DNA of 64,000 nucleotides from the NCBI GenBank assembly GCA_000733355.1, contig JNVV01000007.1, forward strand, positions 54,058 to 118,057, written 5' to 3'. The stretch is from Falciphora oryzae. Lineage: Eukaryota > Ascomycota > Sordariomycetes > Magnaporthales > Magnaporthaceae. This document shows, in pieces, positions 1 to 64,000 of the stretch. The translations under genes were made by a program, and so were the position numbers. Each line of letters opens with the position of its first letter. The stretch's first letter is position 1. The notes below the pieces were generated by a model. The model did no database searches, was not told the origin of the DNA, and worked only from the letters and a program-made list of their open reading frames with translations.

Positions 1-969
1 GTGGTGCCCGATATAGGCTCAGCCGGCGGGGCGGGAGGCGCCGGGCTCTCGCCGCAAGTGGCCAAGAAGGACCAACACTCCCCACGACTGGCTTCCGGTA
101 GCGACACGCTGGCAAGCGACGACATGTTGGGGTGGAACCGCTGGCTCGTGTGCGTGCAGATCTTCACTGGGCCTCTGTTCACGGTCTTGATTGTGTGGGC
201 CAACATGCTGGAGGACTTGGAGCATCCCGGCAAGGCGCTGGTAAAAATGCTCCTCTGCTCGTTGTTGCTCTCTCTTGTGCTCCTGGCGTTCATGCTCTCG
301 ACAACGTCGCCAGATGTGCGACCGCGCTACCACTTCCTGTTCTGCTTCCTCGGATTCATCATTAGCGTTGCATGGATCTCGACGGTGGCGGGCGAGGTTG
401 TTGGGGTACTCAAGACGCTTGGTGTCGTCCTCGGCATCTCTGAGGCGATCCTCGGACTGACCATATTTGCCGTCGGGAACTCTCTGGGTGATCTAGTCGC
501 CGACATCACGGTCGCGCGGCTTGGCTACCCAGTGATGGCACTGTAAGTCGATGGCACCCATGTCCCTTTCTATACCTTTTACTCCCGTTCCCTGGATATG
601 TTTGGGCTGACGTGTATGAAACGACATAGATCCGCGTGTTTCGGCGGGCCGATGCTCAACATTCTTCTGGGAGTTGGAATAGGGGGCGCCTGGATGACGA
701 TCAAGGCGGCCAACGAGAGCCACAGCAAACACCCAGACAGGCCGCTGAAGTACAAGCCGTACCACATCCAGGTCGGGGGCACGCTCATTGTGTCAGCCTT
801 TACCGTGCTTCTGACTCTGATATTCCTGCTCATCGCCGTTCCGACCAACAAGTGGATCATGAGCAGGAAGATCGGCTTCAGCCTGATTGGGATCTGGAGC
901 ATCAGCACCATGATCAATCTGATTGTCGAGATGACCGGGGCTTGGGCAGAGATTGCTCAGGGCGCCTGA
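1..969 (+). CDS. Sodium/calcium exchanger family protein, C-terminal part
   Basis: This is the 3' part of a cation/Ca2+ antiporter gene; its start lies left of the window. Exons are 1-542 and 630-969, with an 87-nt intron (gtaagt...acatag); joining gives an uninterrupted frame of 293 residues. Visible are about eight hydrophobic segments and the signature AVGNSLGDLVAD followed across the intron by a Gly-Pro-rich stretch (CFGGPMLN), which matches the alpha-2 repeat of the NCX/CaCA superfamily. The hydrophilic start of the fragment (about residues 1-45, Gly/Ser-rich) would be the cytosolic loop before the second half of the transporter. Family knowledge suggests exchange of Na+ or H+ for Ca2+ across an internal or plasma membrane, closest in kind to fungal YDL206W/NCLX-like proteins. 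Family is firm; substrate and membrane are inferred. Confidence 0.88.
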
Positions 970-1649
970 TGACGGATCAGCCGATGGCACAGACAAGTGG
1001 CTGTCGGCAGCCGGTTTCTCCAGCACACACTATTGAATCATTGTTCGTAATGTATCAATTACCCATATGCAAGCAGGGGTATATATTATAAGTCATGCAG
1101 CAGTCGGTACAACAACAGGCGCTCGGCCGCTGAGTCATCTACAATACATAGAATGGAAGCGTTAGAATTACTCGCGAGAACAATCCATCCAATTCCCATG
1201 AGTGCCGCGATATCTGATCTGATGGTGTGGATACCTGGCTCGGACCGGTGAGATCCTGAGTCTCAGACGAGTTGCTGGTAGGACAAAGCCAATCGTGCGG
1301 CCAGCTCCGCCTGCGGTTCCTCCTGGTGGGGGCGGGGCTCTTGCCATCCAACCGCTGAAGTGCTGTTGTGCACGCATCCCGTTGTGAGGGGCACCCACCA
1401 CGGTACCAAGCTCAAGCAATGGAAGCTTGGTATGGAGGGGAAGGCCCCATTGAGCGACACCGACATTGAATTGGACGAGGAAGGGGTCCATTACTCAGGT
1501 CGGGCTGTTATACATCGCCAAAAGCTCCGACCCTGACCGCCTCGTCCCCGCGCCGTCCTCCAACAGAAAAAAAACAGCCTAGATTTCCTTGCTTACTCCT
1601 CGAACCCCGATCACCCCCCTTGGTCGACACAGCTAAAAAAAAAAAAAAA
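970..1649. other. Intergenic region: exchanger 3' end and PMM promoter
   Basis: About 680 nt with no convincing coding frame. It ends in a run of 16 A (1635-1650) whose last A is the first base of the phosphomannomutase start codon. A pyrimidine-rich stretch precedes the A run. I see no RNA gene. Confidence 0.6.
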
Positions 1650-2574
1650 ATGGCGTACCCATCTCTGGACCAGCGGCCGCTCAAGGACACCATCTGCCTG
1701 TTCGACGTCGACGGCACCCTGACGCCCGCCCGCCAGGATGTCACGCCCGAGGTCCTCGACATGCTCGCGCGGCTTCGGCAGAAGTGCGCCATCGGCTTCG
1801 TGGGCGGCTCGAACCTGCCCAAGCAGCAGGAGCAGCTGGGCACGGCCGACGTCAACGTCACGTCGCTCTTCGACTTTTGCTTCCCCGAGAACGGCCTGAC
1901 GGCCTTCAAGAGCGGCGAGCCGCTGCCGTCGACCAGCTTCATCGAGTGGATCGGCGAGGGCAAGTACAAGGAGCTGGCGAGCTTCATCCTGCACTACATC
2001 GCCGACCTCGACATCCCCGTCAAGCGGGGGACCTTTATCGAGTTCCGCAACGGCATGATCAACGTCTCGCCCGTCGGCCGCAACGCCTCGCACCAGGAGC
2101 GCAAGGACTTCCTCGCCTACGACGACGTGCACCAGGTCCGCGCCAAGTTTGTCGAGAAGCTCAAGGAGAAGTTTGGCCACTTTGGCCTCACGTGAGTTTT
2201 TTTTTTTTTTTTTTTTTTTTTTCCCCTCTCTTCTTGCTTTCTACCTCTTCTGTTATAGCCCCTCCAAGAATAACCCACGAAATCTGACTTTTGCCAACCC
2301 TGAACACCAAAAAAACAACAGCTTCTCCATCGGCGGCGAGATCTCCTTCGACGTCTTCCCCAAGGGCTGGGACAAGACCTACTGCCTGAACCACCTCGAG
2401 AACGAGGCCAAGAAGGCCGGCGGCATCACCTACACCACCATCCACTTCTTTGGCGACAAGACCATGCCCGGCGGCAACGACTACGAGATCTTCTCCGACT
2501 CCAGGACCGTCGGCCACACCGTCACCTCGCCCGACGACACCATGGCCGAGCTCAAGAAGCTCTTCGACCTGTGA
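1650..2574 (+). CDS. SEC53: Phosphomannomutase (PMM/Sec53 family)
   Basis: Converts mannose-6-phosphate to mannose-1-phosphate, the precursor of GDP-mannose for N-glycans, O-mannosylation, GPI anchors and wall mannan; cytosolic. Exons are 1650-2191 and 2322-2574; the protein is 264 residues, usual for eukaryotic PMMs (about 246-265). The HAD-type motif FDVDGTLTP places the nucleophile and acid/base aspartates at D19 and D21. Later conserved pieces include [27 protein letters not shown] and, in exon 2, [18 protein letters not shown] and the C-terminal GNDYEIF. The start is the first ATG of the frame and abuts a 16-A run. The 130-nt intron is odd: 26 consecutive T follow the donor almost directly. 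Splicing joins GLT to FSIGG, as in homologues. Confidence 0.96.
2197..2222 (+). repeat. T26 homopolymer inside the PMM intron
   Basis: Twenty-six consecutive T begin five bases after the 5' splice site of the PMM intron (gtgag then T). A pyrimidine run this close to the donor is unusual and is likely to be length-polymorphic. Confidence 0.9.
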
Positions 2575-3367
2575 GTTGGGAGCCTAGCAAGGAGAAAGAG
2601 AAATTCCACAATAGAAAAAAAAGAACAGGATATCATTTTACGACGGAACCCGGTGCGTGGTGCATTATGTGTGCGGTATAGCGAAATCACGATCACTGCG
2701 ATACTCAAGCCGGCTTAGAAGATGCAGGGTAAAATTAGAGATGCGTGTGGGAGGAAGGCTCTGAGATTTCCATAGGCGTTGTTGTTACCCTAGATGGAGT
2801 TTGATGATGATACCAAAAAGGAATGCGCCAGTCTCGAAAGGGGACGCCACAGGCCTAAAATGTTGCTCTAATGTCCCCAGACTATCATGTGAAAGGAGCC
2901 AACAAGAATAAAAAGATGAAAGCTGAAGACGAGCAGTCACATACACACAGCGCCTCGGGCCCGAATAATACAAGGTTCAATAACAGACTGGTTGGTCATA
3001 AGCTAAGCTACCTACCAAAGGAACGCAAACTTATGTATAAATCCACCTCGCTAATCGCATCTAGCTAAGAACATGGCAAGACAGACACGATTGACAGTTG
3101 AAGTACTGTGGGGTAGGTTGGGGAGAGTACAGCGGCAGAACTGGCATGATGTAGATGGGATATATGTGGTAGATAGATGGAAGGCGGCCGCGCGCCGCGA
3201 CAAGGGATACGCACAAAAAATGAGGCCGTCAAGCAGCTATCAACCCAGGAAAAAAGAGACGATATAGAAAAATAAAAGCAATAAATAGGAACAGATGTAG
3301 GGAATTGGTGGGGAAAATAGCAAACAGCAGACAGATGCCAAGGAGGAATATTGCTCGACGGTAACTT
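2575..3367. other. Convergent 3' intergenic region
   Basis: About 790 nt between the stop codons of phosphomannomutase (plus) and the WW/PhoD gene (minus). It should hold both 3' untranslated regions. Only short open frames occur and I see no conserved product or RNA structure. Confidence 0.6.
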
Positions 3368-6121
3368 TTAGTGACCGTACTCAAGGTGCGGGACAATGAC
3401 GGGCCCGTATTTGGTGGGCGCCGAGTTGAAGTTGCTGTCGCCCTGGACGACAAAGTCGACTGCGAGGCTGAGCTTTGACAGGCCCTGCTGCTGCTGGGCC
3501 TGGCCGCCGTTGACGATGCTGGCGGCGTACTGGGTGCCCGGGATGGACTCGGGATCGTAGGCGACGACGGCGACGTAGTTGCGCCGGCCCATGAGCTTCT
3601 TGAGCTCGCGTTGCGCCCCGCTTGCGTCGACCTGGAAGATCTCCATCATGTCCTCCTTGGTGTCTGACACCTCGCCCGTCGACTTGTGCCCGTTCAGAGG
3701 AACGTAGAGCATCTTGTTGGAGTTGTGCAGCATCTTGAGGATGTAGTTGTTGGCCGGCGCCGCCACGATGGGCGACGTGATGATCTGGTACATTGTCTTG
3801 TGGTCGCTCGGGTGCGACGGGTCGTGCACCAGGCCTGCTCCGCAGCAGTTGACGTCTGTCACGAAGGAATCCGAGCTGGTTAGTCTCATGTTGGCTCAAA
3901 ACCCGGGGAGCTCGCCGCTGTCCAGGCTCACCTCCAGAAAGAAACGTCATCCTGATGCCCTTCTGCTGCGAGATGCCCTGCAGCGTGCGGATCAGATATG
4001 TGCGCTCAAGGTCCTTGGTCTCGTGCGTCCACAGATCCTTAAGCTCCTCGGCAAAATCGAAGTCACCAAACTGGTTTAGCACGTTGCCCATCAGGCCCGA
4101 CTTTCCGACGGCCTTCTTGACGTGTGTGAAGCCATGCTGCACCACCTCCTTGCCGCCCACGACACCAGCCACCGAGCTCGTCACCTTGCCGAGGATGTTG
4201 TACGTCGTGTTGACTGCCTTCTTACCCGTCGCAAAAGTATTGGCAAGACTCTCTACCGTATCGAGCCGCGGGTAGATTGGCGGCACTGATAGCATCCAAA
4301 TACAGTGCTGCACGCTTGGTGGCAGCATGGCCACCTTGGGGAAGATGCCCTGGTATGTCGGCCCGGCCATGACGCGCGACTGTGTCCGCTCCGACCTCAG
4401 ATCGGCGCCGACGACCACCACGGCGGGCCCAAGGTACTTGACAAAGTGCCATCCGGCGCCCGAGATGGTGAACAGATCAATGTCGGTGTTGACGTTTCGC
4501 ATGATCTCTATAGTCGTGTGGTGCTGGAAGAGCAGGTACATCTCGATAGCTACCCTGCCGATGTTTTTGAAAATCTGCGATGACTGCATGTAGTCTGGAT
4601 ATGACCCGAACCCATCGAAACTGCAGAGCCGAGGAGGGAGGAGCGTCAGAATCGCGGCTCTTATAGCATAGCAAAGAGCAGAGAGAGGAAAAAGGGGGTG
4701 GGCGGACTCACATATCATGGTCATCAAGTTGCAGGATGTGAGGGATCTGAGCAAACGCCTCTCTGAGGAATGGCTGGTCAAAGTGCGAGGTGTAGTAGTG
4801 GAAGTAGGCGTGGGTGACGTCCTCCTCGTGGCGCGCCGTCCACTGCGCCGTCTTGCGGTTCTCTCTCCCTTGCAGCGAGAGCCACTGCTTGAGCAGCGGA
4901 ACCTCTTTCCAAAGCCGGTCACCGTAGATCTGGTCACCAAGACCGAGCTGGACGTGGAAACCTCCACAGTCGACGTTCTTCTGCAGTACATCCTTCCACA
5001 TGAAGCCAACACCCCCGAGTTTGGCCCTGTCGTTCTGCGATGTTGATGCTGCAAAGTCGTTGCCCGAGTGAGCGATAAACCGCCAGCCAGCCTCGTGCCG
5101 TCCGGCCACCACAAACTCATATCTTGTGCACCCCAGGTGTGATGTGACCGCATATGTCCAGCGCTCCGTTCCCTGCTCGCCCATCTGCAGATCCATGTCG
5201 TATTTGTAAAAAGTCCATCGCTGATGCGTGTGGATCGGGTGCGGGTTGAGCATGCGCGGGTTGGGCGACAGATCGACGCTCAGATGGAGATGGATAGTTG
5301 GCGGTTGCGGCGCGTCGGTAACAATCATGATACTGCCTAGCCAGACGCCTCGTTCGACGTCCATGTTGACATAACGCAGATAGGGGCCGAAGTACACTCC
5401 GTTTGTGGGCGCAACCTTGAAGATATCAACACCGGAGCTGGGCGGAGGCCCCGTAAAGCCCGCGGTTGGGGCTGCCGAGACTGCCACGCTCATGATGCTC
5501 TCGGCGTAGCCCGGTGTCTGGGGTGGGAAAAGGCCCGGCGAACCCATCCCCTGCTTTGTCCCGAACGGCGAGGCAAGCGGGTTTCCATACGTCGAAGCCG
5601 TTGGAGATAGCGGCGCCGTCTCGTGGTTGATCGGATTGGGACCTTTGGGGAACTCCCACTGCGTGGACTGGGTCGCGAGGTGGATGTAGTAGTACTGACC
5701 CGAGTTCTGGTCGAGGTGCGAGATCCAACCCTCGGGCAGTGGGGGAGGCGACGCCGGGTTCTGCGCGTGCAGCACCGAAGGCGTGTGGGAAATAGCGATG
5801 GACGGCTGGCCGTTCTGCCCAGAGCTCTCTGGCCTGGGGTCGTTCGCAAACGCAGGGTGGCCCGGATGCTGAAGAGCGGGCGATGCGAGCGGGTTTGCAT
5901 ATTGTTGCTGCTGCTGCTTCTTCTCTTGGTTCTGGGCCGCAGGTGCGTGCACAGCGCTGGCGCTAGCACTCGGCCCGGAAGCGACGGCGGCGGCAGCGGA
6001 TGTGCCTGCGGCAGATGAGGCAGGGTGTTGTTGCTGTTGCTGGTGTTGCTGTTGCTGGTACTGTTGCTGCTGGTTCTGCTGTTGGTGTTGCTGTGGCTGT
6101 GGCTGTGGCTGTGGCTGCTGT

Positions 6122-6157
<36 letters not shown>

Positions 6158-7404
6158 GCGTTGGGCGTTGACTGCTGCGCTGCAGGTCGCTGCTTCTCGT
6201 TGGGGTACGAAGAGTTCCCTCCGGGATTGACGCTGGTGTAGGCCGGGGGAGGCGTGGATGCTTGCATACGAGCAAAGTCCTGCTCCAGGATGCTCACCTG
6301 AAGGCTCCCCTGCTGCCCCTGGTTCGCCTGCGCCGAGTTAGCAGCCTGTTGGGGTGCCTCATTGACCCGATCAGATCCCTGGTAGACGGTCGGAGGTCCA
6401 TGCGGCTGCTGGTCTGGGGTCTCTGTGGGCGTCCACGGGCGCTGCGGGGGAGGCTGGCCGCCGTACTGGGCAAGGCGCTGTGATGCTGCGGAATTCTGCA
6501 GTTGCTGAGCTTGTAGGCCGGTCAGGGTAGCGGCGCCCGAGATGCCCGAGGCGGCGTACCGAGCCTCGATGCCATCGCCGGGGCGGGCTCCCGGCTCAAC
6601 GATGGGGGTCTCTGGAGGAGGTGGCGACCCCCGGCTGGCGCGGGTGGTCGAGGTGGAGGCCGTCGAGGCAAAGCGACTTACGCTGCTTTCCTGCGGCATA
6701 TCAAGCGAGCCTGTGGGCGACTCGTGGCGCTTGGCATTGTTGGTCGGGGCCGGGGCCGGGTTTGAGGAGCTACCGCCAGGCGGGGGGTAGTACGGCTTGT
6801 TCTGGTAGCTCGTCGAGATCTTGGGCTGCGGATAGTGTGGCTTGGGCTGCGCCTGCTGCGGCTTGGGCTGGGATATAGGCTTCGCAAAGAGGTTGTCCTT
6901 GTCGCCATCGTCGCTCGTGGGCGACAGTGCTGTCGGCGCGGTGCCGCGGCGCTCAGCAAGCCCGGGCTTCTTCTCGGCACCAGTGCTGAGATTCAGGCGC
7001 GGCGAGGTGTCGTTGTAGTTCCCGGCGGAGTTGGCGGGGCTGCTCGTCTGAACCCTGTTGTTGGACGGTCTGCGCACGCTGTCTGAGGGGTAGGGAGGCC
7101 GCGGGGCATGTGAGGGCTTGGACGGGCGCAGGTCGTCGTCGTCCGGGTACGGGAGCGGCGCGGCAGAGCTCGATGCGCCCGGGGGCAGGGGGAAGGACGG
7201 CTTGGAGTGGTGGGACGAAGACGACGAGGCCGGCGAGGGCGGCCGCGGATACTTGAAACGGCCCGAGGCCTGGTCGGCCTGGGGCTTGGGGCTCTGGGGC
7301 TTGAAAATGCGCAGCGGCTCAACGGTCGGGCTGTCACCGTCCTGGCGGGCAGGGTGGCTCAGGAAGAGCTCCTCGTCCGAGATGCCTCTTGAACGGTTCT
7401 CCAT
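3368..7404 (-). CDS. WW-domain PhoD-like phosphatase protein
   Basis: Exons (minus) are 7404-4712, 4620-3932 and 3855-3368; the protein is 1,289 residues. Residues 1-410 are disordered and Pro/Ser-rich. A glutamine-rich tract lies at about 410-465. A WW domain at about 554-590 (LPEGWISHLDQNSGQYYYIH, then TQWEFP) should bind proline-rich ligands. From about 680 to the end is a PhoD-like metallophosphatase region with GLGDQIYGDRLW (about 823), LDDHDIFDGFGSYP across intron 1 and TFLSGDVNCC across intron 2. These Asp/His motifs resemble the metal-binding sites of PhoD enzymes, but catalysis is not certain. The ATG at 7404 has a good context (acagccATGG); no ATG occurs upstream in the frame. No signal peptide is seen, so a cytosolic protein is likely. 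Substrate unknown. Confidence 0.88.
6027..6176 (-). repeat. Polyglutamine-coding CAG/CAA tract
   Basis: On the coding (minus) strand this encodes runs of Gln broken by Pro, His and Asn within the WW/PhoD gene. It includes an uninterrupted array of 11 CTG triplets on the plus strand at 6124-6156. The mixed CAA/CAG codons elsewhere suggest an old tract; the pure part is a likely site of length variation. Confidence 0.9.
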
Positions 7405-9676
7405 GGCTGTGTCTTGCTCTCGCGGCAGATGCAGGTACAACAACGAGAGGGAACGGCGCGCGCGCGATGACGCACGGCGGGAGGAGCAAGAATTTTATTT
7501 ATAGGGGCCTTTGAAAATGGGTGACGAGAAGACGGGCACTAGGACCGCGGATTCGGGGGCCGCGCACAAGGAATAGGAAGATGGAGGGAGGGGTGTGTTG
7601 TCGATGGGAGCCGGCAGATCAACAGCCTAACCCAGCTGCGGGGTGGGTGAGCTGAGCTGCTGCGACGCGGGCGGCGAGGGAGTCTAGACTGCTAGGAACA
7701 AGGAAGATAGGGCTGGGTTGGGGATGAAAGGTGCAACCGGACGCTGTCACGACGACCAGGGGTAAAAAGAAGGGGAAACGAGCAGGAAAAGAAGCTCCTT
7801 GCGCCCTATCTGTCCTGACTTGTGACAGTTGGATGCCGGCATATACCATAAAGAAGCAAGCAGAATTCAATAAAGAAAAAAAAAAAAAAAAAAGATATTG
7901 CTTGCCTTGACGCTTGCTACTCTCTCCTGCACCCTCTGCCTGGTTGGTAGGGGCGAGGGGGGGTATGCGGCCGGCCGGGCGACCAGCAGCATGGCGGGGG
8001 GGACGCGCAAGGTCCCGGGGTGGGAGATGTGACTGCTCGGCTTCTGGCTGTCTGCTGGCGCTGAGGCGATTGATTGGCCCCCGGGACCCAGGAGGGCGCT
8101 TATGGCTTCCCACCCGTGCTGGCACCCATGGACGGGAGGGGCAGGGACGCTGGCCCGAAAGGAGAAGCGGCACGAAGCTCATGCTGCAAGCGCCCAACCA
8201 CAGCAGGCTAACAGGATGCGCAGATGAAGCCAGCCCGCACCAGAGGCAGCGCGCGCCCATTGAGGCAACGCACATTTGCCTTGGACCTCGAGTGGGCCAA
8301 AGAGATGCCGCGCGCTGCGAAAAGTGGCCCTCAAGTCAGCAGCTCCATCGACATCACTCTCATTTCCGGACTCGGAATCGACGGCCCAGGCTTTCCCAGT
8401 CCAAGCCAGCGTGGTGCAGTGTGCAGTCCGGTGTTGCAAGTCGTCGTCGTCGCGCAGGACGGGCTAGCAAGGTAATCAATAGTCCAAACCATGCATCCCA
8501 TCCATCTGCCCACCGACATTGGATGATGGGTGCCCAGATACCTGCATCGGCTGCCTCTACTCGTCACTCGAGTGAAGATGGGGAGCCGCCGGGCTTTTGC
8601 ATGTGTGTCAATACCTCGAAGCAGGTACAGACGTGTCTTCAAAAGTCGTCGCAGCGAACAACGGTTTGATCACGTCTGTGCGAGAGGCCTTGACACGGGA
8701 GCCTCGACAGGGATGGTGCACCCCCGGCCACCCGCCTCCCCCGCTCCAATTGATTTTTTTTTTCTGTTCCAGCCAAGCGGGCATTTTGAAGAAAGGTATG
8801 CCTCCCAACAGTGTCCGCCACAGCTCATTTGATGCACACGATGCGCACAATGCACACACATACGTAGCAGTAACACCCAACCAGCCATTATTGAGCACCC
8901 TTGCCAGAAGCGGTCGTCTGCCTGCAGCGAGCACTCGCATCGGCGGGGGACCTCTGTTGGTCGACTCGCTTTGCCAAGCCGGCGACACCAAGGGCGGGCG
9001 TTCCTTTCCGGGCGACTCGATTGGCTGCTTCACAAGAGATCATGTGGTACCGACCGGAGGCACAAATTTTGGATGGATCGGCTCGGCGCGTCATCGTCAA
9101 GGCAAAAAAAAAAAAAGGCTGCTCCGGACACCTGTGGGGGTGACAGAGAGGGGTTTGGCGGCATCCAGGCCCGGACACCGCATTCTTTCTTCTTCGTTTT
9201 TCTTTCTTCTGCATCTCAAATGGCGACACAGGCAGAAGCTTGTCCTTCCAGGGAACGAGGCGATCCATCGGCCGATCGTAGGGTGGCTGGAGGTATTTGA
9301 GTATGAAAAGGTCCTGCAGGAGCGAGATTTCCCTCTCTCTCCTCTCGTCATTACCTGTGGCTCACATTGGTTTTTGTATTTATTTTATTTTTCTCTTCTT
9401 GCTGGGCCAGACGCTCATGTAACGAAGACCAGACCGTTGAGTTTAGCCAACGCCGCTTATCCATCCCTTTCCAGCATCTCCGCCCGCGTCCAGATCCACT
9501 CCACAGCTCAAGTCTCCCCGTCTCGACTAATCCCTGTCTCGAGGGCAGGTGGCCGCCGCACGGGGTCAGGTCTAGTGAAGCGGTTGCCTATCTGCCGGCT
9601 GTATTAAGTTGGGCATCATTCCCCAGGGAAACACCTACCAGATAGACGGGTGACGAAGAAAAAGGAGACCAAAGTC
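7405..9676. other. Divergent intergenic region, WW/PhoD and MFS promoters
   Basis: About 2.27 kb separating two divergent genes. It contains an A18 run (7876-7893), a short CG-alternating stretch near 7457-7466 and pyrimidine-rich segments before the MFS start. Open frames of up to 336 codons exist but have no recognisable product and no coding-like composition; I treat them as chance. No RNA gene was seen. Confidence 0.55.
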
Positions 9677-11540
9677 ATGTCTCTCAACCGCGTCTCCTCC
9701 CTCGGCGAGTTCGAATTCGTCCCCGGCGACCCTGTGACTAGGTCCCGGCGCGGCTCCGACGCCTCGGTGCTCTCTGCCCGCGCTCAGAGGCTTACCTTCA
9801 ACCCTCTGGTTGTCCCTGGCGACCACGGCAATGTCGTTCACCCTGTCGCACCCGCCGACGCAGTCGGTGCCTTTAAGGTTCCTAGGTGGAAGAGGATCCT
9901 GCAGATCGCTTCGGCTGTCTTCTACTGTGTCTTTGCATCGGGCATCGTTTGTAAGACTTATATCGTACCTCATGCATGTATCGTATCGTCTGGACAGCCG
10001 AGGCTGACATTATCAAACCCCGTACCCAGTTGGCTACGCCGCCATCAAGCCGGTGCTCAAGGGTGAGGGGGTCTATCGGGATGTATGCTCCCGCGAATCC
10101 GGCGAGGGGCTTGGCGAGGGCCTTGACGAGGACACGTGCGTCGAGATACGCATGAACCTCATGTTTACCGTCGCAGCCGTCTCAACAAACGTGGCCGCCC
10201 TCCCGATCGGCGCCATCCTTGACCACGCGGGGCCTCGTGTCTGCGGCCTTCTCGGCAGTTTCTTCCTGGCCGGTGGAGCTGTTATCCTGGCCTACGCCGA
10301 GCAGGTACCTTTCGACGGGTACCTCGCGGGCTACCTTGGGCTGGCGCTTGGAGGCCCCTTTATTTACATGAGTTCGTTCCACCTATCCAACGCGCTGCCC
10401 AGGTCGGGCCTGGTACTGGCCCTCCTGACGGGTGCCTTTGACTCGTCCAGCGCCATCTTCTTGATCTACCGGATCATCTACCAGGCTACGGATAGCGGCT
10501 TCGGCCTGAGGAGCTTCTTTCTGGCATACTTGGTGGTGCCTGCTGCGATCGTTCTCCTCCAGCTCACGCTGCTGCCAAAGAACTCGTACAAGACGGTGGT
10601 CGAGATGATTGAGGATATCAAAGAGCCCAACGGACTCCGGGGCGCCTGCGATCAAATCGATGAGCATACCGCACTACTTCAGGAAGAGACGAGGCAGCAG
10701 CGAGAGGAGCAGGTCGGGGAGCTGCTGGGCACGACCAAGGTGGACACTCAAGTCAACCGCCAGGTGCGCCAGAACATGAAGTCTGGTGTCTGGGGCATTA
10801 TGCATAATAGCACTATCAAGCAGCAGCTGGTGTCTCCGTGGTTCATTCTTATTATGCTGTTCACTGGTAAGCAGTCTAACAGACCATATCGGCCTTTACC
10901 TGGGGAGAATGGGAACTAACGCCCAACAAAACTTTACCGCGGCTGGTTAGTTATCCAAATGACGAGGATCAATTATTTCGTGGCCACCGTTCGGCCACAG
11001 TACGAAGCCCTTCTCGGCAGTCACAGCCGCGCCGTTGAGGTCAACAATTTCTTTGACCTCGCCCTGCCCCTGGGCGGTATTATTTCCATCCCATTCATTG
11101 GGGTGATTCTGGATAATACCAGGACTGTTACGGTCCTCATCATGCTGGTTGCCGTTGCCACGGCGATTGGTGTTCTTGGAATTATCCCCTATGCCTGGGC
11201 GGCGTACTGCAGCATTTGCCTCTTCGTCTTGTACCGCCCATTTTACTACACGGCCGTTTCCGATTTTAGCGCAAAGGTGTTCGGCTTTAGGACGTTTGGG
11301 GTTGTCTACGGAACCATCATCTGCTTCAGCGGCCTCTTCAACCTCTCCCAGCCGGGCCTGGACTTTCTCTTCCATGAGACCTTCCAAGGAGACCCGGTCC
11401 CTGTTAATCTCATCTTGATGTCGGCCGGCCTGGCAGTGGGCGTCTCTCTCGTCGCATATGTCGGCACCAAGTCTCGAAGGATCAGCCGCAACCTTCTTGA
11501 GCAGGAAGCCGAGTCAGCATTTGCGAACCGAGAGGCATGA
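9677..11540 (+). CDS. MFS transporter, Fmp42/SLC43-like
   Basis: Exons are 9677-9950, 10030-10866 and 10951-11540; the protein is 566 residues. A hydrophilic N-terminus of about 75 residues leads into some twelve hydrophobic segments divided by a charged central loop (about residues 300-355, ending near RQNMKSGVWGIM). The pattern NVAALPIGAILDHAGPRVCG after an early transmembrane helix is the loop 2-3 motif of the major facilitator superfamily. Overall resemblance is to fungal Fmp42-like proteins, related to the SLC43 amino-acid transporters; the substrate here is an inference. Introns are 79 and 84 nt, and both junctions restore the frame (GIV-FGYAA and LFTG-to-VIQM regions). The ATG at 9677 is the first methionine in the frame. 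Confidence 0.87.
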
Positions 11541-12407
11541 TGGCTTTTTTTCTCGCCTGGAATTAGGGCGTCGACAAGAGCAGAGCAAGGCTGCCTATTT
11601 ATTGACTGTCTTTATGGCACTAATGCGTCGATGGGGGTGGGCTTCGGGGGGGAAGGGAAAATTGGAGAAATCCAAAACAAAGAACAGGCCCAGGTCAGCC
11701 CGAGGAAAGGCTTTTAAGCAAAGATATAGTTCATTTCTAAGAAGTCGTGCTATATATACGCTAACAGGAGCATGTCTACTGGAATATACCGGATCCCTCC
11801 GCTCTTCACCAGTCAAACAACCCGCTCATAAATGCAGCCTCTCCTTCCCATTAATGACAACACCTTATCAGTGTTTAGTGCCTAAATCGTGTGAGTTCCA
11901 GGTGTGACGTGACGGATGCTGCGCCCTTGCGATCAGGTTTCAGCCTTACTTGCCTGGTCGTTAGGGGTCGAAGAGCGCATGCCATGCATCGCTACGGAGC
12001 CCCCAAGGATCGTCGGGTCTGGCCAAGCGCTGTGCTGGTTGTCGCGCGCTTACTTCGTGCGTATTGCCGTGTGCGCCCAATGACTTTCGCAGAAAGTGGC
12101 CAGGCTAAGGTCCGGTGGGCCCCGTTTCATGCCATCCTGGGAGCCAAAAACAACACCGCGAGATGCAGGGTAACCGGGAGTGGAGACCAACAGCCAGCTC
12201 GTCTTGTCGTTGCATACCTGCCAGCCTGCGTGCCAGGTGAGCAGGTGTGTTTGTCAATTGCAGCAGTGGGGGTCTGTGTGTGGGTCTAGACGCACGCGAA
12301 ACTACGGAGTATAAAGCATCATACATACGCAGCTCACCCCCTGGGTAGGTAATACGATGCAACACAACCTCGTAGCTTCCTACCCCTGACGATCGCAAGC
12401 CGCAAGA
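11541..12407 (+). other. Intergenic region
   Basis: About 870 nt between the MFS stop and the next start. It is AT-richer than the genes and has only short open frames. I see no conserved element. Confidence 0.55.
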
Positions 12408-14183
12408 ATGGCGGACGGATTTTGGACCAGATGGTGGGTGTTCTTCTGCCTCATCATCCCGACCGCGATCAGCATCGCCCTCCTCGTTGCCGGCACGAGG
12501 GGGTGGGCCTTCTCTAGTCCCGCATCCGATTTTATACAAAAGAACCGCGCCTCTACGCAGCTGGTGGTGCAGGTGCTCTCGACACTCCTCGCCTTGGTGC
12601 AGAGCTTGGCCGTCTGCCACCTGATCAAGTATGGCGGGATACTCCATCTTGCCGGCAGGCCGTCCGTGACGACGAGACAGCTTCGAGGATGGGTAAACAT
12701 GGCAACCGCGAAAATCGACCTAAACGTCTCCTTTATCCACCTCGCTCTGGCCACCGTTATCGCGTGCCTCAGTCTTGCCTTGTCGGCAGTCTGGACTGGA
12801 GCCATGACTCCGTTCCAGATCACCTTGACCACCGAATCGAGCCTCACCATCTCAGCCTTCGGTAACAGCAGCCTGATCCGGGAATACCCATCCGAGGTGG
12901 ACGCTTCGGGACCGGAGATCCAAACGCGCCAAGGCATGTTCAGCTACTCGGTGGGAATCAAGAACATCGGCGCGCTGATGTCGTCGGCCGCCTCGGCCAC
13001 TTCGGCCGACGGGTCCGTCCGCAAGCACGCCAAGTTTGACAACACGCAGTTCGTTTACGCCGGCCGCTCGTACGGGGCTGGATCCGCCGTTGGCCTCAAG
13101 GACGGAGGGATTCGCGCCGGCACCATGGGCCGCGTCACGGGCTACCAATATAACGAGACGGGCTACGAGGCGGTCGTGGGCTGCACCCGCAACGCCAGCA
13201 CCGCCTTTACTATACGGGAGCGAGTCCTGCAGCGCGTCTTCCCGGTCGCCGGCCGGATGCCGGACAGCGATTCGGACGAGTATTCCGAGTACTTCGGGCA
13301 CGGGGACGTCCACATCGTGGCCCTGGGCGTGGCCGCGGGCCTGGCGAAACGCTACCTGTCCATCGCGGCGGGCAAGACGTACCGGGCGCTCAACGCGACG
13401 CAGTGCACCATCGACTTTGTGCCGGCGCGCTTCAGCGTGAACGTGAGCCTGGCCGACCGGAACATCTCGGTCGCCAAGATTGAGGGCGGCCGAGGGGCCG
13501 TCGGCGGCGCGGTCCCGGATATGGACCCCGAGAGGAACCTGACCAGGTCCCTGATGCGGCAATTCCAGATCATATCCAACGACCTCACGAACCTGTACGA
13601 GTCGGTGCTGGGCGACGCGCTGCTCTCCAGCGTCGCGGCATGGAACAGCTCCAACAACGGCGCGGGGGTCGTGCCGGAGGAGCGGGCTACGCTTGCCGGC
13701 GTGGAGAACGCCATGGTCGCCATGACGGACGACATGCTCACCCTGTACGCCGCGGCGCAGCTCATGGTTGGCAACTTTTCGCAGCCCGCGGCCGTGAGCG
13801 TCGCCTTTGCTGTTCTGAAGGTTGGGCAGTGGCAGTACGCCTGGGCAATGGTGGCGCTGAATGCGGCCATCGTCGTTGCGGTCCTCGTGGAGATGGTTCG
13901 GACCAGGGGGTGGAGGCGCCTGCCGGCGTTCGACTTCACCGACCTCGAGTGGCTGATGCTTGCCAGCTTCCGGGGCGGGACGATGAGCGCCGGCGACCAG
14001 ACACCACCGATATCGAACTGGCACCGCGGATTCGAAGGAGTGAACTCACCGTTTTTATATGAGCGGCGAGTTGAGACGGGTGTCTGGACGGTGGACAAGG
14101 GGGGCGATGTAATTGTAGAGTTGAGACAGCTGGACGAAAAGGGCCGAGATATGGTGTTGGTGGTGAGAGGCGGGAATACTTGA
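12408..14183 (+). CDS. Unrecognised multi-pass membrane glycoprotein
   Basis: One intronless frame of 591 residues. I do not recognise a named family beyond a general likeness to large fungal hypothetical membrane proteins. Three hydrophobic segments lie near the N-terminus (about 9-29, 51-71, 107-129). A long region (about 130-470) follows with about nine N-glycosylation sequons (for example NSS, NET, NAS, NAT, NVS, NIS, NLT, NFS), suggesting it faces the lumen or outside. A fourth hydrophobic segment is at about 474-494, then a hydrophilic tail of about 97 residues. The two cysteines in the loop (one in VVGCTRN, one in TQCTID) could pair. Strong GC-third-position bias supports it as real. 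It lies tail to tail with the histone deacetylase gene. Function unknown. Confidence 0.75.
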   Translation: MADGFWTRWWVFFCLIIPTAISIALLVAGTRGWAFSSPASDFIQKNRASTQLVVQVLSTLLALVQSLAVCHLIKYGGILHLAGRPSVTTRQLRGWVNMATAKIDLNVSFIHLALATVIACLSLALSAVWTGAMTPFQITLTTESSLTISAFGNSSLIREYPSEVDASGPEIQTRQGMFSYSVGIKNIGALMSSAASATSADGSVRKHAKFDNTQFVYAGRSYGAGSAVGLKDGGIRAGTMGRVTGYQYNETGYEAVVGCTRNASTAFTIRERVLQRVFPVAGRMPDSDSDEYSEYFGHGDVHIVALGVAAGLAKRYLSIAAGKTYRALNATQCTIDFVPARFSVNVSLADRNISVAKIEGGRGAVGGAVPDMDPERNLTRSLMRQFQIISNDLTNLYESVLGDALLSSVAAWNSSNNGAGVVPEERATLAGVENAMVAMTDDMLTLYAAAQLMVGNFSQPAAVSVAFAVLKVGQWQYAWAMVALNAAIVVAVLVEMVRTRGWRRLPAFDFTDLEWLMLASFRGGTMSAGDQTPPISNWHRGFEGVNSPFLYERRVETGVWTVDKGGDVIVELRQLDEKGRDMVLVVRGGNT

Positions 14184-14602
14184 TCTAGCCGCCATGAAAG
14201 ATGTCCTTGGGAAAGGTTTCGTTGTGCTACGGCTTGGGCCGCTTGAAGAAGAACCCTTGGGGAGCCTGTCGCTATCGGTTAGCGTGATGGTTTATATCGA
14301 ACTTGTCTTTCTTAGGCCTGATTAGTAGGTATGCGGTTGAATGGGCTCCGCAAGAGAGCCGATCTAGCAGACCTAGAATCCATAGGTTGACGGGCGGCGA
14401 ATCTTGCCTGACATCGAGCTCTGCCGTATGCCGAATCAAAGACTTAAAAATGTCAGTGGTATCATTTCTCCTCTCCCAAGTTCTCTATCCAAGAAACCAG
14501 GCAGAAAACAATCATGTCAAAGCCGGAAGACAGCAAATTGCGGGTCTTACCGGCAAGGGCCGCCGAAGAGAATATATAGATACGTATCAACCCTTATCCG
14601 CC
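14184..14602. other. Convergent 3' intergenic region
   Basis: About 420 nt between the stop of the membrane glycoprotein (plus) and the stop of the deacetylase (minus). Only short open frames; I see nothing beyond expected 3' untranslated regions. Confidence 0.55.
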
Positions 14603-16093
14603 TCAAAACTCCATTGCCACGCCGACGCCCTCTTCCTTTGCTTTCCTTCCGTTCTCGTCCTTCTCTTCCATTTCTTCTTTGATTTTCGCCTCCACTTCGT
14701 CCCTGATACCCTGTAGGTCTGGCGGAATGGCTGAGTACTGAACGCTCGGAGCGCTGTTGACGAAGCGCATCTGTTCCGTGACGTGCTGAACGATCTCCGC
14801 CAGGCGCTTCTGCGGATTCCGGTTCTGGCGAGGCTCTCCGACGACCTGCTCGAGCGTGGGTAGGAGCGTATCCTGGCGGAAGTGGTCGCGCCAGGGCGTG
14901 TGGAGCGGGATGGTGGGGTCGATCTTGGTGTGGCAGTCGATGGCGATGCTCGTCTCGTAGGCCCAGGCGCGGGCGACGTTGCGGGGCGTGTAGCCGCCGC
15001 CGCCAAAGAGGATCATGGGGATGCCTAGCTTTTTGCAGAAGGCGACGCAAGAGCCGTGGCCCTGGACCTGCAGGTTGAAGCGACCGAGACGATCGCCGGC
15101 GAGGGAGTCGGCACCGCACTGGAGGGCGATAGCGCTCGGCCGGAACTTCTCGACACACTGGCCGATGACGCTCTGGAACAGCGCCTCGTACTGCTCGTCC
15201 GTGATGCCGTCGTTGAGCGGCACGTTGATGGCATGGTGGGCACCGGGGTTGCGCTCGTTCTTAGGCCCGTTCTCGTCCAGCGCTCCAGTGCCGGGGAAGA
15301 AGTTCTGGGGGTCGTACTTGTGGAACGATACGGTCATGACCCGGTCCGTCGAGAAGAAGGCCTCCTCGACGCCGTCGCCGTGGTGCACGTCGATGTCGAT
15401 GTACAGAACCCTGGGGTAGCACCGCAGCAGTTGCAGTATCGCAATGACGATGTCGTTGATGTAGCAGAAGCCCGACGCCTCGGATCTCTTGGCGTGGTGC
15501 AGCCCGCCACCCCAGGCGATGGCGATGTCGGACTCCTTGTTGCAGATCTTGCGGGCCGCGTCCAGTGATCCCCCCGCCGACATGGAACAGTAGTCATAAA
15601 GGCCCTCAAACAACGGGCAGTCAGAGCCGCCCAGGTTGAACTTGAGGTCCGGATTCAGGTTGTCCACATCCCTCGGCACCGGTTCTGGGGCGACGGTAGC
15701 GAGGAACTCCAGGTAGTCGCTCGCGTGGAACATGTTCAGCTCCTCGTACGTGGCGGCACGGGCGATGTAGTTGTCCATGGCAAAGGACATGCCGTAGGAC
15801 ATGATCAGACTCTTGGACAGGGTGAGACGCCACGGCTTCATGGGGTGTGTCTGGCCAAAGTGGTGCTTCTCCATGTCCGGGTTCGTGTGGAACGAAACGT
15901 TGTAGCCTTTTGGCCGCGTAATGTTGAATTCCTGCGCAGTCCGTTTTACCTTGCTGTAGTAGGTGGCGTTTTCCATGTCGCTCGCATGGTCTAACGGAAC
16001 AACGTAGTCCTCCACTACACGGTCGTCGGCGTCGACATTGTGGGGGAGATAGTTGGGCCGCGGGACCCGGTATCTGTACGAGTCGATATCCAT
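14603..16093 (-). CDS. HOS2: Class I histone deacetylase, Hos2 type
   Basis: A single-exon gene for 496 residues. It removes acetyl groups from histone tails; in yeast Hos2 is the catalytic subunit of the Set3 complex and acts in the nucleus. Visible catalytic features are H199-H200 in GGLHHAKRSEASGFCYINDI, zinc ligands D235 and H237 in YIDIDVHHGDGVEEAF, D329 in CGADSL and the transition-state tyrosine Y368 in GGGGYTPRNVARAW. The start MDIDSYRYRVPRPNY and FNITRPKGYNVSFHTNPDME, and DPQNFFPGTGALDENGP rather than the Rpd3 form, favour Hos2 over Rpd3. The frame stays open upstream to about 16432 but contains no other ATG, so 16093 is the start. The tail is rich in Glu and Lys. It is divergent from the ING gene. 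Confidence 0.93.
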   Translation of the reverse strand: MDIDSYRYRVPRPNYLPHNVDADDRVVEDYVVPLDHASDMENATYYSKVKRTAQEFNITRPKGYNVSFHTNPDMEKHHFGQTHPMKPWRLTLSKSLIMSYGMSFAMDNYIARAATYEELNMFHASDYLEFLATVAPEPVPRDVDNLNPDLKFNLGGSDCPLFEGLYDYCSMSAGGSLDAARKICNKESDIAIAWGGGLHHAKRSEASGFCYINDIVIAILQLLRCYPRVLYIDIDVHHGDGVEEAFFSTDRVMTVSFHKYDPQNFFPGTGALDENGPKNERNPGAHHAINVPLNDGITDEQYEALFQSVIGQCVEKFRPSAIALQCGADSLAGDRLGRFNLQVQGHGSCVAFCKKLGIPMILFGGGGYTPRNVARAWAYETSIAIDCHTKIDPTIPLHTPWRDHFRQDTLLPTLEQVVGEPRQNRNPQKRLAEIVQHVTEQMRFVNSAPSVQYSAIPPDLQGIRDEVEAKIKEEMEEKDENGRKAKEEGVGVAMEF

Positions 16094-17691
16094 GGTGAAG
16101 ATATGCTGTGTCCAGCCCCAGGGCGATAGCAAGTAAACAGAGAAAACAAACGCCCCTCGCCAGGCCGGGAGACTGGCGCGCAAGTCCCAGACAGGCGGCA
16201 AGGTGCCTGCCGAGGGGTCAGTAGGTGCCCAGGTACCTAGGTCGCTCGTGGTGCCTCCGTCGATGCGCGCAAGCCTCGAGTGTGTGGCAACAGGTGAGGA
16301 TGGACGGATGCCGCGGCCGCAAAGAACACGAGGCGAGAAGAAGAAAATACGACGATCTCGAATGCCCAGTTGGAAGCTTTTGCTGCGGAAAAAAAAAAAA
16401 AAAAAGGCCGTGACCCCTGCCTGTGTCGTCACCGTTTGGATGTTTGTGAGACGGGCTGCGTGTTAGATGAGTGATCTTTCGAGATCCAGTATCGAATGCG
16501 CCGATATTCGGTATTTCTTTGACTGTAAAAAATGATGGAAACATGATTCCAGTTGAGCCTGCAGTTCGTGACTTGGGCAGGGCGCCCATTCCACCCCTGC
16601 CGTAAAGTGGCAGCATCGCGGGTGGGGCCGCTGGGGTACAGAACTCGGCTTGAGCGGCCAGTGGCTGGAACCCACACCCCCGTTTAAGAAACGCTAGGCC
16701 GCATTGGGCCAGGGAAAATGGAGAGGCTGAAAGATTTGATGGAGAGCCCAATCGGCCGGTCCATTTCACGATTAGCAGATTCATTTCTTTCCCCGATTAC
16801 CCAGCAAAGCACGCGCACGCCGCATTCCACACCCCACTTCGCTCCTGTGCTCGCAACCGATTCAGAGAGATCGAGAAAGAAAACGCCCGTGTCCTGTGCT
16901 GGTCGCAACCTTCTCCAGTCTGCTTTGCGCGGGCTGTCGTCACTCGGAAGGCACAAATCTCCCTCTCCCCTCTTCCCCAACAAACACTTGAAGTCGTTGG
17001 CTCTGCGGCGGCAAGGGTCTTGGGTCTTAAGCCGACACCAGCGAGGCAGACCCGGCTTCTGCACTCTCACTTGTTGTCTTCAGGCTGGTCGAGGTGAGCC
17101 GCTCAATTTATACAACGTGCCTGCTCCGCTCCGAGCTCTGTCGCGCCTCCCCAACCGCCGCCACCCCTTGTCGCCTTACTTGAGCCCGCGCTCTTTCTGC
17201 TCTCTTTTTCCTTTCTTTTCCTTTCCTTTTCATTTTCCTTTCTTGCCTCTGACATTTTCTTGTCTCGGCGTGGCCTGCGGTGCTCTTTGGCGACAAGTCC
17301 CATGCATTCTCATCATCCTGTCGCGTCTGGCTAGCTAGGTTGCCTGCGCCTCCGCTGCACCCTCTGCATACCTGCCCGCCTCCGTTAGCTGCCTGCCTCA
17401 TCTGCCTAGCCTCGTACTCCCGTACTTGGGGGTATTTGTCGGGGGTAGAGAGAGGTGCTGAGCAGGGTGACATACATACACCTTCCGTGTTGCCACCCTT
17501 GGAGCCTTGCTACTGCTGCGTCATCAAGCACTGCAGCCGATATCACGACGTACTAGCGTCGTCACTACTCGACGAGGCCAGAGGAGCTCTACGTCAAGCC
17601 TGCCTATCTGCGTGTCTTTGAACACCTGCATTGCGATCGATAGCGGCTCGTTGCTTTTCTCTCACTTCAGTTTCAGCGGCTGTTAACAACG
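16094..17691. promoter_or_regulatory. Divergent HOS2 / ING promoter region
   Basis: About 1.6 kb lies between the start codons of the deacetylase (minus) and the ING protein (plus), so it must hold both promoters and leaders. An A17 run is at 16389-16405. The palindromic motif aggtacctaggt is at 16231-16242, about 140 nt upstream of the HOS2 start. A strong pyrimidine tract at about 17195-17260 is typical of fungal core promoters or leaders on the ING side. Open frames inside are short and not convincing. Confidence 0.6.
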
Positions 17692-19281
17692 ATGCCTAGA
17701 GACGATCTCTCCATCGACTTCGTCAAGAAGATGCCCCAGGGCGAGGCCCTGGACCCGTCCATGATCTTGGATGACTGGACCCACCGTGTGCAGAACCTGC
17801 CGGAGGAGATCCGATTCATTCAGGATGAGATCGCGGACAAGGACAAGCAGTATTATGACTGCATCAAGATTATCGAAGATCGGGACGCTCGCATCCAGAA
17901 GTTTATCAAAACCAATGGAAGCCATGAGAAAAACCCGCGTGAGGAGAACCTCCGCACCGTCATCCGCGACAACTTCGCCAAAGCAGACGCCTTGGCAGCA
18001 GAGAAGCTCGCCTTGACCGAGAGGATGACAATGATTATGGACAAGCATCTGCGCCAGCTGGACATGCAGATCAAGATGCTCTACGACCGAAACGAGCCCG
18101 GATTCACTGACCCGGACGAGCTGCCATCTCTCTTGCGCCCAACCGCGAGCCAGCCGCCCCCTCCCTCACGAATCACGCTCACTGTCAACACCAACATCGC
18201 GGCAGCATCGAACCAGATCCACACTTCGACAGCCGCTACCCCATCCACCGTTCGTGTCGCGAGCGGCTCGGCGCGGGGGGCACACGCCACATCGGCTTCA
18301 GCTCCGGCCACTCCCGCCGCCAGCATGATACTTGGTCGCCAGGCTCGTGAGATGTCTGCTGGACCCGGCAGCGGCGCCCCTAAGAGGGGGCCACGGGTCA
18401 ATAGCGGACTAGGAAACGTGCCTGCAACGTCAAGCAGCCTCGCAAGACACTCTTCGCTGGGACCTGGGACTCCCAAGGGCCACCAGACCGCAACAGGTGC
18501 GCAAAGAGCAGGAAGCGCAGGGCCCAGGGCTCCTATCAAAGGCACGTCATCTGGGGGAGCTGGCCGGAAGTCTGGAACGCCGTCTTCTTCGCATAGCCGG
18601 AAGAAAAGCACACCCGCGGCCACGGGTGCTGGGGTCAGCAAGTCAGGACTCTCTCGGGTTAAGCGGGTCTCAGCAAAAGCGTCGCCATCCTCGACGGTGG
18701 ACTCGGATTTATCCGATGCCGCGTCACACCAGAGCGGCGACGAGCGCAGCTCCCGCACAGGAACGCCGGGCGCTGCGCTTGGATCTGCCTCGCAGAACAA
18801 AGGCACAGCGGGCGCAGCTGGCAGGCCGGGCTCAGGGGTAGCGCGCCTTAAGAAGGAGCACAAGGGCTCGGCAGACGAGGACGATGAGGACGAAGAGATG
18901 CTGGATATCGAAGACGATGAGGCCGGCGACGATCGCAAGTACTGCATTTGCCAGAACGTAAGCTTCGGCGACATGGTAGCCTGCGATAACGCCGAGTGCC
19001 CAACGGAGTGGTTCCACTGGTAAATCACATACCCTACCCTTTTCTCCTTCTGTCTTGCGAGACAGACTTACTTTGACGTATGAGAGGTAACTAACATTGT
19101 TGATCACAGGGGCTGCGTTGGTCTTAAGGCAGAGCCTACGGGACTCTGGTATTGCCCGTAAGTCAAAACGTCTTCCTAACCCCTCAGCTGACTTTCCTCG
19201 AGCTACTTGATCTACAGATGCTAACTAGAAGATAGAATTTGCGACGAAAACATGAAAAAGACCGGGAACAAGGGGAAATAG
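17692..19281 (+). CDS. ING-family PHD-finger chromatin protein (Yng2/Pho23-like)
   Basis: Exons are 17692-19019, 19110-19157 and 19236-19281; the protein is 473 residues. The N-terminal ING domain (about 18-135) contains ALDPSMILDDWTHRVQNLP and a coiled coil that in the family binds the partner complex. Residues about 150-395 are low complexity, rich in Ser, Gly, Ala and basic residues, followed by an acidic run. The C-terminal PHD finger has the full C4HC3 set: C418, C420, C431, C436, H442, C445, C458, C461. This domain reads H3K4 methylation. The PHD is split by both introns, and the last exon is only 46 nt; the second intron has a clear ctaac branch site. Yeast relatives sit in NuA4 (Yng2) or Rpd3L (Pho23). 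The N-terminus leans to Yng2, but I cannot settle it. Confidence 0.9.
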
Positions 19282-20291
19282 GAGTCCCCTGACCGCGAAA
19301 TTCAGCCGGGGCAGCAGGATCGACTACCATCGCAGCGAGAGCCTCCTCCCAAGGGTGGTGTCGAAGACTGTGTCGTGGTGCGTGCCAGGTTCGTTCCGCT
19401 GCCCGCCGCCTCGGCGGTTGGTGAACCACTGCAGCACCCGAATGCCTCTATTCCGCTGCGCAGAGGCCCTGTCGTGCTTAGAGCGCTGCGCCACGGGTCT
19501 CGCCTGCCCTGCAGGCCCGAAAGGTCCAGCACGCATATTGCGGCGGTCCCAAGACACAGGCTGGATGAGGGCTCAATCTTGAGCGACGCCGAGTTCGCTC
19601 GAGCTGCCCCGGTTGCGGCTACTAACTTATAAAGAAGAATTGTTTGCTTCAGTATAGCGTCGCTCACTTGCATCAAGTGTTCAGGGGCTAAAAGAAAAAC
19701 GCGACGTGAGGAGTCGAACTGCGAGCTGCATGATGGGGAATTCATATAGGTGGTCATAATGATAAATAAAGTTTGCTTCATCCCATATCCAGTCTTTCTG
19801 TACCGAGAATACCCATGATAACTGCCAGAAATACCCGTAGACAACTGGCAACAGACGCCCATTTTCCCGAAGGGATGAGAAAATGACGTCACCATACGAG
19901 ATTTTTGTAATGTTAGCGCTAACTCAGGAGACCCAGCACGAGTCTACCTTGATTTACTTATCTTCTCTCTTTCGATTGCAGAGCGCATCCTGAAATAATT
20001 AGGATGTCCCGCGAAAGTTGACGAGGAAGTCCCAAGGTTTCAGTGACAAGACCCCATTGAACAGGAAAGGAGGATGGTTTGCCGGGTAGGGCACCCCGAG
20101 AAAGCTAGACTCATCTATACCCAAGGAGGTTTCCATTTATTATATGATATAGCTGCACTAATCCAGAGGTACCGCCGCGCGATTACCATACTGACGGCTG
20201 GTCGATTCTAGACCCGACAAAGCCAGCCCAGTGAAAATAGAAAAAAGCAACATGTGCCCACGCATCAGAGACGCGGCCTGGGTCGACCTGT
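19282..20291. other. Convergent 3' intergenic region
   Basis: About 1 kb between the stops of the ING gene (plus) and UGP1 (minus). Open frames in 19300-19900 on both strands lack recognisable products. The stretch is longer than needed for two 3' ends; I see no RNA gene. Confidence 0.55.
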
Positions 20292-22585
20292 TTAGTGCTC
20301 CAGGAGCCTCAGACTTCCCTGCACCACGACGTTCTCCAGTATGGATCCAGGGGGGATGTCTATCGTCTGACCCTCAGTGGCGACGATGATGACGGTGCCC
20401 TTGAGGGTGACGCCACGGCCCAGCGTGACACCGCCGGTGATGGTCAGGTGGTCCAGCTCAATGATCTTGGGGATCGAGGGGATGCGCTTCTGGAAGTCCG
20501 AGACCTTCTTGAAGTCGCTGCCGAGCTTGATGAGCGGGGCGTCGCCAAAGCGGCTCGAGCTCATCTGCAGCTGGCCGTGCTTGACCGTGTACAGGTCCGA
20601 CTTGACCAGCATGAGGTCGGAGCACGTCTTGACGGGCAGGAAGCGCCTGCGGGGCACATTAACACCGTGGGCGTTGCGGAAGTGGCGGATGGCCGCGCCC
20701 ACGGCCGTCTCCAGCTGGATGATGGAAATGTCCGACTCGCCCTTCTTGTCGCCGGGGATCGTCTTGCCGTTGGGGATGATCTCCATCTCGAGCTCGTCGT
20801 TCTCGACGACGCGCTTGATGGCCTTGACGTTCATCCAGATGTTGTTGGTGTTGAAGTATCTGAACTTCTTGATACTCTTGAACTCGTTGACGTGCTCCTT
20901 GGGGACCTGCGCGATTTCAAGCAGCCGGACCGAGCCCTCGTAGTCGATGATGGTGCCACCCTTGACGTCGGCCTTGGTCTTGTTGGTAAGCTCCATGACG
21001 TACTCGGCCTCGGTCTCAACCATGTGCTGCAGGATGCGCAGGTCGACAACGGCACCCAGGTTGTCCACGTTGGACAGGAAGATGATCTCGATGCCGCGCT
21101 CAATGAGCTTGTCGAGGATGCCCGAGTTGTAGAGAGACTCGAAAACATCGCCGTGGCCGGGAGGATACCAGGCATCGATGGACGAGTCAAACTGCTTGGG
21201 GACGGGCAGCAGCGAGTCCTTGTAGATACGGGGGTACCTCGACTGGTTGAAAGTCAGGATGTCGACGTTGTGGCCCTCGTACTTCTTGATGATGGACGCC
21301 GTGTCCTCATCGGTGTTGAACGAGTTCATCAGGATGAAGGGCACGTTGGTGCCGTAGGTGCGGTTCAGGTACTCGACCTGCCGAACCGACAGGTCGAGGA
21401 ACGACATGCCGTCACGGACCTCAATAACCGACTTGGGACCAACGCATCCCATCGAGGTACCGAGACCTCCATTCAGCTTGAGGACGGCGAGCTTGTTCAG
21501 GAAGCCGACAGACTCGGAGTTTGCGAGATCATCGTAGTCCACAACCTGGCCCTGGGCAGGCGGCGCAATACGGTCCCAGTCCCTGTTTGTATCCAAGATA
21601 CCAGGTCAGCCGCCTTTAGTTCACTAGACTTATATCCCCCTCTGCTTTGTCCGAGTTGATCGTTCGGGACATACACTGTAGTGCCCTTGGCCTTGTCGTT
21701 CACATATCGCCGGAAGAGGGCAAAGAAGTTGTCCATCTCCGTCTCGAAAAGCTATACAAGGCGAACCAGAGTCAGTCTTCAACGCCGGCACTGTGTGCGG
21801 AGGGGTTCCAGGGGGAAGGTAGCGCCTTACCTTCTTTTGCTGGGGGTCCTTGACGGTCTCGCCGAGGCCGGTCAGGGCGTTCCGCATCTGCGCGGCCGCA
21901 ATGTTGGTCGACGTGTTCTCGAACGCCTATATTGCCATCTTGTTAGCATTTTGAGCACCTCATGGATAATGTGACATAGATTGTGCGTGTAGATGCATAG
22001 TGGGCGGATCCAGGGGCATTAGTGGCAGACTCCGGCATCGTTCGAGAATGCGCCCTCTTGAGCCAGGCTCAGTACGGTGAGGATATCTTCTGAAAGTTGC
22101 ATGGGAATGCCTAGCATAGCCGGCGATTCCAAGGTGCTGGCACGGGGCCGGTCAAGGCGGTGGCAGTGGGCAACTCAAGGCAAGGCAAAGAAAGGTCTCA
22201 ACATCTCTCCAGCCACTAGGCCAACGAGATCCAGGGAGCAAGGACCGCCAAAGAGGGTCCTGAATGCTCGCTGCTTCCCCGCCCCCCGCCTCTCCCATGA
22301 GCTCCGGGGCTAGAATTTCGTGGTCTTGGACCAGCAGCGCGCCCTCCCGCGACGCCTCGTGTCTGGTCTTTGGCGGAAGGCGGGCCACAGGGCAAAGGGG
22401 AAGCGAAGGAGTGTGTGGCAGTGAATGTCGGCTGAGCTGGTATGCTGGGCCGGTCTACTCACCATGTGGGAGCGAGTCTTGCCATGGTGGCGCTGGGTGA
22501 ACTCGGCATCGCCATCCTGTCCATCGTTGGGCTTGAGATGCGAGGGCACCGCGCTCCTGACGGCGTTCTTCACGGCGGAAGCCAT
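20292..22585 (-). CDS. UGP1: UTP-glucose-1-phosphate uridylyltransferase
   Basis: Makes UDP-glucose from UTP and glucose-1-phosphate, the donor for beta-glucan, glycogen, trehalose and glycoprotein folding; cytosolic. Exons (minus) are 22585-22463, 21926-21831, 21751-21675 and 21582-20292; the protein is 528 residues, as usual for the family. Landmarks are the nucleotide-binding loop [55 protein letters not shown] and the catalytic-lysine region [17 protein letters not shown], then a C-terminal beta-helix ([17 protein letters not shown]). The junctions rebuild [27 protein letters not shown] and [13 protein letters not shown]. Intron 1 is 536 nt, several times longer than any other intron here, and could hold regulatory sequence. 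The exon 3 donor is gtatgt. Confidence 0.96.
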
Positions 22586-25151
22586 CTCGTCGTTCTTCGG
22601 CTACGGAAACGGCAAGCTATTTGGTGTAAAGTTGGCTTGATATATTAGGTAGGCGGCCTGTTCTCGTCCGGTTGTGTGAGCTAGGTGGTGGTGGAGGAGG
22701 TTAGAAGTGGCGGGGTCGAGACAGGGTATGCGCTCAAAAAAGGGAGCACTGCAGTTGGGACGGAATCACTGTTAGCAGACCATTGATACTGAGAGAGCGC
22801 CTGCGGCGGTTCCCGGAGGCGGGCAGACGTGAGGTGCTGTGCTGAGAGGCGATTGACGTAATGCATGGGTGGAGGCTGGTGAATCAACTGTACGACGTGC
22901 GCACAGAGGGGGAGCTCTTTGGAGGGGTACACACCATCTGGGTGACGCAACGTTGGACCAAGCCAAGATCGATGGTGGGATGGGACGTACCGCAAGATTA
23001 AGACCAGCAGGAGCCGGCGGCAGCAGTCAGTCTGGTGTTGAGTTGACGACGGCAACACAGCTCGAGAAAACGAAACCAGGAGAACGGAAGACCCGACGGC
23101 GACGAGGCAGGCCCCGACCTATTAATTACGCTTTCCCAGGGAGCTCCCTCCTCCTGCGTGTCCGCCTACCCACCGCAGAGGTCCAGTTCACGAGCTTTCT
23201 CCCCGCAAAACAAGCGGATTTGGTTCCACACAGTATACAGAGACGTCTCTCCAGGAGACCAGAAAGACCAAGACACGCGGTAAGGCTCGAAGGAGCGCGT
23301 TAGGCGAGCTCAGCAGCATGTACCTGGTACAAGCAAGCCTATCTATCGTCTCGTCAACGCGACGGGAAAAGCAGCCGAAGAAGAAAAATGTCGAAAAGGC
23401 GGCCCAGGTGTCGGGTGTGATCCAACAAATCCCAGAATTAGCAAATGTGGGTTTGGGCGGGCCAACCTTCCCTGGCTGCGATGCTATCGAAAGCCCCTGA
23501 ACTTTTTTTCAGACGCGCCAGACGATATCGGATACCTTCATCTTATGTTGCCTGGATTTCTCTCTGGTTCCGCCGGAGCTGAAAACAACCCGGTCAGTGT
23601 GAACTACCTTCCTCTCCTTATCTCTTTGCTCTTTTTGCTTTTGTTTTTTTTTCCTCTCTTCCTGTATGCGCGGGAGTCAGGATCTTTCAGCCCTTCCCAT
23701 CTTTCACATTTCGTTATCAACGCACGGAGCAACCAGTCGTCGCAAACCAGCATCGACTAGGTAGGTGGTTGATCCTTGCACGTAGACGGTGGCCGAATTA
23801 GTTCCAAGGGAGACAAGTGCGCAGAAAGGCCGTCTTGGCAGATATCCCAGAAGGTACAGATAACTTGCCAGTATAAGATTCTTCCGTGAAAGAGGTGACT
23901 GTGTGCGGCTTTTTTTTTCTTCTTCTTCTTCTTCTTCTTCTTGGTAGCATATTTCTCCTTCTGGCGTCCCACAGGAAAACGGACCGAGTCCCATTCCGCG
24001 ATAACTTTACGGGTTGGCGATATTGCCTGCTTGTGATTCCAGCTTCTTCAGCTGTAGCCATGCCCAATTCTATCGACCCAGCTGCGCAAGCCTATCCGCG
24101 CGTCTTGGATAAACCTAAACCCAGGCGCGGCACATATCCCTGGCTGGCCTGGAACCCGGAAATACGGTGTAAATAGTCTAATCGGATTGTTGCCCAAGCC
24201 GGTGAGCACAGGGCAGCTGTCATTACCAATAGCCTGTGCTGCCAGATGCACACTACCCCGGTCCGCGCTGGGTTGGTGCATCCATCTGTGCAGCTCCGAC
24301 AGCAATCTTTGGCATCCATCGAGCCGCCACCTGTGCCCCAGGCCCGCCCAGATTCGTTGGGCACAACCGCTACGGTTGCCATCTCCGCCAAATCAAACCA
24401 CAGAAGCCCAGGCACGTGTTTCTTCGTGTCAAACTCTCTCATCGCAGCGCAGAGCTTTTCTTCTCTTTTATCAGCTTCCTCAACCGGTTCAACCCGGCCA
24501 CCCATCCCATCTCAATTTTCGTCTCGGGATTATGTGGCGACGCCAAACCCCAGAGCCCGGTCCCGGCATTGGCTTCGGAATATTTCCCATCACTTTTCCA
24601 GGCGGTCAACCCAGACGAGGGTGCATACGTAGGCGGTACGGCGGTACCTCCAGCTGGAGCCAGGGCGTTCGTCCGGTCAACCAACGACCATTAGGAGACC
24701 CCCGACCGTGTCCAATGGCTTGAGTGGATGGGTTGGTTGCCCCTGAATGCGCGGGAGTGGGCGGCGTCCACACAGTACAACCCCAGGCAGCCCCTGGTAC
24801 TGTGTGCTCCAATGTACCCGCTCCAGAAAAGCTTGCACACCCAAGTCTACGGTCAATGCCGGCGCACCAGGAGATGGGCAAGCAAAAACGGAGGAACACC
24901 CATGAACAGATAGCACGAGGGCGTCGTAGTGAGACTGATACTTATGCATCCGTATATACACTCAGGGGCTTTACACACGTAGCACCAAATACGTTAGTTC
25001 CGACTCGGCATATGGGCGGACTCCCTGGCATGGAAATTCCGAAAAGAACTGTGGCCGATAAGCACATCCGCTACTCTACGAATCCCTCCTCAACCGTCGT
25101 CCCACGTCCACATTTCTAGAGTCGAATCGATATCTCTCAACCACTTTCCCA
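22586..25151. other. Divergent intergenic region, UGP1 and GIG1-like promoters
   Basis: About 2.57 kb upstream of both UGP1 (minus) and the DUF3605 gene (plus). It contains a T run and a ttc microsatellite (about 23911-23941) and several pyrimidine-rich tracts, which fit promoters and leaders. Open frames up to 178 codons show no recognisable product. No RNA gene was seen. Confidence 0.55.
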
Positions 25152-25897
25152 ATGGGAAGCACCGATCATGCTCCCCTGCCGTACTGGCAAGTCAACGTCC
25201 CCGAGGAGCTTCGGTTGCCCGAGTGCCCCGACTTCTTGCTCTCGCTATCCGAAAAAGACCGTGGAATCATCAGTACGCCAGACTCGGACTATGTCCTAGA
25301 TACCTGGGAGGATGTCAGGAAGAGGATCGAACTCAACAGGCTCGACCTTTTCCAGAGGAAACCCTCGGATCTACGGCGCTATCTGGAGTACACTTGGGGA
25401 CTGAAACGGGACCACGGAAGCGTCATGAATTTCATTCTCTCTCAGAGGTTGGCGTGGGAGTCGCCTATAGTTTCCAAGGGCAGCGCCCCTTTCGAGCACC
25501 CAGACGACGTCAAGATCCTTCTCAATGACTGGCCGTATGGTATCGACAGCCGGATCGTCCACCTAGTCGTTTGGACTCGCTTCGAGCTCGACGACGACCC
25601 GAACACAGGCGACCTCACGGACAGGGCGAGGGCAGAAATTGACGCCTTTGTCGATAAGACCTTCTCTCTAGCCGTGCCCCGAGACCAGGTAAGGGATTCA
25701 ACCCGTGAGTCTCGGTAGTAGCGAGCGATTCCGTGTTATTGATGCTGGCTGGCAACTAGTACATCTGGTTCAAGAACTGGAAGTCCCTGAAATCAGTTCA
25801 TGCCGTTGAACACTTTCACGTGATGCTCTTCGACCCGGACCCCCAGTTCGTCAGCCAAATCACCAACGGCGATGTCCCTCTCGGCAAGAAAACCTAG
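25152..25897 (+). CDS. DUF3605 protein (GlcNAc-induced protein 1/Gig1-like)
   Basis: Exons are 25152-25688 and 25760-25897; the protein is 224 residues and soluble, with no signal peptide. It is a recognisable DUF3605 member: an N-terminal region [20 protein letters not shown], a central [20 protein letters not shown], a conserved [20 protein letters not shown] and, across the intron, a [20 protein letters not shown] region ending in the LFDPDP stretch. The His/Trp-rich C-terminal part is the best conserved in the family. A Candida albicans member, GIG1, is induced by N-acetylglucosamine and affects nikkomycin Z sensitivity, which hints at chitin or amino-sugar metabolism; no reaction is known. 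The stop lies 48 nt from the stop of the convergent FolB gene. Confidence 0.85.
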
Positions 25898-25945
25898 AAG
25901 TCAAAAGGCAGAAGCTGCAGTTGAGGGCTTACAGCTCGGCCGGGC

Positions 25946-27005
25946 TTAGTCTTGACCGCTGTGAATATCATGCGGGCCTCCAGCACCGGCCCGGATTTCC
26001 ACCGATGGTGCGTCCGCGAAGGGGACCGCAGTGGGCTTCTCCATGGATATCTTGATCTGCCAGCCGAGAGGGCCCGAATATGTCTGAGTCGGAAGTGGCT
26101 TGAAGTCTGATATTATCATGCACGCGAGGTACGACCCGAGAGCCTCGAGAGTCTCAAATGCCGATTCTCCGATTGTCTGTAGTTACTAGGTTAGCATATC
26201 GCGTCGAGACAAGCGAGGGGACAGAGAAGGAAGAATGTGCCCGCTCCCCAGGCCGTTGCCACCCGGCAAGAGTGAATACCTTTACAGCGAGTGCCTCGAG
26301 CGCGGTATACACATCGGGCGCGTAGTCGAACTTGTCGATCTCGATATCCGCGACTACGAACTGCTTGGCGAGCCTCTCGTTCGGGTTCACGCCAATGAGC
26401 GTCGGCACGCGTAGGCCCTGTAGGCGCAGGCAGATGCCGAATATGGCCGTTCTCGGCAGAGTTCCATCTTGCCCGAACACGCTGGCCGCGGTCAGGCTCA
26501 CGCCGTCGCCCAGCAGAGACGCCTTGGGCAGCGTGACTGTGACGGACATCGACCGCACCCTTGATGTGCCCAGAAGCGGGGCCTTGTCCCCAGTGTGCGA
26601 CGCCGAGCGGGCGCCGTCGATGGTGAGACCGGTCAGGCTTGACCATATCGTCTCCAGCACGCCCCTGAGGCTTTTGTCGTCGTCGGCGCCGGCAGACTCG
26701 GCGTCCTGGCGGGGCGGCTGCTGATAGCGCTCCAGGCTGGCCAGGATGGCCTTGCTCAGGATCCCGTAGTGCACCGTGTCGGCGGCGACCTTGTCGGCGG
26801 CCGAGGACGCCTCGAAGGGGTCGCGCAGCGAAACCTCTACCGAGACGAGGAGGGGCTGGGCCTTGGCAGCCCGGCCCCATGCGTCATGCGCGGCGTGCAC
26901 CGTCGCCTGCAGGTTGCGGACGCGTACCACGGCGAAGGGCTCGCCGGCTGCGGCGCTGACCTGCCAGGAGCTGCGGATGCGGCCTTCCAGGGGTTGGTGC
27001 TCCAT
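25946..27005 (-). CDS. Stand-alone tandem dihydroneopterin aldolase (FolB) protein
   Basis: Exons (minus) are 27005-26280 and 26176-25946; the protein is 318 residues. Two FolB-like halves are visible. The first (about 22-175) starts FAVVRVRNLQATVHAAHDAW, the second (about 190-310) has LRVPTLIGVNPNERLAKQFV and, across the intron, TIGESAFETLEALGSYLA followed by GWQIKISMEKP. FolB proteins cleave dihydroneopterin in folate synthesis. Fungal Fol1 has the same tandem arrangement but continues into HPPK and DHPS domains, which are absent here since the frame ends at TAA 25946-25948. It may therefore be a paralogue with another pterin role. The intron donor gtattc is weak but the join is clean. Active-site residues cannot be assigned with certainty by eye. 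Confidence 0.8.
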
Positions 27006-29513
27006 GGCTTCTTGTCTTTACCGATGTCTCTCACTCGTGTTTTTTCTTTCTTGGGATATTTTGGCGGAATGGCGGATGAGCTGAAGACAGTGCACAAAAT
27101 CGCGGAACCAGTGGTTGTGTTCGAATTACTCAGAGTAGGCGATAGCCATCTCTAGCATGCTGTCAGAGCACGCAGCTCAGCAAACACACATTGGGGTATC
27201 TAAAGTTTGTTATTGTCAATCATTGATGCCTTTCTCAGGTTTCCCAGGGTTATGTAAACTGTTCAGACGAACCCCACCAGAGCTGTCTTGTCGGTAACAG
27301 AGCTCACTGTGTTAGGAATGGCGAACAGCCAGGCTGCGCAAGCATAATCACATCGATGTTTTTTTTTTTTTTCACACTACCACTTACAGACTTACAGCAT
27401 ATGCCAGACAGCACAGACAGCCGGAATATGTTGTGGAAGGCGTGACGTGTCTTGAGAAAGTCAATGATCCCGATCCAAGAACAACAACGTTATATGCAGC
27501 GCTGCAAGATCTGTGGATGTCACGGATTGTGGCTGATCATACCAATCACAATCACTTCGGATACGCTACGGCCATGGCGGGGACGGGCTGGGCAGTCAAC
27601 CCTACAAGTCCTCTATGGTTGCAAGAAATCTCTACCGACGTCAAGCGGTGGAAGGTTATACTGCATGTAGATGCCGGTAGTGCTGTTTGCGTTTGAGTCA
27701 GGGCTCCCTGTCCATCTGCCTAAGTACCGATATAGCGGTACCGGGGTGGCAAGCGAGGGAATAATGATGGCGAACCGGCGGGGAGAGGTGACGAAGTTCG
27801 TCGGGATTGCACGGGCTCCTCATTTTATGGTTGGTGGTGTGGCCAGGCGTGGGAGCAGATGGCGAATGAACAAGAGACCAATGATGCGAGTGTGAATGCC
27901 AAGAGACCGGCTGACGTGCGTAGCATCCGTCTTGGGTCTGGTATGTTCTGTGACTGCGGGCACGTGGATATGACTGCTGCCAGTCTCCCCGACTCCATCG
28001 CGGACAGGGCCGATTGGGAATAGTCGAGTTGGAGGCCGGGTTGTTAGAGTTGAGATAGGGCGAATCAGGCATCCAAAGTCACCTCATGAAAAAGAACATG
28101 GCAAATTGGCTAGTGGAGAGAACTTGATTCGCCTTCGGCACATGCATTCGCCCCCAGTTTATGCATGCATGATACTGGAACCCTAATTTCGTTGCGTGGA
28201 CAGGATTGGAAGAGGAGACAAAAAAAAAAAGGCTGTGGAGCACCCGGCATCAGCATCGCAAACGACGTTGTTGGCTGAGGCCTGGCAGCCTGAGTTGGGT
28301 TCCATGATCGAACAATTTGATTTGGTCCTTGTCCAGGCGGTCAGCCCGCAGCAGGCCTCTGTGGTGCAGCGTTGTGGGATGAAGCTGGTGGCTCTGTGCG
28401 CCGACTCTGGCGTCTCAGATTGATAGATGGGGGATGCATGTCTCCAAGTCCAGCCGTTGACGGAGCGACGGGTCGATCTGCGAGATGTCCAGACATCTGG
28501 CCGTGCTGACCCTCAAAGTATGGATCCCTTGGCATCTGAGGTAGGTATGGATGACGGGTGTTTCCCGTCACTGGAAGCGAGCTTGGTGATTGGATTGGTA
28601 GCGCAGCTGGGCTCTTCCTCGAGCCGCGAGTATCTGGCATTCAGCTGGAGCATGGACTTGTAATTACATGCATCCCCCGGAGCAGAGAGGGGCAGGGAGC
28701 CTGGGTCAGGGTCTTCGGGCGATCAGATATCACGGCCTTCTGCTTGGCTAGCGTGGGACACATCTGTCGTCTTGCGGCTGCCTATCAGCAGATACCCAGA
28801 GGCTGCTTATCCCCCAAGAGGCTCGCGGAGGCCCGAGAGGTGGAGGAAGCAATTCGCGGCGAGCAATTGAGGATGCAACACGTGGTTGGCATCCACTCTG
28901 TGTCTCGCGGCCTGAGCGGTTGCGTGCAGCACTGGACGATTTGGCTGCCCGTATGTGCGCGCGTGGGTGCGTCGCCCAGAGATGAGAAGGGGGCATGAGA
29001 GCTGAAAATGGGTTCGACGACGGCCCGTCATTGGCTGTGTGGCTGTAGCGCACTGCATGCTGCCTGCACCAGCCCGGCAGCGACATTGAGCGTGAGCGGC
29101 CCAGCCACCCGTGCGCTCTGGGCAACCAAGGAAGGAGGTCCAGTCTCCTTGGTCGGGCCCAGCCCCCTCCCGTGCCCCCTCCCGCCTGGGGGCAACCCTG
29201 CCGGAGCTCGCAATCTGGGCTCCAGACCGCCTGCTCCTCCACGAACTTGCTAATTGGAGCTGCGATTGAGGCTGGCAGCCCGCAGCGCAATCATTCCCGG
29301 CCGTAAACATACAGGACAATAACATTGTTCTGGTATGTTGGGAGCGCTGGTGATGGTGACGTTCGAAGTCCAGATCGCGCCCTGAAAAACAAAGACTACC
29401 CTCTCGGATCGGCCTCTGGGTTTCCGTCGCAAATGGTGCGCGCGACGGAAGACGCCGAGCCCAGTTTTGCCGCCTGAACGCAAAACAAAACAAAGCGAGC
29501 GCCAGCCGACGCG
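27006..29513. other. Divergent intergenic region upstream of the giant gene
   Basis: About 2.5 kb between the FolB start (minus) and the giant-gene start (plus). A T14 run lies at about 27359-27372. The rest has short, unrelated open frames and no recognisable product or RNA. The length fits a large promoter for the giant gene. Confidence 0.55.
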
Positions 29514-32500
29514 ATGGGGGACCATCACCGGCGCCGGAGCCCCGAGAGCTCCCGGCGCAGACGGCGTGCGAGACAACATTCCTACGAGACGGCCTCGGCC
29601 GCCCCCGCGCCCGACAACATGGCGCCGCCGACCGTCGCCTCCCCCAGTCAGTCTGCGTACCAGCAGCAGCCACCACCACCACAGCAGCAATACCAGCAGT
29701 ACCAGTCACAACCGCAGTATCAGCAGTGCCCTTCCCAACAGTATCCTCCTGCGCAGCAATACCCTCCTCCTCCCCACCAATACCCCCCTGCGCAGCAATA
29801 CTCGTCTCCTCAGCAGAATTATCCTGCCCAACCGTACGCTCCTCAGCAGCAGTACACTCCCCAGCCGCAGTATGCGCAGCATCAGTACACTCCACAGCCG
29901 TACTCGCCGCATCATCATGTGCCCCTGCAGCAAGCCCTTCCTCAGCCCGTCCCGTCGCGTCCACGCGCCCGCGATTCGAGCTCCGACCTGTCCGAGTCAT
30001 CCTCCACCTCTGAGTCACTTCTGAACATATCTGCCCGCCGGCCGCGAGCCGTCGGCTTCTTCTCCTTCTTTAGCGGACCATCGCCCGAGGCTCAGCGTCG
30101 CAAAGCGGAAAAGAAAAAAAAAAAGAAGAAGAAGGGGCTTCTTCAGTTTGGCAACTCGAGCTCCTCGTCTTTTGAGGAGGCGCTCGCATATGGACGTGGC
30201 TACGTCTCGAGGGATCGGTCCGCCGAGCAGGTATATAACCAACAACAACAGCAGCAGCAGCAGCACTATGGAGCGCCCCACGTCGACCCTTCGAGGCCCT
30301 CGGCGCCCCAGCGAGATAAGACGGACGAGGAGATCTTGGAGATCGGACGGAAGCTGGCTAAGATGGCGAGGGAAGAGAATAGGGAGGATCTCGCCCGCGC
30401 CGGCCGCCGGCCCACGTCGCAGCTTGTCGCCGCCGCCGCCGCCATAAGCAACTTCCGGCGCAAAAACACGGCAGACCGGGCTGACAAGGATAGAGGTATC
30501 GGCTCGTCCAAGCCGGATCGCGAAGATGATGAGTCCGACTGGGAGACGTCGTCCGAGGACGAATTCTCAAGCGAAGACGTCGACATGGGCCTGGCCTACG
30601 GCTCATCTCCCGCCCTGCCTGCATCGGACTTTAGCCAGCCAGGGCCCCGGCCGGCAGAGAGCAAGCCCATGCAGCTGGACTCTCATAAGAGCACCGTCGT
30701 TGACCCCAGCCGGTTTGGGCCCTATAACTCTCTTAGGGGGCTCGTCAATACTCCTTGCGGGTTTGATGATCCCGCCAAGAGGCCGGCCAAGGTCGCCTCC
30801 CCTCGCCAGGACCGGCCTTCTCCGCGTCGGCATCGGCAGACGGCCTCGGTGGAAAGCGCCTCCTTGGAGGGGCGTCCTATGCAGCACGTTTATCCTGCCC
30901 CCACGTCCGATCCAAACAACTTCGACGTTGGCAGGTCTACCCAGCAAAGCTCAGGTTCTCGCCCCGATCCGGTTCCGATCCAGGCGCCCAAGCCCATCAC
31001 GCCCATCTCTTCGCGAGTCTATGAGGCAGATAGGTATAGGGCACCTGAGCCTCGCCGAAGCGATGACCGCAAACGGCAGTCTGATGGCTCCTCTCTCGTC
31101 GGCGCAGCCATCGGGGGTCTGGCCGGCGCTGCTGGGATCGTAGTGGCGGCGAAAATGGCTTCTGACAGCAAGGATGTGCGTGACAAGAGAAGGGAGGAGG
31201 ATGACCGTAAAGAGAAGGATGGTCGTGGAGAGGATCCTCGGGACCGCAGCGATGCTCCTCGGGAGCGCGGCGACGTTCCTCAGGAGCGCAGCGACGTTCC
31301 TCAGTATCGCAACGATGCTCCCGCTAAAGAGGATGAGCGCCGTCAACCTTTGGACGACCGTGAGCGTGCTGGTGATCGTGACCGCCCCCGCCCTGGCCAA
31401 GAGGTCCTCAAGTCCCTCGACGAGAACGCAAAACGTCGTGCCGAGCTGGAGGAGAAGATCCGCATGCTCGAGGCTCGACTCCGTGCGAATGCACCCGACC
31501 ACTCATTCACCCAGGGCGTCCAGCCAGAGCCGGACCGCGAACGGGACAGGGAGCGTGAGCGGCGGCGAAAAGAAAAGGAGCGGAAGGACGTCGTGGTTGA
31601 GCAGCCCGAGGCAGCTCCCACTTCTGCGGTCGCCGAACAGAGGGAGCGACGCCGTGGAGAAGAGCCCAGGGATATCCAACCTGCGGCCAAGAAGTCGGCT
31701 CCATCGAGTGGTTCATACCCAGTAGAACGTCGCGCCAACGATACCGCGGGCCAGGCTTCGTCAGCGCCGCCTGCAGACGACGCATCTGTTGACCCTTTCC
31801 AGTTCCAGGTTGCCGACGATGCCTTCCCGACCCCGCTTCACTCGACGACTCCAATCCGCCCCCTGACTCCAATGGTCAAGACGGTTGAGCGCGAGCCTGA
31901 CTTCTCCAACTTCGACACGTCCAAGTTTATTCTACCCCGTGAACCCCCAAAACAGCCGTCTGATGAGCGACTGAGCCGCCTTGACTCGTTCGAGAAAGGT
32001 GAGCGGGATGCGGAGAGGCGAGAGTCGGATCGTGCGCGCGAAATTGCCGAGGACTCGACTGCCCCGATTCCTGCAGCAGCAATGGCGGCGGCAGCCGCTG
32101 TGCTCGAGCGTCACAACCATCGAGGCCGCAAGGGATCAAGGGGCGCGGAGCCGCAGCCGATCCGCTCTCGCTCGCAGGAGAGACAAGCCGTCAAGGATAG
32201 GGACGCGGTGCAGGAGGAGGCCAACAAGTACTATCGACAGAGCGTTGCGGCCCGGAAGATGGAGGAGGAGACGATCCGCTCCCGCAGCGCCTCTCCAGAC
32301 TCCTCCGTGATTGACAAGTATGACCAGGACGAAGACCCTATCGTTCGCATCGTCACGCCGCCGCAGATGCACCGCAAGGAGAAGAGCATTTTTGAGGGGC
32401 CAAACGCCGATGTCAAGGTCGACAATTTTATCAAGCCCCAAGATCTTGCGAGGTACCGCTTGCCTCGTGAAGAGCGCCTCTCGACCTCGTCTACGACGCC

Positions 32501-35500
32501 GATTTTCTGGTCCAGAGACCCCTCGTGTGAACGCCCGCGACCCATGCTCAACATTGTTTCTCCGACCCCTATCCCGACGCCGTCTCCCGAGAAGCAGCAG
32601 TCGAAGTCGGAGCCGAAGGAGCCAGAACCGGAAGAAGCGAGCGCCGACAAATCGCGGTCTGCGCCCACGGTGGTGCTCAATCAGAGGGGTGAGGTGGTCG
32701 AAGCTCCCAGTGCATTCAAGACCGTGTCCTGGGGCGAGAACGAGACGAAGCATATCGAGTCTGACAGGACCGACCGAACCCCCAGGCACGTCCAAGAGGA
32801 GCCCGGGTCTGAATCGGTAGAGAAGCATAGGTCGGAGTCGGTAGAGGAAGCCAACTCTCGGCCGATAGAGGACCCGAAATCGCCTCCCAAGGAGAAGAAG
32901 AAGAAGAGTGGCTGGGGAATTTTCGCTGCCGCTATAGCAGGGGTTGGCGCTGCTTCGGGCGTGGCCGCAGCAGCCAAAACCGCCTCCGATAAGGGGAAGA
33001 AGGTCGAAGACACCAGGGAGAAGGTCGAAGACACCAGGGAGAAGGTCGAAGACACCAGGCAGAGGATCGAAGACACCAGGGAGCTCCCTGAGTCTGATGC
33101 CACTGAGCGTAGCATCAGCCCATTTGATCCTGAAATCTCTGGCGCGGCCGACGACGGTGACCCTCGTATTCCCGATCCGACGCCGATAAGCCCCCGAGCT
33201 GCTCAGCCTGCGGATGCCTACGACGACGACCTGGGCTTCGCAGCCACTCTGGCGGCTGGTCTGCAGGACAGCGGCTTCGATCCAAATATTGTGATCGACG
33301 ACCCCCAGTACCGAATGCGAGAGTCGTCTGCTGGCTCAAGGGAGCCCCTGAGCGACCCCTACCGTGCCCCGCGCTTTGAGGTGGCCAACGACCTTGACTC
33401 GTATCCTCGCAAACAGCAGACGGATATACCCTCGGCATTCGACTCCGTGACTGATTCGCCTCGTGAGATGGGCTCGTTAGTTGATGAACCTGACACCCCT
33501 CGCAAGTTGAGCAAGAAGGAGCGGCGGAGGCTCGAGAAGGAGCAGGCAGCCAAGGATCAAGAGACGGAGAGTCTTGTGGATGAAGGTCCTGCCAACATTG
33601 CCGTCCCACCAATCAAAGACAAATATGCACCATTTCTGATAGAGGGCGAGTCAACGTTGGTGGACAAGGTCGAAAAGGCCGAACCGGCTGATGTCGTCCT
33701 GGTGGATGAGTGGCCTACGGCCCCTCATATCACACACAAGCTAAAAGAGTCCGAGCCAGTGGATTTTTCTCGTGAGGTTCCTGCTCCTATCGAAGAGCCA
33801 ACGCCACAGCCACCTGTCACTGAGAGAGGACAAATTGTCGACGATGGCTGGGGAGCTCCTACCTTCTCTACTAGGAGCAAGACAAAGAAGAGGAGGGAGA
33901 GCAGCGGCGCACCGACACCAGCCAACACGGAACCAGTCATCCCAGAGGTCATTGCAGCAGAGACTGTAGTGGTGCCTGATGCCCCGGCAGCATTCCACAA
34001 AGAATCCCCAACTGCCTTTCAGCCCGAGCCTCGGGCTGAGTTGAAGAAGGGACTACCTGTGGAAGACACCGATATTTCGGCATGGGGCGACGCGAAGACG
34101 AGTTCTGATTCAAGAGCCATCCCACCAACAGACACAGAGGAGGCTGCAGTGGCCACTGAGACCCCGGCTGGGCCTCAAACTGAGTCTGAGGCCCCAGCCC
34201 CTGCTGAACCCGAGCCTGAGCAGCCGTCAAGTCCCAAGGCCTCGAAAAAGGAGTCCAAAAAGGCATCAAAGAAGGTCGCGCAGCTGGAGGAAGCATCACG
34301 GTCCCTTGATGCTGACCCCGCTCTCCCGATCGAGGCCGCCCGCCCCGAGATTACGGCAGAACAGTCATCAGTGGTGTCAGAGGCGGCGCCGGTGGAGGTC
34401 GCTCCGGTGGCTGATGTACAGCCATTCGAGAGTGTGGAAGTGGCTGACCCATTTGTTGCTCCCCCTGCCGGTTCTCAGCCTGAGCCCGAACCGCCGCTGT
34501 CACCGAAGGCGGCAAAGAAGGAGGGCAAGGGGTCGAAGAAGGCTGCCGCTGAACAGCAGGACCCAGAGACCCCCATCGAACGTGAGCCTGTCTATCCAGA
34601 GCTTGGCATGGATGTAACTTCAGAGCCCATCGAAACTGCCCCTTCAGAGCCCGTTGGAATCGCTCCTTCAGAGCTCATCGGAGCTCCATCGTCAGAGCAA
34701 GCAGCCGACACTGCGATAGTTATCGATGAACCAGTCGAGCCGACGTTTTTGCCCATCGAAGCTTCTGAGACCGTCCAACCTGCGGAAATTATCGAGGCCG
34801 CTCAACCCACGCAGACTATTGAGGCTGTCGAGGCTGTCGAATCTGCTGAGCTTACCAAGCCCCCTGAGGCCCCGGTGGACCCCGAGACTACCGAGACTCC
34901 CAAGGCTACCGAGCTTACACTGGTCTCTGGGGCTATTGCGGCGGGGAGTGAAATTGTGGCCGATCCCTTCTTGGAATCTCAACCAGCGACGCCGACGAAA
35001 AAGAAAGGCAAGAAGGGGAAGAAGTCTGTCTCGAAATTGGACGAGGTAGAGTCCGTCGTCACGTCACCTCAACTAGGTGATCTTGATGACCATGTGGCCG
35101 ATTCTAGCTTTGAATCTCAACCGGCGACCCCCACGAAAAAGAAGGGTAAGAAGGCAAAGAAGACGGCCTCGAAATTAGAGGAGGTGGAGACCATCGTCAC
35201 GTCACCTCAATCAGGTGGTCTTGATGACCAAGGCGTCTCATCATCGCGGGAGCCAGTCGAGACAGCGACCGATATCCCGGCCGACATGCCGACCGAAGCC
35301 GTCACTCCCGCAGCCGAGGTTCTGGCTGATGAGGAGAAGCTGCAAACGGAGGTTGTTGATCCACCAGCCTCCCCTCTCTCTAAAAAGAAGGCCAAGAAGG
35401 CCAAAAAAGCTGCGCTTGCAACACCCAAGGAAGATGAGGCCCCTGCCGTCTTGACGCCCGCAATCGAGGTCGGGCAGGAAAAGCCAGAAACGGAGGGCGA

Positions 35501-38500
35501 GAAGGACAAGCTGCGGTCTGAGGTCGACAAGGATGAGCCTCAGGCTGAGGCTGTGCAGGACAAGCCGCAGACACAAGCCGAGACGGACAAGCCACAGGTC
35601 GAGGTCGAGAAGGGCAAACCACTGGGCGAAGTTGTCGAGGCTGTCGAAGCTGAACCGCCTACTGCCCCTACTACCCCATCCAAGAAGAAGTCGAAGAAGA
35701 GCAAGAAGGCTGCTTCACGGGCCGAGACTAGGGAGCCCTCGCCCTTGGGTGAGAGGAGGATTATCGATTTAGAAGGTCCCTCCGAGACACTCGCAGGGTC
35801 TCAATCTGTGGAGACAGCCGCCCCTGAGGCTGCAACAGCTGCTCCTGATGCCCCCACGGCTGCTCCTGATGCTTCACCAGCTGCTCCTGATGCTTCAACG
35901 GCTACTCATGCTTCAACGGCTGCTCCTGATGCTGCAACAGTTGTCCCTGATGTGGGCGAAGCTGTCCCCGATACCGCGACAGCTATCCCTGAGGCTGCAA
36001 CAGCGGTGCCTGAGGCTACGACGTCTACCCCCGAAAACGCACCAGAGTCCGGCACAGCTGGACAATCAGAGATTCTCAAGGAGATTAAAAAGGTCAAGAA
36101 GGGCAAGAAAGCCAAGGGACGAAGTGGAGACGACCTGACCGAGGCCTTGGACACTCCTAAAGACAAAGGGGGGCATCCGGACGGGGAGCCTCCCGACAAA
36201 AATCATGATCTGGATGAAGCTGTGGACCGAGACATGCCTTCGGCTGGATCGGACCGCACAGTCTTTGACGACGCGACGGAGCGCCCTTCCAACGGCGACA
36301 GCGGCAAACAGGCGGCTGAGGCGAAGCCGGTCGAGCCAGCGCCAGGCGAACCCAACAGCAAGACAAGGCAGGTGGGAGGAGGCTTCTTCAGCAGCTTCTT
36401 CAAAGGCTTGACGGAGGACCCAGTGAAAGCGGCACCGGCCGGCGATAAGAAGCATTCTTTTTTAGCTAAAGCCGGCACCATTGGCGCTGGTGCCGGCTTG
36501 GCGGGCGTGGCTGCAATTTTCAGCTCCGCGTCGCGCGCGAATGCCACCCCCTCGAATGCCACTCCCTCTACTACTCCCCCACCGCCGGAAGCCCAGCCGC
36601 CGACCCAGGCGCCCGCCGAGGCTCCCGTCGAGCCGGTCGAGCCCGCCGAGCCTACCGAGCCTGCCGAGCCTGCCGAGCCTACCGAGACCCCTTCCCAAGG
36701 CGCAGAGCAGCTTGATCCCGAGATTGTTGCACGGGTTATCAAGCCCGCCATCGACCCGCAGTTCGGCGACCTGCTGCCGTTGCCACCCAGCCGGCCTGCA
36801 TCGCCGTCGGGGTCGACCCTCGACGATGAGCTACCCCCTCTGCCAGAGAGCCGCCCGGAGACGCCTCCGGAGCAGGAACGGCAGATAATGAGGCAGAAAT
36901 GGGCCTCGCGCCGCCGGAGCGTTCTTGAAACCCCCCATGCGAGGTCGCCCAGCAACACTGCGGTTCCCCTTCAGTTCCGCCTGCGGTCGGTGCCGCCATC
37001 CCCCAACATCAAGGCGTCCCCCGCACAGTCGCCGGCGGCGCCGTCACCAGAGCCTGGGAGTGCGACAAGGAGGTTCGCGCGCCCAATGTTGTGGGGCACG
37101 AGCCGCGAGATCATGCCACTCTATCTCCCAGAGCATGTGAGGTCGGGCACGCAGGCCGATGTTGAACTGCGGCTTCCCGAGCTGCCGCCTAGCGAGCCCT
37201 CGTCCGACCTGGAGTCGCCCGCCTCTGAATTCTTCAGCCCCCGCGAGGGCGACGTCGACTACTTTGACCATGACGACCGCGGTTTTTGTGGACCACTGCG
37301 TCTGGACACGTCTGTTTCCGATACCTTCCGCTCAGCCCATGACCATTTAGGCTCCGAGGAGAACACCCCCAAGGCCGAGCGAGGCCTCCATCCCGCCGAC
37401 ATCCTGTCACAGAGCTTCTTGTCGCAGAGCGATGCCGGGTCGAATGATATCTTTGAGGATGCAGCCTCGCAGCTATTCCACTCGGCTGCTCATAGTCCTA
37501 TGGTAGAGCGGCATTCTCCGCCCGAACCACAGTCGCTGATACATGAGAAACATCCGGAAGCTGGTCATATCCAGCCTTCTCTCGCACCCGCACCTGTGAT
37601 CAAGGGCCTGGGTATCGGGTTCGATGACGAGACCTACGCCCGAGATGTCACACCAGCAGACTCTCTCCCGCCCCACTCGCCGCTGGCTCCTGAAAGTGGC
37701 GATGCTAAACCGAAAACAGCACTTGAAATTGCAGGTGCAAGCGCCGCCGCCGCCGCCGTCGTTCACTTAGCAGACGCTCCCAGCACCGTGGATGGAGCCC
37801 ACGTCGAAAAGGGCCAGGGGCACAAGCCGGAAGCGGCGCTGTTCACTGACCCAGTTCCCTCCGAGAAAGGGCTTGCAGACTTTGAGCAAACCACGCCGAC
37901 CACGAAGGGAAAGAAGAGCAAGAGCAAAAAGACTTCAACTGTCGATGATGGCGACGTCGTCAAGAACTTGCCCGAGCCTGAAACAAATGATTCCGAAGCT
38001 GTCCTGCCGGAAGCGCGGACCAACCCTCTTGAGGATACAGCAGCCGAAGCATCTGCCCCCAGGGAGGTTGCGACAGAGACTTCAAAGTCGATTCTATTGG
38101 CGCCGCAAGAACAAGCCGCAACTCTCGACGAGCCTCTGATTCCGCAAGATCAAGAAACACCCGTGAAAGAGCCTCTCGTATCGCAAGATACAGCCCTCGC
38201 AACTGACGGCCTTCCGCCGTCTCCTACGACGAGCAAGAAGGAGAAGGAAAATAAGGGCAAGGCGAAACTCGCCGCCGGCTCAGTGGAGGAAGCGGAACCG
38301 GAGAAAGCAGTAACCGGTGCCGAATCTGCTATGATAACCGAAACCTCCAAGCCGGTTGTCGAGACTGAGCAGACAGAAGTTGCAGCAGTTCCTGCGCCTG
38401 ATATTCCGGATGAGGACTCCATTCCGGTCGAGTCAGGCGTGCCAGGGTCTGAGGTTGAGACGAGCGACGTCCAGATTCCATCTCGAGAAATTCAAGCGGT

Positions 38501-41500
38501 TGAAAACTCTGGTGACTTGGCCGCTGACACAGCTGTTGTCGATGACCAGCTGGCAAGCCCCTCTCGTAGCGAGAAAAAGAAAACAAGCGGCAAGCAAGTC
38601 GTGTTTGAAGCACCAGCCGATCAATCTTTTTCACAAGACCTTGCGCTTCCTGCTCCTCCTATTGGGGAAGAGCCTACCATCAGCCACGAGGAGACGACAG
38701 AAAAGCCCACTACAGGTCCCCCGGAACCGCAGCAAGAGCCTACCACAAGCCCTCAGGAACCGTCAGAAAAGCCCACCGCGGGCCCCCAAGAGACGCAACA
38801 AGGACCCACCACGGGCCCTCAAGACACGCAAGAAGAACCCGCCCCAGGCCCTCGGGAGGCGCAAGCAGAGGTGCCGCTCCCTGATGAGTCAATGGCTGCT
38901 GGGGACCCCTCTGGCCCCGCCCAGCCCGGCAGAAAGAAGAAGAAAAAGAAGGGAAAGAAGAGTGCGGCTGCGGGGCCTGAAGTGGCAGCATCGCAGCCCG
39001 AGGGGTCTCTGGGGCATGAGGCACAGAGCACTGTTGACGCGGGCTCCTCGAATGATGTGGACGTCCGGAAAGATGTAGACACATTAGCGAATCCAGAAGA
39101 AACGGCTCCTCTGGCATCGGGCGCCGAGGTCGACTCAACACGATCAATTGACCGAATGGGCTCTCAGGCTGGTTCTACGGACGCTTCCAAGACGACAGAG
39201 CCAATCCTGGCGGTGCCGAAATCCGGGACCCGCGATGTGACGGCGGGGGGTTCGGGCGCTAAACGAGAGTCAGCTAGCCTCTTTGGTGCTGATGCGCTGG
39301 CTGCTGCCGGCGTGGTGGCCGGGGTGCTGCTGGGAGGCGGTCAGGGTGGACAGGGTTCCCCCGAGGCCCAGGGCTCAGTCAGCTCGCCGCCGGACGACTC
39401 GCCCACTGCTACTGAGGGGGTCGCGGAGCGGCATGTCGCGGCGACACAGGAAGGCCCTGCCGCCGACGCAGCCGAAGCAGCGCAAACGGGTGAAGCAGTG
39501 GTGGAGACGAGTGGGCCCATTGAGGGGCCATTGCAGCGCGAGACAGCCGAGCAGAGCAAATCGTGGCAAGACACAGCTTCCCCCGCTCCCGACACCGCTA
39601 CTTCGCCACCACCGGACCCACCCACGGACCTGGCGCAACCTTCCGCCGCAGCTGATGCTCCGGCCGTCGAGCCTCCTGAGGACACTGTCCCTGCCCCCGC
39701 CCCTGCTCTTGGTAGCAGCGCACACCTGCAGCCCGGCAGTCAGCTCTACCATGCCGAAGACACGCCTGCCGTGCCCGACGAGCCCGAGGGCCGGCCTGGC
39801 CCCGATGAGCCTGCCCCTGCCGAAACCGAGGATGTCTCGGCGGGTGCGGAAGGAGCTACGGAAGCGGCACCGTCCGAGAACACGGGCAAGGAGGCTTCCA
39901 AGACCAAGCAGTTTTCCCCTGCGCCTGTGCCGGTCGAGATCCCAACTGTCCAGACGCCGGAAGAGCCCCTTGCTCTCGAGCACACTAGGACTGAACAGCC
40001 TCGTGATGTGAAAGATGGCAGCGCCAACAATGATCGGCCGGCAACACCATCCACTGATATCCGGCCGGAGCCGGCCGGTTCTGTTCCCGCTGAACCTGCC
40101 CCTGAGCCTGTGTCGTCAGAGGCCACGCCAGGCAAGAAGTCAAAGAAAGGCAAGAGGAGCAAGAAGCAGGCTACCTCCGAATCTCTGGATGATGCCGCTA
40201 CCTCTGCAGAACAGAGCAAGGCCGCTGACGGTCCGGAACTGCCTGTCGAACTTTCGGATGTCGCCCTGGTCGAGCCGCAGGATACCGTCTCCGAAGTCCA
40301 GGACACCAGTGTCGACAGCAAGGAATCAGACAGCAAAAAGACGAAGAAAGCCAAGAAGCAGGATCCAGCGAGTCTGGAAAACATTCCTGTCCCCGGGCCG
40401 CAAAAGTCGAGCGAAACAGAACCAGAGCCGTTGAAGGACACCGTCGACAACGCTGCTGATTCACTGGCCGCCTCTGCCCCTGAATCTCTGGAGCGCGAGG
40501 TTGAGCCACTTCCCCAGGCTGCAGAACGGCTGTCTGAGACGTCACCTGCTGATCTCGCTGGACCCTCGCGGGGTGAATCCGTTCTTTTATCCCAAGAGCC
40601 CGAGACTTCATCGGAAAAGCTGGCGCCCAATGGTGAAGTAGATGGGACTGGCACTCAAATCGAGGCGACCATTACTCGGGATTCTGAGAGGTCTCTTGAA
40701 ACCGCAACTTCCGACTCTGCGGCCGATGCTCCTGCGTTGAGTGAGAGTCACGTTCAGCCTCTGGAGGCTCCTGAGGTACCTGGCCTTACCGGACCGGCCG
40801 AGACGGGTGATGATGGTCCAATACTTGAAAAACAATCGAGCGATGCTCTCCCCCCGACTGTCGACAGCACAAAGCCCGAGGACGAGGTGCCTTTACCCGA
40901 GCCGCCACAGGTCGATGTTGCTGCCGAGGAAACTGTCGGCGGAGAGTTACCCGTCTCGGATATCCCTCCACCTTCGTCCCAGGAGGACTCCCAGTACCCC
41001 ATACAGGCCGCCGGCCCTTCACCTGTTAAGCTCTCCAAGAAGGAAAAGAGAAAGTTGAAGAAGCAAGGTATCACCTCCCCCGATCCTGAGGCACCAGTAC
41101 TCTCTGAGACTCTGAGCTCTGTTCCAGAAGGCCTAGGTGTTGTCGCCAGCGAACCTGCTGTGGCTCCTGGCGCGACCCCAGAGGGACCGTCTGTGTCGGT
41201 ATCAGTCCTAGTCGCCGCTGAGCTAGCCCCAGCGCCCGAAGTTACGTGGGATACTCCTACTAAAAAGGCCAAAAACATCAAGAAAAACAAGCAGCAGCAA
41301 GAGGCTGAGAGCACGCCAGAATCGACCAGCGCGGATCTTCCGGTGCCCGCTGTGCAAGTTGGGGTTGCGCCCAAAGAGGGAAAAAGGCTGCAAGAGCCCT
41401 CAAAGACCGAACCTTCCGTTTCGTCAAATCCCATGGACACCGAACAAGCCTTGCATCCTCCTGTTCCGGCGGCCGATGAAGCTCAACTACCGCCGACCAT

Positions 41501-44500
41501 CGATGCCGAGGCGCCCCATGGCGAGGCCCCACATTCTGCTGTCAATGAGTCTATGAGTGCACCCCCGACAGAGCTGCCCGCGGTCTCGGAAGTTTCTCAT
41601 TCCGAGCCACCAGCCACTCTCCCGGATGCGCCTGAGCTTGGTACTGCAGAGATCAATGCCGACATCGCGACAGAGCCTGTTCCTGATACAGCTACGGAGC
41701 CTGTCGCCGAAGTCATCGCAGCGCCAAATGCTAATGCGCTAGAGCCAAAGAAGACGATCGAGGGAGAGCCTCCAGCAGTCGCCACAGATGGTGGGTTTCC
41801 TGCTACTGCCAAGAAGTCAAAGAAGGACAAGGAAAAGACTAAGAAACGGGCTTCGCTCGCCGCAGTGGAGCCTGTCGGCGACGGCTCATCTGCCACTCTT
41901 GCCGAGCCTATGCAAGAGTCCTCAGCTGAAGCTTCGACTCAGCCGGTTGCCGAGACACCCCCAGACGCTCTTTCTCACACAGTTGCTGAAACTTCTACGG
42001 AACCTCTGGCCTCGAGTAATGACCCTGCGCCCATGCAGTCACCTATCCCGTCTGCCGTCGAACCCCAGCCCGAGCCCTTTGTCAAACCCCCCAAAGATAT
42101 TTTACTCGACGCCTCCAAGGACGATCAGCCATCGGCCACAGCATCTCAGGACCAGCCTACCAACCCCGCCGAGAATGCCACAAGAGGCCAAATCGAGGCT
42201 CCGGTTGAGACTTCTGTTGAGCTGGCTAGTGAGGTTGCGCCAGAATCATCGGTTGAGACACCTGCTGAGGCTCCTGTCGAGAGACCGTCTCTTGAGACCT
42301 CGGCCAGAGACCAAGCTCATGTCGAAAGCCCTCTTGCCGATGATTCTCTTCCCGTCCAAATTCTTCCCGATCCTCCGCGATTTGATTCGAGCCAGCCTCA
42401 GGCGGAGGAAATCGCCCCTTTTGGCACCGCGGTCGAATTGTCCAAGAAAGACAAGAAAAAGGAAAAGAAGCAGAAAGCAGCGAAGGAAGAGCAACCCGAG
42501 CAAGAGCAACCAGAACGGGAAACACCAGCAGATGTCCCCACTGATGCCGGCACGGCCGTCGTAGATGCGCCAACAGCTGAAAAAGCTCTAGAAGAGCCCA
42601 AACTTGGACAAGAAATCCCGCCCCCAGAGTCGTCTCTTGAGCAAAGTACCGTCGTCGAAGATGCACAGCCAGAGGAGACGATTGAGGTTGAGAAAACTGC
42701 CGTCGGGGGTGCTTCTGAGTCGAGAGCGGCTAAGACAAAGAACGACAAGAAAATGAAGACCTCGAGAGAAGACCCCGGCGTGCCGCAACAAGGCGCCTTG
42801 ACTAACGAGGCCGAAGCCTCTAAACAGACTCCGGCCGACCAAACACCCCCTCTCCCTGTCGGCCCCCTCAAAGACATCGCAGAAGGGGAGATGCTTCCCG
42901 ACCAGCCAACCGAAGGCAGGGTGGAGTCCCCGCTCCAAGTTCCTGCGGACGCTCCAATCGTGACGGAAGCAGAGGTTCATTCTGAGGACCTTTCCAGGGA
43001 TATCTCTGTTCATCCGGCAGCCGACTCGCCAGAATCTTTCGCAGGGGGCGCTGTCGTCGAGCCCAGGGCGGATGCTCCCTCGTATGAGTGCGTGCTGCAA
43101 GACCAAAGCACACCCAAGGTTGACGACACTGCCGAAAAGGCTCACCCCAGCGACGACCTCGCCCCGCCAACCACTGAACCGGACTCCATACCTGGAGAAC
43201 AGCTGCCTTCGGCCCGCGAAGCGCCGACTCCCGAACCATCAGGGACGTCCAAGGGAGCCTTTGGCGCAGGTGCTACAGCCACGACCCTCGCTTTGGGGGT
43301 GGCAGCACTGGCGGCCGAGGCCGGGTCGGTGCCAAAGAAAACCAAGAAGTCAAAAAAGGACAAGAAGTCAAAAAAGGACAAGAAACGGAAGGGCGCTGAA
43401 GATGCAGATTCCGAGCCCGCGTCTGGCATATCCACGCTAGCCGCACCGGATGACGACAAGCCAATGGACACACCGACCCCTCCTGTGCAAAGCTCCCCTG
43501 ATCCCTCCCCCGCCCTTCACGATGCCGCCACGGTTTCCCGCCCCGGAGACATTCAGGCCCAACCTGCTGGCGTCGTTGATCCTCCCATGACCGAGCTGGC
43601 TCCCACAGAGCCAACTGCAGCCCAGCTTTCAGGGATCGAGTCCTCTGCGTCTTTGGACGCGCCAGGTCTGGGTATTGACGAGCCTCAAATCTCGGAACCC
43701 CAGCCCGAGACGGAAGCGAGGCGCAAGGCAGAACCCGCGACGTCCGAGGGTTCAACTATGGCGGATGTGCCTCCTGTGCCAGCTACCGAGAACTTGGATA
43801 CTCCCAACGTCCAAGCAGATCCCACAACCCAGGACCACGGCGATGCACTCCAATCGGGTGACAAGAAAGTATTCGAGCAGAGTAGTGTCGCAGATGCCCA
43901 GGCTACCCCAGCGGACGAAGAACTTCCCAAGGTCGCAACCAAAAGGTCTAAAAAAGGTAAGAACAAAACAGCAACCCCTCCGAGTTCCGAACCCGCGCTC
44001 ATGAAACAGTAAGACGCCGAGCTGGGCGTTCTCGCAGATAGCACCAGTATCCCAGTGTCTGGGCGAGAGACAGAGTCTGGCACCACAAAGCCAAGCGAAG
44101 TGGCGCCAGAAACTGGGCTCTCAGAGGTCATCACGAAGACGTCCAAAAAGTTACAGAAATCCAGAGCCGGAAAATCTATGGAGAACGCGTTGGAATCTGA
44201 GCAGCCCTTGACCAGTAATCCCAATCATGAGGCCACTCAGCCTATCACAAGCCCAATAAGCGTCCCACCCGAATCGTCAGCGGACACCAAGAACACGACC
44301 TCAGATTCTCAACCTGGACCCGAGAGTATCGGAATTTCCAAGACCATAGGCATCGACAGAGGCCAGACTCGAGAGGAAGACTACTTCACTGTAAAACCTG
44401 ATACGGCAATGCGTACTCTGCCCATGGAGTCCTCGGGCGGCGTGTTCGAGATCCACCCCGCCGTTTCGGGGATCCTTGAGCCCAAGGGAAAAGAGGCCGA

Positions 44501-46632
44501 GTACCTTCCGCCCAGTCCGCCGCCGAAGGGCCTTTACCTGATGACACGAGAAGGGTCTGATGCATTCCTCAAGGACGGGCACATACCCAAGCTTCTCACC
44601 GCCCAGACCGATAGCCCTGTGACTAGCCCGCAAGACCTTGAAAGCGGGACCGATTTAATAGCAGGGCGTGAGAAGATGACGGGTGCTGGTGGAGTTCACG
44701 AGCCTTCTTCCAACGATAAGTCAACCACACAGCAGTCAACGGATGACACCCCACCATCACACACCACGGCAAAGGAGCGGACTGGTTCAAAGCGAGATGG
44801 CAAAAGGCCAGCCGACACACCACCAGAGTCTGCAAGCCCAACCAAAGACAGTGCCATAAAGACTGCTGCCACTGCAGGCGTGGTGGGCGGTGGCGTAGCC
44901 GCGCTGGCCAAGAAGGTCGGCGGCCCCACAAAGAAGACAAAGTCCAAGAAGCCCAAGATCATCGACCAACGAACGGACCGCGGTGACGACTTGCTTGACG
45001 ACCCACCTCTGTGGGAAGGGGAGGATAAGAAACCGATGGAGAGCTCGAGGAGTGGCCTGAATTTGGGGAATTTCCGGGAGGTGGCTGACAAGCCCACAGA
45101 AGAAGGCTCAGAAGCCAGTGTCAGTACTGGTGACGACGTCTGGGGCACAGGCGACGGTGGGGAGTCAAAGATGGTGATAGATATGGATCCTAGGGGCTCC
45201 ACACGAAGCTTCTTGTCTACGACGACGGACAGGGGCCTGGACGAGAATGGCAGGAGGGGAGGCACAATGCTGCACAGGGACATGCTCTCCGATTTTGGCG
45301 ACAGCCCGATGCTTGGGTCTGAGGAGAAGTTCCTCGACCGCGTGCCGCTCGTGGACTCGCCGAACGACTTGACACCAAAAACATCTCCCGCTCTTCACCC
45401 CGAATCGAGGTTCCCGCCATCACCAGCGCTGCCAACGGATCAGAAACAGACACCAGCTGGCCCTGTGGAGCAAGAGCAGCATGACCTCCATAGCGGCACT
45501 CGAGGTCTAGGTCAAGCAGATGAAGGGCGCAGCGGGCCAAGGATGTCCCCTCAAACACCACACGACTGGGAGGTTCTGAAGAAGGACATGTACGGGCCCC
45601 ATATCCACGACACGTCAGAACTGAGAAGGACACCCTCGAGGACACTGGAACCCGTGCTGGAAGAGGAGGACGAGACGGATGAGTCGACAACGAACAAGAC
45701 CAAATCAAGGGACAAAACGGGATCACAGGATGCAGATAGGGACAGCGGATATGCGGCCGACTCTCCGGCGCCAGCCTTTAGACGGCCCCGATTCGAACGG
45801 CCGGAGAGTCCGGTTCGTGACAGCGGAGTTCACCTGCGAGACTGGCCAGAGGGCCCGACCCAAGCACGAGACGTGGGCCGATTCAGCCCTGACCCCACGA
45901 GAAGATTGTCCCCAACCGTACTACCAAGCACACCGATTGGGGACGCAAGCAGGAAGCGTTTCTCGCCGCTCAGAGGAGAGGCGACGCGGGAGCTTACAGA
46001 GACGGACACCCCGCGACCACGGGGGCCAGAGCCGTACCAGCCAACACCAGAGCCGCTGAAGCAGCCCAGTAGCGGGAGCGGCCTTAGCGACAAAAAGCGA
46101 GGCTCTTACAAAGAGCAGCTGGGCAGCGGTTCGATACCCGCGGCGATTATGGGAATGCCAGCGAGAGAGCGGGCGCCACAAACACCGGTGGAAGAGCAGC
46201 GGGGAGCTTCAGAGCACAGCGCCGCATTGAGGCGCATGTCGCCAGCCTCACCGCTGGCGGGACAGCGTGCGTTTGGCGGCGTACAGTACTACGGCGGCTC
46301 AGGGCAGCGGACCATGTCCAACACCAGCGTAGCGCGGAGGCGAACACCCGACCTGGCGCTCAGCACCAGTGGGCTGCCTGAAAGCCCAGGCAGCCTTCGG
46401 TCCGTTGGGGGCACGCCCCCACTTCGTCGGGTCGACAGGCGAATGAGCGGCGATCTTCGATCCATCAGCCAACTCAGCGGCGTGGTTGGCCAGGCCCAGC
46501 CCCGACCCACCGACAGCGCAGCCGACAAGGATTTACCAACCAGGGGGGCTGGGAGTGTTGGGGCTGCGGATGCGACGGCGACTGCGTCTGCCGCTGCTGC
46601 ACTTGGACTTGGAGCAGCTGCGACCCTCGCTA

Positions 46633-46664
<32 letters not shown>

Positions 46665-48430
46665 GCAAACAGCACCAGCGCGCCCGCCAGCGCAAACAAC
46701 AACAGCACTCCGGTCGCCAATGAAGGCCGTGTCCGCGCCAAAGAGATGGCCGACGTCTACGTGAGTTTTATTTCTTGTTCGCCTCCTGACTCGATTTATC
46801 CATCAATCAATTGAGAACCACCTGCAGTCGAAAATCAATCGCCCACCGCCTTCCCAATCAATCAATCAATCCATCGCTGCTAACACGCGCAATCACCGCT
46901 CAGGATGGCTACGGAGAGGGCCGCATCGGCTCGCCTCGCTCCCCGACGAGGCCCCACAGCATGCGCCGCCGCCAGAGCATGCAGGTCATCGAGCTCGAGG
47001 CCCGAGTCGAGCAGCTGTCGGCAGAGAACCGCTCGCTCCACGAGGCGCGCGCCCAGGCCGAGCAGGCTTACAACCATAAAACCGCGGGTGCCCTGGCCGA
47101 GCGCGACGAGCAGATCGACGCGCTCAAGCGCTCCGTCAAGTTCCTCACCGACGAGGCCGCCCGCCTGACCGAGGTCAATGAGGGCCTGCACAGCGCCATC
47201 TCCCAGACCGCCGTCAACCACAATGACCGCTACCGCCTGCTCGAAGCCCAGCATGCCGACACTACGCGCGAGCTCGAGCAGGTGCGCAGGGCCAGCGGCA
47301 GCACTCCTCCCCCATCCCACCAGCTCCTGGCCGACAAGGATGCCGAGATCTCGCGTCTGCGCGCGCAGCTCGAAGAGGCCAAGGAGAAGATTCGCGAGCT
47401 GCAGCGCCAGATCCTGGCCACCAAGGGCCCCGATAGCGATTTCCTCGTCGCCCACGACATCGACCACTTCGACCACCGCTGCCAGCAGCTGTGCTCCCAT
47501 GTCCAGCAGTGGGTCCTGCGCTTCTCCAAGTTCTCAGACATGCGCGCCTGCCGCCTGACGGCAGAGATCAACGACGAGAAGATCATCGACCGCCTCGACA
47601 ATGCCGTGCTCGACGGCTCCGATGTCGACAACTACCTTCGCGACCGCGTCCGCCGCCGCGACATCTTCATGTCCATGACCATGTCCATGATCTGGGAGTT
47701 TGTCTTCACCCGCTACCTCTTTGGCATGGACCGCGAGCAGCGCCAGAAGCTTAAGTCGCTCGAGAAGCACCTACTCGAGGTCGGCCCGCCCCATGCCGTC
47801 CGCCAGTGGCGCGCCGTCACCCTCACCCTGCTGGCCCGTCGCGCCTCCTTCCGCGACCAGAAGGAACAAGACACAGAGGCCGTAGTCCAGGCTGTGCTCC
47901 AGACACTGTCCATGATCTTGCCGCCGCCCTCCAACCTCGAGGATCAGATCCAGTCCCAGCTGCGTCGCGTCATGCGCGAGGCCGTCGACCTGTCGGTCGA
48001 GATGCGCACTCAGCGCGCCGAATACGTCATGCTGCCGCCCCTGCAGCCTGAGTACGATGCCAACGGTGACCTGACCGCCACGGTGCCCTTCAACGCCGCC
48101 ATGATGCACGAGCGCTCGGCCGACACTACCAAGGGCGATGAGCTCGAGGCCGACGGCTCCACCGTCCGCATCGTGCTCTTTCCACTCGTCGTGCGCAAAG
48201 GCGACGACCAAGGCCGCGGCGACGATGAGGTCGTTGTCCACCCGGCACAGGTGCTCATCTCTAGGCCCTCGAGCTCCAGCAGGCGCGGCGGAGGCCGCCT
48301 CCTCACGCCCAGCTCCGATGCCGGTGGCGCGAGCCTCCTCGGCCGCAACACCTCCCCGATCTCAGCACCTCCCACCATCAGGAGCACCCTCAGCATGCCA
48401 GACGCCGAGCCGCTCGAGGGTGGGTTCTAG
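29514..48430 (+). CDS. Giant leashin-like (involucrin-repeat) protein
   Basis: Preferred exons are 29514-43956, 44038-46760 and 46904-48430, giving about 6,230 residues. N-terminal landmarks are a basic start, a Gln/Pro/Tyr-rich region (about 45-150), then RRPRAVGFFSFFSG, a lysine run and LLQFGNSSSSSFEEALAYG. The middle is disordered, acidic and Pro/Ala-rich with about twenty KKxKKxKK clusters and eight Ala/Gly-rich hydrophobic stretches. The last exon holds a coiled coil (about 5750-5890) and a folded C-terminal region (about 5900-6155). This layout fits fungal proteins called involucrin-repeat or leashin, which tether Woronin bodies and act at the septal pore and hyphal tip; family assignment is inference from architecture. 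Intron 2 (143 nt) has a ctaac branch. A TAA at 44010-44012 interrupts the frame unless the 81-nt intron is spliced. Confidence 0.78.
32919..32990 (+). other. Ala/Gly-rich hydrophobic segment of the giant protein (one of eight)
   Basis: Encodes GIFAAAIAGVGAASGVAAAA at about residue 1135, directly after a lysine cluster. Similar segments start near residues 530, 2320, 2736, 3257, 4582, 5088 and 5667. They are the only long hydrophobic stretches in an otherwise charged, disordered protein and have GxxxG/AxxxA-like spacing. They could be membrane-associating or self-packing segments; this is inference. Confidence 0.6.
33000..33083 (+). repeat. Four 21-nt tandem repeats (KVEDTRE)
   Basis: Units at 33000-33020, 33021-33041, 33042-33062 and 33063-33083 encode KVEDTRE, KVEDTRE, KVEDTRQ and RIEDTRE. 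The first three are nearly identical in DNA, so expansion was recent. The heptad length and alternating charge suggest a short helical or coiled-coil segment in the giant protein. Confidence 0.92.
34974..35249 (+). repeat. Two 138-nt tandem units with a TPTKKKGKK core
   Basis: Units start at 34974 and 35112, exactly 138 nt (46 codons) apart. Each encodes ESQPATPTKKKGKK, then a KxxSKL(D/E)EVE segment and a VTSPQ end. They are close in DNA as well as protein, marking a recent in-frame duplication within the giant gene. Confidence 0.9.
35814..36041 (+). repeat. Eleven 21-nt units (TAAPDAx-like)
   Basis: Eleven units encode variants of T-A-A-P-D/E-A-x; one unit (35898-35915) is a codon short. 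They form a Pro/Ala-rich, flexible, mildly acidic linker in the giant protein. Confidence 0.9.
38703..38867 (+). repeat. Five exact-length 33-nt units (KPTTGPQExQQ-like)
   Basis: Units at 38703, 38736, 38769, 38802 and 38835 encode KPTTGPPEPQQ, EPTTSPQEPSE, KPTAGPQETQQ, GPTTGPQDTQE and EPAPGPREAQA. Each is 33 nt with no indel, so the frame has been kept through duplication. Confidence 0.92.
43957..44037 (+). other. Predicted 81-nt in-frame intron containing a TAA stop
   Basis: The donor is aaaaag|gtaagaac and the acceptor gttctcgcag|atagc. The length is a multiple of three and the join (KRSKKG-DSTSIPV) keeps the giant reading frame. If retained, translation would stop at TAA 44010-44012 after 4,832 residues. 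A second donor-like gtaaga begins at 44009. The branch site is weak (ctcat at 43998-44002 is the best I see), and the segment itself translates plausibly up to the stop, so retention, readthrough or a true nonsense change remain possible. Confidence 0.55.
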
Positions 48431-49344
48431 AACCGAGGTGTGGGATTAATGATTGGATCAAAAACAGATTCAAGGGGGGAAACAAGAGAGAAAAATGAAG
48501 ATAAGAAAAAAAAAATAAGAACGAAAGGAAGAAAAAGAACATAATAATGACTGGCCGCTGACGACGAAACAAACTTTTTTGGGAGGGGTTTTCCGGGGCC
48601 TGGGACGGATGATAAAGTTTCGTCCCTGCATATACTTCGGATGATCAATGGACGAAGGAGGGTTATGGGTTTTCACAACGGGGTTAATCTTGGGTTCTCA
48701 GCATCATGATATCCCTTTCCGATCTTTGCGTCTGGATTTCATTTCGGGTTCTTATTTGATTTGGTTCACCTCACTCCGCCTCGGGATCTATTTCTAGTGT
48801 TTATTTATTTTCATTATTTTTCTCTATTTCTCCCAGTCTCCTAGCTCAGTCACGGCCATATTGTCCATGCAATTTCAAAATCTTCGCTCTTGATCAAGCC
48901 AGTTGATATCTATCTCACATCATGGTCTCTTTTTTGCTTTCTCGAGCCGCATTGGTGGAACGATTTCCTACCTCGATGACTTATGAATAACGAATAGATA
49001 GATCTACCCAAGTCTACACCATTGGAATGATAGGATTTCTAAAATTACCATGTTGTTCCTGTGATTCAATCAAGCTTGCGTGTCCAAGTCAGAACAGATC
49101 TTCAACGTTGATTGTAGTCTATGGCCCAGCTGACACATGCCTCCAAGTTCTATGGTATCTACACAAAACGATGCCATGCATAATGGATTCCTCGGTCCAT
49201 TCGGTCTTGTTATTTAGAGCACACAATCATCAGCCTGACCAAAACAGTGAAACCATCTATCTGCTCTGCTTCCCGCAATTCTCAGATCGATATGTGGTAT
49301 TCGTGCCCTGCTGCTGAAAGGCTCTGGGTCACAACAGTCGGCAC
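48431..49344. other. Convergent 3' intergenic region
   Basis: About 910 nt between the stop of the giant gene (plus) and the stop of the Zn2Cys6 gene (minus). It is clearly AT-rich compared with its neighbours, as expected for two 3' untranslated regions. Only short open frames. Confidence 0.6.
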
Positions 49345-52300
49345 CTAACCGTTCCACTTCATGCCGGTGCTCGGGTTCATGAAGCCATTCAGCGAAAACT
49401 CTCCGGTCTGGGGGTCGGTAGGGAAGATGGCGTTGATGTCGTCGTTGTAGGCAGACTAGAAGCCTCGGGTGGTTAGTTGAACGCACGATAAGCGAAGGCA
49501 CAACGAGATCAAACAGTACACGGAACCAACATACCCAATCGATCTGCTGCCCGCCGCCGGGCGGCCCCGCGGCGCTCCCATGTCGCTGAGAATAGCCAAC
49601 AACACTACCGCCCTCGCTGCTGCCTTCGGGGCTGTCTGCGTTCTGCGGAGGCAGACTCCAAAGCACCTCACCATTTGACACGCCAGCAAATACGACGTTC
49701 GGAGGCGGCCCGGCGGATGGCACTTGCATTTGCATTTGCATTGGCATCTGTGGCGGAAGCCCGTGTCCTCTGCCAGCGCCGTCATTTCCTCCCGCCAACA
49801 TTGACTGGTGCATCATTGACGACGGTGAAGACGAGTTGGGTTCGGGCTTCAGGCTGCCGGGCGAAAGGCCGCCGGGAGAAGGCTGCCGGTGTCGCTGTCC
49901 CTGCTGCATCATGCCGGGTTGTGCGCCCGGGTGCGCCTGGTATTGCATTGCGGACAGGCCGGGCTGTTGCGCATGGTGATGGTTGGGCTGTGACCCTCGA
50001 GACGAGTCTCCCTTGTTGAAGGACTCAGGTGGCGCCGCGGCCGTTGTTGAGGGTGACACGCTGCCCTCCGTCTTGATGGCGTGTTTGTCTGGCACGGCCC
50101 TCGTGGTGTTGGTGGGCGCCCGCATCTTCCTCATGCCCATATAGACAGCCGTCTTGCTGGCAATCTCGCGCAAGATCAAGACGCCCTTGTCCTCGCGGCT
50201 CATATTGGGGTCCATGTTGAAAACGTAGTCGAGGCAAGCCCAGATGCGCTCGACCTCCTTGTTTTGAGGCCGGTAATAGATCTCGGTGGCCAACAGCAGC
50301 GCGATCTGGAACTGCTGGTAGGCGCCTAGGTACCAGGCCCAGGCGGCGAACTCGGGATTCGTCTCGAGCTGGATTGAGATCTCGACGATACCGACGCCAC
50401 CCCAAATCAGCACGCTGTTGAGCCGGGGCGGCATCGGGTTCATCGTGTTGGAGTGGTATGGATGCAGAATCATTGCGTACAGCCGGTACATGAGCAGGTG
50501 CATCACCAACTTCGCATACCGCTGGATTGGCACGCGGTCGTTCAGGAAGCGCTCGTACTTGTCCAGCATGCGCTTCCGGAAGTTCTCGATCTTGGACAGC
50601 ACCGCCGTCACCGTTGTCTTGCGGACCTCGAGCCTTCGCCGGTCCATCCAGATGTTGCGCATCATCTCGTTGATCTCGAACCGCATCAGCGGGAGCAGAG
50701 TTGAGGTCCACCTCTCGGCCGACTCCGGTGGCGCCACAGCCTTGGTCAGCTCATCCTCCTCACAGTTGATAGGGAGCTTCGTGTCGTAGTCCTCCCTCCT
50801 GATGGCTGGCTTGGGCCCTTGCGCTTCACAGGTGCGCACGTCGAGAAAGCAGAGCTGGTGCCAGATCAGCCGCCGCACGTGTGTCTCCAGCGGCGTGAGG
50901 CCGTACGCCTCGCCGTCACGGTGTAGGCCCATGCATTCGGCCATCCTGACAGCTGCTCCAACCAAGACCGAGTGAGCTCTAGACACTTCGGCGCGGCAAA
51001 GAGGGACCTAGACAATGTTTTGGCAAACATCAGACCATCTGTATGTCAGCAACGGCGAATAGCAGAGGCCTTTCCTGTGTAGGGGTCCGGCTTACCATGT
51101 ACATAACCAAGGCTTGGAGAGTTTCGACTCGAGTTGTTCTCAGAAAATTGGCCTTGCTCAGAGCTGATTCGGTTCCGATCTTCACCCTCTCCATCAGGTC
51201 CGCCTTTGCGCATCCAAATTCATGAAAGATGGCCCTCTCGTCCAACGAGACCACAGCGCTGAACCAGGCTGCGAAGACGACAGCCTGTGTCGAGGGACGG
51301 GGCTCGACTCCGTGGTGAACATCGTCCCAGAAGGTAGCGTACTGAATCTCAAAGGATGGGCGGTGCACGCACCGGGCAATAGGGTGCACCGATTCGAAGT
51401 AGCGCTGCATGAGCCAGTCTCCCGAAGCCTGGGTGCCGGGAAGAAAGGTCATTAGTGATGGCGTCTCACCAAGCTGGCCGAAGAAGTAGCCGCTCGTGGG
51501 TGGAATGTAAGATTCCCCCGGCCGCAGGAAGTCGGGTATCGAGACATCGGCGCCTGCGGCCTGCGACATGCCGTCGGCCCGGGGCGGTTGTGGTGGTGGA
51601 GGGCCAAAGCCAGGCGGTGCCGGTCCAGAGCCGCCCGACAGGCCAGCCTGGATCTCCTCGGATATACGTGGTCTGTTCAGACCCCCGATCCGCTCCGTGA
51701 TGCGCATCCTGCCGACCTGGATACCCAGGTCGATGATATCGTCTGTGGTGTGATCGACGTCGGGATCGTCGTACGTCAGATCCAAGGCAACCATGGGCGT
51801 GATCTCGAGATCCCGCTCCTCGTCGTACTCGTCCTCAACATCATCCGCCACAATCCTCTGCTGCTGGAGCCCGCGGGACGTGGATCGGGCAACATCGCGT
51901 TCGAGCTGACGCTCCAGGGCTCCCGCCTTCTCTTTTATCTCGGTAAGACGATGCTGGCTTGCCTCGTCAAGCTTGGGGCCGAGATACATGCATTCCCGCG
52001 AAAACTTCAGGCAGTTGGTGCAGGGGTTTGATTTATTGCATTTCAGTTTCCTCCGGCGGCACTCGAGGCAAGACGTAATCATACGCATGCGCCTGCGAAT
52101 GGGCTTGGGGGCCCCCGAGGGCGTTGAGCCGAATGCTCCACCAGTCCCTGCTGAGCTAGACGCGGCATCTGGCACATCCTGCGCGGGCGGTTGCTGTTGC
52201 TGTTGATCCTGCTGATGAAGGTGTTGCTCTGTGTGCGGCAGTTGTTGCTGTCCGTGCTTCTGCTGCGGGGGTTGCTGCTGGGACCGCTGCAGCTGCCGGG

Positions 52301-52736
52301 GTGGCTGTTGCGGCTGGAGGTGATGGTGGGCGGCTATGGCCTCACTCCTAGCCAAGTCCCTTGCGTCCAGGAGCATGCCGTGGGCACCGTTGCCAAAGAC
52401 GCCTCCGGCAGCTCCCGAGGCTCCAAACGGACCAGCTGCGGCTCCCAGTACGGCCGTTGGCGCAGAGTCCATGGGGGTCATTGGCATGGACCCATGCATC
52501 TGCATCGCCGATGGGTGAGGCCCACCACGAGTGCCGGACACCCCATCTAAGTGCGGCAAGGTGGAGACCGATGAGTGTGGGTGGTAGTAGCCGTGGCCCT
52601 GCGTGTGATGGCCCGGCTGACCATCGGCCTGTTGGTCTTGGCCATGTCGGTGTACATGTCCATGCCCCTGGCCAGGCTGTGAGTGACCTTGCGACGCAGA
52701 TTGGGGATGGCCGAGGGTCGTTTCAAGGTTCGCCAT
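49345..52736 (-). CDS. Zn2Cys6 transcription factor with fungal TF domain
   Basis: Exons (minus) are 52736-51096, 51007-49535 and 49455-49345; the protein is 1,074 residues. The first 210 residues are rich in His, Gln and Gly. The binuclear zinc cluster has C223, C226, C233, C239, C242 and C249 in the exact CX2CX6CX5CX2CX6C spacing (ITSCLECRRRKLKCNKSNPC), followed by a linker and short coiled coil to about 285. The middle-homology (Fungal_trans) region follows, about 430-850, with the junction LVMYM-VPLCRAEVSRAHSV and GLHRDGEAYGLTPLE. The C-terminal third is disordered (Gln/Pro/Met-rich), ending NGFMNPSTGMKWNG in the last exon. It is a nuclear DNA-binding regulator; I could not name its orthologue or targets. 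Confidence 0.9.
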
Positions 52737-55029
52737 CGAGCACTAGAGGTGAGGGACAACGCCCTCTCCCACCAGACCAGGGAGTAGCCTGGGTGGGGGT
52801 GTATGGGCGCCTGCGGGAGGATGAGCCTGTGGCAGCAAGGACTGTAAGCGACGTGCAGGCACGTCGTCGTTGTTGCTTGTGAGTGATGCGTACCGGCGCA
52901 CGTGTGGCGCGCAATCTGTGGGTGTAGCGTTATCGGCTCAGGCTCAGCGTGGGCACTGTCGTCCAGGCGATGTTGGTGCGCTCGCTTGTGCTTGGGGAGC
53001 GCCGCTAGCTAGGTCAGGAGGCGTGGGATGCAAATTCCAGTGTATGGGTGGGTGGTGGGGGATCGAGCCGTTGGCGGGCTGGCAACGTCGGCACCACTGC
53101 GCCAGGGGCGCTAGCGAGGGCGTGCTGGGCGGAAGCGGTCCTGTGGGCTGGTGACAGCGGCCTGACAGACCGTGTTGCAGGCAGCGTGGTGGCAGAATGC
53201 CAGGCACAAGACCGAAGCGCAGGCGGCAGGGGGGGGCGCCCAGCAGAGACGGGGACAAATCAGGGCAGCGTCCCTGGCCGCGTCGGCAGGATCTGTGCGG
53301 GGAAGCGAGCGGGCGAGCCGCGGGCGTTGCGGTTCTAGCGGCGGCGCAAGGACGGGCGTGCAGTGCAAGACAGCGGGGCCCTCGTCTCGTTCCGCCTTGC
53401 TTCTGGATCAATGGCACCGGAGGCGGAGGCGGACAAATCAGACGAAGCAGAGGGCAATCGAACCGGCGAGGTGGCGGGCTCGGGGGTTGGGCAGGGCGAG
53501 CGGGCGTGGTGGGAAGATCACGCAGGCTACGGACGTAAGTGAAGGATGGGGTGCGGGTGGTGCCCCTAAAAAGCGGGGATCCTAACGACAAGATATAAAT
53601 ACTGCGCTCCCTTTCGCTTGTGCGGGAGCCCAGTAGGAAGGTGCCCTGGCCCGATGCGGAAGGATGGGGGTGACGCCGCGCAGTCCGGGGCTCCTCGGAC
53701 CTTGATGACCTGGGGGCTCGCCCTCTCGCACGGCTTCGAGCTCGAGGAAGGCGGTCGGGAGTTGGCCCTGGGGCTCGACTTCCGTCGTTGACATCGCGAT
53801 CCAGGGAGCGGGCGGGCAGTGGCCAAGAGCCGCCCTTACCTTGGGAAGGAGACGGTACCTCTTCTTGGGCACCAGCCTTGACCAACCCGGGTAACGCTAG
53901 TGCGACGGCACTCCCACCACATGCACGCGCACAGACGGACAGAAGAAGCAATGAGCGGCGTCTGGTGATGGCCCCTGTTCTCACGCATGTGGCTGCTTCT
54001 TTTCTTCTTTTCTTTTTTTTTTTTTTCTTTTCTTTTCCCTTCAACCTTGGAGGAGATTGCCACCGCGTCGCCAGCGAAATAAGGACTGCTGTGCCAGGGT
54101 TTCGAATTGCATCCTAGGTACCTGATACTTACCAGGTACCTGTTGAGTGTGCCTCCATCATTTGTCGGGAGTCTCTCCCTTCTGGGCTGCGGTTGGCGAC
54201 GAGGGGCGGGCCGGGGCATACACTTGGTGCGCGACAAACGGCACGAATGTAACGACGGTGTGGAATCAGCCTTTGGCCACTCGGGCAATGGGAGGTTACC
54301 ACGCCCGTTCGAGAATAGTAAACATGCACAGGAGGACAAGGGGACGAGAAAAGGTATGGGAATGGTGGGACAGAGACTCTCCAACTAGGAGATGTGCTGA
54401 CTGTGCCCAGCCTATTTTGCTGGGCGTGCCGTGACCCCTGTGCTGTGCGTTTGTGTCGCCAGCTGGCCTAACCAAAGTTAGCACGCGAACCCACGAACCG
54501 AGCCTCTGGGATCGGGAGGGGGAGAGGGATTTCTTGGCTGGCGGTCTGGGCGCACAAAAAAACTCACTTGGAGAGCAGTTCCAGGCTACGCACCTAGGTA
54601 TATACGTGGGTAGCCTCGGTCACGTTTGACTCGTCCCAAGCATGGCCGTTAGGAACACTTCGAGGGCCCTGCCTGGGCCTAGACCTTTCATCTGTTCACC
54701 AGTCGGTTGTTCTCCGGAACTTGCACCAGGCAAAGCCTAAAAAAACCAAGCCAACAAAGGCCGGACTCAGGACTTTCCCGCCATCCATGGGCGAACGCCT
54801 GATTTCAGCTGTCCAGGGGTCTCGCACCGTTTCAGCCCCTGGCTTGCCCGACCTCACCGCCCATCATCGTTCACAGGCAGAAGTGCATCAAGAGCTACCC
54901 AAGACGGACGGAACCTCCCATAGCACAGACAAGCAGCCGAGGAGACGAAGAGGAGGTACATGGCTCCAAGGAGTGCCGAGGAGCGCCAATCCCGTGATTG
55001 CACGCGGAATGTTCGCTTTGGTTCAAGTT
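52737..55029 (-). other. Upstream region of the Zn2Cys6 gene
   Basis: About 2.3 kb between the transcription factor start and the stop of the next gene on the same strand. It contains a T-rich run (about 54010-54026) and several tacctagg-like motifs (54113-54146, 54592-54600). The 366-codon minus-strand frame at 52944-54044 is Arg/Pro/Ser-rich and has no recognisable domain; I do not call it. Confidence 0.55.
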
Positions 55030-57411
55030 TTATCGAATATAGTTTCCGCGCTCATCATCCCGCTGTGTCCTCTCCTCTCGGTGGCGACGGTCGCAAACCT
55101 GCATCCAGGAACCCAACGCCTTACGGCACTCCACAGCCGCGGCAGCACCCTGCGACTCCTCAACCAGCCGTAGGAACCAGTGTATGCGGCTCGGCCGGGT
55201 CCAGCCGCTTTCGAGAAGATCCTTGGTCACCACCTTGAAAAGTCTCGTGATCGCCACCGAAGCCTCCTTCCCATGCACTCCATAGCGCTTGAGAAGAAGC
55301 ACGCAGTGGTTAACGTAGCGGAATCTCTGTCTGTCCGTCAGATGCGCCGCCTTGCTGAACATGACGCTCAGCTTTGCCGCCAGCGCTGCCTGTCGCCGCG
55401 AGATGCGGCATCGCCGCTGCAGGATACGCTTCCGCATAGCCGAGTGGGTGTTTTTGGTGATCAATGGCTGTCCCAGAGTCTCAAAGACCTCGAATGGATG
55501 GTAGTCGTGATCGTTTACCATCTCTCTGAGGGCATGATCCGACTTGCCCCGAGATCTTTCAGCCTCCACCGCGAAGTGGTAGCCATCCAAACCGTAATAC
55601 AGTCCGTGTATACCATCCGCTACCCTCCGACTAGTCACGGCCTGTGCCAGTTTTGCCAAGGCAGGCCTCAGACGAGCACGATGCTGCCGGCTCAGTCTTT
55701 CCAGCGCTGGCACAAGACGTCCTGTAGCGCTTATAGCCTGCAGGCACTGCCAGAGACCGATATAAAACCAAAGGGCGCTGTCTGCCTTCTTGACGTCGTA
55801 CAGTGACTCGATGAGCGACGGTAATCCGTGGCTCGGCCCGGACGCCCGCAGCCTGGATCGGAGGGCGCGGTATTCCTTGTAGGTGAGATGCCCTCGGCTC
55901 ATCCATTGCTCTGTGAGCACATGGCACAGCTCAACTTCCGAAAAGGCAGACGAAGAGTGAGCTTGTTCCAGTTTGTTGCTTTCGTGAGACCCTGACATGA
56001 AGGCGAAAAGTGTTTCCTGCCGAACCTGGGGCATCTGGCTGAGAAGCGATAGCCAGTTGATCAATACTCTGTGATGATGCGGCTGCCCCTGTTGCCCGCC
56101 CACGGCCCTTTCAGCAGCCCTCATAACCGCCGGATGCTTCCCAAGATGGAAGCCACGCATAGCACCGGCCAACAGAGAGACGTGGATCCTTTCCACGTCC
56201 AGACCTGAAATCCGCATCTCCCGAGACAGACGCAGTGCCCTGTCGCATATCTCCAAGGATCTCGAGGCTGCGTCGGCCACCTGCAAACAATGTTCTATCC
56301 CGGTGTCACTGGAGAGAGCGGCCTGTAATGCAGACAATCTCCCGGAAAACACACCCAACTCGCCCTGGGCTATGTCGACCATCGTAGATAGACGCGATCT
56401 ATTGCGCCAGTTGGGGTCAACAGACCACGTCGACAAACATGAGCGCAGAATGGTCTGAACCCATCCCAGCTCGTCGTCGCCCAGTAGTTCAGGTGTTACT
56501 TCCGCCATTACTTCTCTGAACCCCCTGATGAGATGCGCTCCGCTATTGAGTTTCGAGAGTCCTTGGAGGAGCTTGATTGGTAGCTCGTCGTACTTGTCGG
56601 TATGGGCCAGCCTCGAGGCACGAACTCCCTGGACGGTTTTGATGTAAAGTTGTAGTAGTAGCCTGTTATGGAAGGATGGCTTGCAGAATTTGTCGCGGAT
56701 CTTCTTGGAGAGGGTCTCGAGCGCCAGCTCACATTCCCCGGGTGTGAGTATGCCCAGGGATATGTATTGCTGGAATGACTCCATGATCTCAATGTACTTG
56801 GCCTTGGCGACTCTCAACAGTTCCGGGCCGCGTGTAGTATCGAGGGCGTGGACTTCATCCCAGAACAGCAAGCGCTGCTTCTGGGTTGGCTCGGCTTTAT
56901 CAAGCGCTGTGGTCTCTCGACCCTCGGACACGGCCCTAGGTGGTGTTACTGCCAAAGTTTCCCTGCCCTCTTGGTTGTGTGCATATGCTCTCGGCCTAGC
57001 GTCACCGTTCCACCCAAGCAGCGCCGAGAGCCACGATGCCGGCGGGGGTGGCACGCTGTGAGCACTCCCGCCACCGGGTCGGTTTCGCGCGCGGGAGGAT
57101 GCGGGGGTCGGCCGTTCCCAGCGCCATTGGGTCAAGTCCGCGGGGTACATGTATGCCCACGACGGCAGGACCGGGTGCGTCTGGGACATGGTGGCGTCGG
57201 CCATGCGCCGCCTGCCTAGTCGCCTGCTGCTCTCTAAGGGGCCGGGGGCGGAGCTGGCCATCCGGCGGGACGCCTTGGCGACCGAGCAATACCGCTCAAA
57301 CGCGCTGGCGAGCATGGAGTCGGTGATCCAGACACCACCCGCCGGGGCGTCTGCCGGAGCAATGTGACTCTGGGTCGGCAGGCGGCATCGTGGGGCACAT
57401 CGCGCTCGCAT
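55030..57411 (-). CDS. Unrecognised 793-residue protein, possibly mitochondrial
   Basis: One intronless frame of 794 codons. The ATG at 57411 is the outermost; an alternative at 57315 begins MLASAFERYCSVAKASRRMA, which is rich in Arg, Ser and Ala and low in acidic residues, as in mitochondrial presequences. From about residue 185 the protein is strongly alpha-helical by eye, with regularly spaced Leu/Arg/Glu, but I find no clear PPR or other motif. The C-terminal third is basic (for example RKRILQRRCRISRRQ). The pattern recalls fungal helical-repeat proteins that act on mitochondrial RNA or translation; that is a guess. It is divergent from UROD with 520 nt between starts. Codon bias supports a real gene. 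Confidence 0.72.
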   Translation of the reverse strand: MRARCAPRCRLPTQSHIAPADAPAGGVWITDSMLASAFERYCSVAKASRRMASSAPGPLESSRRLGRRRMADATMSQTHPVLPSWAYMYPADLTQWRWERPTPASSRARNRPGGGSAHSVPPPPASWLSALLGWNGDARPRAYAHNQEGRETLAVTPPRAVSEGRETTALDKAEPTQKQRLLFWDEVHALDTTRGPELLRVAKAKYIEIMESFQQYISLGILTPGECELALETLSKKIRDKFCKPSFHNRLLLQLYIKTVQGVRASRLAHTDKYDELPIKLLQGLSKLNSGAHLIRGFREVMAEVTPELLGDDELGWVQTILRSCLSTWSVDPNWRNRSRLSTMVDIAQGELGVFSGRLSALQAALSSDTGIEHCLQVADAASRSLEICDRALRLSREMRISGLDVERIHVSLLAGAMRGFHLGKHPAVMRAAERAVGGQQGQPHHHRVLINWLSLLSQMPQVRQETLFAFMSGSHESNKLEQAHSSSAFSEVELCHVLTEQWMSRGHLTYKEYRALRSRLRASGPSHGLPSLIESLYDVKKADSALWFYIGLWQCLQAISATGRLVPALERLSRQHRARLRPALAKLAQAVTSRRVADGIHGLYYGLDGYHFAVEAERSRGKSDHALREMVNDHDYHPFEVFETLGQPLITKNTHSAMRKRILQRRCRISRRQAALAAKLSVMFSKAAHLTDRQRFRYVNHCVLLLKRYGVHGKEASVAITRLFKVVTKDLLESGWTRPSRIHWFLRLVEESQGAAAAVECRKALGSWMQVCDRRHREERTQRDDERGNYIR

Positions 57412-57931
57412 CGGTGGCCGGTCTGGGAATCAACGGTATCGACGGCGGTTGTGTCAGCGGCAGCATGGGGCTGTTGGAACCAGAATTGATAGAAGAGACC
57501 CGATTGGTGGCAGCCCAGATAATGGCAGGGAACAATTGGCCTCTAGTCGGTGTCTCGCGCCGTGTATGTCGTCGGCGTGGGCTCCTTGGGTCTGCTCGAG
57601 ACATTTCTCGAGGGAGCCCTGCCCACCGGACAAAGCTCGCGGCCAGGCCCGTGCCACCCATGGCTATGAGCTTCAGCCACAAGCCCCCCACCATGTGGCA
57701 CAGCGGGTCTCAGCGTGAAAGCTCTCTCGATGAGGCAGGGTTCCCGAGTTCGGCAATGGCGGGAGCTGAGCTTCACTTGGATCATGACCTTCGATTTTGG
57801 TGGATGAAATTTGACCATTCTTCTTCTTCTTCTTTTCCCTCTTTGATTTTCCCTTCTCACTCTCGCAAAGCAGGACAGCCCCTTTCCAAAAACCCAACTG
57901 TAGAATAGTACTAAAGAAAGGTCAATTCACC
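57412..57931. promoter_or_regulatory. Divergent promoter between the 793-residue protein and UROD
   Basis: 520 nt between divergent start codons. CCAAT boxes (read as attgg on plus) occur at 57503-57507 and 57535-57539. A ttc-rich pyrimidine tract at about 57816-57840 precedes the UROD start. In fungi CCAAT boxes can bind the Hap complex, which controls some heme and respiratory genes; the link here is inference. Confidence 0.5.
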
Positions 57932-59392
57932 ATGGGACACGATTTCGAGCCCCCCCAGAATGATCTCATCATCAGGGCGGCGTGGGGTCAGTACAGCCGG
58001 TTAAGCCAGATTCGGCCAAGCATACACAATGCGCCCTTTGCTACCTGCCTCCTGGTATATGAGAGAAGATGAAGACGAGGAAAAAAGTATGACCAGCCAA
58101 TCTAATACATATTCTCTTCTTCTGCAGGCAAGGTCGTTGAGCGACCTCCCATATGGATCATGAGGCAAGGTATATAACCACCCCCATAGCCACCAGCTTT
58201 GACTTGGGCTGGGTCTTGACAACATGTGCGACTCTTATCCAGCTGGGCGGTATCTTCCCGAGTACCACGAGGCCAAGGGAAACCGGGACTTCTTTGAGTG
58301 CTGCCGGGACCCCGAGGTGGCCTCGACGCTGACGCTCCAGCCGATCGAGCGCTTCGCGGGGCTCCTGGACGCCTCCATCATCTTCTCCGACATCCTCGTG
58401 ATCCCCCAGGCCATGGGCATGATCGTCGAGATGGTGGACAAGAAGGGCCCGCACTTCCCCAACCCGCTGAGCTCGCCGGACGACGGCCAGTACGCCGAGA
58501 TCATGGCGCGCGACGTCGACGTCTCCAAAGAGCTCGACTACGTCTACCGGGCCATTGCCCTGACCCGCCAGAAGCTCCGCGGCCGCGTCCCGCTCATAGG
58601 CTTCTGCGGCGCCCCGTGGACCCTGTTCTGCTACATGGTCGAGGGCGGCGGCACCAAGCTCTTCATCCAGAGCAAGAAGTGGATCTTCAGGTACCCCGAG
58701 GAGACCAAGAAGATGCTGCAGAAGATCGCCGAGCTCTGCGTCGAGTACCTGGCTCTGCAGGTCAAGGCCGGAGCACAGGTGTGTAAACCCTGCACGATAT
58801 AGCACACAGACACATTTCCTACCCAATGCATGGGCTAAACGCGGATCCTTCAGCTCGTGCAAGTATTCGACTCGTGGGCAGGCGAGCTCTCGCCCACGTC
58901 GTTCGAGCAGTTCTCGGCGCCGTACCTGTCTTACATCTCGGCGAACTTGCCGAGGCGGCTCAAGGAGCTCGGGCTCGACCCAGTCCCGATGATTGTCTTC
59001 CCCAAGGGCGCATGGTACGCCCTCGAATCGGCCTGCGACATGGGCTACAACGTCGTCGGCCTGGACTGGACCTTCCGGCCCTCGGCGGCCGACAAGGTGC
59101 GCGGCGACCGACCCATCGTACTCCAGGGAAATGCCGACCCCGGAGTGCTCTATGGTACCAAAGAGGCCATCACCGCGGCCGTTAAAGAAATGGTTGGGGG
59201 CTTTGGGTGGGCTGCGAAGAAGAAGGGCTGGATCGTGAACCTGGGCCATGGTGAGTAGTAGGGTAGACTCTGTTGCATTCCTAGGAGAGTTTTCTGCTGA
59301 TACGGATCAAACGGGCAGGCATCACCCCACTCGTCAACCCCGACGACCTCAAGTTCTACCTACAGGAGATCCACCGGCAAACCCAGAACTAA
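57932..59392 (+). CDS. HEM12: Uroporphyrinogen decarboxylase
   Basis: Decarboxylates uroporphyrinogen III to coproporphyrinogen III, the fifth step of heme synthesis; cytosolic homodimer. Exons are 57932-57986, 58128-58169, 58243-58778, 58854-59250 and 59319-59392; the protein is 367 residues, the normal size. Conserved parts are [17 protein letters not shown] rebuilt across intron 2 (the substrate-binding loop), [14 protein letters not shown] with the catalytic Asp, [31 protein letters not shown] and [15 protein letters not shown] across intron 4. The first two exons are 55 and 42 nt. The intron 1 donor (gtcagt) is non-consensus but the join [12 protein letters not shown] is as in homologues. 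Its stop is 156 nt from the stop of the convergent GNAT gene. Confidence 0.95.
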
Positions 59393-59548
59393 CTCGAGGT
59401 ATAGGCGGGCTCGTTTCATCCAGATCGTGGAAGGGGTTATGGATGTTAGGAAAACCGCGTCATGCAACTTGTCTAGAGGCTGGCATTGGCGATGATTGAC
59501 CTGTATAAATATCACATTACATACCTCGTGTGAGCTTCTAAGCAAGAG

Positions 59549-60839
59549 TCAAACCCATTGGTGTTTATTTGGGGTCAAAGGTTTCGTTGCTCCATACCAT
59601 GATATTCGCCAGCCTTTTTGTCCCCCGATGCTTCTGCAGACGGCCTGGCTTTTAGCGTTGCTGATGTGTACGTCTGCTGCGCAAAAGCCATCGTTTCCGA
59701 AGCCCTCGTTGTGGTCCTTGATGAGTTTCGTCGCCATGGCCTTGGCCAAACCGTGGCCGCGAAAGGGCTCCTTCATGAGCAGCCAAATAGGATAGTTAGA
59801 AGACGGCAGAACAAGTAAAAACAAAGTCGGTTAGTCAACTCACCTCGCAGTGGAGGGTTGAGAGCGTGCCGTCGACGCCTTCGTATTGCAATTTGTTAAC
59901 ATGGCTACTGATATTCCCATAAAGCGCGTGATGGCGGCTAGACTGCCGGGTTTTGTTGGAAAGGCGCCTTCGAGACCATACCTAGAAACGACCATGCAAC
60001 AAGAGTTCCGTCCGACAGTCTTATCCCAAGACTAGGCAGGGTCATCAAAGTGGACCTATGCGTTACAGACTCCTGTGTGAGCTAAATGAGACAGCAGCGT
60101 AAGAGTGAAAGCGGATGGAATCAGGGAAGCCACCATACTCAGTCTTGGGGATGTTGGTCCTGGAAATTATCAGGGGCACGTCCTCCCTCCGGACCGTATC
60201 CCACCGCATATCCGAAGCAAGGGGCTTGAGGCTCGAGGGTGCTGGCAGGTCGTCGACCCGGAACAAGAACTTGTAGTGAGGGTTGCAATAGAGGGTCCTG
60301 ACGCCCCTCGCCAGCAGCAGGCGCCGGACGGTCTCGTGCAGGGCCCCGACCATGAAGCTGTCGGGCCGGCCGACGCCGTCGATGCCGACCGGCGGCCTGG
60401 CCCCTCCCTGCTCGGCCGCCTCGCGGGATACGTCCCGGACCTGCCTCAGCACGGCAAGCACCTGCTCGACGCAGCGATCCACGTCGGGGCCGGCGGACAG
60501 GGCAGTGGTGATCCTGTCGTCGTCGCCGCCGTCGCCGCCGTCGTCCGGGACCGAATCCTCGATGGTCGAATAGATCCAGACCTGCGTCTCGGGCGCCTTG
60601 AAGACGTCGACGTACGCAGCGGCGAAATGATGGCACGTCCCGCCGTCGCCGTCCTTGTCGCTGCTCGTGGCAATGAGGACGTGCGACGTTAGGCTGTGGG
60701 CTCCTGCTCGCGCGAACTGGAGTCGCCGCAGCAGGGAGAGCGACTTGGGGAGATGAGCCTGGAGTAGGGAGATGTGGGAGTCGGTCGCGGTGGAGTGGTC
60801 CTCGACGGTCACGCCCGCCTGGGCACTTTTGAATACCAT
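59549..60839 (-). CDS. GNAT-family N-acetyltransferase
   Basis: Exons (minus) are 60839-60139, 60055-59982, 59878-59844 and 59770-59549; the protein is 343 residues. The C-terminal third is a GNAT/FR47-like fold: LPSLGIRLSDGTLVAWSF, then GVDGTLSTLHCEE and the acetyl-CoA-binding loop PFRGHGLAKAMATKL, followed by DGFCAADVHISNAKSQAVC. The first 230 residues look like the N-terminal half of fungal acyl-CoA N-acyltransferases of this kind. The acceptor of the 35-nt third exon (tacgaag) is AAG, unusual but supported by the protein join SFLG-VDGTL. All three introns were needed to keep this frame, so the boundaries fit one another. Substrate unknown. It is tail to tail with UROD. Confidence 0.85.
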
Positions 60840-61444
60840 TGTGTACGGGATATTTGAATTCGCGTACGAGCTCTGTGTCTACCCAAGTGCTCTTCTTGGC
60901 TGGTTGTATCCGGTGTTGATAAAAGCCAGGTTATGTCGCCAAGTTAGGCCCCTATTTCTTGTATCTGTGACTCAAACTAGAGGTCATTGACAACCACCCT
61001 TGTTCGCGCGATATAAATTGGACCCTACCCAATCGACCGTGACCGGCGCCCGGTTATATAAATCCATCACACCTGTCTCCTATTTCCTTACGCCGCACAT
61101 GGCTTACATCTCTTCAGGGTATTGTTTCTTGCATCGACGATGACCACTAGCCGTCGTAATACTAGTCGAGCCATATATCATCACCTAAAAGCAGCCCGGC
61201 AGGTTGACCGCCTACCTTGATAACCGGGTTATTTGGATATTTTGCACATACGCATATTATCTCCTTGTTTGTGACTGGTCAATCCCGCTATTGATAAGGC
61301 CACCCACGCGACGTCCTTCTCATCTGATTGCAGCTAGAGATATCCTCTCGATACAAGGCTCGTCGGCATCAAACAAACCGCAACAGCCCACCATCAAAGT
61401 CCCTCTTTTCAAACAGCGTGCTCGACAAAAGCGCATGAACCAGA
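60840..61444 (-). other. Intergenic region upstream of the GNAT gene
   Basis: About 600 nt between the GNAT start and the stop of the DUF3602 gene, both on minus. AT-rich, with short open frames only. I see no specific element. Confidence 0.55.
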
Positions 61445-62065
61445 TTACTTCTTTCCCAAGAGCCACTGCTTTCCCTTGGAAGCCAGGCTCTCCTTATCCT
61501 TCTTGGTGACCGCAGAGTCCTGCGGCGCCACCGCATCGGCACCGCTCTTCGTCCGGGTGAGCTCCTTGCCGTCTCCGTCCTCGGGCTGCTCGGCCTTTGG
61601 CTTGAAGACGTTGCCATCGCCCCCGCGACCGATGTGGGTAGCGCCCGTGTTTTCCTGGCGGGTCACACTGTTCGGGGCGGGGGTTAGCGGTTAGGGACCG
61701 TCTCTTTTTGTTTCTTCTTTCCCATCGACTCCTTTTCCCCCTATTCTCTTTATATTTTCCTTTCCCTACTTCGTTTACCTTTTCCTATTTGCATGTCCCT
61801 TTCCCTACGACCCCCTCTCCTGGCATTGGATGACACGCGGATGAGCACAGGGGTTGCGGCGCACTTACGGCTCGACGTCCTGCAGAGCGCGGGTCTCGGC
61901 CGGGTCCGTGTTCCTGGCCATGTTGCCGGTGCCGCCGCGGCCAGTGGTGACGACCGAGGTCTTCAGGGTCGGGGTCTCGAGGTCCTTGGGCTCAATGGCA
62001 GGCGACTTGGCCTTGTCCACTATGTTGCCCGCACCGCCGCGGCCCGAGGACGTGAGGTCAACCAT
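61445..62065 (-). CDS. Small DUF3602 protein with GRGGxGN repeats
   Basis: Exons (minus) are 62065-61869 and 61667-61445; the protein is 139 residues. Three copies of the GRGGxGN motif are visible: GRGGAGNIV near the N-terminus, GRGGTGNMA near residue 43, and GRGGDGNVF at about residue 77. This is the pattern of the fungal DUF3602 family. The rest is rich in Lys, Thr, Asp and Ala and likely disordered; the C-terminus ends SLASKGKQWLLGKK. The intron is 201 nt with a clear gctaac branch site and gtaagt donor. No signal peptide or membrane segment. Its function is not known; related small glycine-motif proteins have been noted in stress responses, but I cannot support that here. Confidence 0.85.
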
Positions 62066-63952
62066 GATGACGATGAGGAGGACGGCGATGACGGCGCGGC
62101 GCGACCAGGGGTTAGCGAGTGGGTGCGGGCGCTAAGGTCGTGCCTGCAGGAGGCAAAAAAGCAAAATCGGGAGAAACGGCTCCCGGCTCAGACTTGGGGG
62201 TGGGACGAGGCAAGGGTTTGGCACGCGGGGCCGCTGGACAAAGGTGGAAAAGGTAAGATGGACTTTTGGGCGGGTCTCGGTTGTGAATGACGAGATGGGA
62301 CGGAAGTCTTTGTTGGCGAGGCGACGGACAAGGTTCAAAGACGCTCGGGAGCCTTGCTACTCTGGGGGCGGGCTGCGAAACAGAGACCTGGCATGCGTGG
62401 ACTGCAGAGGAAGTGGTACAAGAACACACCAGCGCCCAGAGATGCCATCGAATCGTGCCGGTCACATGGGCATGAGGACCTGTGCTAGCGTGGCGCTCGC
62501 CTTCCAATCCCAAACGAAACGGGCTGAATCACGGTTGCAGAGCCCAAGTGATTCCCTGTGCGGTTCGGGGCACACGGTGAGTGGAGTGCCTAGAAATTAG
62601 CGCCAGGAAGTCGCTGCGAGCCACCAGATTTGAAGACCTTTCAGCGCATGTACCCCTCAGGCTTCAGTACACTTGATTGTTGACCCAATTGACTCAGTGG
62701 CTCGGACGCTGAACCAAACGGGCGGTTTATCCATGGCATCATCGCCCAGCCTCATCCGCCGTCGACTGCCACAACTCGGGTAGCGGTCTGGTGCCTTCGG
62801 TAAGATAGCCGTTGAGAAAACCCCAGCCGACTTATTATGATTGGCAGGGGGTTCCGAAGCCAAATCGAGATAGCATTTCGTCACTGCCAGACCAGCGAGC
62901 GTTTGAGCGGTTCGACACCCCGTCGGGAAACGCCATACACTGTGACGTCCAGCCTACCTACCGGGTCTTGGCGATACGCACAATGGATGGGACGTGCCTG
63001 GGACACCCTGATCTGTCACTTTCTGCTGCTTCTTCCTCGTTCTCCGCATGAGTTTGAACGCGGGCATCCCCATCAGATCATGGAATTCGCTTCCGTCTGA
63101 CCCCTGGACATCGCATCCTATCACTGCCTCAATACATACATACAGGCACTTTATACTCCGGAAATACATGCACACATATGCACCCCGCCTGCCCTGCCTT
63201 CGTATGTGCACGGCCCTAAATTCCTAGCGACAAGCCGCCGGACGTACGCATGTAACATGGCGAGTGGGGACCCACCGCCAACCGGGAAATGCCCTCCATT
63301 TCCGTGCATTTTACCACCCTCCTTGGCTGTCTCGTTGGCCCTCCCCACACACACAACACCAAGGAATCCGGAGCTTTTGATCGCCAGCATCCTGCGGCAC
63401 CTGTCGATCCCGTCCACCCGGGCTCGGCAGCATTCCTAGCCTCTTTTCGGGGGTCTTTCCCCTCTCCTCTCTTTATCCTCATCCCATCTCTCGGATGATT
63501 CCGAGAGTCTCCCTCGCCGTCTTTTCCCCGGACACAGTCTCAAGCATGCGCCTTGGGAAGCCCCTTCTTGTTTAACCTCACCCACGGGCTCGCAATGGTT
63601 ACTGGTATAGGTACCTAGGCATGTCGGCTCGATATCCAAGCCTCTCGGTAGGTATTATTACGTCGAGCCCGTAAGGATAAATGATCACGTATCGTCCCTC
63701 ACAAGCCTCCACGGCAAGCTATCCTCGAGAGAAGCGCAGGGTCCAGGGTCTGTGACCGATGTCTTGTCGATCTGGCTTGCCGGGCCACGGACGTCAGAAT
63801 CCGTCATGGAGAGGCAGCCCTAAAAGTCTCCGGCCTGCTGCCAACTCCAGCACACACGCCTGTCCCAGCGAAATGGGCCCACCGGTGCCTCGGGGCGTGC
63901 TTGCAGGCTAACCTGCATGCCCGAATAACCCCTTGCCCCAAAAAGAAGTCTC

Positions 63953-63989
<37 letters not shown>

Positions 63990-64000
63990 AAAGCAACGAG
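62066..64000. other. Right-end intergenic region
   Basis: About 1.9 kb after the DUF3602 start. No coding frame is convincing. It contains an aggtacctagg motif at 63609-63619 and ends in a long A run. The next gene must lie beyond the window. Confidence 0.55.
63958..63988 (+). repeat. A31 homopolymer
   Basis: Thirty-one consecutive A near the right edge. It is one of several long A or T runs in this window and would be hard to sequence exactly, so its length is uncertain. Confidence 0.9.

Follow-up and report, generated by a model that had tools for sequence, protein, structure and literature searches.

The in-frame TAA codon that interrupts a giant gene in the analysed window (a stretch of 64,000 nt from Falciphora oryzae) sits, on the reading to which we assign a probability of roughly 0.8, in a small, ordinary spliceosomal intron (43957-44013) that is most likely spliced constitutively and belongs to one fused leashin-like gene. 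The proteins of both close relatives, GGTG_01538 of Gaeumannomyces tritici (P0001) and an environmental protein (P0121), are without the segment that holds the stop and continuous across the junction, so that removal of the stop by an in-frame intron, as proposed in an earlier note on this DNA, is the most likely explanation. We infer that the segment functions as an intron in vivo, with constitutive splicing and with decay of the unspliced mRNA. Exon 1 would be joined in frame to exon 2 by excision of 57 nt, and with both introns of the gene excised a single protein of 6,238 residues would carry the N-terminal region together with the C-terminal coiled-coil region. In messages that stay unspliced, or that are mis-spliced at 44009, the frame would close after about 4,830 codons, and their most likely fate would be degradation, not use. 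The features on which the argument draws are as follows.

29514..43956, + strand: exon 1 of a probably leashin-like gene of the involucrin-repeat type, covering the N-terminal region and the greater part of the acidic, low-complexity tether (frame, alignment to P0001)
43957..44013, + strand: best-supported candidate for intron 1, 57 nt, phase 1, GTAAGA..TAAG, holding the in-frame TAA (gap in P0001 and P0121, scores of the alternatives, chance test)
44010..44012, + strand: TAA, in frame solely upon intron retention (sequence, frame)
43998..44002, + strand: CTCAT, branch-like motif (motif scan)
44007..44009, + strand: competing CAG acceptor, 53-nt intron (frameshift, protein end at 4,824 aa)
44035..44037, + strand: CAG acceptor of an 81-nt intron, in frame, deleting AELGVLAD (counterpart kept in both close relatives)
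44014..46760, + strand: exon 2 (frame, comparison with relatives)
46761..46903, + strand: intron 2, 143 nt, GTGAGT, branch GCTAACA, CAG (position DVY/DG common to other fungi)
46904..48430, + strand: exon 3 (heptad-rich stretch, hydrophobic segment, conserved C-terminus)

Reading frame and junction in close relatives

A frame scan of the window gave a stop-to-stop frame of 29478-44012, with the same frame open again over 44013-46814, and thus confirmed the earlier description of a frame that is open for 4,832 codons between the ATG at 29514 and the TAA at 44010-44012 and then resumes. The ATG at 29514 leads into the N-terminus MGDHHRRRSPESS, which matches MGDRHRRRSPESS of G. tritici GGTG_01538, and the stretch around the stop has a single match in the genome (50.2 Mb, 123 contigs). 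Once both introns are removed the computed product has 6,238 residues and zero internal stops, in place of the 6,230 residues given before. The product of retention, previously described as a short N-terminal protein, would be N-terminal but 4,832 aa long.

With the read-through region around the stop as query, one protein was found, P0001 (6,144 aa, annotated as 'Involucrin repeat protein'), which is the closest named full-length protein found and shares 67% identity with the window protein over 5,748 aligned residues (MAFFT, whole protein). A search for shorter proteins returned 13, the best of which was P0121 (1,530 aa, on a contig of 5,285 bases). Judged by this gene alone, the window belongs to a fungus near Gaeumannomyces. 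The window reads ELPKVATKRSKK-(GKNKTATPPSSEPALMKQ-stop)-DAELGVLADSTSIPV at the junction, while G. tritici reads ELPKIAAKRSKK-DDGLGGLSGSVGIPV (KRSKK-DDGLGGLSGSVGIPV) and P0121 reads EFPKVAGKRSKK-NAELGILSDSVGIPA (KRSKK-NAELGILSDSVGIPA, joined at KRSKK|N), with nothing in either of them replacing GKNKTATPPSSEPALMKQ and the stop. Both are without exactly the 19 codons at 43956-44012. Excision of 43957-44013 creates the split codon G|AC (Asp), and the product, KRSKKDAELGVLADSTSIPV, with the junction KRSKK-D-AELG, aligns here without a gap to both relatives. G. tritici thus shares the left flank and a phase-compatible residue at the junction, but it continues with D-DGLGG where the window has D-AELGV, and it is known here as a gene model. 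Just before the junction P0121 is also shorter: by eye, well over 100 residues that the window and G. tritici have there are missing from it, for which a real deletion, another intron and an assembly effect are all possible causes.

We scored the alternative forms against P0001 and P0121 by global alignment with free ends (BLOSUM62), and the 57-nt form was the best of them against both (210 and 233, respectively). For the 81-nt form the scores were 185 and 187, and for the read-through without splicing 181 and 204; the retained form, when truncated at the stop, had 71 and 66, and the 53-nt form that uses the CAG at 44009, cut at its own stop, 75 and 64. The last of these was rejected as a candidate: it shifts the frame and ends the protein at 4,824 aa.

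These scores also bear on the boundary drawn in the earlier note, an 81-nt intron of 43957-44037. Its donor gtaaga and the cag at 44037 exist, the latter has a short pyrimidine lead and the form stays in frame; 44037 as the true acceptor is nevertheless disfavoured by the relatives. The 81-nt intron would remove eight residues, AELGVLAD, that have counterparts in both of them (AELGILSD in P0121), and the sole branch motif lies 36 nt away. Hence we rejected it as the main form, and consider it quite improbable as a sole or alternative form. The peptides across the junction tell the two apart, being KRSKK-DAELGVLADSTSIPVSGR for the 57-nt form and KRSKK-DSTSIPVSGR for the 81-nt form.

Two caveats apply to the relatives. 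P0001 is a gene model, in which an intron may have been placed so as to avoid a stop; and, as the relatives are known here from their protein sequences, the gap in them may instead be a coding deletion. P0121 may derive from a spliced transcript, since its frame, which is without the DVY|DG intron, fills most of its short contig and since its close relative in the window has intron 2. Among the matches listed, 29 environmental or unnamed proteins were examined at DVY|DG, namely P0121 and 28 others. Fifteen of the 28 cross the position cleanly, like P0121, and three of these lie on contigs of 57-94 kb (P0072, P0073 and P0107), the genomes of which probably lack intron 2. Nine others (P0028, P0029, P0031, P0033, P0039, P0043, P0105, P0123 and P0126) contain the translation of intron 2 between DVY (or SVY) and DG, that is, they read in frame through an intron which here is 143 nt long and not a multiple of three, and four (P0124, P0130, P0131 and P0133) end within about 20 residues past DVY. 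Because nine read through intron 2 and four end soon after DVY, the environmental sets include unspliced open reading frames.

Splice signals, composition and the chance of such a gap

The candidate intron has GT..AG ends and a branch motif, and its exact excision restores a frame that matches the relatives. The donor GTAAGA at 43957 is good; the branch motif, CTCAT at 43998, is weak, and it is the sole CTNAY branch-like motif on the + strand of 43957-44200. The branch A, at 44001, precedes the AG ends at 44009, 44013 and 44037 by 8, 12 and 36 nt, respectively; for the CAG at 44009, 8 nt may not leave enough room. CAG is normally preferred over AAG, and an AAG acceptor just 3' of a CAG is unusual; here the AAG acceptor at 44013 follows the CAG at 44009 by 4 nt.

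In base composition intron 1, with 12% T, falls below the exons (16%) and intron 2 (27%), and a still lower value is seen in one of the 26 candidate introns collected from this genome (264 kb covered). Eleven of the 26 have a length of 3n and 15 carry a stop in the upstream frame; the set was picked partly by a low in-frame coding score and is valid solely for T content, length and retention stops. Among fungi, introns of length 3n that contain an in-frame stop are common. An intron profile built from 20 extra 10-kb stretches and the window, of which the 26 are a stricter subset, was discarded as too noisy, with 14 GAG acceptors among its 54 candidates being a sign of false positives.

The 17 codons 5' of the stop have a coding score of 0.18 in frame and of -0.42 and -0.36 in the other frames (model trained without this gene). 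A lower score is found for 42% of the gene's in-frame stretches, and 9.6% and 2.8% of the out-of-frame stretches reach 0.18. By a codon-usage score taken from the gene's own exons, the 17 codons exceed 17.6% of in-frame stretches, and their value is reached by 1.4% and 2.3% of those out of frame. This coding-like composition would be expected if there were no intron at all, the 19 codons being coding, the TAA being either a true nonsense mutation or an erroneous base and an in-frame deletion having removed the codons in the relatives. In-frame length differences are indeed abundant in the alignment with P0001, where 509 of the 6,257 window residues (8.1%) are without a G. tritici partner, in 45 runs, and 396 P0001 residues are without a partner in the window.

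However, the sole stop in more than 6,000 codons would then have to fall by chance in one GTAAGA..AG run. Sixteen of the unpartnered runs have at least 10 residues, and the only one readable as GT..AG within 6 nt is the run that holds the frame's only stop. When all 5,686 in-frame segments of 57 nt were considered, 318 were readable as GT..AG and 13 (0.23%) as GTRNG..AG, these 13 including some at this very site, that is, its own neighbours. By our own arithmetic the joint chance (8.1% x 0.23%) is about 2 in 10,000. We thus give little credence to the reading without an intron, and an intron ending at 44013 is preferred.

Probable leashin identity and the position of the stop

The gene is likely a member of the leashin family and encodes, to judge from sequence, one fused protein. 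Leashins (Neurospora LAH-1/LAH-2, Aspergillus Lah) are tethers that bind Woronin bodies (WSC) and the rim of the septal pore. The earlier description as a giant leashin-like gene is borne out by its size, its acidic and variable middle and its conserved ends, and P0001 carries the name 'involucrin repeat protein', which we take to be linked to Lah. The spliced size of 6,238 aa fits the giant size of leashins, for which 5,936-7,480 aa in other species and a predicted 10,821 aa in Neurospora have been given (PMC2690989). When the C-terminus of P0001 served as query, 492 proteins were matched at E<=0.001, in a search that considered solely proteins of 0.55-1.75 x 6,144 aa and is silent on the frequency of split genes. 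Among the matches listed (the best 120 of 492), sizes range from 3,413 to 7,919 aa, and two Pyricularia proteins, Fusarium, Colletotrichum and Botrytis are represented; seven of the 18 Fusarium relatives listed have 7,425-7,634 aa, near the 7,480 aa given for the Gibberella homolog by Ng et al. (PMC2690989).

Conserved ends enclose a poorly conserved acidic middle (the N-terminus having been compared with P0001 alone), with a net charge of -323 over residues 1001-4814 and with P, A, E and S as the commonest residues over 1001-5700. Beyond a heptad-rich span (residues 5758-5905, by eye) comes a moderately hydrophobic segment (5985-6003), 235 residues from the C-terminal end; the mean hydropathy of this segment, only 0.95-1.04, is weak. 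The layout may correspond to that of Aspergillus fumigatus Lah, in which a 219-residue domain follows a predicted membrane segment (PMC5345055). Pfam searches with the three exon pieces gave nothing above the cut-offs. Gly/Ala-rich hydrophobic stretches recur along the tether (spliced-protein residues 528, 1136, 2317, 3256, 4583 and 5095; window 29514-46760), and at least two of them lie directly ahead of Lys-rich motifs, e.g., ...ALGVAALAAEAGSVPKKTKKSKKDKK.

The stop falls, as stated earlier, between the long part of the tether and the C-terminal coiled-coil module, and it was from this position that a switch by retention had been proposed, in which the unspliced message would give a 4,832-aa N-terminal tether, a LAH-1-like form that is without the C-terminal module. 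The weak acceptor and branch features would suit such regulation, and the Neurospora lah locus does give two proteins, LAH-1 and LAH-2 (PMC2690989). Like the window gene, the Neurospora locus encodes a giant acidic protein with conserved ends and a variable middle; its mechanism is different, however, in that there are two transcription units, with a lah-2 promoter, and LAH-1 is ended by an alternative exon, splicing at intron 10 opening a new frame for its end (PMC2690989). The authors of that study suggested a single fused leashin as the ancestral state (PMC2690989), and the window gene fits the fused form.

The retained stop would also lie 2,748 nt upstream of the next exon junction. A stop far upstream of a later exon junction is a typical substrate of decay, and because of this distance the retained message is an expected decay substrate. 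A stop upon retention is, moreover, common, both in this genome (15 of the 26 candidate introns) and in Yarrowia lipolytica, where retention almost invariably makes a premature stop and unspliced transcripts accumulate upon inactivation of UPF1 or UPF2 (PMC2911113). The window intron would be like these NMD-cleared introns in giving an in-frame stop when retained; it differs in being of length 3n, a class that is under-represented in Yarrowia, most of all where the intron is stop-free (PMC2911113).

Reports of intron retention in leashins were not evident in the leashin and Woronin literature, judged mostly by titles; in a Trichophyton paper on alternative splicing, a word search of the main text met leashin once, in the reference list; a literature search on retention or NMD with Magnaporthe oryzae gave nothing beyond plant NLR genes; and for the G. 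tritici locus name no literature was found. With both close relatives continuous across the junction, retention stops being ordinary and the Neurospora mechanism being different, we regard regulated retention as very unlikely and find the proposed division of tether from C-terminal module unsupported. In a separate observation, the C-terminal part is modelled as a gene of its own in Pyricularia oryzae: the protein P0122 (ACKVWC_004633, 1,349 aa, representing a cluster of five sequences) begins at an internal Met some way past the position of intron 1; a real split, a stop and an annotation break are all possible there.

For the gene model it follows that the acceptor is most likely 44013, that the protein has 6,238 residues and that the stop gives no evidence of a divided tether.

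A possible origin in lysine-rich repeats

Constitutive splicing today is compatible with an origin of the intron by intronization, which we treat as a possible, though rather doubtful, history. The 57 nt would once have been coding within a lysine-rich repeat (KKSKK-x-KKK), the Gly-Lys codons GGT AAG would have become the 5' splice site, and the stop would have arisen, or have been tolerated, afterwards. The frame through the donor reads KRSKKGKNK (KRSKK-GKNK), which continues the lysine-rich repeat. Other copies of K[KR]SKK are followed by at least two Lys/Arg in the next four residues in five of six cases in the window and in 16 of 19 and 15 of 18 cases in the two Pyricularia proteins; the same count is two of four in P0001 (one being this site) and none of one in P0121 (this site). 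At this place, flanked by sequence that can be aligned, the two Pyricularia protein models carry 12 coding residues, SKKKKGANVTDL; the corresponding 36 nt would be too short for an intron. The 17 codons 5' of the stop score as coding-like in frame (0.18, as given above), and the repeat recurs at 35146, where it includes GGGTAAGAAG as coding sequence. That copy, AAG AAG GGT AAG AAG GCA, contains a 5' splice-site consensus but is apparently left unspliced. Among the 19 Gly-Lys (AAA/AAG) pairs of the spliced gene, GGT AAG is used in one.

Against these points stand several others: the 'GK' is forced by the donor consensus itself, a score as high as that of the 17 codons is also seen in 20% of 595 stop-free stretches of non-coding DNA, and the outgroup consists of two gene models at the protein level. 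Intronization was also rare in a fungal survey of Cryptococcus, which counted five cases in 28,256 introns (PMC2740785). The Cryptococcus cases are alike in that internal exonic sequence became an intron through new splice boundaries, yet they had cDNA-confirmed boundaries and four related genomes (PMC2740785), whereas here gene models and a repeat motif are at hand. The repeat and the coding-like score suggest, short of proof, that the intron may have been derived from exonic repeat sequence.

It is thus tempting to speculate, though we hold this wider view only tentatively and incline against it, that the intron arose recently by intronization in the lysine-rich repeats of leashin, in which AAG AAG GGT AAG (Lys-Lys-Gly-Lys) equals a consensus 5' splice site, so that repeats could seed introns. 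Its splicing might then be leaky through the acceptors at 44009, 44013 and 44037, with some truncated or slightly shortened tether as a result. If intronization did occur, giant repeat proteins would be a place of intron birth, their repeat codons resembling splice sites, and the Magnaporthales would offer the before-and-after states of one such event.
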